DNA of 36,708 nucleotides from Minisyncoccota bacterium (GCA_016927565.1 JAFGMK010000007.1:1-36708), one strand, 5' to 3'. Numbered from the stretch's first letter, positions 1 to 36,708 are shown. Numbers and translations: made by a program. The notes: generated by a model from the letters alone, not told the origin.

Positions 1-34
1 ACTCAGGGTAAACTTCTCATCCCCGTGCAGTCAT

Positions 35-66
35 GAAAATACGCTCTCAAAAGAGAGCGATTTTCA
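35..66 (-). terminator. Hairpin downstream of tRNA-Glu, probable intrinsic terminator
   Basis: A 7-bp stem (CGCTCTC / GAGAGCG) with a 4-nt loop is flanked by A/T-rich arms that extend the pairing (GAAAAT / ATTTTC, one unpaired base). On the minus strand it begins a few bases after the 3' end of tRNA-Glu and is followed by a short T-rich stretch, as expected for a rho-independent terminator. The T-tract is imperfect, so it could also be a processing hairpin. Confidence 0.5.
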
Positions 67-70
67 CGAG

Positions 71-143
71 TGACCCCACGGGGAATCGAACCCCGATTTT
101 CAGGATGAAAACCTGATGTCCTAAGCCATTAGACGATGGGGCC
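71..143 (-). tRNA. tRNA-Glu (anticodon TTC)
   Basis: Read on the minus strand, this 73-nt segment folds as a cloverleaf. The acceptor stem is GGCCCCA with TGGGGTC (one G-T pair). The anticodon stem is TCAGG/CCTGA around the loop TTTTCAT, giving anticodon TTC. The T-arm carries GGTTCGATTCC. The discriminator base is A and CCA is not encoded, so a CCA-adding enzyme must supply it. A promoter lies upstream at 190-219 and a hairpin downstream at 35-66, so it looks like a single-gene transcript. Confidence 0.96.
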
Positions 144-189
144 AGTCCAGGTCGGTCTTATTCCGGCCAAACAAAGCGCCGACTGCTTA

Positions 190-219
190 ATTCTATCAAA
201 ATACCAAGGATAATCGCAA
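190..219 (-). promoter_or_regulatory. Sigma-70-type promoter for tRNA-Glu
   Basis: On the minus strand, -35 TTGCGA (219-214) and -10 TAGAAT (195-190) are 18 bp apart. The predicted start near 183 leaves a leader of about 40 nt to be removed by RNase P. The 18-bp spacing recurs at several other promoters in the window. Confidence 0.6.
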
Positions 220-308
220 TAAGAAAGATTGGGGATTACGAGCGACCTTAATTAATTTAAAAATTAACAAAGAGGAAAGTTGTTGTTTCAATAGGCGTTT
301 TTTTTTGA

Positions 309-314
309 TAGACT
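309..314 (+). promoter_or_regulatory. Possible -10 box (TAGACT) of the first protein gene
   Basis: TAGACT ends 7 nt before the ATG at 322, the same geometry as at uvrB, uvrA and the DedA gene. No convincing -35 is visible; TTGTTT and TTTCAA lie nearby at imperfect spacing. If real, the mRNA would be leaderless, which fits the lack of a Shine-Dalgarno sequence next to the ATG. Confidence 0.35.
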
Positions 315-321
315 TGGCCTG

Positions 322-873
322 ATGTCGGACTTAGTTTCTGAAAGCAAAATTGTTTTCCGGCCGGAAAGGATACAAGACCCGGAGTGGGAAAAAAATTTCC
401 AGGACGTGGTTGCCCTTTTTAAAATCCGGACTTCTCAGGGAAAAACTCTCTACCTAGCTACCCTCGGCTATACAGCTGACAATCTACCCGCCCTTCCGGG
501 GCAAAGAATAGTCAGATATCAGACTCTGGTTTTAACTGACTACCGGAATCTAATAGCAGGAGAAATAGACAATTTCTTTTTTTTACCCGTTGCTCCGGAC
601 AGAGAGGTCAGTCGTTTTTTGGCAGATTCGCTTCATTGTCTCATCAGCTCTTCAATTCAGCTGGACAATCTCAGTCCTGAAGTTATAGCAATAGTTCGGG
701 CTCTTTTGGAAAACATTGACATCAAGAGCTTGACAGGGGCCTACCGACTAATCCGGGTTGTCCGGGAAATTTTGTACGGCCGTTTAAAAATTCAACCCTC
801 GCGGACAACTAAAGATGAAATTTTAGCCATCCTTATAGATCTTAAGAAAATGATTGAGTTTAAGCAAGATTAA
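322..873 (+). CDS. Hypothetical protein, 183 aa
   Basis: I do not recognise this protein. It has no signal peptide and no transmembrane segment, and it looks soluble and cytosolic. The N-terminal half (about residues 8-95) looks like a beta-rich domain with alternating hydrophobic residues. The C-terminal half (about 95-180) is helical, rich in Leu and Ile, and ends in a charged helix (KDEILAILIDLKKMIEFKQD). The ATG at 322 is chosen because it opens the continuous frame and a -10-like box sits 7 nt upstream; no ribosome binding site is present. It stands alone: tRNA-Glu diverges on the left, and the next gene has its own promoter about 200 nt downstream. Base and codon use resemble the neighbours, so it is probably a native gene. 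Confidence 0.75.
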   Translation: MSDLVSESKIVFRPERIQDPEWEKNFQDVVALFKIRTSQGKTLYLATLGYTADNLPALPGQRIVRYQTLVLTDYRNLIAGEIDNFFFLPVAPDREVSRFLADSLHCLISSSIQLDNLSPEVIAIVRALLENIDIKSLTGAYRLIRVVREILYGRLKIQPSRTTKDEILAILIDLKKMIEFKQD

Positions 874-1071
874 TAATTCCGTTAGATAGCTTAGTTTAAA
901 TTGCTTGTCTTTTCTGCGGGAAAAATGGCGCTAGTCAAGGTTGTCAGACCGGTACCTTAAACAACCGGCTTTACGCTTGGTTTTCCGGGAATTAAATGAT
1001 TTAGCTGAAGACGGGTTTTGCGATTAGGGGCAACAAGAGGTCTGGATGCTTCCCTCCTTCAAATGAAAAAC

Positions 1072-1099
1072 TTGTTTTAAAAACAGCTTTTGTTATAAT
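1072..1099 (+). promoter_or_regulatory. Promoter of the glycan operon
   Basis: The -35 TTGTTT (1072-1077) and a perfect -10 TATAAT (1094-1099) are 16 bp apart. The predicted start near 1106 gives a 25-nt leader that contains the GAGGAAAGG ribosome binding site (1117-1125) ahead of the GTG start at 1131. Confidence 0.65.
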
Positions 1100-1130
1100 A
1101 AAGCCAAAGATAACCTGAGGAAAGGGACGA

Positions 1131-2402
1131 GTGGTCAGAAATAATAATGAGATTTTAAAACAGCTCCAGGAACAGACTCGGGAAGTCGCCGCCATCTATG
1201 TCGGCACCTATATTCCCCGGCCTTGCGGCATTGCTACTTATACTAAAGACCTTACCAACGCCATCAACATTCTCAACCCGAAGCGCTTGGCTGAAATCGC
1301 GGTTTTAGATCGGCCGGCTGAGAGTTATCCTTATCCCTGGGAAGCTAAATTCCGGATTAATATGTATGATTTATCCAGTTTTATCCAAGCGGCGGATTAT
1401 ATTAACCGCTCTGCCGCTGAACTGGTATGCATTCAGCATGAATTCGGTATTTTCGGCGGCCCCAGCGGTGAATATGTGATTCCTTTTATGGAGCGGATTA
1501 AAAAACCGATTGTTACTACTCTTCACACGGTTACCAAATCGCCGCCGATTGATGTTTTGAATATCGTCCAGAAAATTGCTTTTTATTCCGAGGCAATTAC
1601 AGTGATGGCCGAAGCCTGCATTCAAAGACTGGTTAAAATCTATAAAATTGACAAAAGAAAAATCGTGGTTATTCCTCACGGGGTTCCTGATGTGGCTTTT
1701 ACCTCGCCTGAGCCGTATAAAAAAAATTTGGGTTTGGAGGGTCGGATTATTATTTCAGCCATTAATCTTCTGAGCGACAATAAAGGCTTGGAATATGTAA
1801 TCGAGTCTTTGCCCAAAGTGATTAAAAAGCATCCCCGGATTCTTTTTCTGATCGCCGGTATGACTCACCCCGAAGTTCTCAAATGGCAAGGTGAGGCTTA
1901 TCGGAATTCTTTAGCCGAAAAAGCCAAAGAGCTTGGCGTTGAAGCGAATGTCATGTTTGACAATCGTTATGTCACTTTGGAAGAATTGATTCATTATTTA
2001 ATGGCCAGCGATTTTTATATCACTCCTTATTTGGGGGCTGATCAAACTGCCAGCGGTACTTTGGCCTATGCCTTAGCTGCCGGTAAAGTGTGTTTATCTA
2101 CCCCTTATGTTTACGCTCGGGAGGTCTTAGCCGATAAAAGAGGAGTTTTGATTGATTTTCGGAATTCGACTCAAATTGCCCAAGCCCTAAATTATTATCT
2201 GGATCATCCGCTGACAATGGAAAAAACGAAGCGCCGGGCTTATGATTACGGCCGGCAGATGATCTGGCATAATGTTGCTTTGAAACATCTTGAACTTTTT
2301 CGATTGATTTTGGCCCAAAAAAAACGTCGTGATGAGAAAAAAAGAAGAGAAAAAATAAAGAAAGAGATTCAAGAGGCGGCTAAAAAAGATATAAAAAGGT
2401 GA
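1131..2402 (+). CDS. Glycosyltransferase, GT4-like (GT-B fold)
   Basis: Probably a retaining GT-B glycosyltransferase that uses a nucleotide-sugar donor; acceptor and product are unknown. The N-terminal domain opens with a beta strand and a glycine turn (IYVGTYIPRPCGIATYTKDL, about residues 22-41), a hallmark of a GT4 subgroup. The C-terminal Rossmann domain starts near residue 205 and carries SDNKGLEYVIESL, YVTLEELIHYL and the donor-site region DQTASGTLAYALAAGK; here Asp stands where many GT4 enzymes have the first Glu of the E-x7-E motif. The tail (about 395-423) is a run of Lys, Arg and Glu, possibly a peripheral membrane or nucleic-acid contact. The start is GTG with a strong Shine-Dalgarno sequence. 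It is the first gene of a four-gene operon ending in a GH94 phosphorylase, so it may build the glycan the other enzymes process. Family confidence is high; substrate is open. Confidence 0.85.
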   Translation: MVRNNNEILKQLQEQTREVAAIYVGTYIPRPCGIATYTKDLTNAINILNPKRLAEIAVLDRPAESYPYPWEAKFRINMYDLSSFIQAADYINRSAAELVCIQHEFGIFGGPSGEYVIPFMERIKKPIVTTLHTVTKSPPIDVLNIVQKIAFYSEAITVMAEACIQRLVKIYKIDKRKIVVIPHGVPDVAFTSPEPYKKNLGLEGRIIISAINLLSDNKGLEYVIESLPKVIKKHPRILFLIAGMTHPEVLKWQGEAYRNSLAEKAKELGVEANVMFDNRYVTLEELIHYLMASDFYITPYLGADQTASGTLAYALAAGKVCLSTPYVYAREVLADKRGVLIDFRNSTQIAQALNYYLDHPLTMEKTKRRAYDYGRQMIWHNVALKHLELFRLILAQKKRRDEKKRREKIKKEIQEAAKKDIKR

Positions 2403-3475
2403 TGGCGGTTGAGACTCCCGATCTTAAAAATCCTCCTAATTTTGGCTTTTTTTTTAAATTGATTGATCGGCGGGGAATTCTTCAACACAGCCGCTTTTCC
2501 ACTCCCAAGGAGATAACAGGCTACAGCCTGGATGACAATGCCCGGGCCCTAATAGTAGCTGTTTGGAGCTGGTTTTTGTATCGTGATCACCGTTTTCTAA
2601 AATCAGCCGGAATACTTTTAAAATTCATTCAAGGCCAGCAAACAACTCAGGGAGATTTTCACAATTATCTTTTTGTTTCATTTAAAAGGCGTTTTTTATC
2701 CCGGGAATTGGCTGAGGATAGTTTTGGAGAAACAATTTGGGCGTTGGGAACTGTGCTGGCAATGGATTTGCCGCCCTCCCTGAAGCAGTCGGCCAGAGAA
2801 ATCTGGCTTCTTTCTTTCACTCAAATCCAAAAATTTACCAGCCTTCGTTGTCAGGCTTATTGTCTTTTGGGATTAGTTTCTTTCTGGAAAAAATACCCCC
2901 GCTCTGAAGTCAAGGATTTGGCTTTGTCTTTGGCTAATAATCTGATCAGAGCCTTGAAAACCGAGACAGACGGTGACTGGGTTTGGTTTGAAGATGGCCT
3001 GGTCTATGCCAATTCTCTTTTACCGTGGGCGCTTTTTGAAACAGGCCGGATTTTCAATCTTAAGAAACATTCAGAGGCGGCCCGCAAGAGTTTTGATTTT
3101 CTTCTCAGAATCACCTGGGTTGAAAACTGCGCCAGCCCGATCGGTCAGCGGGGTTGGTATAAGAAAGGGCGGGCCCGGGCTTTCTTTGATCAGCAGCCGA
3201 TTGAGGCGGGTTATATGGTTTTAACTTGTTTAGCGGCTTTTGAAGCGACTAAACAAGCAAAATACCGGCGGAAGGCGGTTGACTGGTTTGCCTGGTTTTT
3301 CGGGGCGAATCAGGCAGGCCTATCCCTAATTGATAAAGATGATGGCGGGTGTTATGATGGCCTTGAGCCGTGGAAGGTTAACCTTAACAAAGGAGCGGAA
3401 AGTACTGTTTGCTATTTAATGGCTTATCTGGAACTAGTCAGATATGGACAAGGATTTCTACGAGCTGGCGGATAG
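2402..3475 (+). CDS. Six-hairpin (alpha/alpha barrel) glycosidase-like protein
   Basis: About 357 aa. The upstream stop and this start share a base (TGATG), so the two genes are translationally coupled; a GTG three bases earlier is an alternative start. The N-terminal signature of the type 'RGILQHSRFSTPKEITGYSLDDNARAL' (positions about 24-50) matches a family commonly found beside GT4 glycosyltransferases and sugar phosphorylases. Those proteins are predicted alpha/alpha toroids and are often annotated only as glycosidase- or glycosyltransferase-associated. The DDNAR acidic pair is the best candidate active or binding site, and a second Asp-rich patch is IDKDDGGCYDG near residue 320. There is no signal peptide, so it acts in the cytosol. 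Its last 32 nt overlap the next gene. The role, trimming or processing the glycan made by the preceding transferase, is an inference. Confidence 0.7.
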   Translation: MAVETPDLKNPPNFGFFFKLIDRRGILQHSRFSTPKEITGYSLDDNARALIVAVWSWFLYRDHRFLKSAGILLKFIQGQQTTQGDFHNYLFVSFKRRFLSRELAEDSFGETIWALGTVLAMDLPPSLKQSAREIWLLSFTQIQKFTSLRCQAYCLLGLVSFWKKYPRSEVKDLALSLANNLIRALKTETDGDWVWFEDGLVYANSLLPWALFETGRIFNLKKHSEAARKSFDFLLRITWVENCASPIGQRGWYKKGRARAFFDQQPIEAGYMVLTCLAAFEATKQAKYRRKAVDWFAWFFGANQAGLSLIDKDDGGCYDGLEPWKVNLNKGAESTVCYLMAYLELVRYGQGFLRAGG

Positions 3476-5690
3476 CCGGCAAAAAGCTGTTTTTACCAAG
3501 GCCAAAGATACTTTTTCCTTATGCTTCCAGGTAAAAAAACAAAACAACTGGCAAAAGATTACCGCCGGGAATCCGCTGCTTCGGGGGTCAAGTTTTAATC
3601 TTTATCCCCGGACAATCCGGCCTTCAGATTCAAACTTGTTTCTAAAAGGCCGCCAAAAAGCTTTTGATCTTTCGGGTAAAAATTTTTTCTATTGCTGGCA
3701 GGCAGAAATAGCGCTTTTGAAAAATGGCTGGTTTAGGTTTGAAATCGAACTTGATCTGCCATGTCCTCTGCGTCTTTTCCAGGGGATTGAAACCGAGCCT
3801 CAAATCTCTTTTCAATTGCCGACAGTTTCCGTTCAGGAAGAAGGAGGATTGATCTGGCATCAGGTCCTGGTTAATAATCCGGTTGTCAATTGCACCGGAA
3901 TCCAGTCCAGCGATATGCCGGCAGTTTATTATTTTGACCCCCAATCCCAGGCTGAAATGATGCTTTTTTTGGACTGGCAATCTTTTAACTGGGTTTCTTT
4001 TGAAAATATCTTTGGATTTTTGGGAGGCCAATGCGGCTTAAAATCAATTCTTAAAAGAGGCCCGGATCAGCCTGTCAGAGAAAGATTTTTAGGTTTTTGG
4101 CCTCAAAATCCCCATTATCTCGGTACTATTCTGCCTGAGGGTAAACAGTTTTTCCGGTTTTATTTTAGTTGTCAAATGGCGGAACAGCCCGATGAGTGGC
4201 AGGCTTTGAGGCGACTGATTAACCGTCTTACCCCGTTGTTTGACAGCCAGTCTCAAAAAAAGAGTCCGGTGCATTCCTGGCATTCTTATAGCCGGCATTG
4301 CTTAACCGAATTGGCATCTCAAAAGAAGAACCAGGTTTTTTTTAAAGAACAAGCTTTGGGTTTCCGGGCTTTTGCCCAAGTCAAAGATTTTGTGTCACCC
4401 AATCCTCCCGGGCGAGTGGAATTAATGACCCAAGTTGATTTGCTTTGGCCTTTAATTCTCTGGGAGAAAAAAAACCCCGATTCTGAAGCCGGAAAGCTTA
4501 TCGGAAAATTACTGAAACTCCTTCCCGGATTCTGGGACAGCCGGGCCAATTTTCTCGCCAATTGGCACCCGCCGGCAAATGATCTTCTGTCTCAAGACCG
4601 GGAAACTTGGTATTTTTTGGAGAATGGCCTGATTAAATTCGGCTGGATTTCTCAGTTGACCGGGAACCCGTCGCTAAAAAAGATCTTTCTAAAGTTTGTC
4701 CAAACGATGGTCGAATTAGCTGAAGAAAACCGGTATTTATTTCCTTTGAGTTATGATTGGCGAAATCGTTGGGCTGTCGGCGGGGGTAAGAATTTTGTGG
4801 CCGGCGGTCTTTTTGCTTATGGAATGTGGTTGGCTTTCAAGATTACCGGCGAGAAAGAATATTTAACTCAAGCTGAGGCTGGATTAAGAACCATGCGGCA
4901 ATTGCCGTTAGCGCTTTTGTTTCATGAGCCTCAGCAATTGGGTTTTGCCGCTGCTGCCGCCGAATTATTAGGCTCGCAAAAAAACGAACCGGAAATCAGC
5001 AGTTGGGCTGAAGAATTCTTGAGTCAGCAACTGCGAATGTTTTATTGGTACACCGATCCCGGTCTGCTGAAGGCTATCAACTGCGATTCTGCCGGCATGG
5101 TCCGCTCTTTTCCTTCAAAAATTTATCCGGTGGTTAAGCACAATCCGGCCTTTAAGGAAAATGTTGAGTCGATTTTGCCCTGGCCGCTGCTGATGCCTCA
5201 AAGCAAGCTGACGCCGCTTCTGCTGAAATTTCTAAACCGGATCAGAATCAATAATTTCTATTATTTTGATTTATTTCATCAACTTAAAAATCCGAGCTTC
5301 ATTCCTCTTGAGGCTTTGCCGGCTTTATCTGAAAGCGGCCAAAGACATCAAGGGGGAGGAGTCGGGCATGCCATTTACGGAGCCGGTGAAGTGTTTTGGC
5401 TGGATTTATTTTTTGAAACCGGGATTAAAGCGGATAATCCGGAGATACTTACTTTCTGCCCGGATTATCTTCATCCGGAATTGGCTGATTCTTCAGACCG
5501 GCAAAACTTTATTGTTTATAATCCCGCCAACGAAAAAAAATCTTTTTCTTTAAAGTTTAACCGCTTGCCTTCCCGGGCTTCTGAGATAAGAGCCGGCCGG
5601 GAGAGGCTGATGATCAGAAAAGTTTCTGAACCGGTGTCACTTGAAATGCGGCTTGATCCCGGTGAATATCAATATGTTACAATCAGTTAA
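3444..5690 (+). CDS. Large unknown protein of the glycan operon, 748 aa
   Basis: I do not recognise a family. The ATG at 3444 lies inside the end of the preceding gene in another frame (32-nt overlap) and no ribosome binding site stands out, so translation is probably coupled. The N-terminal 260 residues are rich in Trp, Phe and Gln and look like a beta-sandwich of the kind that precedes catalytic barrels in carbohydrate enzymes. Residues about 280-640 look like a helical toroid, with paired Gly/Ala-rich helices such as NFVAGGLFAYGMWLAFKITG. The last 80 residues look beta-rich again (a C-terminal cap, as in GH94-like enzymes). No signal peptide or TM segment is seen. Its position directly before a GH94 phosphorylase suggests a glycoside hydrolase, lyase or phosphorylase-like role, but no catalytic motif could be assigned. 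Confidence 0.8.
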   Translation: MDKDFYELADSRQKAVFTKAKDTFSLCFQVKKQNNWQKITAGNPLLRGSSFNLYPRTIRPSDSNLFLKGRQKAFDLSGKNFFYCWQAEIALLKNGWFRFEIELDLPCPLRLFQGIETEPQISFQLPTVSVQEEGGLIWHQVLVNNPVVNCTGIQSSDMPAVYYFDPQSQAEMMLFLDWQSFNWVSFENIFGFLGGQCGLKSILKRGPDQPVRERFLGFWPQNPHYLGTILPEGKQFFRFYFSCQMAEQPDEWQALRRLINRLTPLFDSQSQKKSPVHSWHSYSRHCLTELASQKKNQVFFKEQALGFRAFAQVKDFVSPNPPGRVELMTQVDLLWPLILWEKKNPDSEAGKLIGKLLKLLPGFWDSRANFLANWHPPANDLLSQDRETWYFLENGLIKFGWISQLTGNPSLKKIFLKFVQTMVELAEENRYLFPLSYDWRNRWAVGGGKNFVAGGLFAYGMWLAFKITGEKEYLTQAEAGLRTMRQLPLALLFHEPQQLGFAAAAAELLGSQKNEPEISSWAEEFLSQQLRMFYWYTDPGLLKAINCDSAGMVRSFPSKIYPVVKHNPAFKENVESILPWPLLMPQSKLTPLLLKFLNRIRINNFYYFDLFHQLKNPSFIPLEALPALSESGQRHQGGGVGHAIYGAGEVFWLDLFFETGIKADNPEILTFCPDYLHPELADSSDRQNFIVYNPANEKKSFSLKFNRLPSRASEIRAGRERLMIRKVSEPVSLEMRLDPGEYQYVTIS

Positions 5691-5707
5691 AGTTATCAGA
5701 CTGCCCA

Positions 5708-8089
5708 ATGGATAATCAGAAAAAAATTGCCAAAACAAAATATGGTTATTTCACCGCTGACGGTCGGGAGTATGTCATTACCCGGCCTGATACGCCCAAA
5801 CCCTGGGTCAATCATCTCTCCAATGAGCGTTACTGCGCTTTTGTTTCCCACACCGGTGGCGGTTATTCCTTCGTTGATGATTCCGGTTATAACCGGATTT
5901 TAAGGGAAAAACCCGGCGATGAGCTGATTGAAGATCGGCCGGGACGTTATCTTTATGTTCGTGATAATGAGAGTGGTACTTTTTGGAGTTTGGGTTGGCA
6001 GCCGGTTTGCCGGCCAGCTGACTTTTGGCAGGCGCGGCATGGGCTGGGTTATACTCAAATAAGCTCAGTTAACGAAGAAATCCAGGGAAGTTTGCGTTTT
6101 TTTGTTCCCCTGAAAGACACCGGCGAATTTTGGACAGTGAGACTGAAAAATCTTTCCTGGAAAAAAAGGGATCTAACAATCTTTACTTATGTTGAATGGT
6201 GCTTGGGCAGTTTTCATTCTGATCTGATCGATCGAAGCTTTGACATCCTGTTTAACCGTTGTGAATTTGAAGAAGATATCCTTTTGGCAACTAAAACCCG
6301 TTGGGTAAGGCCGGACCGGCAGGATATGCCCTGGGATAAAACCGCTTACATTTTTTCCAATCTCGGCGTTGACCAGTTTACGGCTTCAAAAAGACAGTTC
6401 TTGGGTCCTTATCATTATCTTAGTTCGCCGCGGGCGGTCGAGGAGGGGAAGTGCCGAACCGGAAGCGCCTTGGCTGAAGATGCGGTCGGAGTTTTGATGA
6501 AGCGGCTTGTTCTTGAGCCGAACCGGGAGATTATTTTTGACATCTGTTTGGGAGTGGGCGAATCCAAAGAGATAATCAAAGAGAAGTGTCGCTCTTTCTC
6601 AAAACACGAAACAATTGAAAAAGAATGGGACAAATTGGGCATTTATTGGCAACAACATCTTGCCAAAGTTCAAGTGGAAACGCCGGATCCCGAATTTAAT
6701 GCCAGCGTTAATTATTGGAACCAATACCAAGCCTGGGTTACCCCTCGCTGGGCGGAAATGGATTCTTACTATATTGCCGGCGGACCAACTTATGGTTTTC
6801 GGGACGAATCTCAGCATATCTTTGGGATTATGCCGCACGATCTGGAATTTGCCCAAAAAAAGCTGATTTATTTACTGGAGCATCAATTTACCGAGGGTAA
6901 AGTTTTCCACAATTTTGATGTGATGAACAATCAGGGAGTACTGACCGGTCACGCCGATGATTGCCAATGGCTGGTAATGGCCATTTTAAATTATATTGAA
7001 GAGTCCGGCGATTTGGCCTTTTTAAAGAAGCCGGTCAGTTATCATGACGGCGGCAAGGGACCGATCTTGGAACACCTTCTGCGGGCGCTTGATTACACTT
7101 TATCTAACCGAAGCGGGCAAGGCTTAGCTCTGCATCGGACTGCTGACTGGAATGATGCCTTAGCTGGAGGCCATCTGGGTCGAGGGGAATCGATGATGGT
7201 TTCCAATCAAATTTGCTGGAATATAAAACGGCTTTTGCCTGTGTTTAAGAAGATTAAGAAACCCGAGCTGGCCAAAAAGTATAGTCAGATCTACCGGGAA
7301 ATGAAAAAAGCCCTTAATGATCTTGCTTGGGACGGCGAGTGGTATATCAGAGCTACTTGCGATGACGGTGAGCCGGTCGGCAGCAGGCGAAAAAAGGAAG
7401 GCAAGATTTTTTTAAATGCTCAGACCTGGCCGATTATCAGCGGTGTGGCTGACAGGGAGCGGGGCAGGCAGGCAATGGATGCCGTTGATAAGCATCTGAA
7501 TACCGAATACGGACCTTGTTTATTTTTGCCCTCCTTCACTGTTTTAAACAATGTTTTCGGAATAATTTCTCAATTTGCTCCGGGGACAAAAGAAAACGGA
7601 ACTATTTTTAATCATCCGGTTGCCTGGGCTGTAATTGCGGAATGTTTACTGGGCCGGGGCGACCGGGCTTTTAAAATTTGGCAGGCAACTTCCTTTATTA
7701 CCCGGGGAAAACAGCCGGAAATTTATCAAGCCGAGCCCTATGTTTACGCTGAGTTTGTTTACGGCCCTGAAAGCGCTCTTTTCGGCGAAGGCTCCTTTAC
7801 CTGGACTACCGGGAGCGCGTCCTGGTTTTTTCGGGCTTGTCTGGATTGGGTTTTGGGAGTCAGGCCGACACTGGATGGCCTTTTGATTGACCCCTCTATT
7901 CCTTCAGGCTGGGAAAAGTTTAAAGTTAGCAGAAATTTCAGGGGTGCGATTTACGAAATTCAGTTTTTCAATCCTGAAAAAGTGAGTCACGGAGTGAAGG
8001 AGATTGAAGTTGACAAAAAGAAAATCAGAGGTTTTATTCTGCCGGATTTCGGCCGCGGCCGCCACCGGGTAAAAGTAACGATGGGTTAA
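5708..8089 (+). CDS. GH94 glycoside phosphorylase (cellobiose phosphorylase-like)
   Basis: This 793-aa inverting phosphorylase would split a beta-glucoside with phosphate to give alpha-sugar-1-phosphate and a shortened sugar. GH94 features in order: an N-terminal beta-sandwich with GYFTADGREYVITRPDTPKPWVN; a linker helix; a catalytic (alpha/alpha)6 barrel with YGFRDESQH (about 362-370) and HADDCQW (415-421); ADWND (479-483), whose second Asp fits the family's general acid; and WTTGSASW near the C-terminus, equivalent to the phosphate-binding Thr-Gly motif. Length matches single-domain GH94 enzymes (about 800 aa). There is no signal peptide, so it acts in the cytosol and conserves the energy of the glycosidic bond. 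The exact substrate (cellobiose, cellodextrin, laminaribiose, beta-1,2-glucan or an N-acetyl disaccharide) cannot be told from motifs. It ends the operon started at 1131. Confidence 0.92.
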   Translation: MDNQKKIAKTKYGYFTADGREYVITRPDTPKPWVNHLSNERYCAFVSHTGGGYSFVDDSGYNRILREKPGDELIEDRPGRYLYVRDNESGTFWSLGWQPVCRPADFWQARHGLGYTQISSVNEEIQGSLRFFVPLKDTGEFWTVRLKNLSWKKRDLTIFTYVEWCLGSFHSDLIDRSFDILFNRCEFEEDILLATKTRWVRPDRQDMPWDKTAYIFSNLGVDQFTASKRQFLGPYHYLSSPRAVEEGKCRTGSALAEDAVGVLMKRLVLEPNREIIFDICLGVGESKEIIKEKCRSFSKHETIEKEWDKLGIYWQQHLAKVQVETPDPEFNASVNYWNQYQAWVTPRWAEMDSYYIAGGPTYGFRDESQHIFGIMPHDLEFAQKKLIYLLEHQFTEGKVFHNFDVMNNQGVLTGHADDCQWLVMAILNYIEESGDLAFLKKPVSYHDGGKGPILEHLLRALDYTLSNRSGQGLALHRTADWNDALAGGHLGRGESMMVSNQICWNIKRLLPVFKKIKKPELAKKYSQIYREMKKALNDLAWDGEWYIRATCDDGEPVGSRRKKEGKIFLNAQTWPIISGVADRERGRQAMDAVDKHLNTEYGPCLFLPSFTVLNNVFGIISQFAPGTKENGTIFNHPVAWAVIAECLLGRGDRAFKIWQATSFITRGKQPEIYQAEPYVYAEFVYGPESALFGEGSFTWTTGSASWFFRACLDWVLGVRPTLDGLLIDPSIPSGWEKFKVSRNFRGAIYEIQFFNPEKVSHGVKEIEVDKKKIRGFILPDFGRGRHRVKVTMG

Positions 8090-8155
8090 TTTAATTCTCC
8101 TGAATGGACCTTTAAATGATTTATGAGCCAAGCTGGAGGGAAGGGAGGTGAGGAA

Positions 8156-8404
8156 ATGACTGGCTTCAAGATAGGCAATATCGAACACTTCTATGACAAA
8201 ATCGGCGTTGCTGTCGTTGAGCTGATGGGAACGGTCGTTCTGGGAGATCAGATCAGGGTGATCGGTTCTAATGAGTTCAGCCAAAAAATTACTTCCATTC
8301 AGATCGAACACGAACAGGTTCCGGAAGCCAAGAAAGGCCGGAAAGTCGGACTCAAATTGGATCGGCCGGTAAAAAAAGGCGACGAGATTTTTAAAGAGGG
8401 GTAG
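8156..8404 (+). CDS. Stand-alone EF-Tu domain 2-like beta-barrel protein
   Basis: 82 aa from the ATG at 8156, chosen over an in-frame ATG at 8123 because a very strong ribosome binding site (GGGAGGTGAGG, 8144-8154 region) sits directly before it. The sequence follows the translation-factor domain-2 pattern: IGNIEHFYDKIGVAVVEL, then GDQIRVIG, KITSIQIEHEQV, KKGRKVGLKL and VKKGDEIF, which match successive barrel strands. There is no GTPase domain. Comparable short 'translation elongation factor-like' proteins occur in CPR bacteria and archaea; their function is unknown to me. It precedes holA closely and may share its transcript. Confidence 0.75.
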   Translation: MTGFKIGNIEHFYDKIGVAVVELMGTVVLGDQIRVIGSNEFSQKITSIQIEHEQVPEAKKGRKVGLKLDRPVKKGDEIFKEG

Positions 8405-8417
8405 GTTTCACTCAAAA

Positions 8418-9116
8418 ATGCTGATTTTGCATGGGGATAATTTGGCTGCCAGCCGTGAGGCGCTGGTTTTAGAAAAGGAACGAGCCGGAGTTGAGGGCCG
8501 GGAAATTGTTGATTTGTCAGCGCGCCACCTAGAACTGGAAACCCTTAAACAATCTCTGGAATCACCCTCTTTTTTTAAAAGTGAACGCTTAGTGGTTATA
8601 GAAAGTCTTTTCAGCCTTCCCGGATCAGCCAGAAAAGAGCGACTGCTGAAATATCTGAAAAAAGAGGAAATTAAAGTTAAACTAATTTTCTGGGAATCCA
8701 AACAACTTGACGGCCGCAGCTTGCGCCCATTTGCTTCTCAGGCGCAGATAAGACTTTTTAAACTGCCGGCCTTAATCTTTAAGTTTCTTGATTCTTTGAA
8801 TCCGAAGAATTCAAAAACGGCTCTTTTACTCCTTAACAATACCCTTAAAAATCAACCGCCGGAATTAGTTTTTTATTTGCTTTGCCGTCGGATCAGAGAT
8901 TTGATCGTGGTGAAGGATTTAGGTAAAAAAGGTTTGGCCGGCCTGGCTCCCTGGCAGCAGGCGAGGCTTCTGACTCAGGCCGGCTTCTTCAGTCTTGAAA
9001 AATTGATTGAAATTTATGCTGTTTGTTTGAAAATAGACTGGGAGCAAAAGACCGGCCGCTCCTGGCATTCTCTGGAAGGAGAACTTGACTTGCTGGTTTT
9101 AAGTTTATTAGAATGA
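8418..9116 (+). CDS. holA: DNA polymerase III subunit delta (clamp-loader)
   Basis: 232 aa, against about 340 in well-studied bacteria. Delta opens the sliding clamp within the clamp-loader complex. The N-terminus LILHGDNLAASREALVLEK matches the family's entry strand and loop, residues 35-110 form the degenerate AAA+ region (SFFKSERLVVIESLF, then IKVKLIFWESKQLDG), and the C-terminal collar-like region carries the typical ending (IDWEQKTGRSWHSLEGELDL). Walker A is absent, as normal for delta. The shortening falls in the middle and lid region; compact HolA proteins are usual in reduced CPR genomes. It follows the EF-Tu-like gene by 13 nt, and a promoter for the next operon is embedded in its last codons. 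Confidence 0.82.
   Translation: MLILHGDNLAASREALVLEKERAGVEGREIVDLSARHLELETLKQSLESPSFFKSERLVVIESLFSLPGSARKERLLKYLKKEEIKVKLIFWESKQLDGRSLRPFASQAQIRLFKLPALIFKFLDSLNPKNSKTALLLLNNTLKNQPPELVFYLLCRRIRDLIVVKDLGKKGLAGLAPWQQARLLTQAGFFSLEKLIEIYAVCLKIDWEQKTGRSWHSLEGELDLLVLSLLE
9086..9115 (+). promoter_or_regulatory. Promoter of the phosphohexomutase operon
   Basis: The -35 TTGACT (9086-9091) and -10 TAGAAT (9110-9115) are 18 bp apart and lie over the last codons of holA. The predicted start near 9122 gives a leader of about 42 nt that ends with AAGGAGG (9154-9160), seen just before the ATG at 9164. Confidence 0.6.
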
Positions 9117-9163
9117 AAAACTCTCGCCCTTTTATTTTTTAACAAAACTAATCAAGGAGGTTT

Positions 9164-10558
9164 ATGAAAATCAATCCCGCCATCTTCCGTTCTACTGATA
9201 TCCGGGGTGAAAATGATAAAGATCTGACGCCGGAGACTGTCGAGATGATCGGCCGGGGATTCGGAACCTATTTATCCCGAAAGGGAACCGGGGATTGTCT
9301 CCTTGGCCGCGATACCCGCTTAACTTCAGAAAGATTCAGCGCCGCTTTTAAAAAAGGCCTTCTTTCAACCGGTTGCAATGTTTTCGATATGGGATTAGCT
9401 CTTTCCTCGGCGATTTACCATGCCCGGAAGTATTATCAAATCGACGGAGCGGCAATGGTGACTGCCAGTCACAATCCGCCTCATTACAACGGCTTTAAAC
9501 TTTGCTCAGGAATTAATGCCATTGTCGATTCGGAAATTCAGGATCTCAAGGAAATCATTCTTAAGGGGAATTTTGTTCAAGGACGGGGAGAGGAAAAAGA
9601 ACTGCCGCAGGCCAATGAAATTTATTACCAGGAAATTCTGAAGAGAGTTAGTCTGAATCGGAAGTTGAAAGTGGTTCTGGAGGCCGGCCACGGAACGCCG
9701 GCCTTATTTATCCCTCAGTTTTTAGAGAAATTGGGATGCGAGGTGATAGTTCTTCATCCTGAGGTTGATTCAAATTTTCCCGCGGGTGTGCCTGATCCGG
9801 TCAATCCCGAATTCCGCCGAACCTGCGAACGGGCAGTGGTGGATAATCAGGCTGATATCGGTATTGTTATGGATGCTGACGGTGACCGGGCCGGATTCAT
9901 TGACGAAAAAGGTAAGATCTGGATGGGTGACATGATTTTGGATTTGTTTATCCGCGACTTTCTTCCCCGTAATCCCGGTGCCAAAGTAGTGGTGGAATTG
10001 AAAGATTCCGAAGTGGTAGTCGAAGACACTAAAAGACTGGGCGGCGTGCCGGTTTTCGGCCGGACAGGTCATGCCCTTTTAGACCACAAAGTCTTTGAAG
10101 AAAAGGCTTTGTTATGCGGCGAGATGAGCTGTCACTATTGGATTACCAAAGACTGGTATGTTTTTGATGATGCCATTATGGCAATGGCTCATGTTCTCCG
10201 GATCCTTTCTGAAACCGAAAAAACTCTTTCTCAATTGATGGCTCAAATTCCCCAATATCCGGCTACTCCGGAAATTCGCTTCGCTTGTCCGGAAGAAAAG
10301 AAAGTAGAAATTATTAAAAAGGCAGTGAATTATTTTAAAGACAAATGTGATCAGGCAATAACAATAGACGGAATTCGAGGGTATAAATACAATGGTTGGT
10401 TTCTCCTAAGAAAATCAAATACCCAACCCCTGCTTACTGCCAGAGCCGAAGCCAAAACCGAAGCTGATCTGGAAAAGCTGAAAAAATTTATTGCTGACCA
10501 CTTAAAATCCTATCCCGAGATAAATTTCGACTGGGAACGGGTTTATGATATCACCTAA
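9164..10558 (+). CDS. manB: Phosphomannomutase / phosphoglucomutase
   Basis: 464 aa, normal length for the alpha-D-phosphohexomutase family, which interconverts hexose-1- and hexose-6-phosphates. The four signature loops are present: the phosphoserine loop TASHNPPHYNG (about 101-111), the Mg-binding DADGDRAG (about 237-244), the sugar-binding GEMSCHYW, and the phosphate-binding RKSNTQPLLTARAEA near the C-terminus. The SNT form of the last loop is the type seen in the dual-specificity PMM/PGM enzymes of the AlgC group. The start has the best ribosome binding site in the window. It overlaps the mannose-6-phosphate isomerase-like gene by 14 nt. In context it would link GH94-derived sugar-1-phosphate to glycolysis and to GDP-mannose or UDP-glucose supply. 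Gene symbol by family analogy. Confidence 0.95.
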   Translation: MKINPAIFRSTDIRGENDKDLTPETVEMIGRGFGTYLSRKGTGDCLLGRDTRLTSERFSAAFKKGLLSTGCNVFDMGLALSSAIYHARKYYQIDGAAMVTASHNPPHYNGFKLCSGINAIVDSEIQDLKEIILKGNFVQGRGEEKELPQANEIYYQEILKRVSLNRKLKVVLEAGHGTPALFIPQFLEKLGCEVIVLHPEVDSNFPAGVPDPVNPEFRRTCERAVVDNQADIGIVMDADGDRAGFIDEKGKIWMGDMILDLFIRDFLPRNPGAKVVVELKDSEVVVEDTKRLGGVPVFGRTGHALLDHKVFEEKALLCGEMSCHYWITKDWYVFDDAIMAMAHVLRILSETEKTLSQLMAQIPQYPATPEIRFACPEEKKVEIIKKAVNYFKDKCDQAITIDGIRGYKYNGWFLLRKSNTQPLLTARAEAKTEADLEKLKKFIADHLKSYPEINFDWERVYDIT

Positions 10559-11753
10559 AAAAATCTACCTCGTGGCGCCGAGTTTGATTCCCCAGCCAAC
10601 CTGGGGGGGGAAATATATTTTGGAAGCAAAAGGCTGGCAGAATAAAGGCGGTTTTAAAGACCGGAAGATTGGTCAGTCCTACGAGCTTTTTTCCGGGAGT
10701 TTTCTCGATGTCGAAAGCAACACCTCTGCCAGCAAAGAGTTTGGCGGTTGGCTCGGCAATTCAAGCGATGTTAGGACCGCTGTTTATCAGGGAAAAAAAG
10801 CCAATCTGGTCAAACTGGAAAAGCTGATCGCTTCCGATCCGAAACTGATCTTAGGGCCGAAGGTTCTTAAGACTCACGGCCGAAAGCCGGGAATTTTGAT
10901 TAAATTTACTCAGGCTCTGGGCAATTCTTTCCAAATTCATATCGGACAAAGAATAGTCTCCAAAAAATGGCAGGCCAAAGCCGAAAGCTGGTATTATCTT
11001 GAACCCGGACTGCTTACTCTGGGCCTTAGGAAAAAGACAAAGCCGGTAGAGTTTAAAAAATGCTGTCAGCGAATAGATGCGGCTCTTAATCAAATCAGTC
11101 TGGAAATAAAAAAAAACCGGAAAACAGCGGCTGACGGCCGGAGCGAAGCTTTAAAAATAGTGAAACGGGAGAATCCCTGGTTATACGTCAATCTGGTTAC
11201 CGCCAAAAAGGATGATTTGATTGACCTGAGCGAAGGCGGTCTGCATCACTCCTGGGAAGAAGATTCTTCCCGGTTTCCTTTGGGAAATCTGGTCTATGAA
11301 CTTTGCCAGGACGTGATGGATCCGGTATCAACTCTCCGTTGTTTTGACCGGGGCAAGATCAAAGATGACGGCAGTCTCCGGAAGCTTGATATCAGCGATT
11401 ATTTTCGCTATCTTAACTCTCAGCCCGAATACAATAATCCTGAAAACCACCGTCTAAGGCCCAAGCTTGTCTGGTCGGGAACTAAGGGCAAAATTGAAGC
11501 TCTCTTAAGAACCGGAAATTACTGTCTCGATCGGTTTAAATTGAAAGGCAGTTATCAAGGCGAATCAGCCCGGACCCGGGATTCCTACCATCATCTTTTT
11601 GTCCAGGAAGGAAGGGTTTTTATCAAAGCCGGCAGAAGGGGGTTGGTCCTGACTCGGTGCCACAGCGCTTTTATTCCCGCCGCCATCGGCGCTTATGAAT
11701 TGATGCCGCTTGGTAAGAAAGAGGCGGTAATTTTAAAAACCTTTGTTAATTAA
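10545..11753 (+). CDS. manA: Type I mannose-6-phosphate isomerase-like protein
   Basis: 402 aa. PMI interconverts fructose-6-phosphate and mannose-6-phosphate with a zinc ion. The N-terminus has the family's WGG turn (PTWGGKYI, 18-25). The metal-site motif Q-x-H is FQIHIG (Q130, H132), followed by KAESWYYLEPG with Glu147 at the position of the third ligand. The C-terminal cupin has YHHLFVQEGRVFIKAG and FIPAAIGAYELMPL. The distal His ligand could not be fixed by eye; the His-rich LHHSWEED segment is a candidate. The ATG lies 14 nt inside manB, so translation is coupled. Its pairing with manB and the SIS gene supports a hexose-phosphate role. Divergence is considerable, so the exact sugar specificity is uncertain. 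Confidence 0.85.
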   Translation: MISPKKIYLVAPSLIPQPTWGGKYILEAKGWQNKGGFKDRKIGQSYELFSGSFLDVESNTSASKEFGGWLGNSSDVRTAVYQGKKANLVKLEKLIASDPKLILGPKVLKTHGRKPGILIKFTQALGNSFQIHIGQRIVSKKWQAKAESWYYLEPGLLTLGLRKKTKPVEFKKCCQRIDAALNQISLEIKKNRKTAADGRSEALKIVKRENPWLYVNLVTAKKDDLIDLSEGGLHHSWEEDSSRFPLGNLVYELCQDVMDPVSTLRCFDRGKIKDDGSLRKLDISDYFRYLNSQPEYNNPENHRLRPKLVWSGTKGKIEALLRTGNYCLDRFKLKGSYQGESARTRDSYHHLFVQEGRVFIKAGRRGLVLTRCHSAFIPAAIGAYELMPLGKKEAVILKTFVN

Positions 11754-11781
11754 TTTAACCGCATTCAAGAAAGGGAGGCAG

Positions 11782-12696
11782 ATGAAAATTCCCAATTTGG
11801 ATCAAATCGTTTACCAGTCCCTGAGGTTTTTTAAAAAAAGGCCGCCGCCCCGATTGGATCTGTCAGGATATAAATTACCCTTTGTTATCGGCAGTGGCAA
11901 TGCTTACAATACCGGCCGGGTTATCTTCGGCAATCAGGCGGCTGTTTTCGCCGATGAGAGTAATTTTAAAACAAAGCTCGAAGCTTTCAGGCCGATGATT
12001 AAAAAAGGTTTGATTAGCCGGGCTTTGATTATTTCTTCTTCGGGCGAAAAAGATTCAATCTGGGAAGTTAAGCTGGCTAAAAAACAAGGCTTAGAAACAA
12101 CCCTGATGACTTGTTCGCAAAATTGCACTGCCGGAAAATTTGCCGATAAAATGTTAGTTTATCCCAAGATTCCGGAGCCTTATACTTATAACACTTCTAC
12201 TTATTTGGGGATGATTCTTTCTTCAACCGGTGAGGCAGTTGACCTGATCTGGAATTTTATCAGGAAAACAGAATTACCGGCCAATTTCTCTTCTTACAGG
12301 GCTTATGCTTTTATTCTTCCGGATGAATGTCTCAATATCTGTCCGATGATTGAGATTAAAAAAAGCGAACTTTTCGGCGGTCGTTTGGCCATCCGTGCTT
12401 TTACTCAGGGACATGCCCGCCATGCCAAATTTCTGGTCCGTTGGGAACGGGAGCTGGTAATCTCCTTTGGTTTTAAAAACCAGTATTTTGGCCTGCCCCG
12501 GCATCGTTGGGAGCTTGAACTGCCGGAGCGGGGGGGGTTTGGTTTGATGCTGGCCCTGACTTATTTTCTGATTGGCCGAATTCAAGCCGCCAAGCCGGCT
12601 TATTTCAAAGAACACTTAGAAAAATTCTGCCGTGACTATGGTCCTGCGGCTTATGGAAAAGATCAATCCTTCTCCATAATTGTTCCCGGAAGTTAA
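11782..12696 (+). CDS. SIS-fold sugar-phosphate isomerase-like protein
   Basis: 304 aa from the ATG at 11782, preferred to the frame's first possible start at 11743 because AAGGGAGG lies 5-10 nt upstream. Two SIS-like pieces are visible: FVIGSGNAYNTGRV (about 25-38) for the glycine-rich first loop, and ALIISSSGEKDSIWEVKLAK (about 80-99), matching the SSSG-type phosphosugar loop. PYTYNTSTYLGMILSSTGE resembles the motif of bifunctional phosphoglucose/phosphomannose isomerases. The final half is more divergent. Likely role: an aldose/ketose phosphate isomerase (glucose- or mannose-6-phosphate), which would complete the set with the two preceding genes. No separate promoter is seen, so it is probably in the same operon. 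Confidence 0.7.
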   Translation: MKIPNLDQIVYQSLRFFKKRPPPRLDLSGYKLPFVIGSGNAYNTGRVIFGNQAAVFADESNFKTKLEAFRPMIKKGLISRALIISSSGEKDSIWEVKLAKKQGLETTLMTCSQNCTAGKFADKMLVYPKIPEPYTYNTSTYLGMILSSTGEAVDLIWNFIRKTELPANFSSYRAYAFILPDECLNICPMIEIKKSELFGGRLAIRAFTQGHARHAKFLVRWERELVISFGFKNQYFGLPRHRWELELPERGGFGLMLALTYFLIGRIQAAKPAYFKEHLEKFCRDYGPAAYGKDQSFSIIVPGS

Positions 12697-12704
12697 GTTG
12701 TTAG

Positions 12705-12734
12705 TTGACTTGTTAACTGCTGCCCTGCCATAAT
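12705..12734 (+). promoter_or_regulatory. Leaderless-type promoter of ppsA-eno-gpmI-acs
   Basis: The -35 TTGACT (12705-12710) and -10 CATAAT (12729-12734) are 18 bp apart. The -10 ends 6 nt before the ATG at 12741, so transcription should start at or next to the start codon. The -35 lies between the arms of a small inverted repeat, AGTTAA (12691-12696) and TTAACT (12713-12718), which may be an operator. Confidence 0.65.
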
Positions 12735-12740
12735 GAAACA

Positions 12741-15050
12741 ATGACAGCAAAAACCTCAAAAAGGGATAAATATATTCTTTGGTTTGATGAAATTGACAAA
12801 GAGGACTTATCTTTAGTCGGCGGGAAGGGGGCAAATTTAGGCGAAATGATTGCGGCTGATCTGCCGGTGCCGCCGGGTTTTGTAGTCGCGGTTAAAGCTT
12901 ACCGGGAATTTTTGAGTCAAAACCAGATTCAACCGAAAATAAAAGAGATCCTAAAGAGTTGTGATCGAAACGATCCGGAATCCTTTCAAACGGCTTCAGA
13001 TAAAATTAAAAAGATTATCCTCCGAGGTAAAATTCCCCCATTGATTGCCCGGGAAATAATGCAGGCCTACCTAAAACTGAATCATGGTTTAAAAAATGTT
13101 TTGGTAGCAGTTCGTTCATCAGCCACGGCTGAGGATTTGCCGGGTGCTTCTTTTGCCGGCCAGCAGGCAACTTTTTTGAATATCCGAGGTGAGTCAGCGG
13201 TTGTGGACCGGGTCCGGGCCTGCTGGGCTTCTTTATTTGAATCACGGGCGATTTTTTACCGGCAGGAGCAGGGTTTTGACCACTTCAAAGTCAGCATCGC
13301 CGTTCCCGTACAGGAAATGATTCAATCGGAGATTTCCGGAGTCATGTTCACCATTGATCCGATTACCAGCGAGAAGAATCGAATTTTAATCGAAGCTATT
13401 TATGGTCTGGGAGAATTAATTGTCCGCGGCGAAGTTATTCCTGACCGCTACATTGTTGACCGCCGGAAAATGAAATTAATCCATAAAACCATCGGCAACC
13501 AATCTATCCAATTAATCAAAGTGGGGGATTCCACCAGACGGCGTCGGGTTCCCGCCCAGCAGCGGGAAAAACAAAAGCTGGCTGACTCTAAAGTAATTGA
13601 GCTGGCTAAAATCGGCAGCAAAATTCATCAGCACTATTATTTTCCCCAGGATATTGAATGGGGTTTAAAGAAAAACAAGTTTTATATTTTGCAAACCCGG
13701 CCGGTAACAAGTTTTGCCGGAGATGATAAAAAAAGTTCAAAAGAACAGGCACGGCTTCAGATTAAATTACCGGTTCTGGTTAAGGGTGAATCGGCTTCAC
13801 CGGGCCTGGCTATCGGAACGGTTAAAATTGTTCCCTCTTCCAAAGCTATCGGCAAGGTAAAAAGAGGCGACATCTTGGTTACCCGAATGACGACGCCAGA
13901 TTTTGTACCGGCAATGAAAAAAGTGGCGGCGATTGTGACTGACCAGGGCGGTCAAACTTCGCACGCTGCCATTGTCAGCCGCGAACTGGGCTTGCCCTGC
14001 GTTATCGGCAGCCAACAGGCAACCAAACTTTTAAAAGACGGGATGGTGGTTACGGTTGATGCTACCAGCGGCAATATATATAAAGGAGGGATTGATTTAA
14101 GGGGAAAATCAATCAAGGGTAAATCCCGCTCCTGGCTCAAAAGCGATTCTCCTCTGGTAAAAACAGCCACTAAGCTTTACCTTAACCTGGCGGATCCGGA
14201 TCAGGCAAGGCAAATGTCTAATCAAAATGTCGACGGGGTCGGTTTATTGAGAGCTGAATTCATGATGGCTCAAATCGGTATTCATCCCAAAAAAATGCTG
14301 AAAGATCGAAAAGGCAGGGAATTTATCACCTGTCTGACTCAGGGACTAAAAACTTTTTGCGAAAGTTTTGCTCCCCGGCCGGTTGTTTACCGGGCAAGCG
14401 ATTTTAAAACTAACGAATATCGCAATCTCAAGGGAGGAGGCCAGTTTGAACCGGAAGAAGAAAATCCTCTTCTCGGTTTTCGGGGAGCTTATCGTTATCT
14501 GGCTGATCCTGAAGTTTTTGAACTGGAATTAGCTGCCATCTTAAAAGTACGGAATAAATACCATCTGCGAAATTTGTGGTTGATGATTCCTTTTGTCAGA
14601 ACTCCCCGAGAGTTGATGGAGGTTAAAAGAATAGTGGTTGCTAACGGCTTATCCAGAAGTCCCTCTTTTAAGCTTTGGCTGATGGTGGAAATTCCCAGTA
14701 ATGTGGTTTTACTGGACGAATTTATTGCGGTGGGAATTGACGGCGTTTCTATCGGGTCCAACGACCTGACAATGATGATGCTGGGAATTGATCGGGACAA
14801 TACTGTTCTTAAGGAAACTTTTGATGAAAGAAATCCGGCGGTTCTTTGGGCGCTTGAAAAAACTATCAGAAAATGCCAGAAACTGGGGATTTCCTGTTCA
14901 ATCTGCGGTCAGGCGCCTTCTCTTTATCCGACTTTGGTAGAAAAATTAGTCGAGTGGGGGATTACCAGTATTTCCGTTTCTCCAGACAGGATTGATCAAA
15001 CCAGGAAACTTATTTATGCCGCTGAGGAAAAAATAGTCAATAAAAAATAG
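12741..15050 (+). CDS. ppsA: Phosphoenolpyruvate synthase (pyruvate, water dikinase)
   Basis: 769 aa, close to the usual 790. It converts pyruvate plus ATP into PEP, AMP and phosphate, the entry step of gluconeogenesis. Domains in order: an N-terminal ATP-grasp (SLVGGKGANLGEM, 24-36; VRSSATAEDLPGASFAGQQ; GVMFTIDP), a central swivelling phosphohistidine domain with GGQTSHAAIVSREL (catalytic His408), and a C-terminal PEP/pyruvate-binding TIM barrel with VGLLRAEFM, SIGSNDLTMMMLGIDRD and SCSICGQAPS carrying the catalytic Cys. All key residues are present. PPDK is less likely because the gene lacks the extra length of that family. No ribosome binding site is present, consistent with a leaderless mRNA. 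First gene of an operon with enolase 4 nt downstream. Confidence 0.95.
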   Translation: MTAKTSKRDKYILWFDEIDKEDLSLVGGKGANLGEMIAADLPVPPGFVVAVKAYREFLSQNQIQPKIKEILKSCDRNDPESFQTASDKIKKIILRGKIPPLIAREIMQAYLKLNHGLKNVLVAVRSSATAEDLPGASFAGQQATFLNIRGESAVVDRVRACWASLFESRAIFYRQEQGFDHFKVSIAVPVQEMIQSEISGVMFTIDPITSEKNRILIEAIYGLGELIVRGEVIPDRYIVDRRKMKLIHKTIGNQSIQLIKVGDSTRRRRVPAQQREKQKLADSKVIELAKIGSKIHQHYYFPQDIEWGLKKNKFYILQTRPVTSFAGDDKKSSKEQARLQIKLPVLVKGESASPGLAIGTVKIVPSSKAIGKVKRGDILVTRMTTPDFVPAMKKVAAIVTDQGGQTSHAAIVSRELGLPCVIGSQQATKLLKDGMVVTVDATSGNIYKGGIDLRGKSIKGKSRSWLKSDSPLVKTATKLYLNLADPDQARQMSNQNVDGVGLLRAEFMMAQIGIHPKKMLKDRKGREFITCLTQGLKTFCESFAPRPVVYRASDFKTNEYRNLKGGGQFEPEEENPLLGFRGAYRYLADPEVFELELAAILKVRNKYHLRNLWLMIPFVRTPRELMEVKRIVVANGLSRSPSFKLWLMVEIPSNVVLLDEFIAVGIDGVSIGSNDLTMMMLGIDRDNTVLKETFDERNPAVLWALEKTIRKCQKLGISCSICGQAPSLYPTLVEKLVEWGITSISVSPDRIDQTRKLIYAAEEKIVNKK

Positions 15051-15054
15051 AAAA

Positions 15055-16320
15055 ATGGCCAAAGGAACGATTCGAAAAATCCAAGCCAGAGAAATTCTCG
15101 ATTCCCGAGGAAATCCGACAATTGAAACCAGAGTGGAGCTTGAGGAGGGCGATGTCGGGATTGCTTCAGTTCCTTCCGGAACTGCAGTCGGAAGATATGA
15201 AGCTTTTGAATTGAGGGATCACGATCCGAAAAGATACCGGGGAATGGGGGTTTTGTCAGCCGTCAATAATGTCCACCAGAAAATTGCACCTGTCATCCTG
15301 GGTCAGGAAACTACCAATCAGAAACAGATCGATCAGCAACTGATTCAATTGGACGGCTCCCGGGATAAATCAAAATTGGGAGTCAATGCGATTCTTTCTG
15401 TTTCTCAGGCTGTTTGCCGGGCCGGCGCCAATGTCAGAAAGGTCCCTCTTTATCAGCACGTTGCCGACCTTTTCGGTGAAAAAAAAGAAATGACAATGCC
15501 GGTTCCGCTTTTTAACTTGATTAACGGAGGCAAGCATGGAGCGGGAAATCTAGACTTTCAGGAATTTTTAATTTTGCCTTTTTTCCAGACTTTTGCCAAA
15601 GCCTTGCAAGCCGGATCGGAAATCTATCATCTGGTCGGTGAGGTTCTGATTCGCCACGGAGCTATTCACAGCGTTGGTGATGAGGGAGGTTTTGCTCCTA
15701 ATCTTTTTACCAATTTGGACGCTTTTGAGGTTCTAATAGAGGCGATAAAAGAATCAGGGATCGTTTTGGGTCAGAATGTTTTTTTAGGTTTGGACGTTGC
15801 CGCTACCTTTTTTTATCAGAATAACCGGTATCGGATCCGCGACCGCAGTGTTCCTTTAACCCCCGGTGAACTTATTGACTACTATGCTGATTTAAATCGG
15901 CAATACCCGCTTTATCTTCTGGAGGACGGTTTGGTTGAAGACGACTGGTCAGGCTGGCAGGAGCTAACTGCCCGATTGAATGAGGTTGTTATTGTCGGTG
16001 ATGACCTTTTGGTGACCAACCGACACCGGATTAAGCAAGCCGCAAGGAAAAAGGCTTGTTCGGCGATTTTGGTCAAGCCCAATCAGGTAGGAACAATTAG
16101 TGAAAGCCTGGAAGTGGTTAGAGCTGCCCGAAAAGCGAAATGGAAAGTGATCGTTTCTCATCGCTCCGGGGAAACGGAGGATAATTTTATTGCCGATTTT
16201 GCTCTGGGGGTTGGCGCTGATATGGTCAAGTTCGGCGCTCCGGCCCGAGGCGAGCGAGTTATGAAATACAATCGTCTGCTGATGATCGAAGAAGAACTGA
16301 AAAAAAATGCCCGATTGTGA
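15055..16320 (+). CDS. eno: Enolase with altered mobile loop
   Basis: 421 aa, normal length; interconverts 2-phosphoglycerate and PEP. Identity is clear from AREILDSRGNPTIE, INGGKH (H161), SVGDEGGFAPN (E210 region), FLGLDVAA, LEDGLVEDDW, VGDDLLVTN, ILVKPNQVGT and VSHRSGETEDN. These cover the metal ligands, the general acid/base Glu and the catalytic Lys. One feature is odd: the flexible loop that is usually PSGASTG is PSGTAVG (40-46), so the Ser that in studied enolases helps bind the second Mg is Ala. The region after the second catalytic Lys is VKFGAPARGER instead of the usual KTGS/CGS form. There is no ribosome binding site; the start is 4 nt after ppsA, suggesting coupling. Active enolase is likely but kinetics may differ. 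Confidence 0.95.
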   Translation: MAKGTIRKIQAREILDSRGNPTIETRVELEEGDVGIASVPSGTAVGRYEAFELRDHDPKRYRGMGVLSAVNNVHQKIAPVILGQETTNQKQIDQQLIQLDGSRDKSKLGVNAILSVSQAVCRAGANVRKVPLYQHVADLFGEKKEMTMPVPLFNLINGGKHGAGNLDFQEFLILPFFQTFAKALQAGSEIYHLVGEVLIRHGAIHSVGDEGGFAPNLFTNLDAFEVLIEAIKESGIVLGQNVFLGLDVAATFFYQNNRYRIRDRSVPLTPGELIDYYADLNRQYPLYLLEDGLVEDDWSGWQELTARLNEVVIVGDDLLVTNRHRIKQAARKKACSAILVKPNQVGTISESLEVVRAARKAKWKVIVSHRSGETEDNFIADFALGVGADMVKFGAPARGERVMKYNRLLMIEEELKKNARL

Positions 16321-16332
16321 ACTCAAAGACTT

Positions 16333-17970
16333 ATGGAAGCCGTCCGTTCGTTAGTCCTCATTATCCTCGATGGTTGGGGTCTGGCACCGCCAGGCCCGGG
16401 GAATGCCATTTCTCTTGCTCAGACTCCGAATTTTGACCGGCTTTGGACGGTTTTTCCCCATACTCAGCTTGAAGCCTCAGGAGAGGCAGTCGGCTTGCCT
16501 CCGGCCGAAGACGGTAATTCTGAAACCGGCCATCTAAATATCGGTGCGGGACATATTGTTTATCAGGATCTTCCCCGGATCAATATGGCCGTGGCTGAGG
16601 GAGCTTTTTTTAAGATTCCGGCCTTTCTCAAGGCAGTCGACCATGTTAAAACAAACAACTCGATTCTTCATCTGATGGGAATGATTTCTGATGCCGGGAT
16701 TCACTCCAGTCTCAATCATCTTTTTGCTCTTTTGAGATTGGCTCGCAATGAAGGAATCTCAAGGGTTTTTTTACATCTTTTCACTGACGGCCGCGATTCG
16801 CCGCCTAATTCTTCGTTGATCTATCTTACCAGTATTCAGAATATGATCCAGGAAATCGGCGTAGGAGAAATAGCAACGCTGATCGGCCGCTATTACGCCA
16901 TGGATCGGGATCTAAGGTGGGAGAGGGTTAAAAAAGCCTACGAGCTTCTGGTTTTGGGCCGGGGGCGGTCAGCTGTTTCGGTTGAAGCGGCCATCAATCA
17001 ATCTTATCAGGACGGCAAAACCGACGAATTCATTGAGCCGATTGTCCTTACGCAGAAAGACGGCCGGCCTCGCGGATTAATCAATGACAATGATGCGGTT
17101 ATCTTTTTTAATTTCCGGATCGATCGCCCGCGCCAGCTGACTAAAGCTTTTGTTCTGCCTGATTTTGAAAGCCTTCAGATCCAAAGAGCCAGCTTTGATC
17201 CTTATGCGGAAAAATACGGGCTTAAACAATACGAGCCGCCTCAAGGAGATACCACTTTCAGACGGGAAAAAGTTTTAAAAAATCTTTTTTTTGTTACCAT
17301 GACCGAATATGAAAGGGGCTTGCCGGTTGAGGTGGCTTTCAGGCCAATTCTGGTCCAGATGCCGCTAGGAAGAGTTCTTTCGGAAAACGGCCTTCGCCAG
17401 CTCCATGCGGCCGAAACGGAAAAGTTTCCTCATGTTTCTTATTTTTTTAATGGCGGCCGGGAAAGAAAATTTCCCGGCGAAGATCAAATTCTGATTGCTT
17501 CGCCTCGGGTGGCAACTTATGATCTTAAACCGGAAATGGCTGCTTACGAGGTGACTGAGGCGGTATTAAAAAGGATCAGGTCGCGGATTTATCAGTTTAC
17601 CATTCTCAATTTTGCCAATCCGGATATGGTCGGCCACACCGGTGATTTGAGTGCGGCTATCAAAGCCTGTGAAGTAGTTGATGATTGCTTGCGAAAAGTG
17701 GTAAGAAATACGATCTCTTTGGGTGGAATTGCGGTCGTGACAGCAGATCATGGCAATGTGGAAGAAATGATCAATCTGAAAACCGGTCAGGCCGATACCG
17801 AGCATTCCTGCAATCCGGTTCCCTTCATTGTAGCCAGTTCAACTCTCAGCCAGGGCGGAAGAAATTTACCGGCCGGGATTTTGGCTGACATCAGTCCGAC
17901 TATTTTGCATTTGATGGGAATCAGCGTTCCTTCAAGCATGTCTGGGCGAAACTTATTAAGTAGTTTATAA
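16333..17970 (+). CDS. gpmI: 2,3-bisphosphoglycerate-independent phosphoglycerate mutase
   Basis: 545 aa, slightly above the usual 510; interconverts 3- and 2-phosphoglycerate with two Mn ions and a phosphoserine intermediate. Seen: ILDGWGLAPPG with Asp13, EDGNSETGHLNIGAG with the nucleophile Ser63, FTDGRDSPPNS, GRYYAMDRDLRWERV, NFRIDRPRQL, HAAETEKFPHVSYFFNGG, and the metal-binding NFANPDMVGHTG and TADHGNVEEM in the alkaline-phosphatase-like domain. The usual GNSEVGH is GNSETGH here. It lies 12 nt after eno in the ppsA operon, and no ribosome binding site is evident. ppsA, eno and gpmI together cover the reversible steps between pyruvate and 3-phosphoglycerate. Confidence 0.96.
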   Translation: MEAVRSLVLIILDGWGLAPPGPGNAISLAQTPNFDRLWTVFPHTQLEASGEAVGLPPAEDGNSETGHLNIGAGHIVYQDLPRINMAVAEGAFFKIPAFLKAVDHVKTNNSILHLMGMISDAGIHSSLNHLFALLRLARNEGISRVFLHLFTDGRDSPPNSSLIYLTSIQNMIQEIGVGEIATLIGRYYAMDRDLRWERVKKAYELLVLGRGRSAVSVEAAINQSYQDGKTDEFIEPIVLTQKDGRPRGLINDNDAVIFFNFRIDRPRQLTKAFVLPDFESLQIQRASFDPYAEKYGLKQYEPPQGDTTFRREKVLKNLFFVTMTEYERGLPVEVAFRPILVQMPLGRVLSENGLRQLHAAETEKFPHVSYFFNGGRERKFPGEDQILIASPRVATYDLKPEMAAYEVTEAVLKRIRSRIYQFTILNFANPDMVGHTGDLSAAIKACEVVDDCLRKVVRNTISLGGIAVVTADHGNVEEMINLKTGQADTEHSCNPVPFIVASSTLSQGGRNLPAGILADISPTILHLMGISVPSSMSGRNLLSSL

Positions 17971-17985
17971 AAAAGGAGTTTTTTG

Positions 17986-19719
17986 GTGGAAAAAAAAATA
18001 ATCAAAAAAAATAAGGCCTTGCTTAAGAAAAGTCCTAATTTGGCCGATTACGAAAAGACCTATCGCTCATTTGCCTGGTCGAAAGTTGAAAAGGAACTCG
18101 ACTGGTTCGAAGGTAAAAGATTAAATGCCGCTTACAATGCGATTGATCGGAATGCAACCAACTTTCGTAAAAATAAAGTGGCGATGTATTGGGAAGGAAA
18201 TCAGGGCGAGAAAAAAAAGTTTACTTTTGCCGAACTGGCAATGCTTTCTTCCAAATTTGCCAATGTTCTGAAGCGTTTAAAAATTGACCGGGGAGAGCGG
18301 GTCTTCTTCTTTTTGCCTCGAATTCCTGAGCTTTATTGGGGTTTTTTGGGAACTTTAAAAAGAGGAGCAATTGCCGGGACTCTTTTTGCTGCCTTCGGGC
18401 CACAGGCGCTTCTGGATCGGCTTGATAATTCCGATGCGCGGATTTTGGTAACGAACGAAGCTCTTCTGCCTCGGGTTTTAGAGATTGCTTCTAAACTCAG
18501 ATATCTCGAAAAAATTATCCTGGTTGACGGGGAAAGCCGATCAAAAAAGATTCTCAGTTTGAACCGGTTAATGAAAAAAGCTCCGGAAGAATATCAAGCG
18601 GCAGAAATGAAGCCCACTGAGCCTGCTTTTATGCTATACACTTCAGGCACCACCGGCAAGCCTAAGGGTGTGGTTCATACCCATCAGGCGATTCTTCATG
18701 AACATCTGACCGCTAAATGGGTGCTTGATCTTCGGGATGAGGATGTTTACTGGTGCACCGCCGATCCCGGATGGGTAACCGGGATTGCTTATAATATTCT
18801 GGGTTCCTGGAGTGTCGGTGCTTCAAGTCTGGTTTTCGAGGGCCGTTTTGACCCGGAAACCTGGTACCGGCTAATTGACGAATACAATGTCAGTGTCTGG
18901 TATACTGCTCCCACTGCAATCAGGATGCTCGCGGCCGGCGATCAGGAATTATTAAAAAAATATAACTTTTCTACCCTCCGTCATCTGGCTTCAGTCGGCG
19001 AACCTCTAAACCCGGAGGCAGTCTGGTGGGGTCTTAAGGCTTTTGGTTTGCCATTTCATGATAATTGGTGGCAGACAGAAACGGGAGGAATTTTAATTGC
19101 CAATTTTCCCTGCTTGGATATTAGGCCGGGATCGATGGGTAAGCCGGTTCCGGGAGTTAAAGCCGGGATCATTAATGACAAGGGTGAGGAATTGGCCCAA
19201 AATGAAATCGGCAACCTTGCCATCCGGCCCAACTGGCCCTCAATGATGAAAAAAATCTGGCGCCGGCCAAAAAAATACCGCAGTTACTTTATCAACGACT
19301 GGTATCTTTCGGGTGATTTGGCTTACAGGGATAAAGACGGCTATTTTTGGTTTGTCGGCCGGGCTGATGATGTGATTAAAACCGCCGGGGAAAGAGTCGG
19401 CCCTTTTGAAGTTGAATCGGCCCTGGTCTCTCATCCTGCCGTCATTGAGGCTGGGGTTATCGGCAAACCTGATCCGATGCGGGGCGAAATTATCAAAGCC
19501 TTCGTAGTTCTGGCCAAAAATTATCAGCCGTCTGAAGCTTTAAAAGAAAAACTGCAAAAATATGTTAAATCTCATTTAGCCGGTCACGCTTACCCCCGGG
19601 AAATTGATTTTATTAAGCTTTTACCCAAAACACGATCCGGCAAAATTGTCCGCCGCTTTCTTAAAGCTCAGGAATTGGGCCTGCCGGTCGGGGATACCTC
19701 AACCTTGGTAAAGTATTGA
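17986..19719 (+). CDS. acs: Acetyl-CoA synthetase (AMP-forming)
   Basis: 577 aa from the GTG at 17986; a TTG at 17983 is possible, but AAAAGGAG (17971-17978) is better spaced for GTG. An ANL-superfamily enzyme joining acetate, ATP and CoA. Motifs: P-loop-like YTSGTTGKPKGVVHTHQ, ADPGWVTGIAYNILG, HDNWWQTETGG with the Trp that limits the pocket to acetate in studied enzymes, WYLSGDLAYRDKDGY, and the C-terminal PKTRSGKI with the catalytic Lys that is the acetylation switch in other bacteria. Typical Acs has about 650 aa; the missing part is N-terminal. It is last in the ppsA operon, but unlike eno and gpmI it has its own ribosome binding site. Role: acetate assimilation, or possibly acetate and ATP formation in reverse if flux demands. 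Confidence 0.92.
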   Translation: MEKKIIKKNKALLKKSPNLADYEKTYRSFAWSKVEKELDWFEGKRLNAAYNAIDRNATNFRKNKVAMYWEGNQGEKKKFTFAELAMLSSKFANVLKRLKIDRGERVFFFLPRIPELYWGFLGTLKRGAIAGTLFAAFGPQALLDRLDNSDARILVTNEALLPRVLEIASKLRYLEKIILVDGESRSKKILSLNRLMKKAPEEYQAAEMKPTEPAFMLYTSGTTGKPKGVVHTHQAILHEHLTAKWVLDLRDEDVYWCTADPGWVTGIAYNILGSWSVGASSLVFEGRFDPETWYRLIDEYNVSVWYTAPTAIRMLAAGDQELLKKYNFSTLRHLASVGEPLNPEAVWWGLKAFGLPFHDNWWQTETGGILIANFPCLDIRPGSMGKPVPGVKAGIINDKGEELAQNEIGNLAIRPNWPSMMKKIWRRPKKYRSYFINDWYLSGDLAYRDKDGYFWFVGRADDVIKTAGERVGPFEVESALVSHPAVIEAGVIGKPDPMRGEIIKAFVVLAKNYQPSEALKEKLQKYVKSHLAGHAYPREIDFIKLLPKTRSGKIVRRFLKAQELGLPVGDTSTLVKY

Positions 19720-19723
19720 TAGG

Positions 19724-19753
19724 TTGACAGCGGCAATCGCCTTCACCTAGAAT
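19724..19753 (+). promoter_or_regulatory. Leaderless-type promoter of the DedA-family gene
   Basis: A consensus -35 TTGACA (19724-19729) and a -10 TAGAAT (19748-19753) are 18 bp apart. The -10 ends 7 nt before the ATG at 19761, which predicts a start on or within a base of the ATG. No ribosome binding site lies in between. Confidence 0.7.
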
Positions 19754-19760
19754 AGGTTTC

Positions 19761-20393
19761 ATGAATTGGTTTATTGAACTAATTAAACAAAACGGCCGGA
19801 CCAGTGTTTTTTTAGGCGGGCTTTTGGAAGAAATCATTATCCCGATTCCATCCCCCTTAGTTTCCATTACCGCCGGTGCTTTTCTGATCCGGGAAAAAGC
19901 TTTTTGGCCGGCTCTGGGAGAAATTTTTTTTAAAGTTTCCCTTCCTTTTGCCCTGGGCGCTACCATTGGCTGCAGCCTAGCTTATTTTCTGGCTTTTTTC
20001 GGCGGAAAACTGATGATTAAAAAAACTGAGAAGTATCTTGGTTTTTCCTGGAAAATAGTTGAAAAAACCCGGGAAAAATTTATTAAAGGCACTGGTGACG
20101 AGCTGGCGATTGTTCTTTTAAGAGCGGCACCGGTGGTGCCGGTCTCTTTGATCTCTGTTGTCTGCGGAGCTGTCAGGTATGATCCGAAGAGTTTTTATCT
20201 TTCGAGCTTTCTGGGTTTGATTTTGAGAAGTTTTTTTCTGGGAATAATCGGGTGGCAAACCGGCAGCGCTTATCAGAGTTGGATTGAGGGTTTGGATAAG
20301 GCTGAAACCATTATTTCAGTTGCAATTGTTTTGATTCTCGCGGGAGCCTTGGGGTTTTTTTACCTTAAGCGGGATAAATTCTTCAAGAAATAA
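19761..20393 (+). CDS. DedA-family (SNARE-associated/VTT domain) membrane protein
   Basis: 210 aa, typical of the family, which contains lipid-carrier flippases and envelope-homeostasis proteins. Seen: a re-entrant-loop-type entry with LGGLLEEIIIPIPSPLVSI (about 18-36), a TM helix around 65-85 (LGATIGCSLAYFLAFFGGKL), the hallmark Arg-Pro segment LLRAAPVVPVSLISVVCGAVR (about 118-138), and further hydrophobic segments near 150-165 and 185-205 with a Lys-rich end. The acidic pair EE in the first loop and the Arg in the central loop match functionally important positions in DedA homologues. The gene has its own promoter and points toward lexA (convergent). Which lipid it moves is unknown. Confidence 0.85.
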   Translation: MNWFIELIKQNGRTSVFLGGLLEEIIIPIPSPLVSITAGAFLIREKAFWPALGEIFFKVSLPFALGATIGCSLAYFLAFFGGKLMIKKTEKYLGFSWKIVEKTREKFIKGTGDELAIVLLRAAPVVPVSLISVVCGAVRYDPKSFYLSSFLGLILRSFFLGIIGWQTGSAYQSWIEGLDKAETIISVAIVLILAGALGFFYLKRDKFFKK

Positions 20394-20424
20394 TTCCTGA
20401 TTGTTCTTTAGGAGTATTTTCTGA
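20388..20424. terminator. Possible bidirectional terminator between the DedA gene and lexA
   Basis: An imperfect inverted repeat pairs AGAAATAATTCCT with AGGAGTATTTTCT around a loop at about 20401-20409. It spans the 3' ends of both convergent genes, including the lexA stop (20408-20410). The stem is A/T-rich, so the call is tentative. Confidence 0.3.
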
Positions 20425-21022
20425 TAATTCCCCTTACCCGGCCCTGAATTGCTACGTTTTTGGCATAAATCGGTCTCATTTTGCGATTGGCCGGGGCAAG
20501 TTTAATCCGGGTGGCTTCTTTAAAAAAACGTTTCAGAGTGGCGAAACCGTTATCCAGCAGGGCAACCACAATCTCGCCGTTTTTGGCAGTTTCCTGTTCT
20601 TCGATAACCACATAATCGCCGTCCAGAATTCCGTCCTCGATCATTGAATCGCCCTTGACTTGAAGAACATAGGTTCTTCTTTTACCGCTGGTCAGACTGG
20701 GAGGAATGGTTATCCTGGCTTCGGGATCGGTATAAGGCTCAACCGGTTTACCGGCGGCGATGAACCCCAGAAGAGGAACTTCAATGTTGCCCATTTTTTC
20801 AATGTCGTCATAAATCAGCTCGATCCCCCGCATTACTCCTTTGCGGCGCCTGATCAGGCCTTTTTTTTCCAAAGTCAATAAATGCTCGTGAACCGTCGCC
20901 GGAGAATTAACTCCCAGATCGCGGCCCATTTCTTTAAGAGTGGGAGAAAAACCGTTTCTCTGAATGTATTGGGTTAGAAAAATTAAAAGCTCTTTTTGTT
21001 TGCCGTACAAGGTAACCGTCAT
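20408..21022 (-). CDS. lexA: LexA SOS repressor
   Basis: 204 aa from ATG at 21022; a TTG one codon upstream is possible, but AAAAGGA is well spaced for ATG. LexA represses DNA-damage genes and cleaves itself when RecA is activated. Winged-helix N-terminal domain (about 1-70): SPTLKEMGRDLGVNSPATVHEHLLTLEKKGLI. Cleavage site Ala90-Gly91 in LLGFIAAGKP. Serine-lysine catalytic dyad: Ser126 in KGDSMIEDG and Lys164 in ATLKRF. All auto-cleavage parts are present, so it should be functional. It lies next to uvrB, uvrA and uvrC, which are SOS genes in many bacteria; whether they are LexA targets here is an inference, as no shared operator could be fixed by eye. Confidence 0.95.
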   Translation of the reverse strand: MTVTLYGKQKELLIFLTQYIQRNGFSPTLKEMGRDLGVNSPATVHEHLLTLEKKGLIRRRKGVMRGIELIYDDIEKMGNIEVPLLGFIAAGKPVEPYTDPEARITIPPSLTSGKRRTYVLQVKGDSMIEDGILDGDYVVIEEQETAKNGEIVVALLDNGFATLKRFFKEATRIKLAPANRKMRPIYAKNVAIQGRVRGIIRKYS

Positions 21023-21044
21023 CAAAATTCCTTTTCCTTTCCAA

Positions 21045-21074
21045 AGAATACCCGAAAAAAAACAGATTTGTCAA
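21045..21074 (-). promoter_or_regulatory. Promoter of lexA
   Basis: On the minus strand, -35 TTGACA (21074-21069) and -10 TATTCT (21050-21045) are 18 bp apart. The leader carries GGAAAAGGA before the ATG at 21022. A short palindrome, ACAGATTTGT (21063-21072), overlaps the -35 and is a candidate self-regulatory LexA site; this is unproven. Confidence 0.65.
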
Positions 21075-21100
21075 GGAGTAATTTCTTCCGGAGACTGTTA

Positions 21101-21190
21101 AATGACATCTTAGCCGCTCGTCATTCTGAGGCTGAAAGCCGGAGAATTCCATCCGAAGGTTATCCTTCGCTGTGCTCAGGAACGATGCGA
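21101..21190. repeat. REP-like palindromic intergenic element
   Basis: This stretch between lexA and the Tat lipoprotein gene contains AATGAC (21101-21106) facing GTCATT (21120-21125), then GTCATTCTGAGGCTGAAAGC, then a small hairpin CGAAGG-TTAT-CCTTCG (21154-21169), and ends with GCTGTGCTCAGGAACGATGCG. The CATTCTGAG start and CTCAGGAACGATG end are imperfect inverted copies of each other. The layout resembles the 'GTCATTCTGAG...CTCAGGATGAC' palindromes I know to be scattered through many bacterial genomes. It may form the 3' end of the upstream minus-strand transcript. Confidence 0.55.
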
Positions 21191-21207
21191 AAAGTAATGT
21201 TCAACTT

Positions 21208-21996
21208 TTAAGGATTTGTCAGGCGTGACAGCAAGCTTCCTATTAAATTAAAATCGATCACAACATCTTTGTAACAATCATCCGGCTCTTTGCCCGGCTT
21301 AAGAGTAACCGTTTCGGCTTCGACGACAGAAACCCTTCCCGGAGTTAAAGGAGTATCAGCCAGATATACCTGGCCGGATAAATCGTATAATCTGGCACCC
21401 GGCTGCCAATGGCCGTCACCGATGCTGGGCCCCAGAGCGTTTTCTTCAGCCAGAGCATCAAAAATACAACCGGCCTGGAGAACTGTCGCATAGGGCCTGA
21501 GTACGGCCGGTTGATTGCCTTTGGCCTCGGTTAACTGTCTTGCCAGCCTTGCCAGATGAACCGTTTCGCCTCCAATTTGAAATGCCCAGACATCGGTCAC
21601 CATCGGAAAAGCAAAAGTGATTTCATCTCCGGCAGAAGCTTGCTGAGCTAATTGTTCGCTTTCCTCATCAATTGCCAGTAGTCTCTGGCCGGCCTCGCGG
21701 GTTGCCCTTGCCTCTGCGGCTTGAGCATCTTGAGTTTCTCTGGCGTCAGCGGTTAATTGCAAAATGACTTTCTTAATCACGTCGGCAACGGCGGTTTTAA
21801 ATTCCCCGGTTGCTTGCTGGTCAGGCATGGGCATTTCTGTCGGCTTTACTTCCGTCGGTTGAGGCATTGCCGCCTCTGTCGTCCCTTTTTTCTGACAACC
21901 AGTTAAGGCTGCTGCGGCTGCCGCCGCAGTCAAACCGCCTAACCACAAAAAACGTCGCCGGCTAATAGTTTGACAAGGCCTTTCGGAGTTAGACAT
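21208..21996 (-). CDS. Tat-signal lipoprotein of unknown function
   Basis: 262 aa. The N-terminus has a twin-arginine motif (SRRRFLWLGG, about 12-21), an alanine-rich hydrophobic stretch and a lipobox LTGC (Cys34), so export by the Tat route and lipid attachment are predicted. A Pro/Thr/Met-rich linker (about 40-62) follows, then a charged helix with Ala/Arg/Glu (about 65-120), then a compact domain (about 125-262) with GDEITFAFPMVTDVWAFQIGG. I do not recognise the domain. It is divergent from uvrB, with closely spaced promoters, and its -10 is an extended TGGTATAAT. The start codon has no ribosome binding site in its short leader. Folding before export, which Tat implies, could mean a cofactor or fast-folding protein. 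Confidence 0.75.
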   Translation of the reverse strand: MSNSERPCQTISRRRFLWLGGLTAAAAAAALTGCQKKGTTEAAMPQPTEVKPTEMPMPDQQATGEFKTAVADVIKKVILQLTADARETQDAQAAEARATREAGQRLLAIDEESEQLAQQASAGDEITFAFPMVTDVWAFQIGGETVHLARLARQLTEAKGNQPAVLRPYATVLQAGCIFDALAEENALGPSIGDGHWQPGARLYDLSGQVYLADTPLTPGRVSVVEAETVTLKPGKEPDDCYKDVVIDFNLIGSLLSRLTNP

Positions 21997-21998
21997 AT

Positions 21999-22044
21999 TT
22001 TTTTTGAGAACTGACTTATTATACCATTAATGCTCTCAAAAAAA
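21999..22044. promoter_or_regulatory. Inverted repeat in the divergent uvrB / lipoprotein promoter region
   Basis: TTTTTTTGAGA (21999-22009) and TCTCAAAAAAA (22034-22044) are perfect 11-nt inverted arms separated by 24 nt. They bracket the -10 of the minus-strand lipoprotein gene and reach the -35 zone of uvrB, so a dimeric regulator bound here could control both genes. It could instead be only a hairpin with T/A arms. Confidence 0.4.
22018..22023 (-). promoter_or_regulatory. Extended -10 of the Tat lipoprotein gene
   Basis: On the minus strand TGG-TATAAT forms an extended -10 box. The start would be near 22011, giving a leader of about 14 nt without a Shine-Dalgarno sequence. The -35 region is poor, as is common with extended -10 promoters. 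Confidence 0.5.
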
Positions 22045-22058
22045 CCAGCCTGATCCTG

Positions 22059-22064
22059 TATAAT
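22059..22064 (+). promoter_or_regulatory. Leaderless-type -10 box of uvrB
   Basis: A perfect TATAAT ends 7 nt before the ATG at 22072. The -35 zone (around 22035-22041) is weak and overlaps the inverted repeat at 22034-22044, so activity may depend on or be blocked by a regulator. There is no ribosome binding site. Confidence 0.55.
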
Positions 22065-22071
22065 ATCAAGC

Positions 22072-24063
22072 ATGAAATTCAAGCTTAAAAGCAATTTTTC
22101 CCCCACCGGCGATCAGCCTCAGGCGATTCAAAAGCTGGTTGAAGGTTTGGCAAAAAAATTAAAACATCAGGTTTTAAGAGGCGTAACCGGATCCGGAAAA
22201 ACTTTTACCCTGGCCAGCGTTATTCAAAAAGTTCAGAGACCGACTTTGATTATTTCCCATAACAAAACTTTGGCGGCCCAGCTTTATCAGGAGTTCCGCG
22301 ATTTTTTTCCGGAGAATGCCGTCGGTTATTTTGTTTCCTATTATGATTATTACCAGCCTGAAGCTTACATTCCCCGCACTGATACTTATATTGAAAAAGA
22401 AACTGATATCAATCAGGAAATTGACAAGCTCCGCTTGAAAGCTACCAGCCAATTACTCTCCCGGAAGGATGTAATTATTATTGCTTCGGTTTCTTCAATC
22501 TATAACATTGGCTCGCCGGAGCGCTACCGCCGGTTTGTTTTTAAACTAAAAAAAGGCCAGGAGATAAACTTAGCCGGGTTATTAAAGCAATTTATCCGCC
22601 TGCGATACGAACGGACGCGATTCGACCTTGAGCGGGGAACTTTCAGGGTGCGGGGGGAGTTGGTGGATGTTTTGCCGGCTTATCAGGATGAGGGATTGCG
22701 GATTGGGATCGAAAACGACCGGATCAATTTTCTGATGGCAATCGAAGCTGTGACAGGCCGCCCGATTAAAAAGCTGGAAAATTTTACTCTCTATCCGGCC
22801 AAGCATTATCTCAGTGAGATTACGCCCAACAGCCCAATTTACGATGAGATCAGAAGCGATTTGAGCCGGCAGATAGCACGGTTTAAAAAGAAAAATCAAA
22901 TCCTTGAGGCTCACCGGCTCCAAACAAGGGTTAATTTTGACCTGGAGCAAATCGCCGAATTCGGTTATGTCAACGGAATTGAAAATTATTCCCGCTATTT
23001 CGATGGCCGGCAGGCAGGCGACCCTCCTTATTCTCTGCTTGATTATTTCCCCAAAAATTTTCTTCTGATCATTGACGAGTCCCATATGACCATTCCCCAG
23101 ATCAAAGGAATGCACCGCGGCGATCAGGCCCGGAAAGAAACTCTGATTAATTATGGTTTTCGCCTGCCTGCGGCTCGGGATAACCGGCCGCTGACTTTCA
23201 GTGAATTCCAAGATCGGGTCTTTCAAACTATCTATTCTTCGGCCACGCCCGGACCCTGGGAGCTTAAAAAAGCCGGTCGGATTGTCGAGCAATTAATCCG
23301 GCCTACCGGAATTCCGGATCCTCAAATCAGTCTCCGGCCTACGAAAAACCAGATTGCAGACCTGATGAAAGAAATCAAAAAAAGAATTAGAAAACATGAA
23401 CGGGTTCTGGTGACAACTTTGACTAAAAAAATGGCTGAGGCCCTGGCCGGCTATCTGAAAGAAAAAGGAATCAAAGTTCATCATCTTCACAGTGAGATAA
23501 ATACCCTTGACCGTTCCGACATTCTGGACAATCTCCGCCTGGGAAAATATGATGTAGTTGTCGGGATTAATCTTTTACGGGAAGGTCTGGATCTGCCTGA
23601 AGTTTCCCTGGTTGCCATTCTTGATGCGGACAAAGAAGGTTTTCTGAGAAGCGAAACATCGCTGATTCAGGTTATGGGCCGAGCCGCCCGTCATGTCGGG
23701 GGGAAAGTAATTATGTACGCTGACAGCCAGACCGGATCAATGATCAGGGCGATGGGCGAAATCCGGCGGCGGCGGCAGATCCAGGCTGATTACAATTTAA
23801 AGCAAGGAATCACTCCGGAATCAATCACTAAACCTGTAAGAGAAAAATTGATTCAAAGAGAGAAGGAGGAAAAAGCTAAAATTTTTCGTAAAAGAAAGGT
23901 TTACCAGCAACTTGATCAAATTGATCCGGCGCAAATTTTCCCCGGAGAAAGAAAAAGAGTTATTCAAAATCTGACCCGGCAAATGCATCGGTCGGCGGCG
24001 GCCTTAGAATTTGAGCTGGCCGCTGAAATTAGAGATAAAATCAGAAAGATCGAAACTTTTTAA
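22072..24063 (+). CDS. uvrB: UvrABC system protein B
   Basis: 663 aa, normal length. UvrB is the damage-verifying helicase-like subunit of nucleotide excision repair, loaded by UvrA and then bound by UvrC. Seen: Walker A GVTGSGKT (37-44), the DNA-clamping beta-hairpin YYDYYQPEAYIP (90-101), Walker B-type DESHM, KGMHRGDQARKETLINYGFRLP, YSSATPG, the helicase motif region VVGINLLREGLDLPEVSLVAILDADKEG read in parts, and QVMGRAARH. The last 35 residues (LTRQMHRSAAALEFELAAEI) are the UVR domain that contacts UvrC. The mRNA is predicted to be leaderless. It is followed after about 57 nt by uvrA with its own -10 box. Confidence 0.97.
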   Translation: MKFKLKSNFSPTGDQPQAIQKLVEGLAKKLKHQVLRGVTGSGKTFTLASVIQKVQRPTLIISHNKTLAAQLYQEFRDFFPENAVGYFVSYYDYYQPEAYIPRTDTYIEKETDINQEIDKLRLKATSQLLSRKDVIIIASVSSIYNIGSPERYRRFVFKLKKGQEINLAGLLKQFIRLRYERTRFDLERGTFRVRGELVDVLPAYQDEGLRIGIENDRINFLMAIEAVTGRPIKKLENFTLYPAKHYLSEITPNSPIYDEIRSDLSRQIARFKKKNQILEAHRLQTRVNFDLEQIAEFGYVNGIENYSRYFDGRQAGDPPYSLLDYFPKNFLLIIDESHMTIPQIKGMHRGDQARKETLINYGFRLPAARDNRPLTFSEFQDRVFQTIYSSATPGPWELKKAGRIVEQLIRPTGIPDPQISLRPTKNQIADLMKEIKKRIRKHERVLVTTLTKKMAEALAGYLKEKGIKVHHLHSEINTLDRSDILDNLRLGKYDVVVGINLLREGLDLPEVSLVAILDADKEGFLRSETSLIQVMGRAARHVGGKVIMYADSQTGSMIRAMGEIRRRRQIQADYNLKQGITPESITKPVREKLIQREKEEKAKIFRKRKVYQQLDQIDPAQIFPGERKRVIQNLTRQMHRSAAALEFELAAEIRDKIRKIETF

Positions 24064-24107
24064 ACTTTTTCATAACCCCTGGCCTTTTTTTTAAATCCCT
24101 GTTAGTT

Positions 24108-24113
24108 TATAAT
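24108..24113 (+). promoter_or_regulatory. Leaderless-type -10 box of uvrA
   Basis: A perfect TATAAT ends 7 nt before the ATG at 24121, the same geometry as at uvrB. The -35 zone is only a T-run (24085-24090), so strength is uncertain. There is no ribosome binding site. Confidence 0.55.
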
Positions 24114-24120
24114 CTCAAAG

Positions 24121-27042
24121 ATGGATAAATTAATCATCAAAGGGGCCCGGGTTCATAATCTTAAAAATGTTAGTCTCGAGTTGCCGAAAAACAAATTAGT
24201 TGTTTTCACCGGCCTTTCCGGATCCGGTAAAACCTCGCTTGCTTTTGACACCATCTACGCTGAAGGCCAGCGCCGCTACGTGGAATCTCTTTCGGCTTAT
24301 GCCCGCCAATTTTTGGGAGTGATGGAAAAACCCGATGTCGATTCCATTCAGGGATTATCACCGGCAATTGCGATCAATCAGAAATCAACTTCTCATAATC
24401 CCCGTTCAACCGTCGGGACAATCACGGAAATATACGACTATCTGCGTCTGTTATTTGCTCGGGTCGGCCACCCCCATTGTCCCCTCTGCCATCGGGAAAT
24501 TACCCGCCAATCAACTGATCAAATCGTCGAAAATGCCCTTGAATTGATTAAAAAGGAAGCTTTCAGAAACAAAACCAGCCGGGTTCTTATTCTTTCGCCG
24601 ATAGTCAGAGATCGCCGGGGTGAATTCAGACAGCTTTTTGACCAATTAAGACAGAAAGGCTTTGTCCGGGTTCGGGTTGATAATCAAATCTATTCTCTAA
24701 ATGAAGAATTGGTCTTGTTAAAAACCAATAAACACACTGTTGAAGCTGTTACTGACCGGATTTCGGTTGAAATCAAACAGATTAAATCGGAAGTTTCTCT
24801 GGCTAATCTGAGAAGTCGTTTAGCTGAAGCCGTTGAAACGGCTTTGAATCTTTCGGAAGGATTGGTAATTATCAGTCAAATCAACGATGCCTCCTTTGTC
24901 TTTCCTGATAAGCCGAAAAAGATGAAAGACCGGCTTTTTTCCCAGATGTTTTCCTGTCCTGACTGCAACCTCTCTCTCCCTGAAATTGAGCCCCGGTCTT
25001 TCTCCTTTAATTCTCCGCACGGAGCTTGCCCGGAATGCAACGGCTTGGGAGACTTGTTAAAAATTGATCCGGAATTGATTGTCAACCCGCGACTGACAAT
25101 CAGCGAAGGGGGGATTCTTCCCTTTAATCGTTTGGGAGAAGCCAGTACCTGGTGGGGCAGAATTCTTAAACAACTTGCTTTGGAAGACAATTTCTCTCTC
25201 AGAATCCCGATTAAAAAAATGAAGCCCGAAAGTCTGAAAAAAGTTCTTCATGGCACCGGCAGCCGGTTGATCAGGGTTAAAGGAACTGATCGCCACGGGC
25301 AGCGGTTTGATTTTGAAACCAAATTTGAGGGAGTGATTCCCAATCTTGAAAGGCGATTTAAAGAAACCGAATCGGACTATATCCGGCGCGAAATAGGCAA
25401 GTATTTAAGAAAGGAAATTTGTCCTCTGTGCCGGGGAGACCGGCTTAAAAAAGAAGTGCTTTCAATTACTATTGATGAAAAATCAATTGCGCAAATATGT
25501 CAACTTCCGATTAAGAATTTGCTTTTTTGGTTAAATTCTATCCGGAACAGTCAATCAATCTTATCGGAAAAAGAAAAAACCATTACCGAACCGATTTTTA
25601 AAGACCTGACAAGCCGGCTTAATTTTCTTTTAGCGGTTGGTCTGGAATATCTGACAATCAACCGAACAGCAGAAAGTTTAGCCGGCGGAGAAGCTCAGCG
25701 GATTCGTCTGGCAAGCCAGATTGGCACCGGACTCACCGGAATTCTGTATGTTCTGGATGAACCGACAATCGGCCTCCATCAAAGAGACAACCAGCGGCTG
25801 ATTAAAACGCTTAAAACCTTAAAAAATTTAGGTAATACTCTGATTGTTGTTGAGCATGATCGGGAAATGATGGAAAGCGCTGATTTTCTGGTTGACTTTG
25901 GTCCCGGAGCCGGGGATCAAGGAGGCAAAGTAATCGCCGCCGGACAAGTTTCTTCAGTTAAAAAAGATTCCCGATCCTTAACCGGCCAATATCTAACCGG
26001 CCGGAAAAAGATTGAATTAACCACTCGTCCTGTCAAAGAAACCAAACGCCGGCTGATCTTGCACGGCTGCCGTCAATTTAATCTCAAGAACATCGATGTT
26101 TCTTTCCCTCTCGGTCGGTTAATCTGTGTAACCGGGGTTTCCGGGTCAGGTAAGTCAACTTTGATTAACGAAACGCTTTATCCGGCACTGGCCCGGCATT
26201 TCTCTCCTCTTTTCCGGGGACGGCCGGGACAATTTTCCAAGATTGAAGGGATCGAGCAGGTTGACAAGGTTCTTCTGATTAATCAGGCGCCGATCGGTAA
26301 AACTCCCCGCAGTAATCCGGCTACTTATACCAATGCTTTTAAATTTATCCGCGAGCTTTTTTCCAAGACAGCCGAAGCTAGAATCCGCGGTTATCAGCCG
26401 GGGAGGTTTTCGTTTAATTTATCCGGCGGCCGCTGCGAATCCTGCCGGGGTGGGGGAGAGATAAAAATTGAAATGCAATTTCTCGCCGATGTTTATGTTA
26501 CCTGCGATGTTTGCCACGGCAAGCGTTATAATCATGAAACTCTGGAAGTGAAATATCGGGGCAAGGATATTGCCCAAGTCCTGGATTTAAGCGTAGAGGA
26601 GGCCAGGCTCTTTTTCAAGAATGTTCCCGGTTTGGCTTTTAAACTGGAAACCCTGAAAGATGTTGGCCTGGGCTATTTGAGACTCGGCCAACCGGCTCCC
26701 AGTCTTTCCGGCGGAGAAGCCCAAAGAATCAAACTGGCCCGGGAATTGTCAAAAACAGCGACAGGGAAAACTGTTTATCTTTTGGATGAGCCGACTACCG
26801 GATTGCATTTTGAAGATCTAAAAAAACTTTTGCTGGTTTTGCGGCGGTTGACTGAATCGGGCAACACGGTAATCGTGGTAGAGCATAATTTAGATGTCAT
26901 CAAAAATGCTGACTGGATTATTGATCTCGGTCCTGAGGGAGGCAATGAGGGGGGGCATCTGGTGGCAGAGGGAACTCCGGCTGAAATTGCTAAAAATCAG
27001 AGTTCCTGGACTGGAAGATTTTTGGCGGAAATCTTAAAATAA
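24121..27042 (+). CDS. uvrA: UvrABC system protein A
   Basis: 973 aa, slightly longer than the typical 940. UvrA is the dimeric ABC ATPase that finds DNA damage and loads UvrB. Seen: first Walker A GLSGSGKTSLAFDTIYAEGQ, RRYVESLSAYARQFL, SPAIAINQKSTSHNPRSTVGT, Cys pairs of the zinc modules (CPLC near 119, CPDC...CPEC, CPLC, and CESC...CDVC in the second half), two ABC signature motifs (SLAGGEAQRIRLASQ and SLSGGEAQRIKLARE), two Walker B segments (LYVLDEPTIGLHQRD and VYLLDEPTTGLHFED), and second Walker A GVSGSGKSTLINETL. All functional parts are there. A transglutaminase-like gene follows after 5 nt and then uvrC, so the three probably form one transcript. Confidence 0.98.
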   Translation: MDKLIIKGARVHNLKNVSLELPKNKLVVFTGLSGSGKTSLAFDTIYAEGQRRYVESLSAYARQFLGVMEKPDVDSIQGLSPAIAINQKSTSHNPRSTVGTITEIYDYLRLLFARVGHPHCPLCHREITRQSTDQIVENALELIKKEAFRNKTSRVLILSPIVRDRRGEFRQLFDQLRQKGFVRVRVDNQIYSLNEELVLLKTNKHTVEAVTDRISVEIKQIKSEVSLANLRSRLAEAVETALNLSEGLVIISQINDASFVFPDKPKKMKDRLFSQMFSCPDCNLSLPEIEPRSFSFNSPHGACPECNGLGDLLKIDPELIVNPRLTISEGGILPFNRLGEASTWWGRILKQLALEDNFSLRIPIKKMKPESLKKVLHGTGSRLIRVKGTDRHGQRFDFETKFEGVIPNLERRFKETESDYIRREIGKYLRKEICPLCRGDRLKKEVLSITIDEKSIAQICQLPIKNLLFWLNSIRNSQSILSEKEKTITEPIFKDLTSRLNFLLAVGLEYLTINRTAESLAGGEAQRIRLASQIGTGLTGILYVLDEPTIGLHQRDNQRLIKTLKTLKNLGNTLIVVEHDREMMESADFLVDFGPGAGDQGGKVIAAGQVSSVKKDSRSLTGQYLTGRKKIELTTRPVKETKRRLILHGCRQFNLKNIDVSFPLGRLICVTGVSGSGKSTLINETLYPALARHFSPLFRGRPGQFSKIEGIEQVDKVLLINQAPIGKTPRSNPATYTNAFKFIRELFSKTAEARIRGYQPGRFSFNLSGGRCESCRGGGEIKIEMQFLADVYVTCDVCHGKRYNHETLEVKYRGKDIAQVLDLSVEEARLFFKNVPGLAFKLETLKDVGLGYLRLGQPAPSLSGGEAQRIKLARELSKTATGKTVYLLDEPTTGLHFEDLKKLLLVLRRLTESGNTVIVVEHNLDVIKNADWIIDLGPEGGNEGGHLVAEGTPAEIAKNQSSWTGRFLAEILK

Positions 27043-27047
27043 ATTTT

Positions 27048-28874
27048 ATGAAGCGTGTTCTTTTTGGGCTTTTCTTCTTATCCGTTTTTTACCTGATGCC
27101 TCAGCCGCTCCTGGCTTTCGCGGAGTTTGACACTGGGCTGGAGGCAATCTACCGGCTTCAAGATGACAGTTGGATTAAAGTTTCTCAAGCTATTACTCTG
27201 ACTAACAAAAAAGCCGACTTCTACGCCAGCGAATACTATTTGACCGTCGGCGATCTTGAGATAAGGGATATCCGGGCTTTTGACGGTCTGGGACCAATTG
27301 ACCCTTCAGTAGAAGAAACCGACCAGGGAACAAAGCTGAAATTTGTTTTTAACGAACGGGTTGTAGGTCAGGGGAAAACCCTGACCTTTCATTTGGGTTA
27401 TCTCCTCGGTGGGGCAATGCTTAAAAACGGCGAAGTCTGGGAAGTACGCTTGCCCCGGATTCCGGCATTAGAGGATTTTAATTACACCCGGCAAGTGCTG
27501 GCTGTTCCCAAATCATTCGGAGAGCCGGCCTTCATCAGTCCGGAAGGTGCTCGCCGCAGTCAGGATGATACCTGGTGGTACTTTTCCTTTGAAAAAGAAA
27601 TTCTGAACGATCAGTCTGTCAGCGCTGCTTTTGGCAAGTTTCAGATTTTTGACTTTCAACTTCAATATCATCTGGAAAATCCTCATTCAAATCAGGCGAT
27701 TATGCAAATTGCCCTGCCTCCCGACTCTTTTTTTCAAAAAATCTATTTAGAGAGCCTCTCGCCTCGACCGGAAAACATTGAGGCCGATGGAGATGGTAAT
27801 TGGCTGGCTTCATATTCCCTTCGTTCTAAAGAAAGAATTGACATTCAGGCCAAAGGTTGGGTTCAAATTTTTTCTCAGTCCTGGGGATTTCCCTACCAGC
27901 CGGATAAAAAGCAACTTGAAGCCAATTTGGCCGGTCAGGAGTACTGGCCGGTAAACAATACGGAGATTCAGGCCAGGGCATCAGAGTTGAAAACACCGGC
28001 CAAAATTTACCAGTTTGTCGTTGATCATTTGAATTATGACTATTCCGATCCGGATGAAAAAAGACCTCGCCGGGGTGCCTTGGCGGCTCTCAGAAACCCG
28101 GATAATTCTATCTGCATGGAATTTAGTGATCTTTTTGTAACTTTAGCACGGGCCTCCGGAATTCCTTGCCGGGAGATAAATGGCTATGCCTACACCACCA
28201 ATCCTCAACTAAAACCGGCAGATTTATTTGTTGACATTCTTCACTCCTGGCCTGAATATTGGGTCGAGGACGGCCGGTATTGGCAGCCGGTTGACCCGAC
28301 CTGGGGGAAAAGCACCGGCGGCCGGGATTATTTTTCAAAAATGGACCTCAATCACTTCGGGCTGGCAATTCACGGATTTAAAAGTGATTGGCCGCTTCCG
28401 GCCGGAGCTTATAAAACCGGCTCGGACGAGGGGAGGGATATCAAAATTTCCTTTGGACAATACCGGCCCACCAAAAACAAAGATCTGGAAATCAGGCTGA
28501 TTAATAATAATAATTTTTTTTTCTGGCCCAAATTTCCCCTGATTCAGATTTATAATCCCGGTCCTAACGCGATTTACCAAACAGATCTTGTTTTTTTCAG
28601 CGAAACAATTAAATTCCGTCCCGGCTTCCAAAAAGAACAGCATTTCCCGATTTTGCCTCCCCTTGGACAAATCAGCCTGCCGGTCCAAATAAAATACTCC
28701 AGCCTACTTACGCCTAAATCAGCGGAATTGAAAGTTTTCATCAATGGTCAGGAGTTTGTTTACCTTTTAAAAACTTTGAAATTGCTTTGGGTGCGCATTT
28801 TTCTGGCAGGATTCTTAATTATTGCTCTTATTTTCTTAACCGCTCTTGTTTCCGGACGGAAAAGACAAAAATGA
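27048..28874 (+). CDS. Transglutaminase-like protein with signal peptide and C-terminal TM anchor
   Basis: 608 aa. The N-terminus (KRVLFGLFFLSVFYLMPQPL) is a signal peptide, and a TM helix near 580-602 is followed by a short basic tail, so most of the protein lies outside the membrane. Residues about 25-300 look like a beta-rich repeat region. A transglutaminase-like core follows with the full papain-type triad: Cys356 in ICMEFSDLF, His399 in LHSWPEYWV and Asp416 in VDPTWG. Residues about 440-575 form a further beta-rich domain. Members of this superfamily act as peptidases, transglutaminases or peptide-bond remodelers; the substrate is unknown here, perhaps an envelope protein. It sits between uvrA and uvrC (5-nt gap, ATGA overlap), an odd place for a surface enzyme. 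Confidence 0.85.
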   Translation: MKRVLFGLFFLSVFYLMPQPLLAFAEFDTGLEAIYRLQDDSWIKVSQAITLTNKKADFYASEYYLTVGDLEIRDIRAFDGLGPIDPSVEETDQGTKLKFVFNERVVGQGKTLTFHLGYLLGGAMLKNGEVWEVRLPRIPALEDFNYTRQVLAVPKSFGEPAFISPEGARRSQDDTWWYFSFEKEILNDQSVSAAFGKFQIFDFQLQYHLENPHSNQAIMQIALPPDSFFQKIYLESLSPRPENIEADGDGNWLASYSLRSKERIDIQAKGWVQIFSQSWGFPYQPDKKQLEANLAGQEYWPVNNTEIQARASELKTPAKIYQFVVDHLNYDYSDPDEKRPRRGALAALRNPDNSICMEFSDLFVTLARASGIPCREINGYAYTTNPQLKPADLFVDILHSWPEYWVEDGRYWQPVDPTWGKSTGGRDYFSKMDLNHFGLAIHGFKSDWPLPAGAYKTGSDEGRDIKISFGQYRPTKNKDLEIRLINNNNFFFWPKFPLIQIYNPGPNAIYQTDLVFFSETIKFRPGFQKEQHFPILPPLGQISLPVQIKYSSLLTPKSAELKVFINGQEFVYLLKTLKLLWVRIFLAGFLIIALIFLTALVSGRKRQK

Positions 28875-30169
28875 ATCTTAAAAAGATAATTGCAGAAATT
28901 CCGGCCGTTCCGGGAGTTTATCTTTTCAAAAACAAAGGCGGTCAAATTTTATATGTCGGCAAATCGATTAATTTAAAAGCCCGCTTGGGTTATTATGGAA
29001 ACCTCCGTCAGCTGGGACCGAAAACCGGGCGGATGATCAAAACAGCCGACAGGGTCGATTGGATTCCGGTTGAATCAGAAATTGAAGCTCTTCTGCTTGA
29101 AAGCAAACTGATAAAAAAAAATCAACCGCCTTATAATGTTCGGAGTAAAGATGACAAGAGCCCAATTTATATTAGGATCACTCACGAAGAATTTCCCCGG
29201 GTTTTATTGGCCAGAAAAAACGACTGGCAAAAAGGGGATTTGCTTTTCGGACCTTTTCCTTCGGCTAAAAAAGTTCGCGGCATCTGGCAGTTTTTAAGAA
29301 AAATTTTTCCTTTTTGCACCTGCACCAAAAACCGGAGCCGTCCCTGTCTCTATGCTTATCTCGGACTCTGTTCGCCATGTCCGCAGGAAATAATTTACCA
29401 GCCGGAAAAACTGAAGAAGGCTCAAAAAAAAATTTACCGCCAAAACATAACCCGGCTGACGCTTTTTTTGAAGGGAAAAAACAAAAACCTGATTGCTTCC
29501 CTGGAAAAAGAGATGAAGCTTTGCTCAAGACAGCAGAGATATGAACAGGCTGCTCTTTTGAGAAATCAAATTCGTTCTTTAGCTTATCTGACCCGGCCTT
29601 TCCGTTTAGCCGGCGATTACTTAAAAAACCCCAATCTTTTAGCTGATCAACATTATCAGGAAATCAATCTGCTTTACCTTTTTTTAAAGAAAGCCGGTCT
29701 TGAAATAAGCAGGATCCCGCGGCGGATTGAAGCTTTTGACATTTCTCATCTTTCAGGACAGGAGGCAACCGGATCAATGGTTACTTTTTTAAACGGGATG
29801 CCTGAAAAAAACCTTTACCGCCGCTTCCGGATAAAAAAAAGGGGCCGAGCCGATCCGGTAATGATGGCTGAAATCATCAAAAGAAGATTAAAACATTCTG
29901 ACTGGGGCTGGCCGAGTTTAATTGTACTTGACGGGGGTAAACCCCAGCTTAGCGCTGTTAGCAAATCATGGCCGGCCGGAAAAAAAATTCCCCTTATCGG
30001 TTTAGCCAAAAAAAAGGAGGAAATTATTTTTCTGAAATCGGAAAGTTTCCGGACTTTACGGCTGTCTTTGGATACACCGGCGCTGAAATTACTGCAGCGA
30101 ATCAGAGATGAAGCCCACCGTTTTGCCTTAAATTATCATCATCTCCTAAGGAGCAAATTGATTGACTAG
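28871..30169 (+). CDS. uvrC: UvrABC system protein C, short form without helix-hairpin-helix domain
   Basis: 432 aa from the ATG at 28871, which overlaps the preceding stop as ATGA; the frame is open upstream but only this start gives the family N-terminus. UvrC makes both incisions in nucleotide excision repair. Seen: GIY-YIG nuclease (VPGVYLFKNKGGQILYVGKSINLKAR), the Cys cluster CTCTKNRSRPCLYAYLGLCSPC, a UVR domain (LASLEKEM...YEQAALLRNQI region, about 205-240) and the RNase H-like nuclease with FDISHLSGQEATGSMV, VLDGGKPQL and RDEAHRFALNYHH. E. coli UvrC has 610 aa. This one stops right after the RNase H-like fold, so the C-terminal tandem HhH DNA-binding domain is missing and the nuclease domain is trimmed. 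Confidence 0.95.
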   Translation: MNLKKIIAEIPAVPGVYLFKNKGGQILYVGKSINLKARLGYYGNLRQLGPKTGRMIKTADRVDWIPVESEIEALLLESKLIKKNQPPYNVRSKDDKSPIYIRITHEEFPRVLLARKNDWQKGDLLFGPFPSAKKVRGIWQFLRKIFPFCTCTKNRSRPCLYAYLGLCSPCPQEIIYQPEKLKKAQKKIYRQNITRLTLFLKGKNKNLIASLEKEMKLCSRQQRYEQAALLRNQIRSLAYLTRPFRLAGDYLKNPNLLADQHYQEINLLYLFLKKAGLEISRIPRRIEAFDISHLSGQEATGSMVTFLNGMPEKNLYRRFRIKKRGRADPVMMAEIIKRRLKHSDWGWPSLIVLDGGKPQLSAVSKSWPAGKKIPLIGLAKKKEEIIFLKSESFRTLRLSLDTPALKLLQRIRDEAHRFALNYHHLLRSKLID

Positions 30170-30190
30170 TCCGGTTTTTTCTAATAAACT
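30162..30190 (+). promoter_or_regulatory. Promoter of the holin-like / secG genes
   Basis: The -35 TTGACT (30162-30167) overlaps the uvrC stop and the -10 TAAACT (30185-30190) is 17 bp downstream. The predicted start is about 4 nt before the ATG at 30202, so the leader is very short and has no ribosome binding site. Confidence 0.5.
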
Positions 30191-30201
30191 GAAAATCGGC
30201 A

Positions 30202-30609
30202 ATGAAAAAGCATCTTAAATCTTTTTTAATTACTTTTGCATCACTGCTTGTGGCCGCCCGGCTGATTGATACTATCAATTTTGAGCAAGCCGAGAAAACG
30301 GCTCTGATGGCGAGTTTGGCCTTTATGATCGTTAATTTGGTAGTTAAGCCGATTCTTAATCTTTTGCTTCTGCCGGTAAACCTTCTGACCCTCGGTCTTT
30401 TTCGGTGGCTGGTTAATGTTTTTGCCTTCTATCTGGTCCTACTTATAATCCCGGGTTTTAAAATCGAGCCCTATCTCTTTCAAGGCTATGAGAATTCAGG
30501 TTTTGTGATTCCGCCGATTCAATTTTCTTTTTTTTGGACTTTGGTTCTGATTTCCTTTATAATAAGCCTCACAACAGCTTTGCTTTACTGGGCTTTAAGG
30601 AATAAATGA
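30202..30609 (+). CDS. Four-TM phage-holin superfamily IV membrane protein
   Basis: 135 aa with four hydrophobic segments (about 5-22, 33-55, 62-85 and 108-130). The motif VVKPILNLLLLPVNLLTLGLF (about 49-69, written in part) is the hallmark of the family named for mycobacterial and phage holins, where 'kPil.ll.lPlnllTlGlf' is conserved; LIIPGFKIEPY follows it as expected. The family is chromosomal and widespread, and most members have no proven lysis role, so holin activity should not be assumed. It overlaps secG by 4 nt (ATGA), so the two are coupled. Confidence 0.82.
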   Translation: MKKHLKSFLITFASLLVAARLIDTINFEQAEKTALMASLAFMIVNLVVKPILNLLLLPVNLLTLGLFRWLVNVFAFYLVLLIIPGFKIEPYLFQGYENSGFVIPPIQFSFFWTLVLISFIISLTTALLYWALRNK

Positions 30610-30821
30610 AAACTTTTTTTATGATTCTTCAGCTGATTTTTTCCCTTGCCTTAATTTCTCTGGTTTTACTCCAGGCTAAAGGTTCGGGATTAACCAAGTC
30701 TCTCAATGAATCGGGCGCCTATCATTCAAAAAAAGGGGTGGAGAAACTCGTTTTTGTTTCGACCATAGCCATGGCAACGCTATTTTTAATCACCTCTTTA
30801 GTCAATGCCTTTCTGCTTTAA
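30606..30821 (+). CDS. secG: Preprotein translocase subunit SecG
   Basis: 71 aa, normal for SecG, the small two-TM partner of SecYE that assists SecA-driven export. TM1 is about residues 2-22 (FFMILQLIFSLALISLVLLQ), then the conserved QAKGSGLTKSL loop and the basic-Gly-Val-Glu-Lys turn (SKKGVEKLVF) before TM2 (about 49-70). Small size and order of motifs make the call secure. It starts within the stop of the upstream gene and is followed 9 nt later by an anchored solute-binding protein. Confidence 0.88.
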   Translation: MKTFFMILQLIFSLALISLVLLQAKGSGLTKSLNESGAYHSKKGVEKLVFVSTIAMATLFLITSLVNAFLL

Positions 30822-30830
30822 ACTTGCAAA

Positions 30831-32171
30831 ATGACTCACATTTTTAGAAAGTTTAGGTTTTGGCTTCGTTTGGCCAGAGCCTTTTGGTCAACCCACAAGC
30901 GGGTAATCCTTTTTGCTTCCTTTTTGGGAATACTGATTGCCAATTTTGTTCCCCGGCTGATGCAATTGGTTAAAAGAAGTCAGCCGGTTCGGATCGGCTT
31001 AGTCGGTAAATACACTTTCGAAACCCTGCCAAGCGAAATTTTAGGAAGGATCAGTCAAGGTTTAACGGAAATTGCCGCTGACGGATCCATTACTCCCGGC
31101 TTGGCCTCTTCCTGGGAGGTTCTGAATGACGGGCGGCGCTATCGTTTCTTCCTTAAAAACGATATTTTCTGGCATAATAAGGAAGAAATTGTCAGCGAAA
31201 ACGTTAACTATAATTTTACCGATGTTTCGATTGCCAGAATAGACAAAAAGACGCTTGAATTTGAGCTTAAAGAGTCTTTTTCTCCTTTTTTAACTGCTGT
31301 TTCCAAGCCGATTTTTTATAAAGGACTTTTGGGAAGCGGGGAGTGGCAGGTTCAGTCAATTAAACGAAACGGGCAGGTGATCGAGAGGCTGGTTTTAAAG
31401 CCAGTCAATTCCGGCAAGGCTAATCTGGTTTATAAATTCTATCCCACCCAGGCTCTTTTAAAAACAGCTTACAAGTTAGGTGAAGTTGATTTGGCTCAGG
31501 AATTGGAAAATATTGATGATTTTCAAAATTGGCCTGATTTTAAAATTAGAGAAAATGTCAGGTTTAATCAATTAGCGGCAATTATTTTTAACACCGGAGA
31601 CGGAATTTTAAGTCAAATTTCTACTCGCCAGGCATTGGCCTATGCTCTTGAGAAAAACTGGTCTAATCGCGCCTTCGGCCCGATAAGCCCGCAGTCGTGG
31701 GCCTATAACCCGAATTTAAAAAGATACGATTTTGATCTTGAGAAAGCCCGGGATCTGTTGAAAAAGGGAATCGGTGAGGAAGAAGTCTCTAAAATTAAAA
31801 TAGAACTTAGCGTTTTTCCGCCGCTTTTCACTTTGGCGGAAGAAATAGTTGAAAACTGGCAAGCGCTGGGTCTTGAAACTGAAATAAAGACCGTCCAGGT
31901 CATTCCTCAGGAATTCCAGGCTCTTCTGGTGATTGAAGATCTTCCGCCTGATCCGGATCAATATCTGCTTTGGCATTCAACTCAGCCAAGCAATCTCTCC
32001 CGCTTCAGAAGTCCGCAGGTTGACAAGCTTTTAGAGGATGGCCGCAAAACTCTCGATCCTTTAAAAAGACGGGAATTCTATTTTGATTTTCAGCGTTTTT
32101 TAGTTGAGGACGCGCCGATTGTTTTTCTTTATCACCCCAACACCTACACGATTGGCTCAGCCATCTATTGA
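30831..32171 (+). CDS. Membrane-anchored family-5 (oligopeptide-type) solute-binding protein
   Basis: 446 aa. Residues about 24-45 (VILFASFLGILIANFVPRL) form an uncleaved TM anchor without lipobox. The rest follows the SBP family 5 pattern: EILGRISQGLTEIAADGSITPGLASSWEV (about 68-96, here in part), YRFFLKNDIFWHN, FNTGDGILSQISTRQALAYAL (the 'NT..P..D.RVRqAl' region) and a C-terminal half with YFDFQRFLVEDAPIVFLYHPN. The protein is shorter than typical OppA (about 540 aa). No permease or ATPase gene is nearby, so it may serve transporters encoded elsewhere or bind peptides for other ends. Peptide uptake would suit an auxotrophic, host- or community-dependent cell. Confidence 0.82.
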   Translation: MTHIFRKFRFWLRLARAFWSTHKRVILFASFLGILIANFVPRLMQLVKRSQPVRIGLVGKYTFETLPSEILGRISQGLTEIAADGSITPGLASSWEVLNDGRRYRFFLKNDIFWHNKEEIVSENVNYNFTDVSIARIDKKTLEFELKESFSPFLTAVSKPIFYKGLLGSGEWQVQSIKRNGQVIERLVLKPVNSGKANLVYKFYPTQALLKTAYKLGEVDLAQELENIDDFQNWPDFKIRENVRFNQLAAIIFNTGDGILSQISTRQALAYALEKNWSNRAFGPISPQSWAYNPNLKRYDFDLEKARDLLKKGIGEEEVSKIKIELSVFPPLFTLAEEIVENWQALGLETEIKTVQVIPQEFQALLVIEDLPPDPDQYLLWHSTQPSNLSRFRSPQVDKLLEDGRKTLDPLKRREFYFDFQRFLVEDAPIVFLYHPNTYTIGSAIY

Positions 32172-32197
32172 CAAAATCCTTATTGTCAGGTGATAAT
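32168..32197 (+). promoter_or_regulatory. Promoter of the LytR_C-domain gene
   Basis: A consensus -35 TTGACA (32168-32173) overlapping the upstream stop and a -10 GATAAT (32192-32197) are 18 bp apart. The leader contains AAAGGAG (32205-32211) before the ATG at 32218, so this gene uses a normal Shine-Dalgarno start. Confidence 0.65.
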
Positions 32198-32217
32198 GTT
32201 TTTTAAAGGAGAAAGAA

Positions 32218-32925
32218 ATGACCTCAGATAACGATCAAGCTCAAACCCCCGATGAGATAGAAAAAGATCCGGAAAAGGATGCGGCCGAAAATGACTTTAA
32301 TAAAGAGGCCGAAGAGTTGTTGACCGATGAACCAAGCGAAAAATCTGCTGAAGTAAAGGTTAATACTGTTGAGATAGATTCCGGGGAAAAAGACCTGTCT
32401 TTGGAGGCTCCTGAAAATCTTCCGTTGACAAAGAAAAAAGGGAAAAATCTTAAAAAGATTCTTCTGCTGGCCTTTTTGCTTTTGGCAGTCAGCGGTTTAA
32501 TCGGGGGCGGAATCTTTGTTTACCAAAAAGCTATGGCTGAAAAAGATGAGAATCAAAATTTTTTGGCTACCGAGACAAATCAACCGACTCCTTTTTTGAC
32601 CCAAATTCCGACGGTTGAGCCGACTGAAACCCCAAAGCTTGAAAGAAAAACTCTCAAGCTCCAAATTTTAAATGGCAGCGGCGTTGCCGGAGCAGCGGGA
32701 AAAGCTCAGGCCTTTCTGGAAAATCTCGGCTATCAGAGTTTTGAAGTCGGCAATGCTGATTCTTATGAATTTGACCAGACGGAAATTTCCGTCAGAGAGT
32801 CTAGAAAAGACTATTTGGATCTTTTAATTGCCGATTTAGAAGCAGAATATGCTTTAGGTGAAAAAGATGCCGATTTGCCTGAAGAAAGTGAATTTGATGC
32901 CGTAATAATTATTGGGAAAGATTAA
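32218..32925 (+). CDS. Bitopic membrane protein with LytR C-terminal domain
   Basis: 235 aa in three parts. Residues 1-75 are highly acidic and disordered-looking (repeated Asp, Glu, Lys), residues 80-102 form one TM helix after a basic stop-transfer (KKKGKNLKKILLLAFLLLA), and residues about 145-233 outside the membrane are a LytR_C domain (LKLQILNGSGVAGAAGKAQA, then NADSYEFDQTEISVRESR). A Thr/Pro-rich linker (113-142) joins them. LytR_C domains accompany enzymes that attach glycopolymers to the cell wall but have no catalytic function of their own, and no LytR-CpsA-Psr catalytic domain is present. It probably scaffolds or senses envelope assembly. Confidence 0.85.
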   Translation: MTSDNDQAQTPDEIEKDPEKDAAENDFNKEAEELLTDEPSEKSAEVKVNTVEIDSGEKDLSLEAPENLPLTKKKGKNLKKILLLAFLLLAVSGLIGGGIFVYQKAMAEKDENQNFLATETNQPTPFLTQIPTVEPTETPKLERKTLKLQILNGSGVAGAAGKAQAFLENLGYQSFEVGNADSYEFDQTEISVRESRKDYLDLLIADLEAEYALGEKDADLPEESEFDAVIIIGKD

Positions 32926-32952
32926 TTCTATCTGCCGTCCTTCAGTGACTCC

Positions 32953-34158
32953 ATGAAAATTACCAGAAGAGAATTTCTTTTTCAAGCTGCGGGATACGCC
33001 GCAAGAAAAGCGCTCGGGGGCAATTATAACAACGGACAAGAAAACGCTGCAAATGCCGAAACTGTTTCTCTTTCGAGAGAGGAGTGCTTCAGACCATTCG
33101 GGACCGGTAGTGCCGAGTGGCAATATGTTCAGTTTCAATATGCGAACCCCGGAAGCGAACAGATCGGCGTCGTTGTTTCGATAGGCGAATTAACCGATCC
33201 CGAAACCGGAATAAAAAACCAACAGCTGTTAGTGATGCGGCATAATCTGGAAACCGGAGAAACTGAAAGAAATGCCTATCGCGGCTTCCGAACCTTTGAT
33301 GAACTTTCTTCGACCTATACTTTTAAAGCTCATGATGGCCGCCAGCTGGCTGTTTTTTCTTATGAGGCAAGCAGAGACTGTTACACTTTAAAAGTTACTA
33401 CTGCTGAGTTTGACTCGGATGTTCTTGATAAGAATGGCCTGGTTTTAAAACCGGAGGGAGACTTAATCGCGGTGTCTAAAGACGGTCGTTTTCCCATTGC
33501 TTCTTACCCAGAGGGTCAAATAACAACTAATTATTGGGCCGATAACATTCGGGTAGAAAGAACAACCGGTGAGACTGTCGGTTACGGCCGGAGAGATTCG
33601 GAAAATCTGGAAGTTGAAGGTTTGCCTCCGCCGGGGTTAGATATTGACCACACCTGGGTTCATGTTTGCGGATCTTTGGCTGACGGAAGTCGGGTGTTTG
33701 TTACCGCCTGGAGCAGTCAAACGGGAGGAGATCATAAGTTTGCCGATATCACTCTGGTGGGTGCTGACGGTCATAAACTGAGGGAAATGATCCAGTTTAA
33801 CGAAGATGATCCCGGTTTTGGTCTTGCTTTTGAACCTGCCAGACAAGAACAGGAAGCGATTCCGGATCAACCATTTCAAATGGCCCATGGAGGCACAGTT
33901 GCCGCCGAAATAAACGGACAATCCTTGTTCCGACTGACGATTGACGGTAATCCCGGACAGGTAATTGATGCCCGGGGGATGGTAAACATGGTTGAGGCTC
34001 ACGGAAAACTGGTTGGCGGAAATGTTTTGGGTGCTTCTGTAACCGGATTAAGCGCTGTTTGGGAAACAACAGTTGAAGGATATTCAACTTTTCTTCCTAC
34101 AGTCGGACGACCAATCCTCTTGGCTAAAACGGCCACACAGGCGGGTTCTCGCCGGTAG
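32953..34158 (+). CDS. Tat-signal exported protein, distantly CrtC/AttH-like
   Basis: 401 aa. The N-terminus has a twin-arginine motif (KITRREFLFQAAGYAA) but only a weak hydrophobic core and no lipobox, so export is likely but not certain. The mature part is beta-rich throughout. One segment (GLDIDHTWVHVCGSLADGSRVFVTAW, about residues 233-258, quoted in two halves here as GLDIDHTWVHV and CGSLADGSRVFV) recalls the 'DH.WG...LddGr' pattern of the lipocalin-like AttH / hydroxyneurosporene hydratase fold. That similarity is weak and no function is claimed. There is no ribosome binding site; it starts 27 nt after the LytR_C gene and may be cotranscribed. The last residues run into a small hairpin with T-run. 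Confidence 0.7.
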   Translation: MKITRREFLFQAAGYAARKALGGNYNNGQENAANAETVSLSREECFRPFGTGSAEWQYVQFQYANPGSEQIGVVVSIGELTDPETGIKNQQLLVMRHNLETGETERNAYRGFRTFDELSSTYTFKAHDGRQLAVFSYEASRDCYTLKVTTAEFDSDVLDKNGLVLKPEGDLIAVSKDGRFPIASYPEGQITTNYWADNIRVERTTGETVGYGRRDSENLEVEGLPPPGLDIDHTWVHVCGSLADGSRVFVTAWSSQTGGDHKFADITLVGADGHKLREMIQFNEDDPGFGLAFEPARQEQEAIPDQPFQMAHGGTVAAEINGQSLFRLTIDGNPGQVIDARGMVNMVEAHGKLVGGNVLGASVTGLSAVWETTVEGYSTFLPTVGRPILLAKTATQAGSRR

Positions 34159-34164
34159 TTTTTA
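34140..34164 (+). terminator. Weak terminator-like hairpin after the Tat-signal gene
   Basis: GGCG-GGTTCT-CGCC (34140-34153) overlaps the end of the coding region and is followed, after GGTAG, by a T-rich stretch. The stem is only 4 bp, so this is a low-confidence call. Confidence 0.28.
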
Positions 34165-34268
34165 TTTCCTGAGCCCCCTGGTATACAAGGTTCGGACCTA
34201 TTTTGCCGCGGCTTCGGATGAGGAAATTGCCTTTCTAAGAAATCTCCTTGCTTTTCAGCCGGCATTGA

Positions 34269-34385
34269 TTTAGAGCTTACCCCGCCCAAGCAGGAGGCAA
34301 AGTTTTCGAACCGATTTTGAAGGTGTTTAAGCAATTGTATGAGGGGTTTTCGGGTTGTGAATATCTTTATGCTTTTGGTAAATGA
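34269..34385 (+). repeat. Repeat family copy 1 (peptide motif AYPAQAGGKVFEPIL)
   Basis: This lies in the 337-nt gap between two genes. TAGAGCTT and, 14 nt after its first base, CCCAAGCAGG are followed by AAAGTTTTCGAACCGATTTT and GTGTTTAAGCAATTGTATGA. It matches copy 3 closely at DNA level. In the frame starting at 34269 (after a TGA) it encodes FRAYPAQAGGKVFEPILKVF, then KQLYEGFSGCEYLYAFGK and a stop at 34383-34385. The upstream part of the gap holds no other gene I can support. Confidence 0.7.
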
Positions 34386-34447
34386 TAAAGACCGAAAATT
34401 AAAAATCAGAATAGCTAGATGAAGTAGAATATTGAGTAAAAAGAGAG

Positions 34448-34453
34448 TATAAT
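34448..34453 (+). promoter_or_regulatory. -10 box of the 180-aa gene
   Basis: A perfect TATAAT gives a predicted start near 34460 and a leader of about 36 nt containing AAAGGAG (34484-34490) before the ATG at 34496. The -35 zone (TAGAAT at 34425-34430) is weak. Confidence 0.5.
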
Positions 34454-34495
34454 TTAGGTCAGGTCAAAAATTAAAAATTAAACAAAGGAGTAAAT

Positions 34496-35038
34496 ATGTC
34501 AGAACCTCAAGAGCAAAGTCTTCCAGGTCAAGGTGAAGCGGCTGGTAATAGACTAGAATTTGACATCGCTAAACTAGAGGGAGACCCTTTAAACCAGGCA
34601 ATAGGAGAAACAGTCGGCCAGCACGCCCCTGGTTACGAGAGAGCCGTTTCTTTATGGGGCGAACAAGCGAGGGAATTTAAAGACCCAGGCGATATTTCTA
34701 CCCTTGAAGATTTTATCATTAGTCACGAACCGTCTTTAGGGGCTCTGGAGCTTTTTGCCGAAACCACAGCTCGGATCTATAAAGATGAAAGCATTGGCAC
34801 CGGTACTGGAAGAATCAGAACCACTCATCTCCGGGCTCTTTTAGATGCTAGGACAGGTTGCCAACAGGGCCTTGCCAGACAAATAGTTGATCATTATATT
34901 GATCTAAGAAGTAGGGCAGCAGCTGAGGATTCTCTTCGGAAAGAATCCAGAGAAAGAAACCGCGCTGATGCAGAAAAATGGCGAGGGTTTTTACCCTTAT
35001 TTTCCCATACCAATGTTGTTAACAAGCAAGAAGAATAA
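34496..35038 (+). CDS. Hypothetical protein, 180 aa, accessory region
   Basis: I do not recognise this protein. It is soluble-looking and mostly helical. The first 20 residues are Gln/Gly/Glu-rich and probably disordered, and the last third is a highly charged helix (RSRAAAEDSLRKESRERNRA) that could form a coiled coil or bind nucleic acid. There is a good ribosome binding site and a -10 box, so expression is likely. Its seven prolines use CCT (3), CCA (2), CCG and CCC, whereas the neighbouring core genes lean on CCG and rarely use CCA, a hint of different origin. It is flanked on both sides by copies of the same repeat, so it may be a recent insertion or an expanding lineage-specific gene. 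Confidence 0.75.
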   Translation: MSEPQEQSLPGQGEAAGNRLEFDIAKLEGDPLNQAIGETVGQHAPGYERAVSLWGEQAREFKDPGDISTLEDFIISHEPSLGALELFAETTARIYKDESIGTGTGRIRTTHLRALLDARTGCQQGLARQIVDHYIDLRSRAAAEDSLRKESRERNRADAEKWRGFLPLFSHTNVVNKQEE

Positions 35039-35083
35039 AAGAGTTAGGGAGAACACTTGCAATAACACACCCCCGGGGGATAC

Positions 35084-35252
35084 TAGGTAGACACTTCAGG
35101 GAAAAATCTATTTTTTAATATCTTCTGAAACGTATTTAGCCTACCCTCCCCAAGCAGGGTATAAAAAGTTTGAGCCAATTTTAAAGACTTTCTTGCAACC
35201 TTATGACAAGTTTTGGGATTATAAGCATCTTAATGCCGTCTCTAAATGGTAA
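35084..35252 (+). repeat. Repeat family copy 2 (peptide motif AYPPQAGYKKFEPIL)
   Basis: Part of the 473-nt gap after the 180-aa gene. It starts with TAGGTAGACACTTCAGGG (35084-35101), contains CCCAAGCAGG (35149-35158) and, from 35091, an open frame of 53 codons encoding TLQGKIYFLISSETYLAYPP then QAGYKKFEPILKTFLQPYDK and FWDYKHLNAVSKW to TAA at 35250-35252. Against copy 1 the DNA differs mostly at codon third positions (GAA/GAG, CCG/CCA, TTG/TTA, TTC/TTT), while the peptide core is kept. A TAG closes the frame directly upstream, so no longer protein is encoded here. Confidence 0.7.
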
Positions 35253-35520
35253 ATGGCAATTAACTTTCGTCTTCTGGGTGGTTTCTTTTTCGGAGGGGGA
35301 CCGCTTCGGCCATATGTTTTCACCTCAGGCAGGGTGGCTCGGGCTTACGCGACAAAGCCTAATTTCTCTCGACTAGACTTGGAATTTTTTTCCACAGCTA
35401 ACCGAAATTAACCGGATCGACCTTGTTTTTAAAATTTGGCTTAATATAATCTGGGCAATTCAGGCTATCAAGAAAGGGCTAATTATTAAAAAGGATAAAA
35501 GCGATTTATTATTAAGTTGA
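35253..35520 (+). other. Intergenic stretch with two short open frames, probable gene remnants
   Basis: This is the rest of the gap before the minus-strand gene. One frame begins with ATG at 35253, directly after the repeat's TAA, and runs 52 codons to TAA at 35409-35411 (MAINFRLLGGFFFGGGPLRP and on). Another frame is open from about 35376 to TGA at 35518-35520 (WNFFPQLTEINRIDLVFKIW, then LNIIWAIQAIKKGLIIKKDK). Neither has a ribosome binding site. A TTGTTT-16-TATAAT promoter-like pair lies within the second frame. Fragments of a decayed gene are the simplest reading, but chance frames cannot be excluded. Confidence 0.35.
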
Positions 35521-35982
35521 ATGTCGTTGCAATCTTTCTACTGGCTGCGCGTAAAAACCAGTTTCATGTCCCTTAGTATTTAGCATAGCCGTTAATGTAT
35601 CAAACTGGACATGAACATTCGCAGGCTCTTTTCCTCTAGAATTGACAGCTGTTTCTAGTAGCCTTAAGGCGGCCGGGATAGCTCGGCGCGTCCCGGGCTC
35701 AAGATCCATATACTGTTGGCGAAAATCATACCAATCTTGCTGGTTACAAAACAACTTCGCTTCTTCAGGCATGAGGTCCGATAAGCATTCAGTTGCAAGT
35801 CGGCGGGTTAGGAAGGACACACACGTCCTGAGAGCGCTCCAGGCAGACCTTTCAACATCACTTTCCTCCTGTCTCGTCTGAATATCGTAAAATCTTTCTC
35901 TAGCCTCAGCTGGGCTCATTCTCCCAACCTGTTCCAGCGACAAAACAGTTTCTGGGCCGTCTAAATCTGTGGGTGTTTCCAT
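35512..35982 (-). CDS. Hypothetical protein, 156 aa, accessory region
   Basis: I do not recognise this protein. It is soluble-looking and helical: LSLEQVGRMSPAEARERFYD near the N-terminus, then SALRTCVSFLTRRLATECLS, DWYDFRQQYMDLEPGTRRAI and a less ordered end. It has three Cys and no recognisable metal site. It is on the opposite strand to nearly all genes here, with its own promoter and a good ribosome binding site (AGAGGAG), so it is probably expressed. Arg is often AGA/AGG and Pro often CCC/CCA, unlike the core genes. It lies between repeat copies 2 and 3, like the 180-aa gene between copies 1 and 2, which suggests that this tract collects new or mobile genes. Confidence 0.7.
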   Translation of the reverse strand: METPTDLDGPETVLSLEQVGRMSPAEARERFYDIQTRQEESDVERSAWSALRTCVSFLTRRLATECLSDLMPEEAKLFCNQQDWYDFRQQYMDLEPGTRRAIPAALRLLETAVNSRGKEPANVHVQFDTLTAMLNTKGHETGFYAQPVERLQRHST

Positions 35983-36014
35983 AATAACTCCTCTTTTGAA
36001 ATAATTTATTTGTT

Positions 36015-36043
36015 ATTTTACCGGAATTGGCCGAAAAACACAA
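36015..36043 (-). promoter_or_regulatory. Promoter of the 156-aa gene
   Basis: On the minus strand, -35 TTGTGT (36043-36038) and -10 TAAAAT (36020-36015) are 17 bp apart. The leader contains AGAGGAG a few bases before the ATG at 35982. Confidence 0.5.
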
Positions 36044-36138
36044 AAAAACCATAATCTGACATGACATTTTCCAACACCCCACCTCTGGGCTGGAGCCCTA
36101 TTGGCACCTCCGGGCATATTTTAACATGCTTAGGTTGA

Positions 36139-36315
36139 TCTAGGTTCACACTTCGGGTTTTCTTCCGAATTAGAGCTTTTTCTTCCCAAGCAGGTAGTAA
36201 AGTTTTCGAACCGATTTTGAGCGTGTTTAGGCAACTTTATGATGGGCCTGGTAGCTTACTGCACCCTTGGGGTAATTTAGGTTCACACCTCAGGGTTCTC
36301 AGCCATCATCCCTAG
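36139..36315 (+). repeat. Repeat family copy 3 (peptide motif AFSSQAGSKVFEPIL)
   Basis: This occupies most of the 375-nt gap before the tRNA cluster. TAGGTTCACACTTCGGG (36141-36157) begins it; TAGAGCTT (36171) and CCCAAGCAGG (36185) keep the 14-nt spacing of copy 1, and AAAGTTTTCGAACCGATTTT is identical to copy 1. A second TAGGTTCACACCTCAGGG follows at 36278, as if another unit began. In the frame from 36139 (after TGA) it encodes SRFTLRVFFRIRAFSSQAGS then KVFEPILSVFRQLYDG, and later reads through to TAG at 36313-36315. Confidence 0.7.
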
Positions 36316-36342
36316 AAACAAAACAACCCCCTTTTCAGGGGA
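36315..36342 (-). terminator. Intrinsic terminator of the tRNA cluster
   Basis: On the minus strand CCCC-TGAAAA-GGGG (36341-36328 region) is followed by GTTGTTTTGTTTC. It lies 16 nt after the last tRNA of the cluster, at the expected place for a rho-independent terminator, with a short stem and T-rich tail. Confidence 0.6.
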
Positions 36343-36357
36343 TCGATTTGTTTCTTG

Positions 36358-36430
36358 AGCGGGAAACGGGGCTCGAACCCGCGACCTTCTCGTTGGCAAC
36401 GAGACGCTCTACCAACTGAGCTATTCCCGC
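36358..36430 (-). tRNA. tRNA-Gly (anticodon GCC)
   Basis: On the minus strand a 73-nt cloverleaf: acceptor GCGGGAA/TTCCCGC, D-arm AGCTCAGTTGGTAGAGC, anticodon stem TCTCG/CGAGA with loop TTGCCAA (anticodon GCC), and T-arm GCGGGTTCGAGCCCCGT. The discriminator is T and CCA is not encoded. Last of three tRNAs in a cluster. Confidence 0.96.
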
Positions 36431-36452
36431 TTTTCAGATTAAATCTTCCTTG

Positions 36453-36525
36453 TGCCAAGGTCCGGAATCGAACCGGAATCTCATGTTTTTCAGACACGCG
36501 CCGTGACCAACTTGGCTACCTTGGC
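36453..36525 (-). tRNA. tRNA-Phe (anticodon GAA)
   Basis: On the minus strand a 73-nt cloverleaf: acceptor GCCAAGG/CCTTGGC, anticodon stem CGTGT/ACATG with loop CTGAAAA (anticodon GAA), and T-arm TCCGGTTCGATTCCGGA. The discriminator is A and no CCA is encoded. It lies 22 nt from tRNA-Gly and 25 nt from tRNA-Val, so a single precursor is likely. Confidence 0.95.
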
Positions 36526-36550
36526 ATTTTTCATATTTTACCACAACCGG

Positions 36551-36623
36551 TGGGTGCTGTAGGGCTTGAACCTACGACCTTTCGGATGTAAACCGAATGC
36601 TCTGCCAACTGAGCTAAGCACCC
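36551..36623 (-). tRNA. tRNA-Val (anticodon TAC)
   Basis: On the minus strand a 73-nt cloverleaf: acceptor GGGTGCT/AGCACCC, D-arm AGCTCAGTTGGCAGAGC, anticodon stem TTCGG/CCGAA with loop TTTACAT (anticodon TAC), and T-arm CGTAGGTTCAAGCCCTACA. The discriminator is A, followed by CCG, so CCA is not fully encoded. First tRNA of the cluster; a TTGACA lies upstream (about 36640-36645) but without a clear -10, so the promoter may be beyond the window. Confidence 0.96.
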
Positions 36624-36708
36624 CAATAATCCCGCTGTTTTGTCAAACAACCGAAGTTAAGTGGAATTTATGGAGGTTCTGCGTTCCTCTTCACTGCCAC
36701 TGCACTTC

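Follow-up and report, generated by a model that had tools for sequence, protein, structure and literature searches.

The window, that is, the whole stretch of DNA analysed here, comprises the complete contig C8 (36,708 bases) of a 1.19 Mb genome that is distributed over 31 contigs and 96% complete; the genomes of class relatives measure 0.5-1.5 Mb, as would be in keeping with the Patescibacteria/CPR. It carries an operon of four co-directional genes that encode, in this order, a GT4-type glycosyltransferase with a PDB match to PimA (8e-8), a protein referred to here as DDNAR protein, a 748-aa protein and a GH94 glycoside phosphorylase (Table 1). The preliminary description had recorded four genes joined by overlaps or short gaps, and its coordinates proved exact, with overlaps of 4 nt (GT4/DDNAR) and 32 nt (DDNAR/748-aa) and a 17-nt gap in front of the GH94 gene. 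It had also called the genes cytosolic, and a simple hydropathy scan revealed neither a hydrophobic N-terminus nor a membrane-like segment in any of the four proteins, which fits such a location. Scans for promoters and terminators gave nothing meaningfully above shuffled sequences.

Table 1. Coordinates of the operon genes, the candidate catalytic acids and the phosphomutase gene in the window
Feature	Coordinates	Strand	Basis
GT4-type (GT-B) glycosyltransferase, 423 aa	1131..2402	+	Pfam PF00534 1.5e-16, PF13692 8.5e-14
DDNAR protein, 358 aa	2399..3475	+	no Pfam; profile matches YPO2471, GH76
748-aa protein	3444..5690	+	ATG at 3444, stop ends 5690; hhalign, hmmsearch, models, fold searches
Candidate catalytic acids E326 and E387 of the 748-aa protein (inferred)	4419..4604	+	hhalign columns, model secondary structure
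GH94 glycoside phosphorylase, 793 aa	5708..8089	+	PF17167 8e-113, PF06165 1e-65
Phosphoglucomutase/phosphomannomutase (PGM/PMM)	9164..10558	+	PF02878-PF02880, NF046027

The length of the 748-aa frame together with its native codon use rules out a chance ORF. Its codon fit (0.113) and GC content (44.7%) match those of the neighbouring genes, and as both values are normal, a recent foreign origin was rejected on grounds of composition. The PGM/PMM gene belongs to a separate gene group, set off from the operon by a gap of 328 nt and by a holA-like gene. The region that follows the operon (9164-19719) encodes, besides PGM/PMM, a PEP synthase, an enolase, an iPGM and an AMP-binding acyl-CoA synthetase-like protein, and it includes two sugar-phosphate isomerase-like genes (10545-11753 and 11743-12696) with weak family matches only. 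Further along, uvrA and uvrC flank a gene for a transglutaminase-core protein (27048-28874) that shares 88 nt with the listed start of uvrC.

The 748-aa protein and its relatives

At permissive thresholds, the 748-aa protein has no sequence match in Pfam, NCBIfam or the PDB, where the one line returned (E 1.9) is noise, and the earlier statement that it belongs to no recognised family hence stands. A tblastn search against plasmids yielded one weak match (E 2e-4), a 723-aa 'hypothetical protein' of Asticcacaulis. This protein in turn led to 29 loci, the majority of them in species of Asticcacaulis, Sphingomonas, Sphingobium and Novosphingobium, and to a 35% relative from the Bacteroidota genus Spirosoma, and the resulting family of about 720 aa is itself absent from Pfam and NCBIfam. 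A profile of this family built without the 748-aa protein matches the latter at 43 bits (hmmsearch), and hhalign against the family, likewise built without it, gives 97% (E 9.4e-11) in a match that is confined to residues 204-508 and leaves the beta domains uncovered; when the proteins are compared end to end, about 20% of positions are identical. Judging from these profile comparisons, the 748-aa protein is a distant member of an unannotated family found in sphingomonads, Asticcacaulis and Spirosoma. Homology between this family and that of the DDNAR protein could not be demonstrated (hhalign 7%). In Novosphingobium sp. 28-62-57, four stops interrupt the matched frame of the family gene (L023:8001-10171), which points to a possible pseudogene or a fault in the assembly.

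Single-sequence searches of genome contigs and viral contigs gave no match to the 748-aa protein, and an alignment search of the viral contigs gave none for its family. No relatives were found in 137 close genomes, and profile searches found no other in 380 phylum genomes or 374 class genomes, although these searches lean on alphaproteobacterial sequences and homologues resembling the 748-aa protein alone could be missed. In the phylum of G488, relatives are present in three of 349 genomes, G488 itself being one of the three. The distribution of the family suggests gene transfer.

The recurring neighbours of the family loci are a gene for an SDR reductase and a GH130 gene. Of some 30 loci, about 12 have the latter at a distance of no more than 8 kb, and more of them have the SDR gene; discounting near-identical copies among the Asticcacaulis loci leaves about eight GH130 occurrences that are independent. 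At several loci the genes form a single run, as in Novosphingobium P6W, where the family gene, the SDR gene and the GH130 gene follow each other with overlapping ends. A GH130 gene lies beside the family gene also in Spirosoma, a member of a different phylum. The GH130 protein of Asticcacaulis is nearest to mannobiose phosphorylase models, at scores below their cut-offs, and keeps basic residues at columns common to other GH130 proteins. The recurrence of GH130 and SDR genes supports a carbohydrate-related role of the family, and the proposal that the homologues should have carbohydrate genes as neighbours is borne out, Spirosoma included. The specific expectation of recurring GT4 and GH94 neighbours, in contrast, holds for the DDNAR gene, whereas the homologues of the 748-aa protein adjoin GH130 and SDR. 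The window's genome also has a GH130 gene elsewhere (L097:7268-8290, G000 contig C21), away from any GT4-DDNAR pair.

Predicted fold and active-site residues

Modelled from a 23-row alignment, the 748-aa protein itself yields a poor prediction overall (pLDDT 49.5, pTM 0.58), with low confidence outside the barrel; a large part of residues 320-530 is nevertheless predicted as helical with a confidence that ranges from fair to good. GH127 beta-L-arabinofuranosidases and AGE epimerases head the Foldseek matches of this model. For a Sphingomonas member of the family, AlphaFold gave a model with a pLDDT of 86 and a pTM of 0.90, which consists of a beta-sandwich up to about residue 235, a helical (alpha/alpha)6 barrel up to about residue 645 and a C-terminal beta domain. 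The beta / helical-toroid / beta layout postulated for the 748-aa protein is thus right for the family, as seen in this member's model, and likely for the 748-aa protein.

The PDB matches listed for the Sphingomonas model are carbohydrate enzymes except for the tail protein of SSV19 and complement C5. Nearly all of these enzymes have an (alpha/alpha)6 barrel (GH95, GH127, GH76 and AGE epimerases; a polysaccharide lyase is also listed), with a GH94 fold at rank 31. On the length of the target, the TM-score against a GH76 mannanase reaches 0.66; on the length of the query, no listed match exceeds about 0.36, so that none of the solved families listed has the full architecture. The best fold match of the family model (L010:8001-10196) is the tail protein of the archaeal virus SSV19 (7xdi_F, E 1e-9), hinting that this tail protein may hold a barrel domain.

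Among the residues of the family, 18 D/E positions and three His are conserved. Few of these 18 positions are kept acidic in the 748-aa protein, chiefly E251, E326, D365 and E387, and the conserved acidic residues anticipated in the preliminary description are to this extent largely gone. According to hhalign, E326 aligns with family D301 and E387 with family D361, the latter pair residing in RETWY of the 748-aa protein and DSWY of the family (common motif [DE][ST]WY). The family-invariant residues D429, H367, H400, E541, E610, D611, Q624 and E625 are not kept, and among the invariant polar residues of P0001 that were tested (D361, D429, H367, H400, E541, E610, D611, E625), only D361 has an acidic counterpart. 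Enzymes of this kind place their catalytic residues at the N-ends of barrel helices, and from the modelled position of E326 and E387 at such ends we infer that they are candidate catalytic acids. The active site of the 748-aa protein has diverged, and catalysis may be lost or altered; the activity of the family can therefore not simply be carried over.

The GT4-DDNAR-phosphorylase module

A DDNAR homologue is present in 25 of the 137 class relatives, the window's genome included. Five of them (G055, G097, G117, G040 and G080) have the GT4, DDNAR and GH94 genes in this order with nothing between, at identities to the window's proteins of 51-54%, 34-42% and 48-54%, respectively, and the 748-aa gene is consequently not locked into the operon as had been proposed. 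In seven others (G086, G103, G001, G008, G099, G023 and G014), the GT4-DDNAR genes lie beside GH130 and are in some cases fused (~740 aa). Fused GT4-DDNAR genes (~760 aa) with GH130 are also carried by plasmids of Ilyobacter, Sphingobium, Rhizobium and Novosphingobium, in Sphingobium together with a mannose-1-phosphate guanylyltransferase and in Rhizobium daejeonense with a subsequent AGE gene. The recurrence of GT4-DDNAR with either GH94 or GH130 indicates that GT4-DDNAR and a phosphorylase form the conserved unit, to which the 748-aa gene was added in the one genome where it is seen. Split or fused (window 1131-3475; L058-L060, L062, L063-L078), the module with GH130 or GH94 was seen in Patescibacteria-like genomes, Fusobacteriota and Alphaproteobacteria.

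The DDNAR protein or domain has no family in Pfam or NCBIfam. Its profile A4 matches YPO2471 (7tem, 2e-22), on which the literature search returned no paper, and a GH76 mannanase (6e-4), and it is probably an (alpha/alpha)6-barrel partner of the GT4 that is fused to it in many bacteria. In the literature searched, no product of the module is described. At four loci of class relatives (L066:1254-4238, L064:10795-15050, L067 and L065), a further GT4 gene, a WecG/TagA gene and MreB precede GT4-DDNAR-GH94, an order that suggests a link to envelope glycans in these organisms.

The GH94 protein of the window is closest to chitobiose phosphorylase (1v7v, 4e-152), followed by cellobiose phosphorylases (~1e-143). 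Its residues D483, H636 and T701-G702 align with D492, H644 and T709-G710 of chitobiose phosphorylase, and we take them to be the catalytic Asp (D483) and the phosphate-site residues H636 and T701-G702, as in the published structure of that enzyme. On the supply side, ManC-like and GalU-like genes were recognised by eye, so that genes for GDP-mannose and UDP-glucose synthesis appear to be present, and a GT35 glycogen phosphorylase was not found in the genome.

Discussion

From our perspective, the data are best explained, at a probability of about 0.5, by assuming that the 748-aa protein is an accessory cytosolic carbohydrate-active barrel enzyme, a distant member of the ~720-aa family, that was added to the GT4-DDNAR-phosphorylase module. 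Fold class, family link, gene order and the retained GH94 residues come from the computation itself. The working that we propose around them, including catalysis, the bond acted on, the direction of flux and the identity of the glycan, would be as follows. The protein would comprise a catalytic (alpha/alpha)6 barrel flanked by an N-terminal beta-sandwich and a C-terminal beta domain, and its gene would have been inserted into a pre-existing module between those for DDNAR and GH94. Drawing on GDP-mannose or UDP-glucose, the GT4 with its DDNAR partner would build an alpha-linked glycoside or acceptor, and the GH94 enzyme would make the terminal beta bond by spending a sugar 1-phosphate, or break it and gain one. 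The 748-aa protein could then cleave or rearrange a bond beyond the reach of GH94 in a hydrolase- or transglycosidase-like manner, and the sugar 1-phosphate would pass via the nearby PGM/PMM into glycolysis. A more far-reaching version, in which the protein founds a new glycoside-active family that partners with GH94 here and with GH130 elsewhere, in an undescribed cytosolic GT4-DDNAR glycoside cycle of ultrasmall bacteria apparently without glycogen phosphorylase, is considerably more tentative.

It is conceivable, at odds well below those of an accessory enzyme, that the 748-aa protein is a degenerate, non-catalytic barrel which binds a glycan or scaffolds the GT4, DDNAR and GH94 enzymes. 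This would agree with the loss of the family-invariant D429, H367, H400, E541, E610/D611 and Q624/E625 as well as with the occurrence of the gene in a single genome among the 380 phylum and 374 class genomes. However, the reading frame runs uninterrupted from start to stop and its codon use is native, and acidic E326, E387 and D365 are kept at the ends of barrel helices.

Somewhat less probable still is a function in cell-envelope glycan assembly, with the barrel protein and GH94 editing a lipid-linked or teichoic-acid-like glycan. In four of the relatives (G097, G117, G040 and G080), the genes ahead of GT4-DDNAR-GH94 are a further GT4 and a member of the WecG/TagA family, close to MreB, the WecG/TagA neighbours having been identified by Pfam in G040 and G097 and by similar gene order in G117 and G080. 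These neighbours are absent from the window, though, known GH94 phosphorylases act on soluble cytosolic oligosaccharides, and the hydropathy scan detected no membrane anchor in the four proteins.

The preliminary description had instead proposed a reserve cycle in which the products of the four genes could build an intracellular beta-glycan and phosphorolyse it again. The retained GH94 residues, the failure to find a glycogen phosphorylase and the PGM/PMM and lower glycolysis genes downstream all accord with this view, but the linkage chemistry conflicts with it. GT4 transferases are retaining enzymes and hence form alpha bonds. GH94 and GH130 phosphorylases are inverting and cut beta bonds to give alpha-sugar 1-phosphates (PMC8950772; PMC4264767). 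The beta bond must consequently come from elsewhere, possibly from GH94 run backwards, and the combination favours a short glycoside of mixed linkage over a plain beta-glycan. Since, in addition, the GH94 protein is closest to disaccharide phosphorylases and the operon contains neither a polymerase nor a branching enzyme, we consider the beta-glycan cycle unlikely. The operon as such may have a reserve role; among the papers listed by the literature searches, none dealt with such a role of GH94 in CPR bacteria.

Cellobiose 2-epimerase prepares a disaccharide for GH130 mannosylglucose phosphorylase, and an AGE-like 2-epimerase or isomerase could serve a phosphorylase in the same way; AGE epimerases among the best fold matches, the AGE gene of Rhizobium daejeonense and the three conserved His of the family point in this direction, but with these His replaced in the 748-aa protein and large flanking beta domains missing from AGE enzymes, this is the least probable of the readings.

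What emerges is a candidate for a new family of barrel enzymes with ties to glycoside phosphorylases. Many glycosidases, phosphorylases and epimerases have an (alpha/alpha)6 barrel, yet the present family of about 720 aa has no relative in Pfam, NCBIfam or among solved structures. Since its members repeatedly accompany glycoside phosphorylases, and do so in three unrelated groups, the family lends itself to the search for a new activity. The product of the GT4-DDNAR-phosphorylase module, once solved, would reveal the glycoside that bacteria with such small genomes both synthesise and recycle in the cytosol.

Comparison with known systems

GH94 enzymes such as cellobiose and chitobiose phosphorylases share the order beta-sandwich / (alpha/alpha)6 barrel / C-terminal beta domain with the 748-aa family. 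The 748-aa protein, however, has no GH94 profile match in Pfam and lacks the GH94 catalytic and phosphate motifs, while the window's own GH94 compared with the ~720-aa family reaches an hhalign value of 0.5%; an assignment to GH94 was therefore rejected. GH127/GH146 beta-L-arabinofuranosidases and GH95 fucosidases are among the best whole-length fold matches of the family, but TM-scores of GH127 and GH95 are no higher than 0.2-0.35 over the whole length (for the GH127-like fold, Foldseek E 6e-7 but TM 0.26-0.32). GH127 enzymes use a cysteine nucleophile with a Cys3-Glu zinc site, and as the family has one conserved Cys and thus no such nucleophile or zinc site, membership in GH127 was likewise rejected. 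The barrel of GH76 alpha-mannanases superposes on the family model (TM-score up to 0.66 on the target) with a weak echo in sequence against the family profile (E 0.17), but GH76 consists of the barrel alone, and no matching catalytic Asp-Asp pair was noted. Membership among the AGE 2-epimerases was rejected, as their catalytic His pair has no counterpart and the family-conserved His are replaced.

The nearest relative is the family of WP_338736364.1 ('hypothetical protein'), which is homologous to the 748-aa protein over at least residues 204-508. The ~720-aa family and the 748-aa protein have a common domain order in the models and a carbohydrate phosphorylase as neighbour, and differ in gene context (GH130 and SDR versus GT4-DDNAR-GH94) and in many family-invariant polar residues. 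At the level of gene clusters, the closest described case is that of Thermoanaerobacter, which combines a GT4, a GH130 beta-1,2-mannoside phosphorylase and a mannose-1-phosphate guanylyltransferase and for which an import-based salvage was proposed (PMC4264767). It contains GH130 instead of GH94, with no homologue of the 748-aa protein described, and shares with the window the placement of a GT4 beside glycoside phosphorylases.
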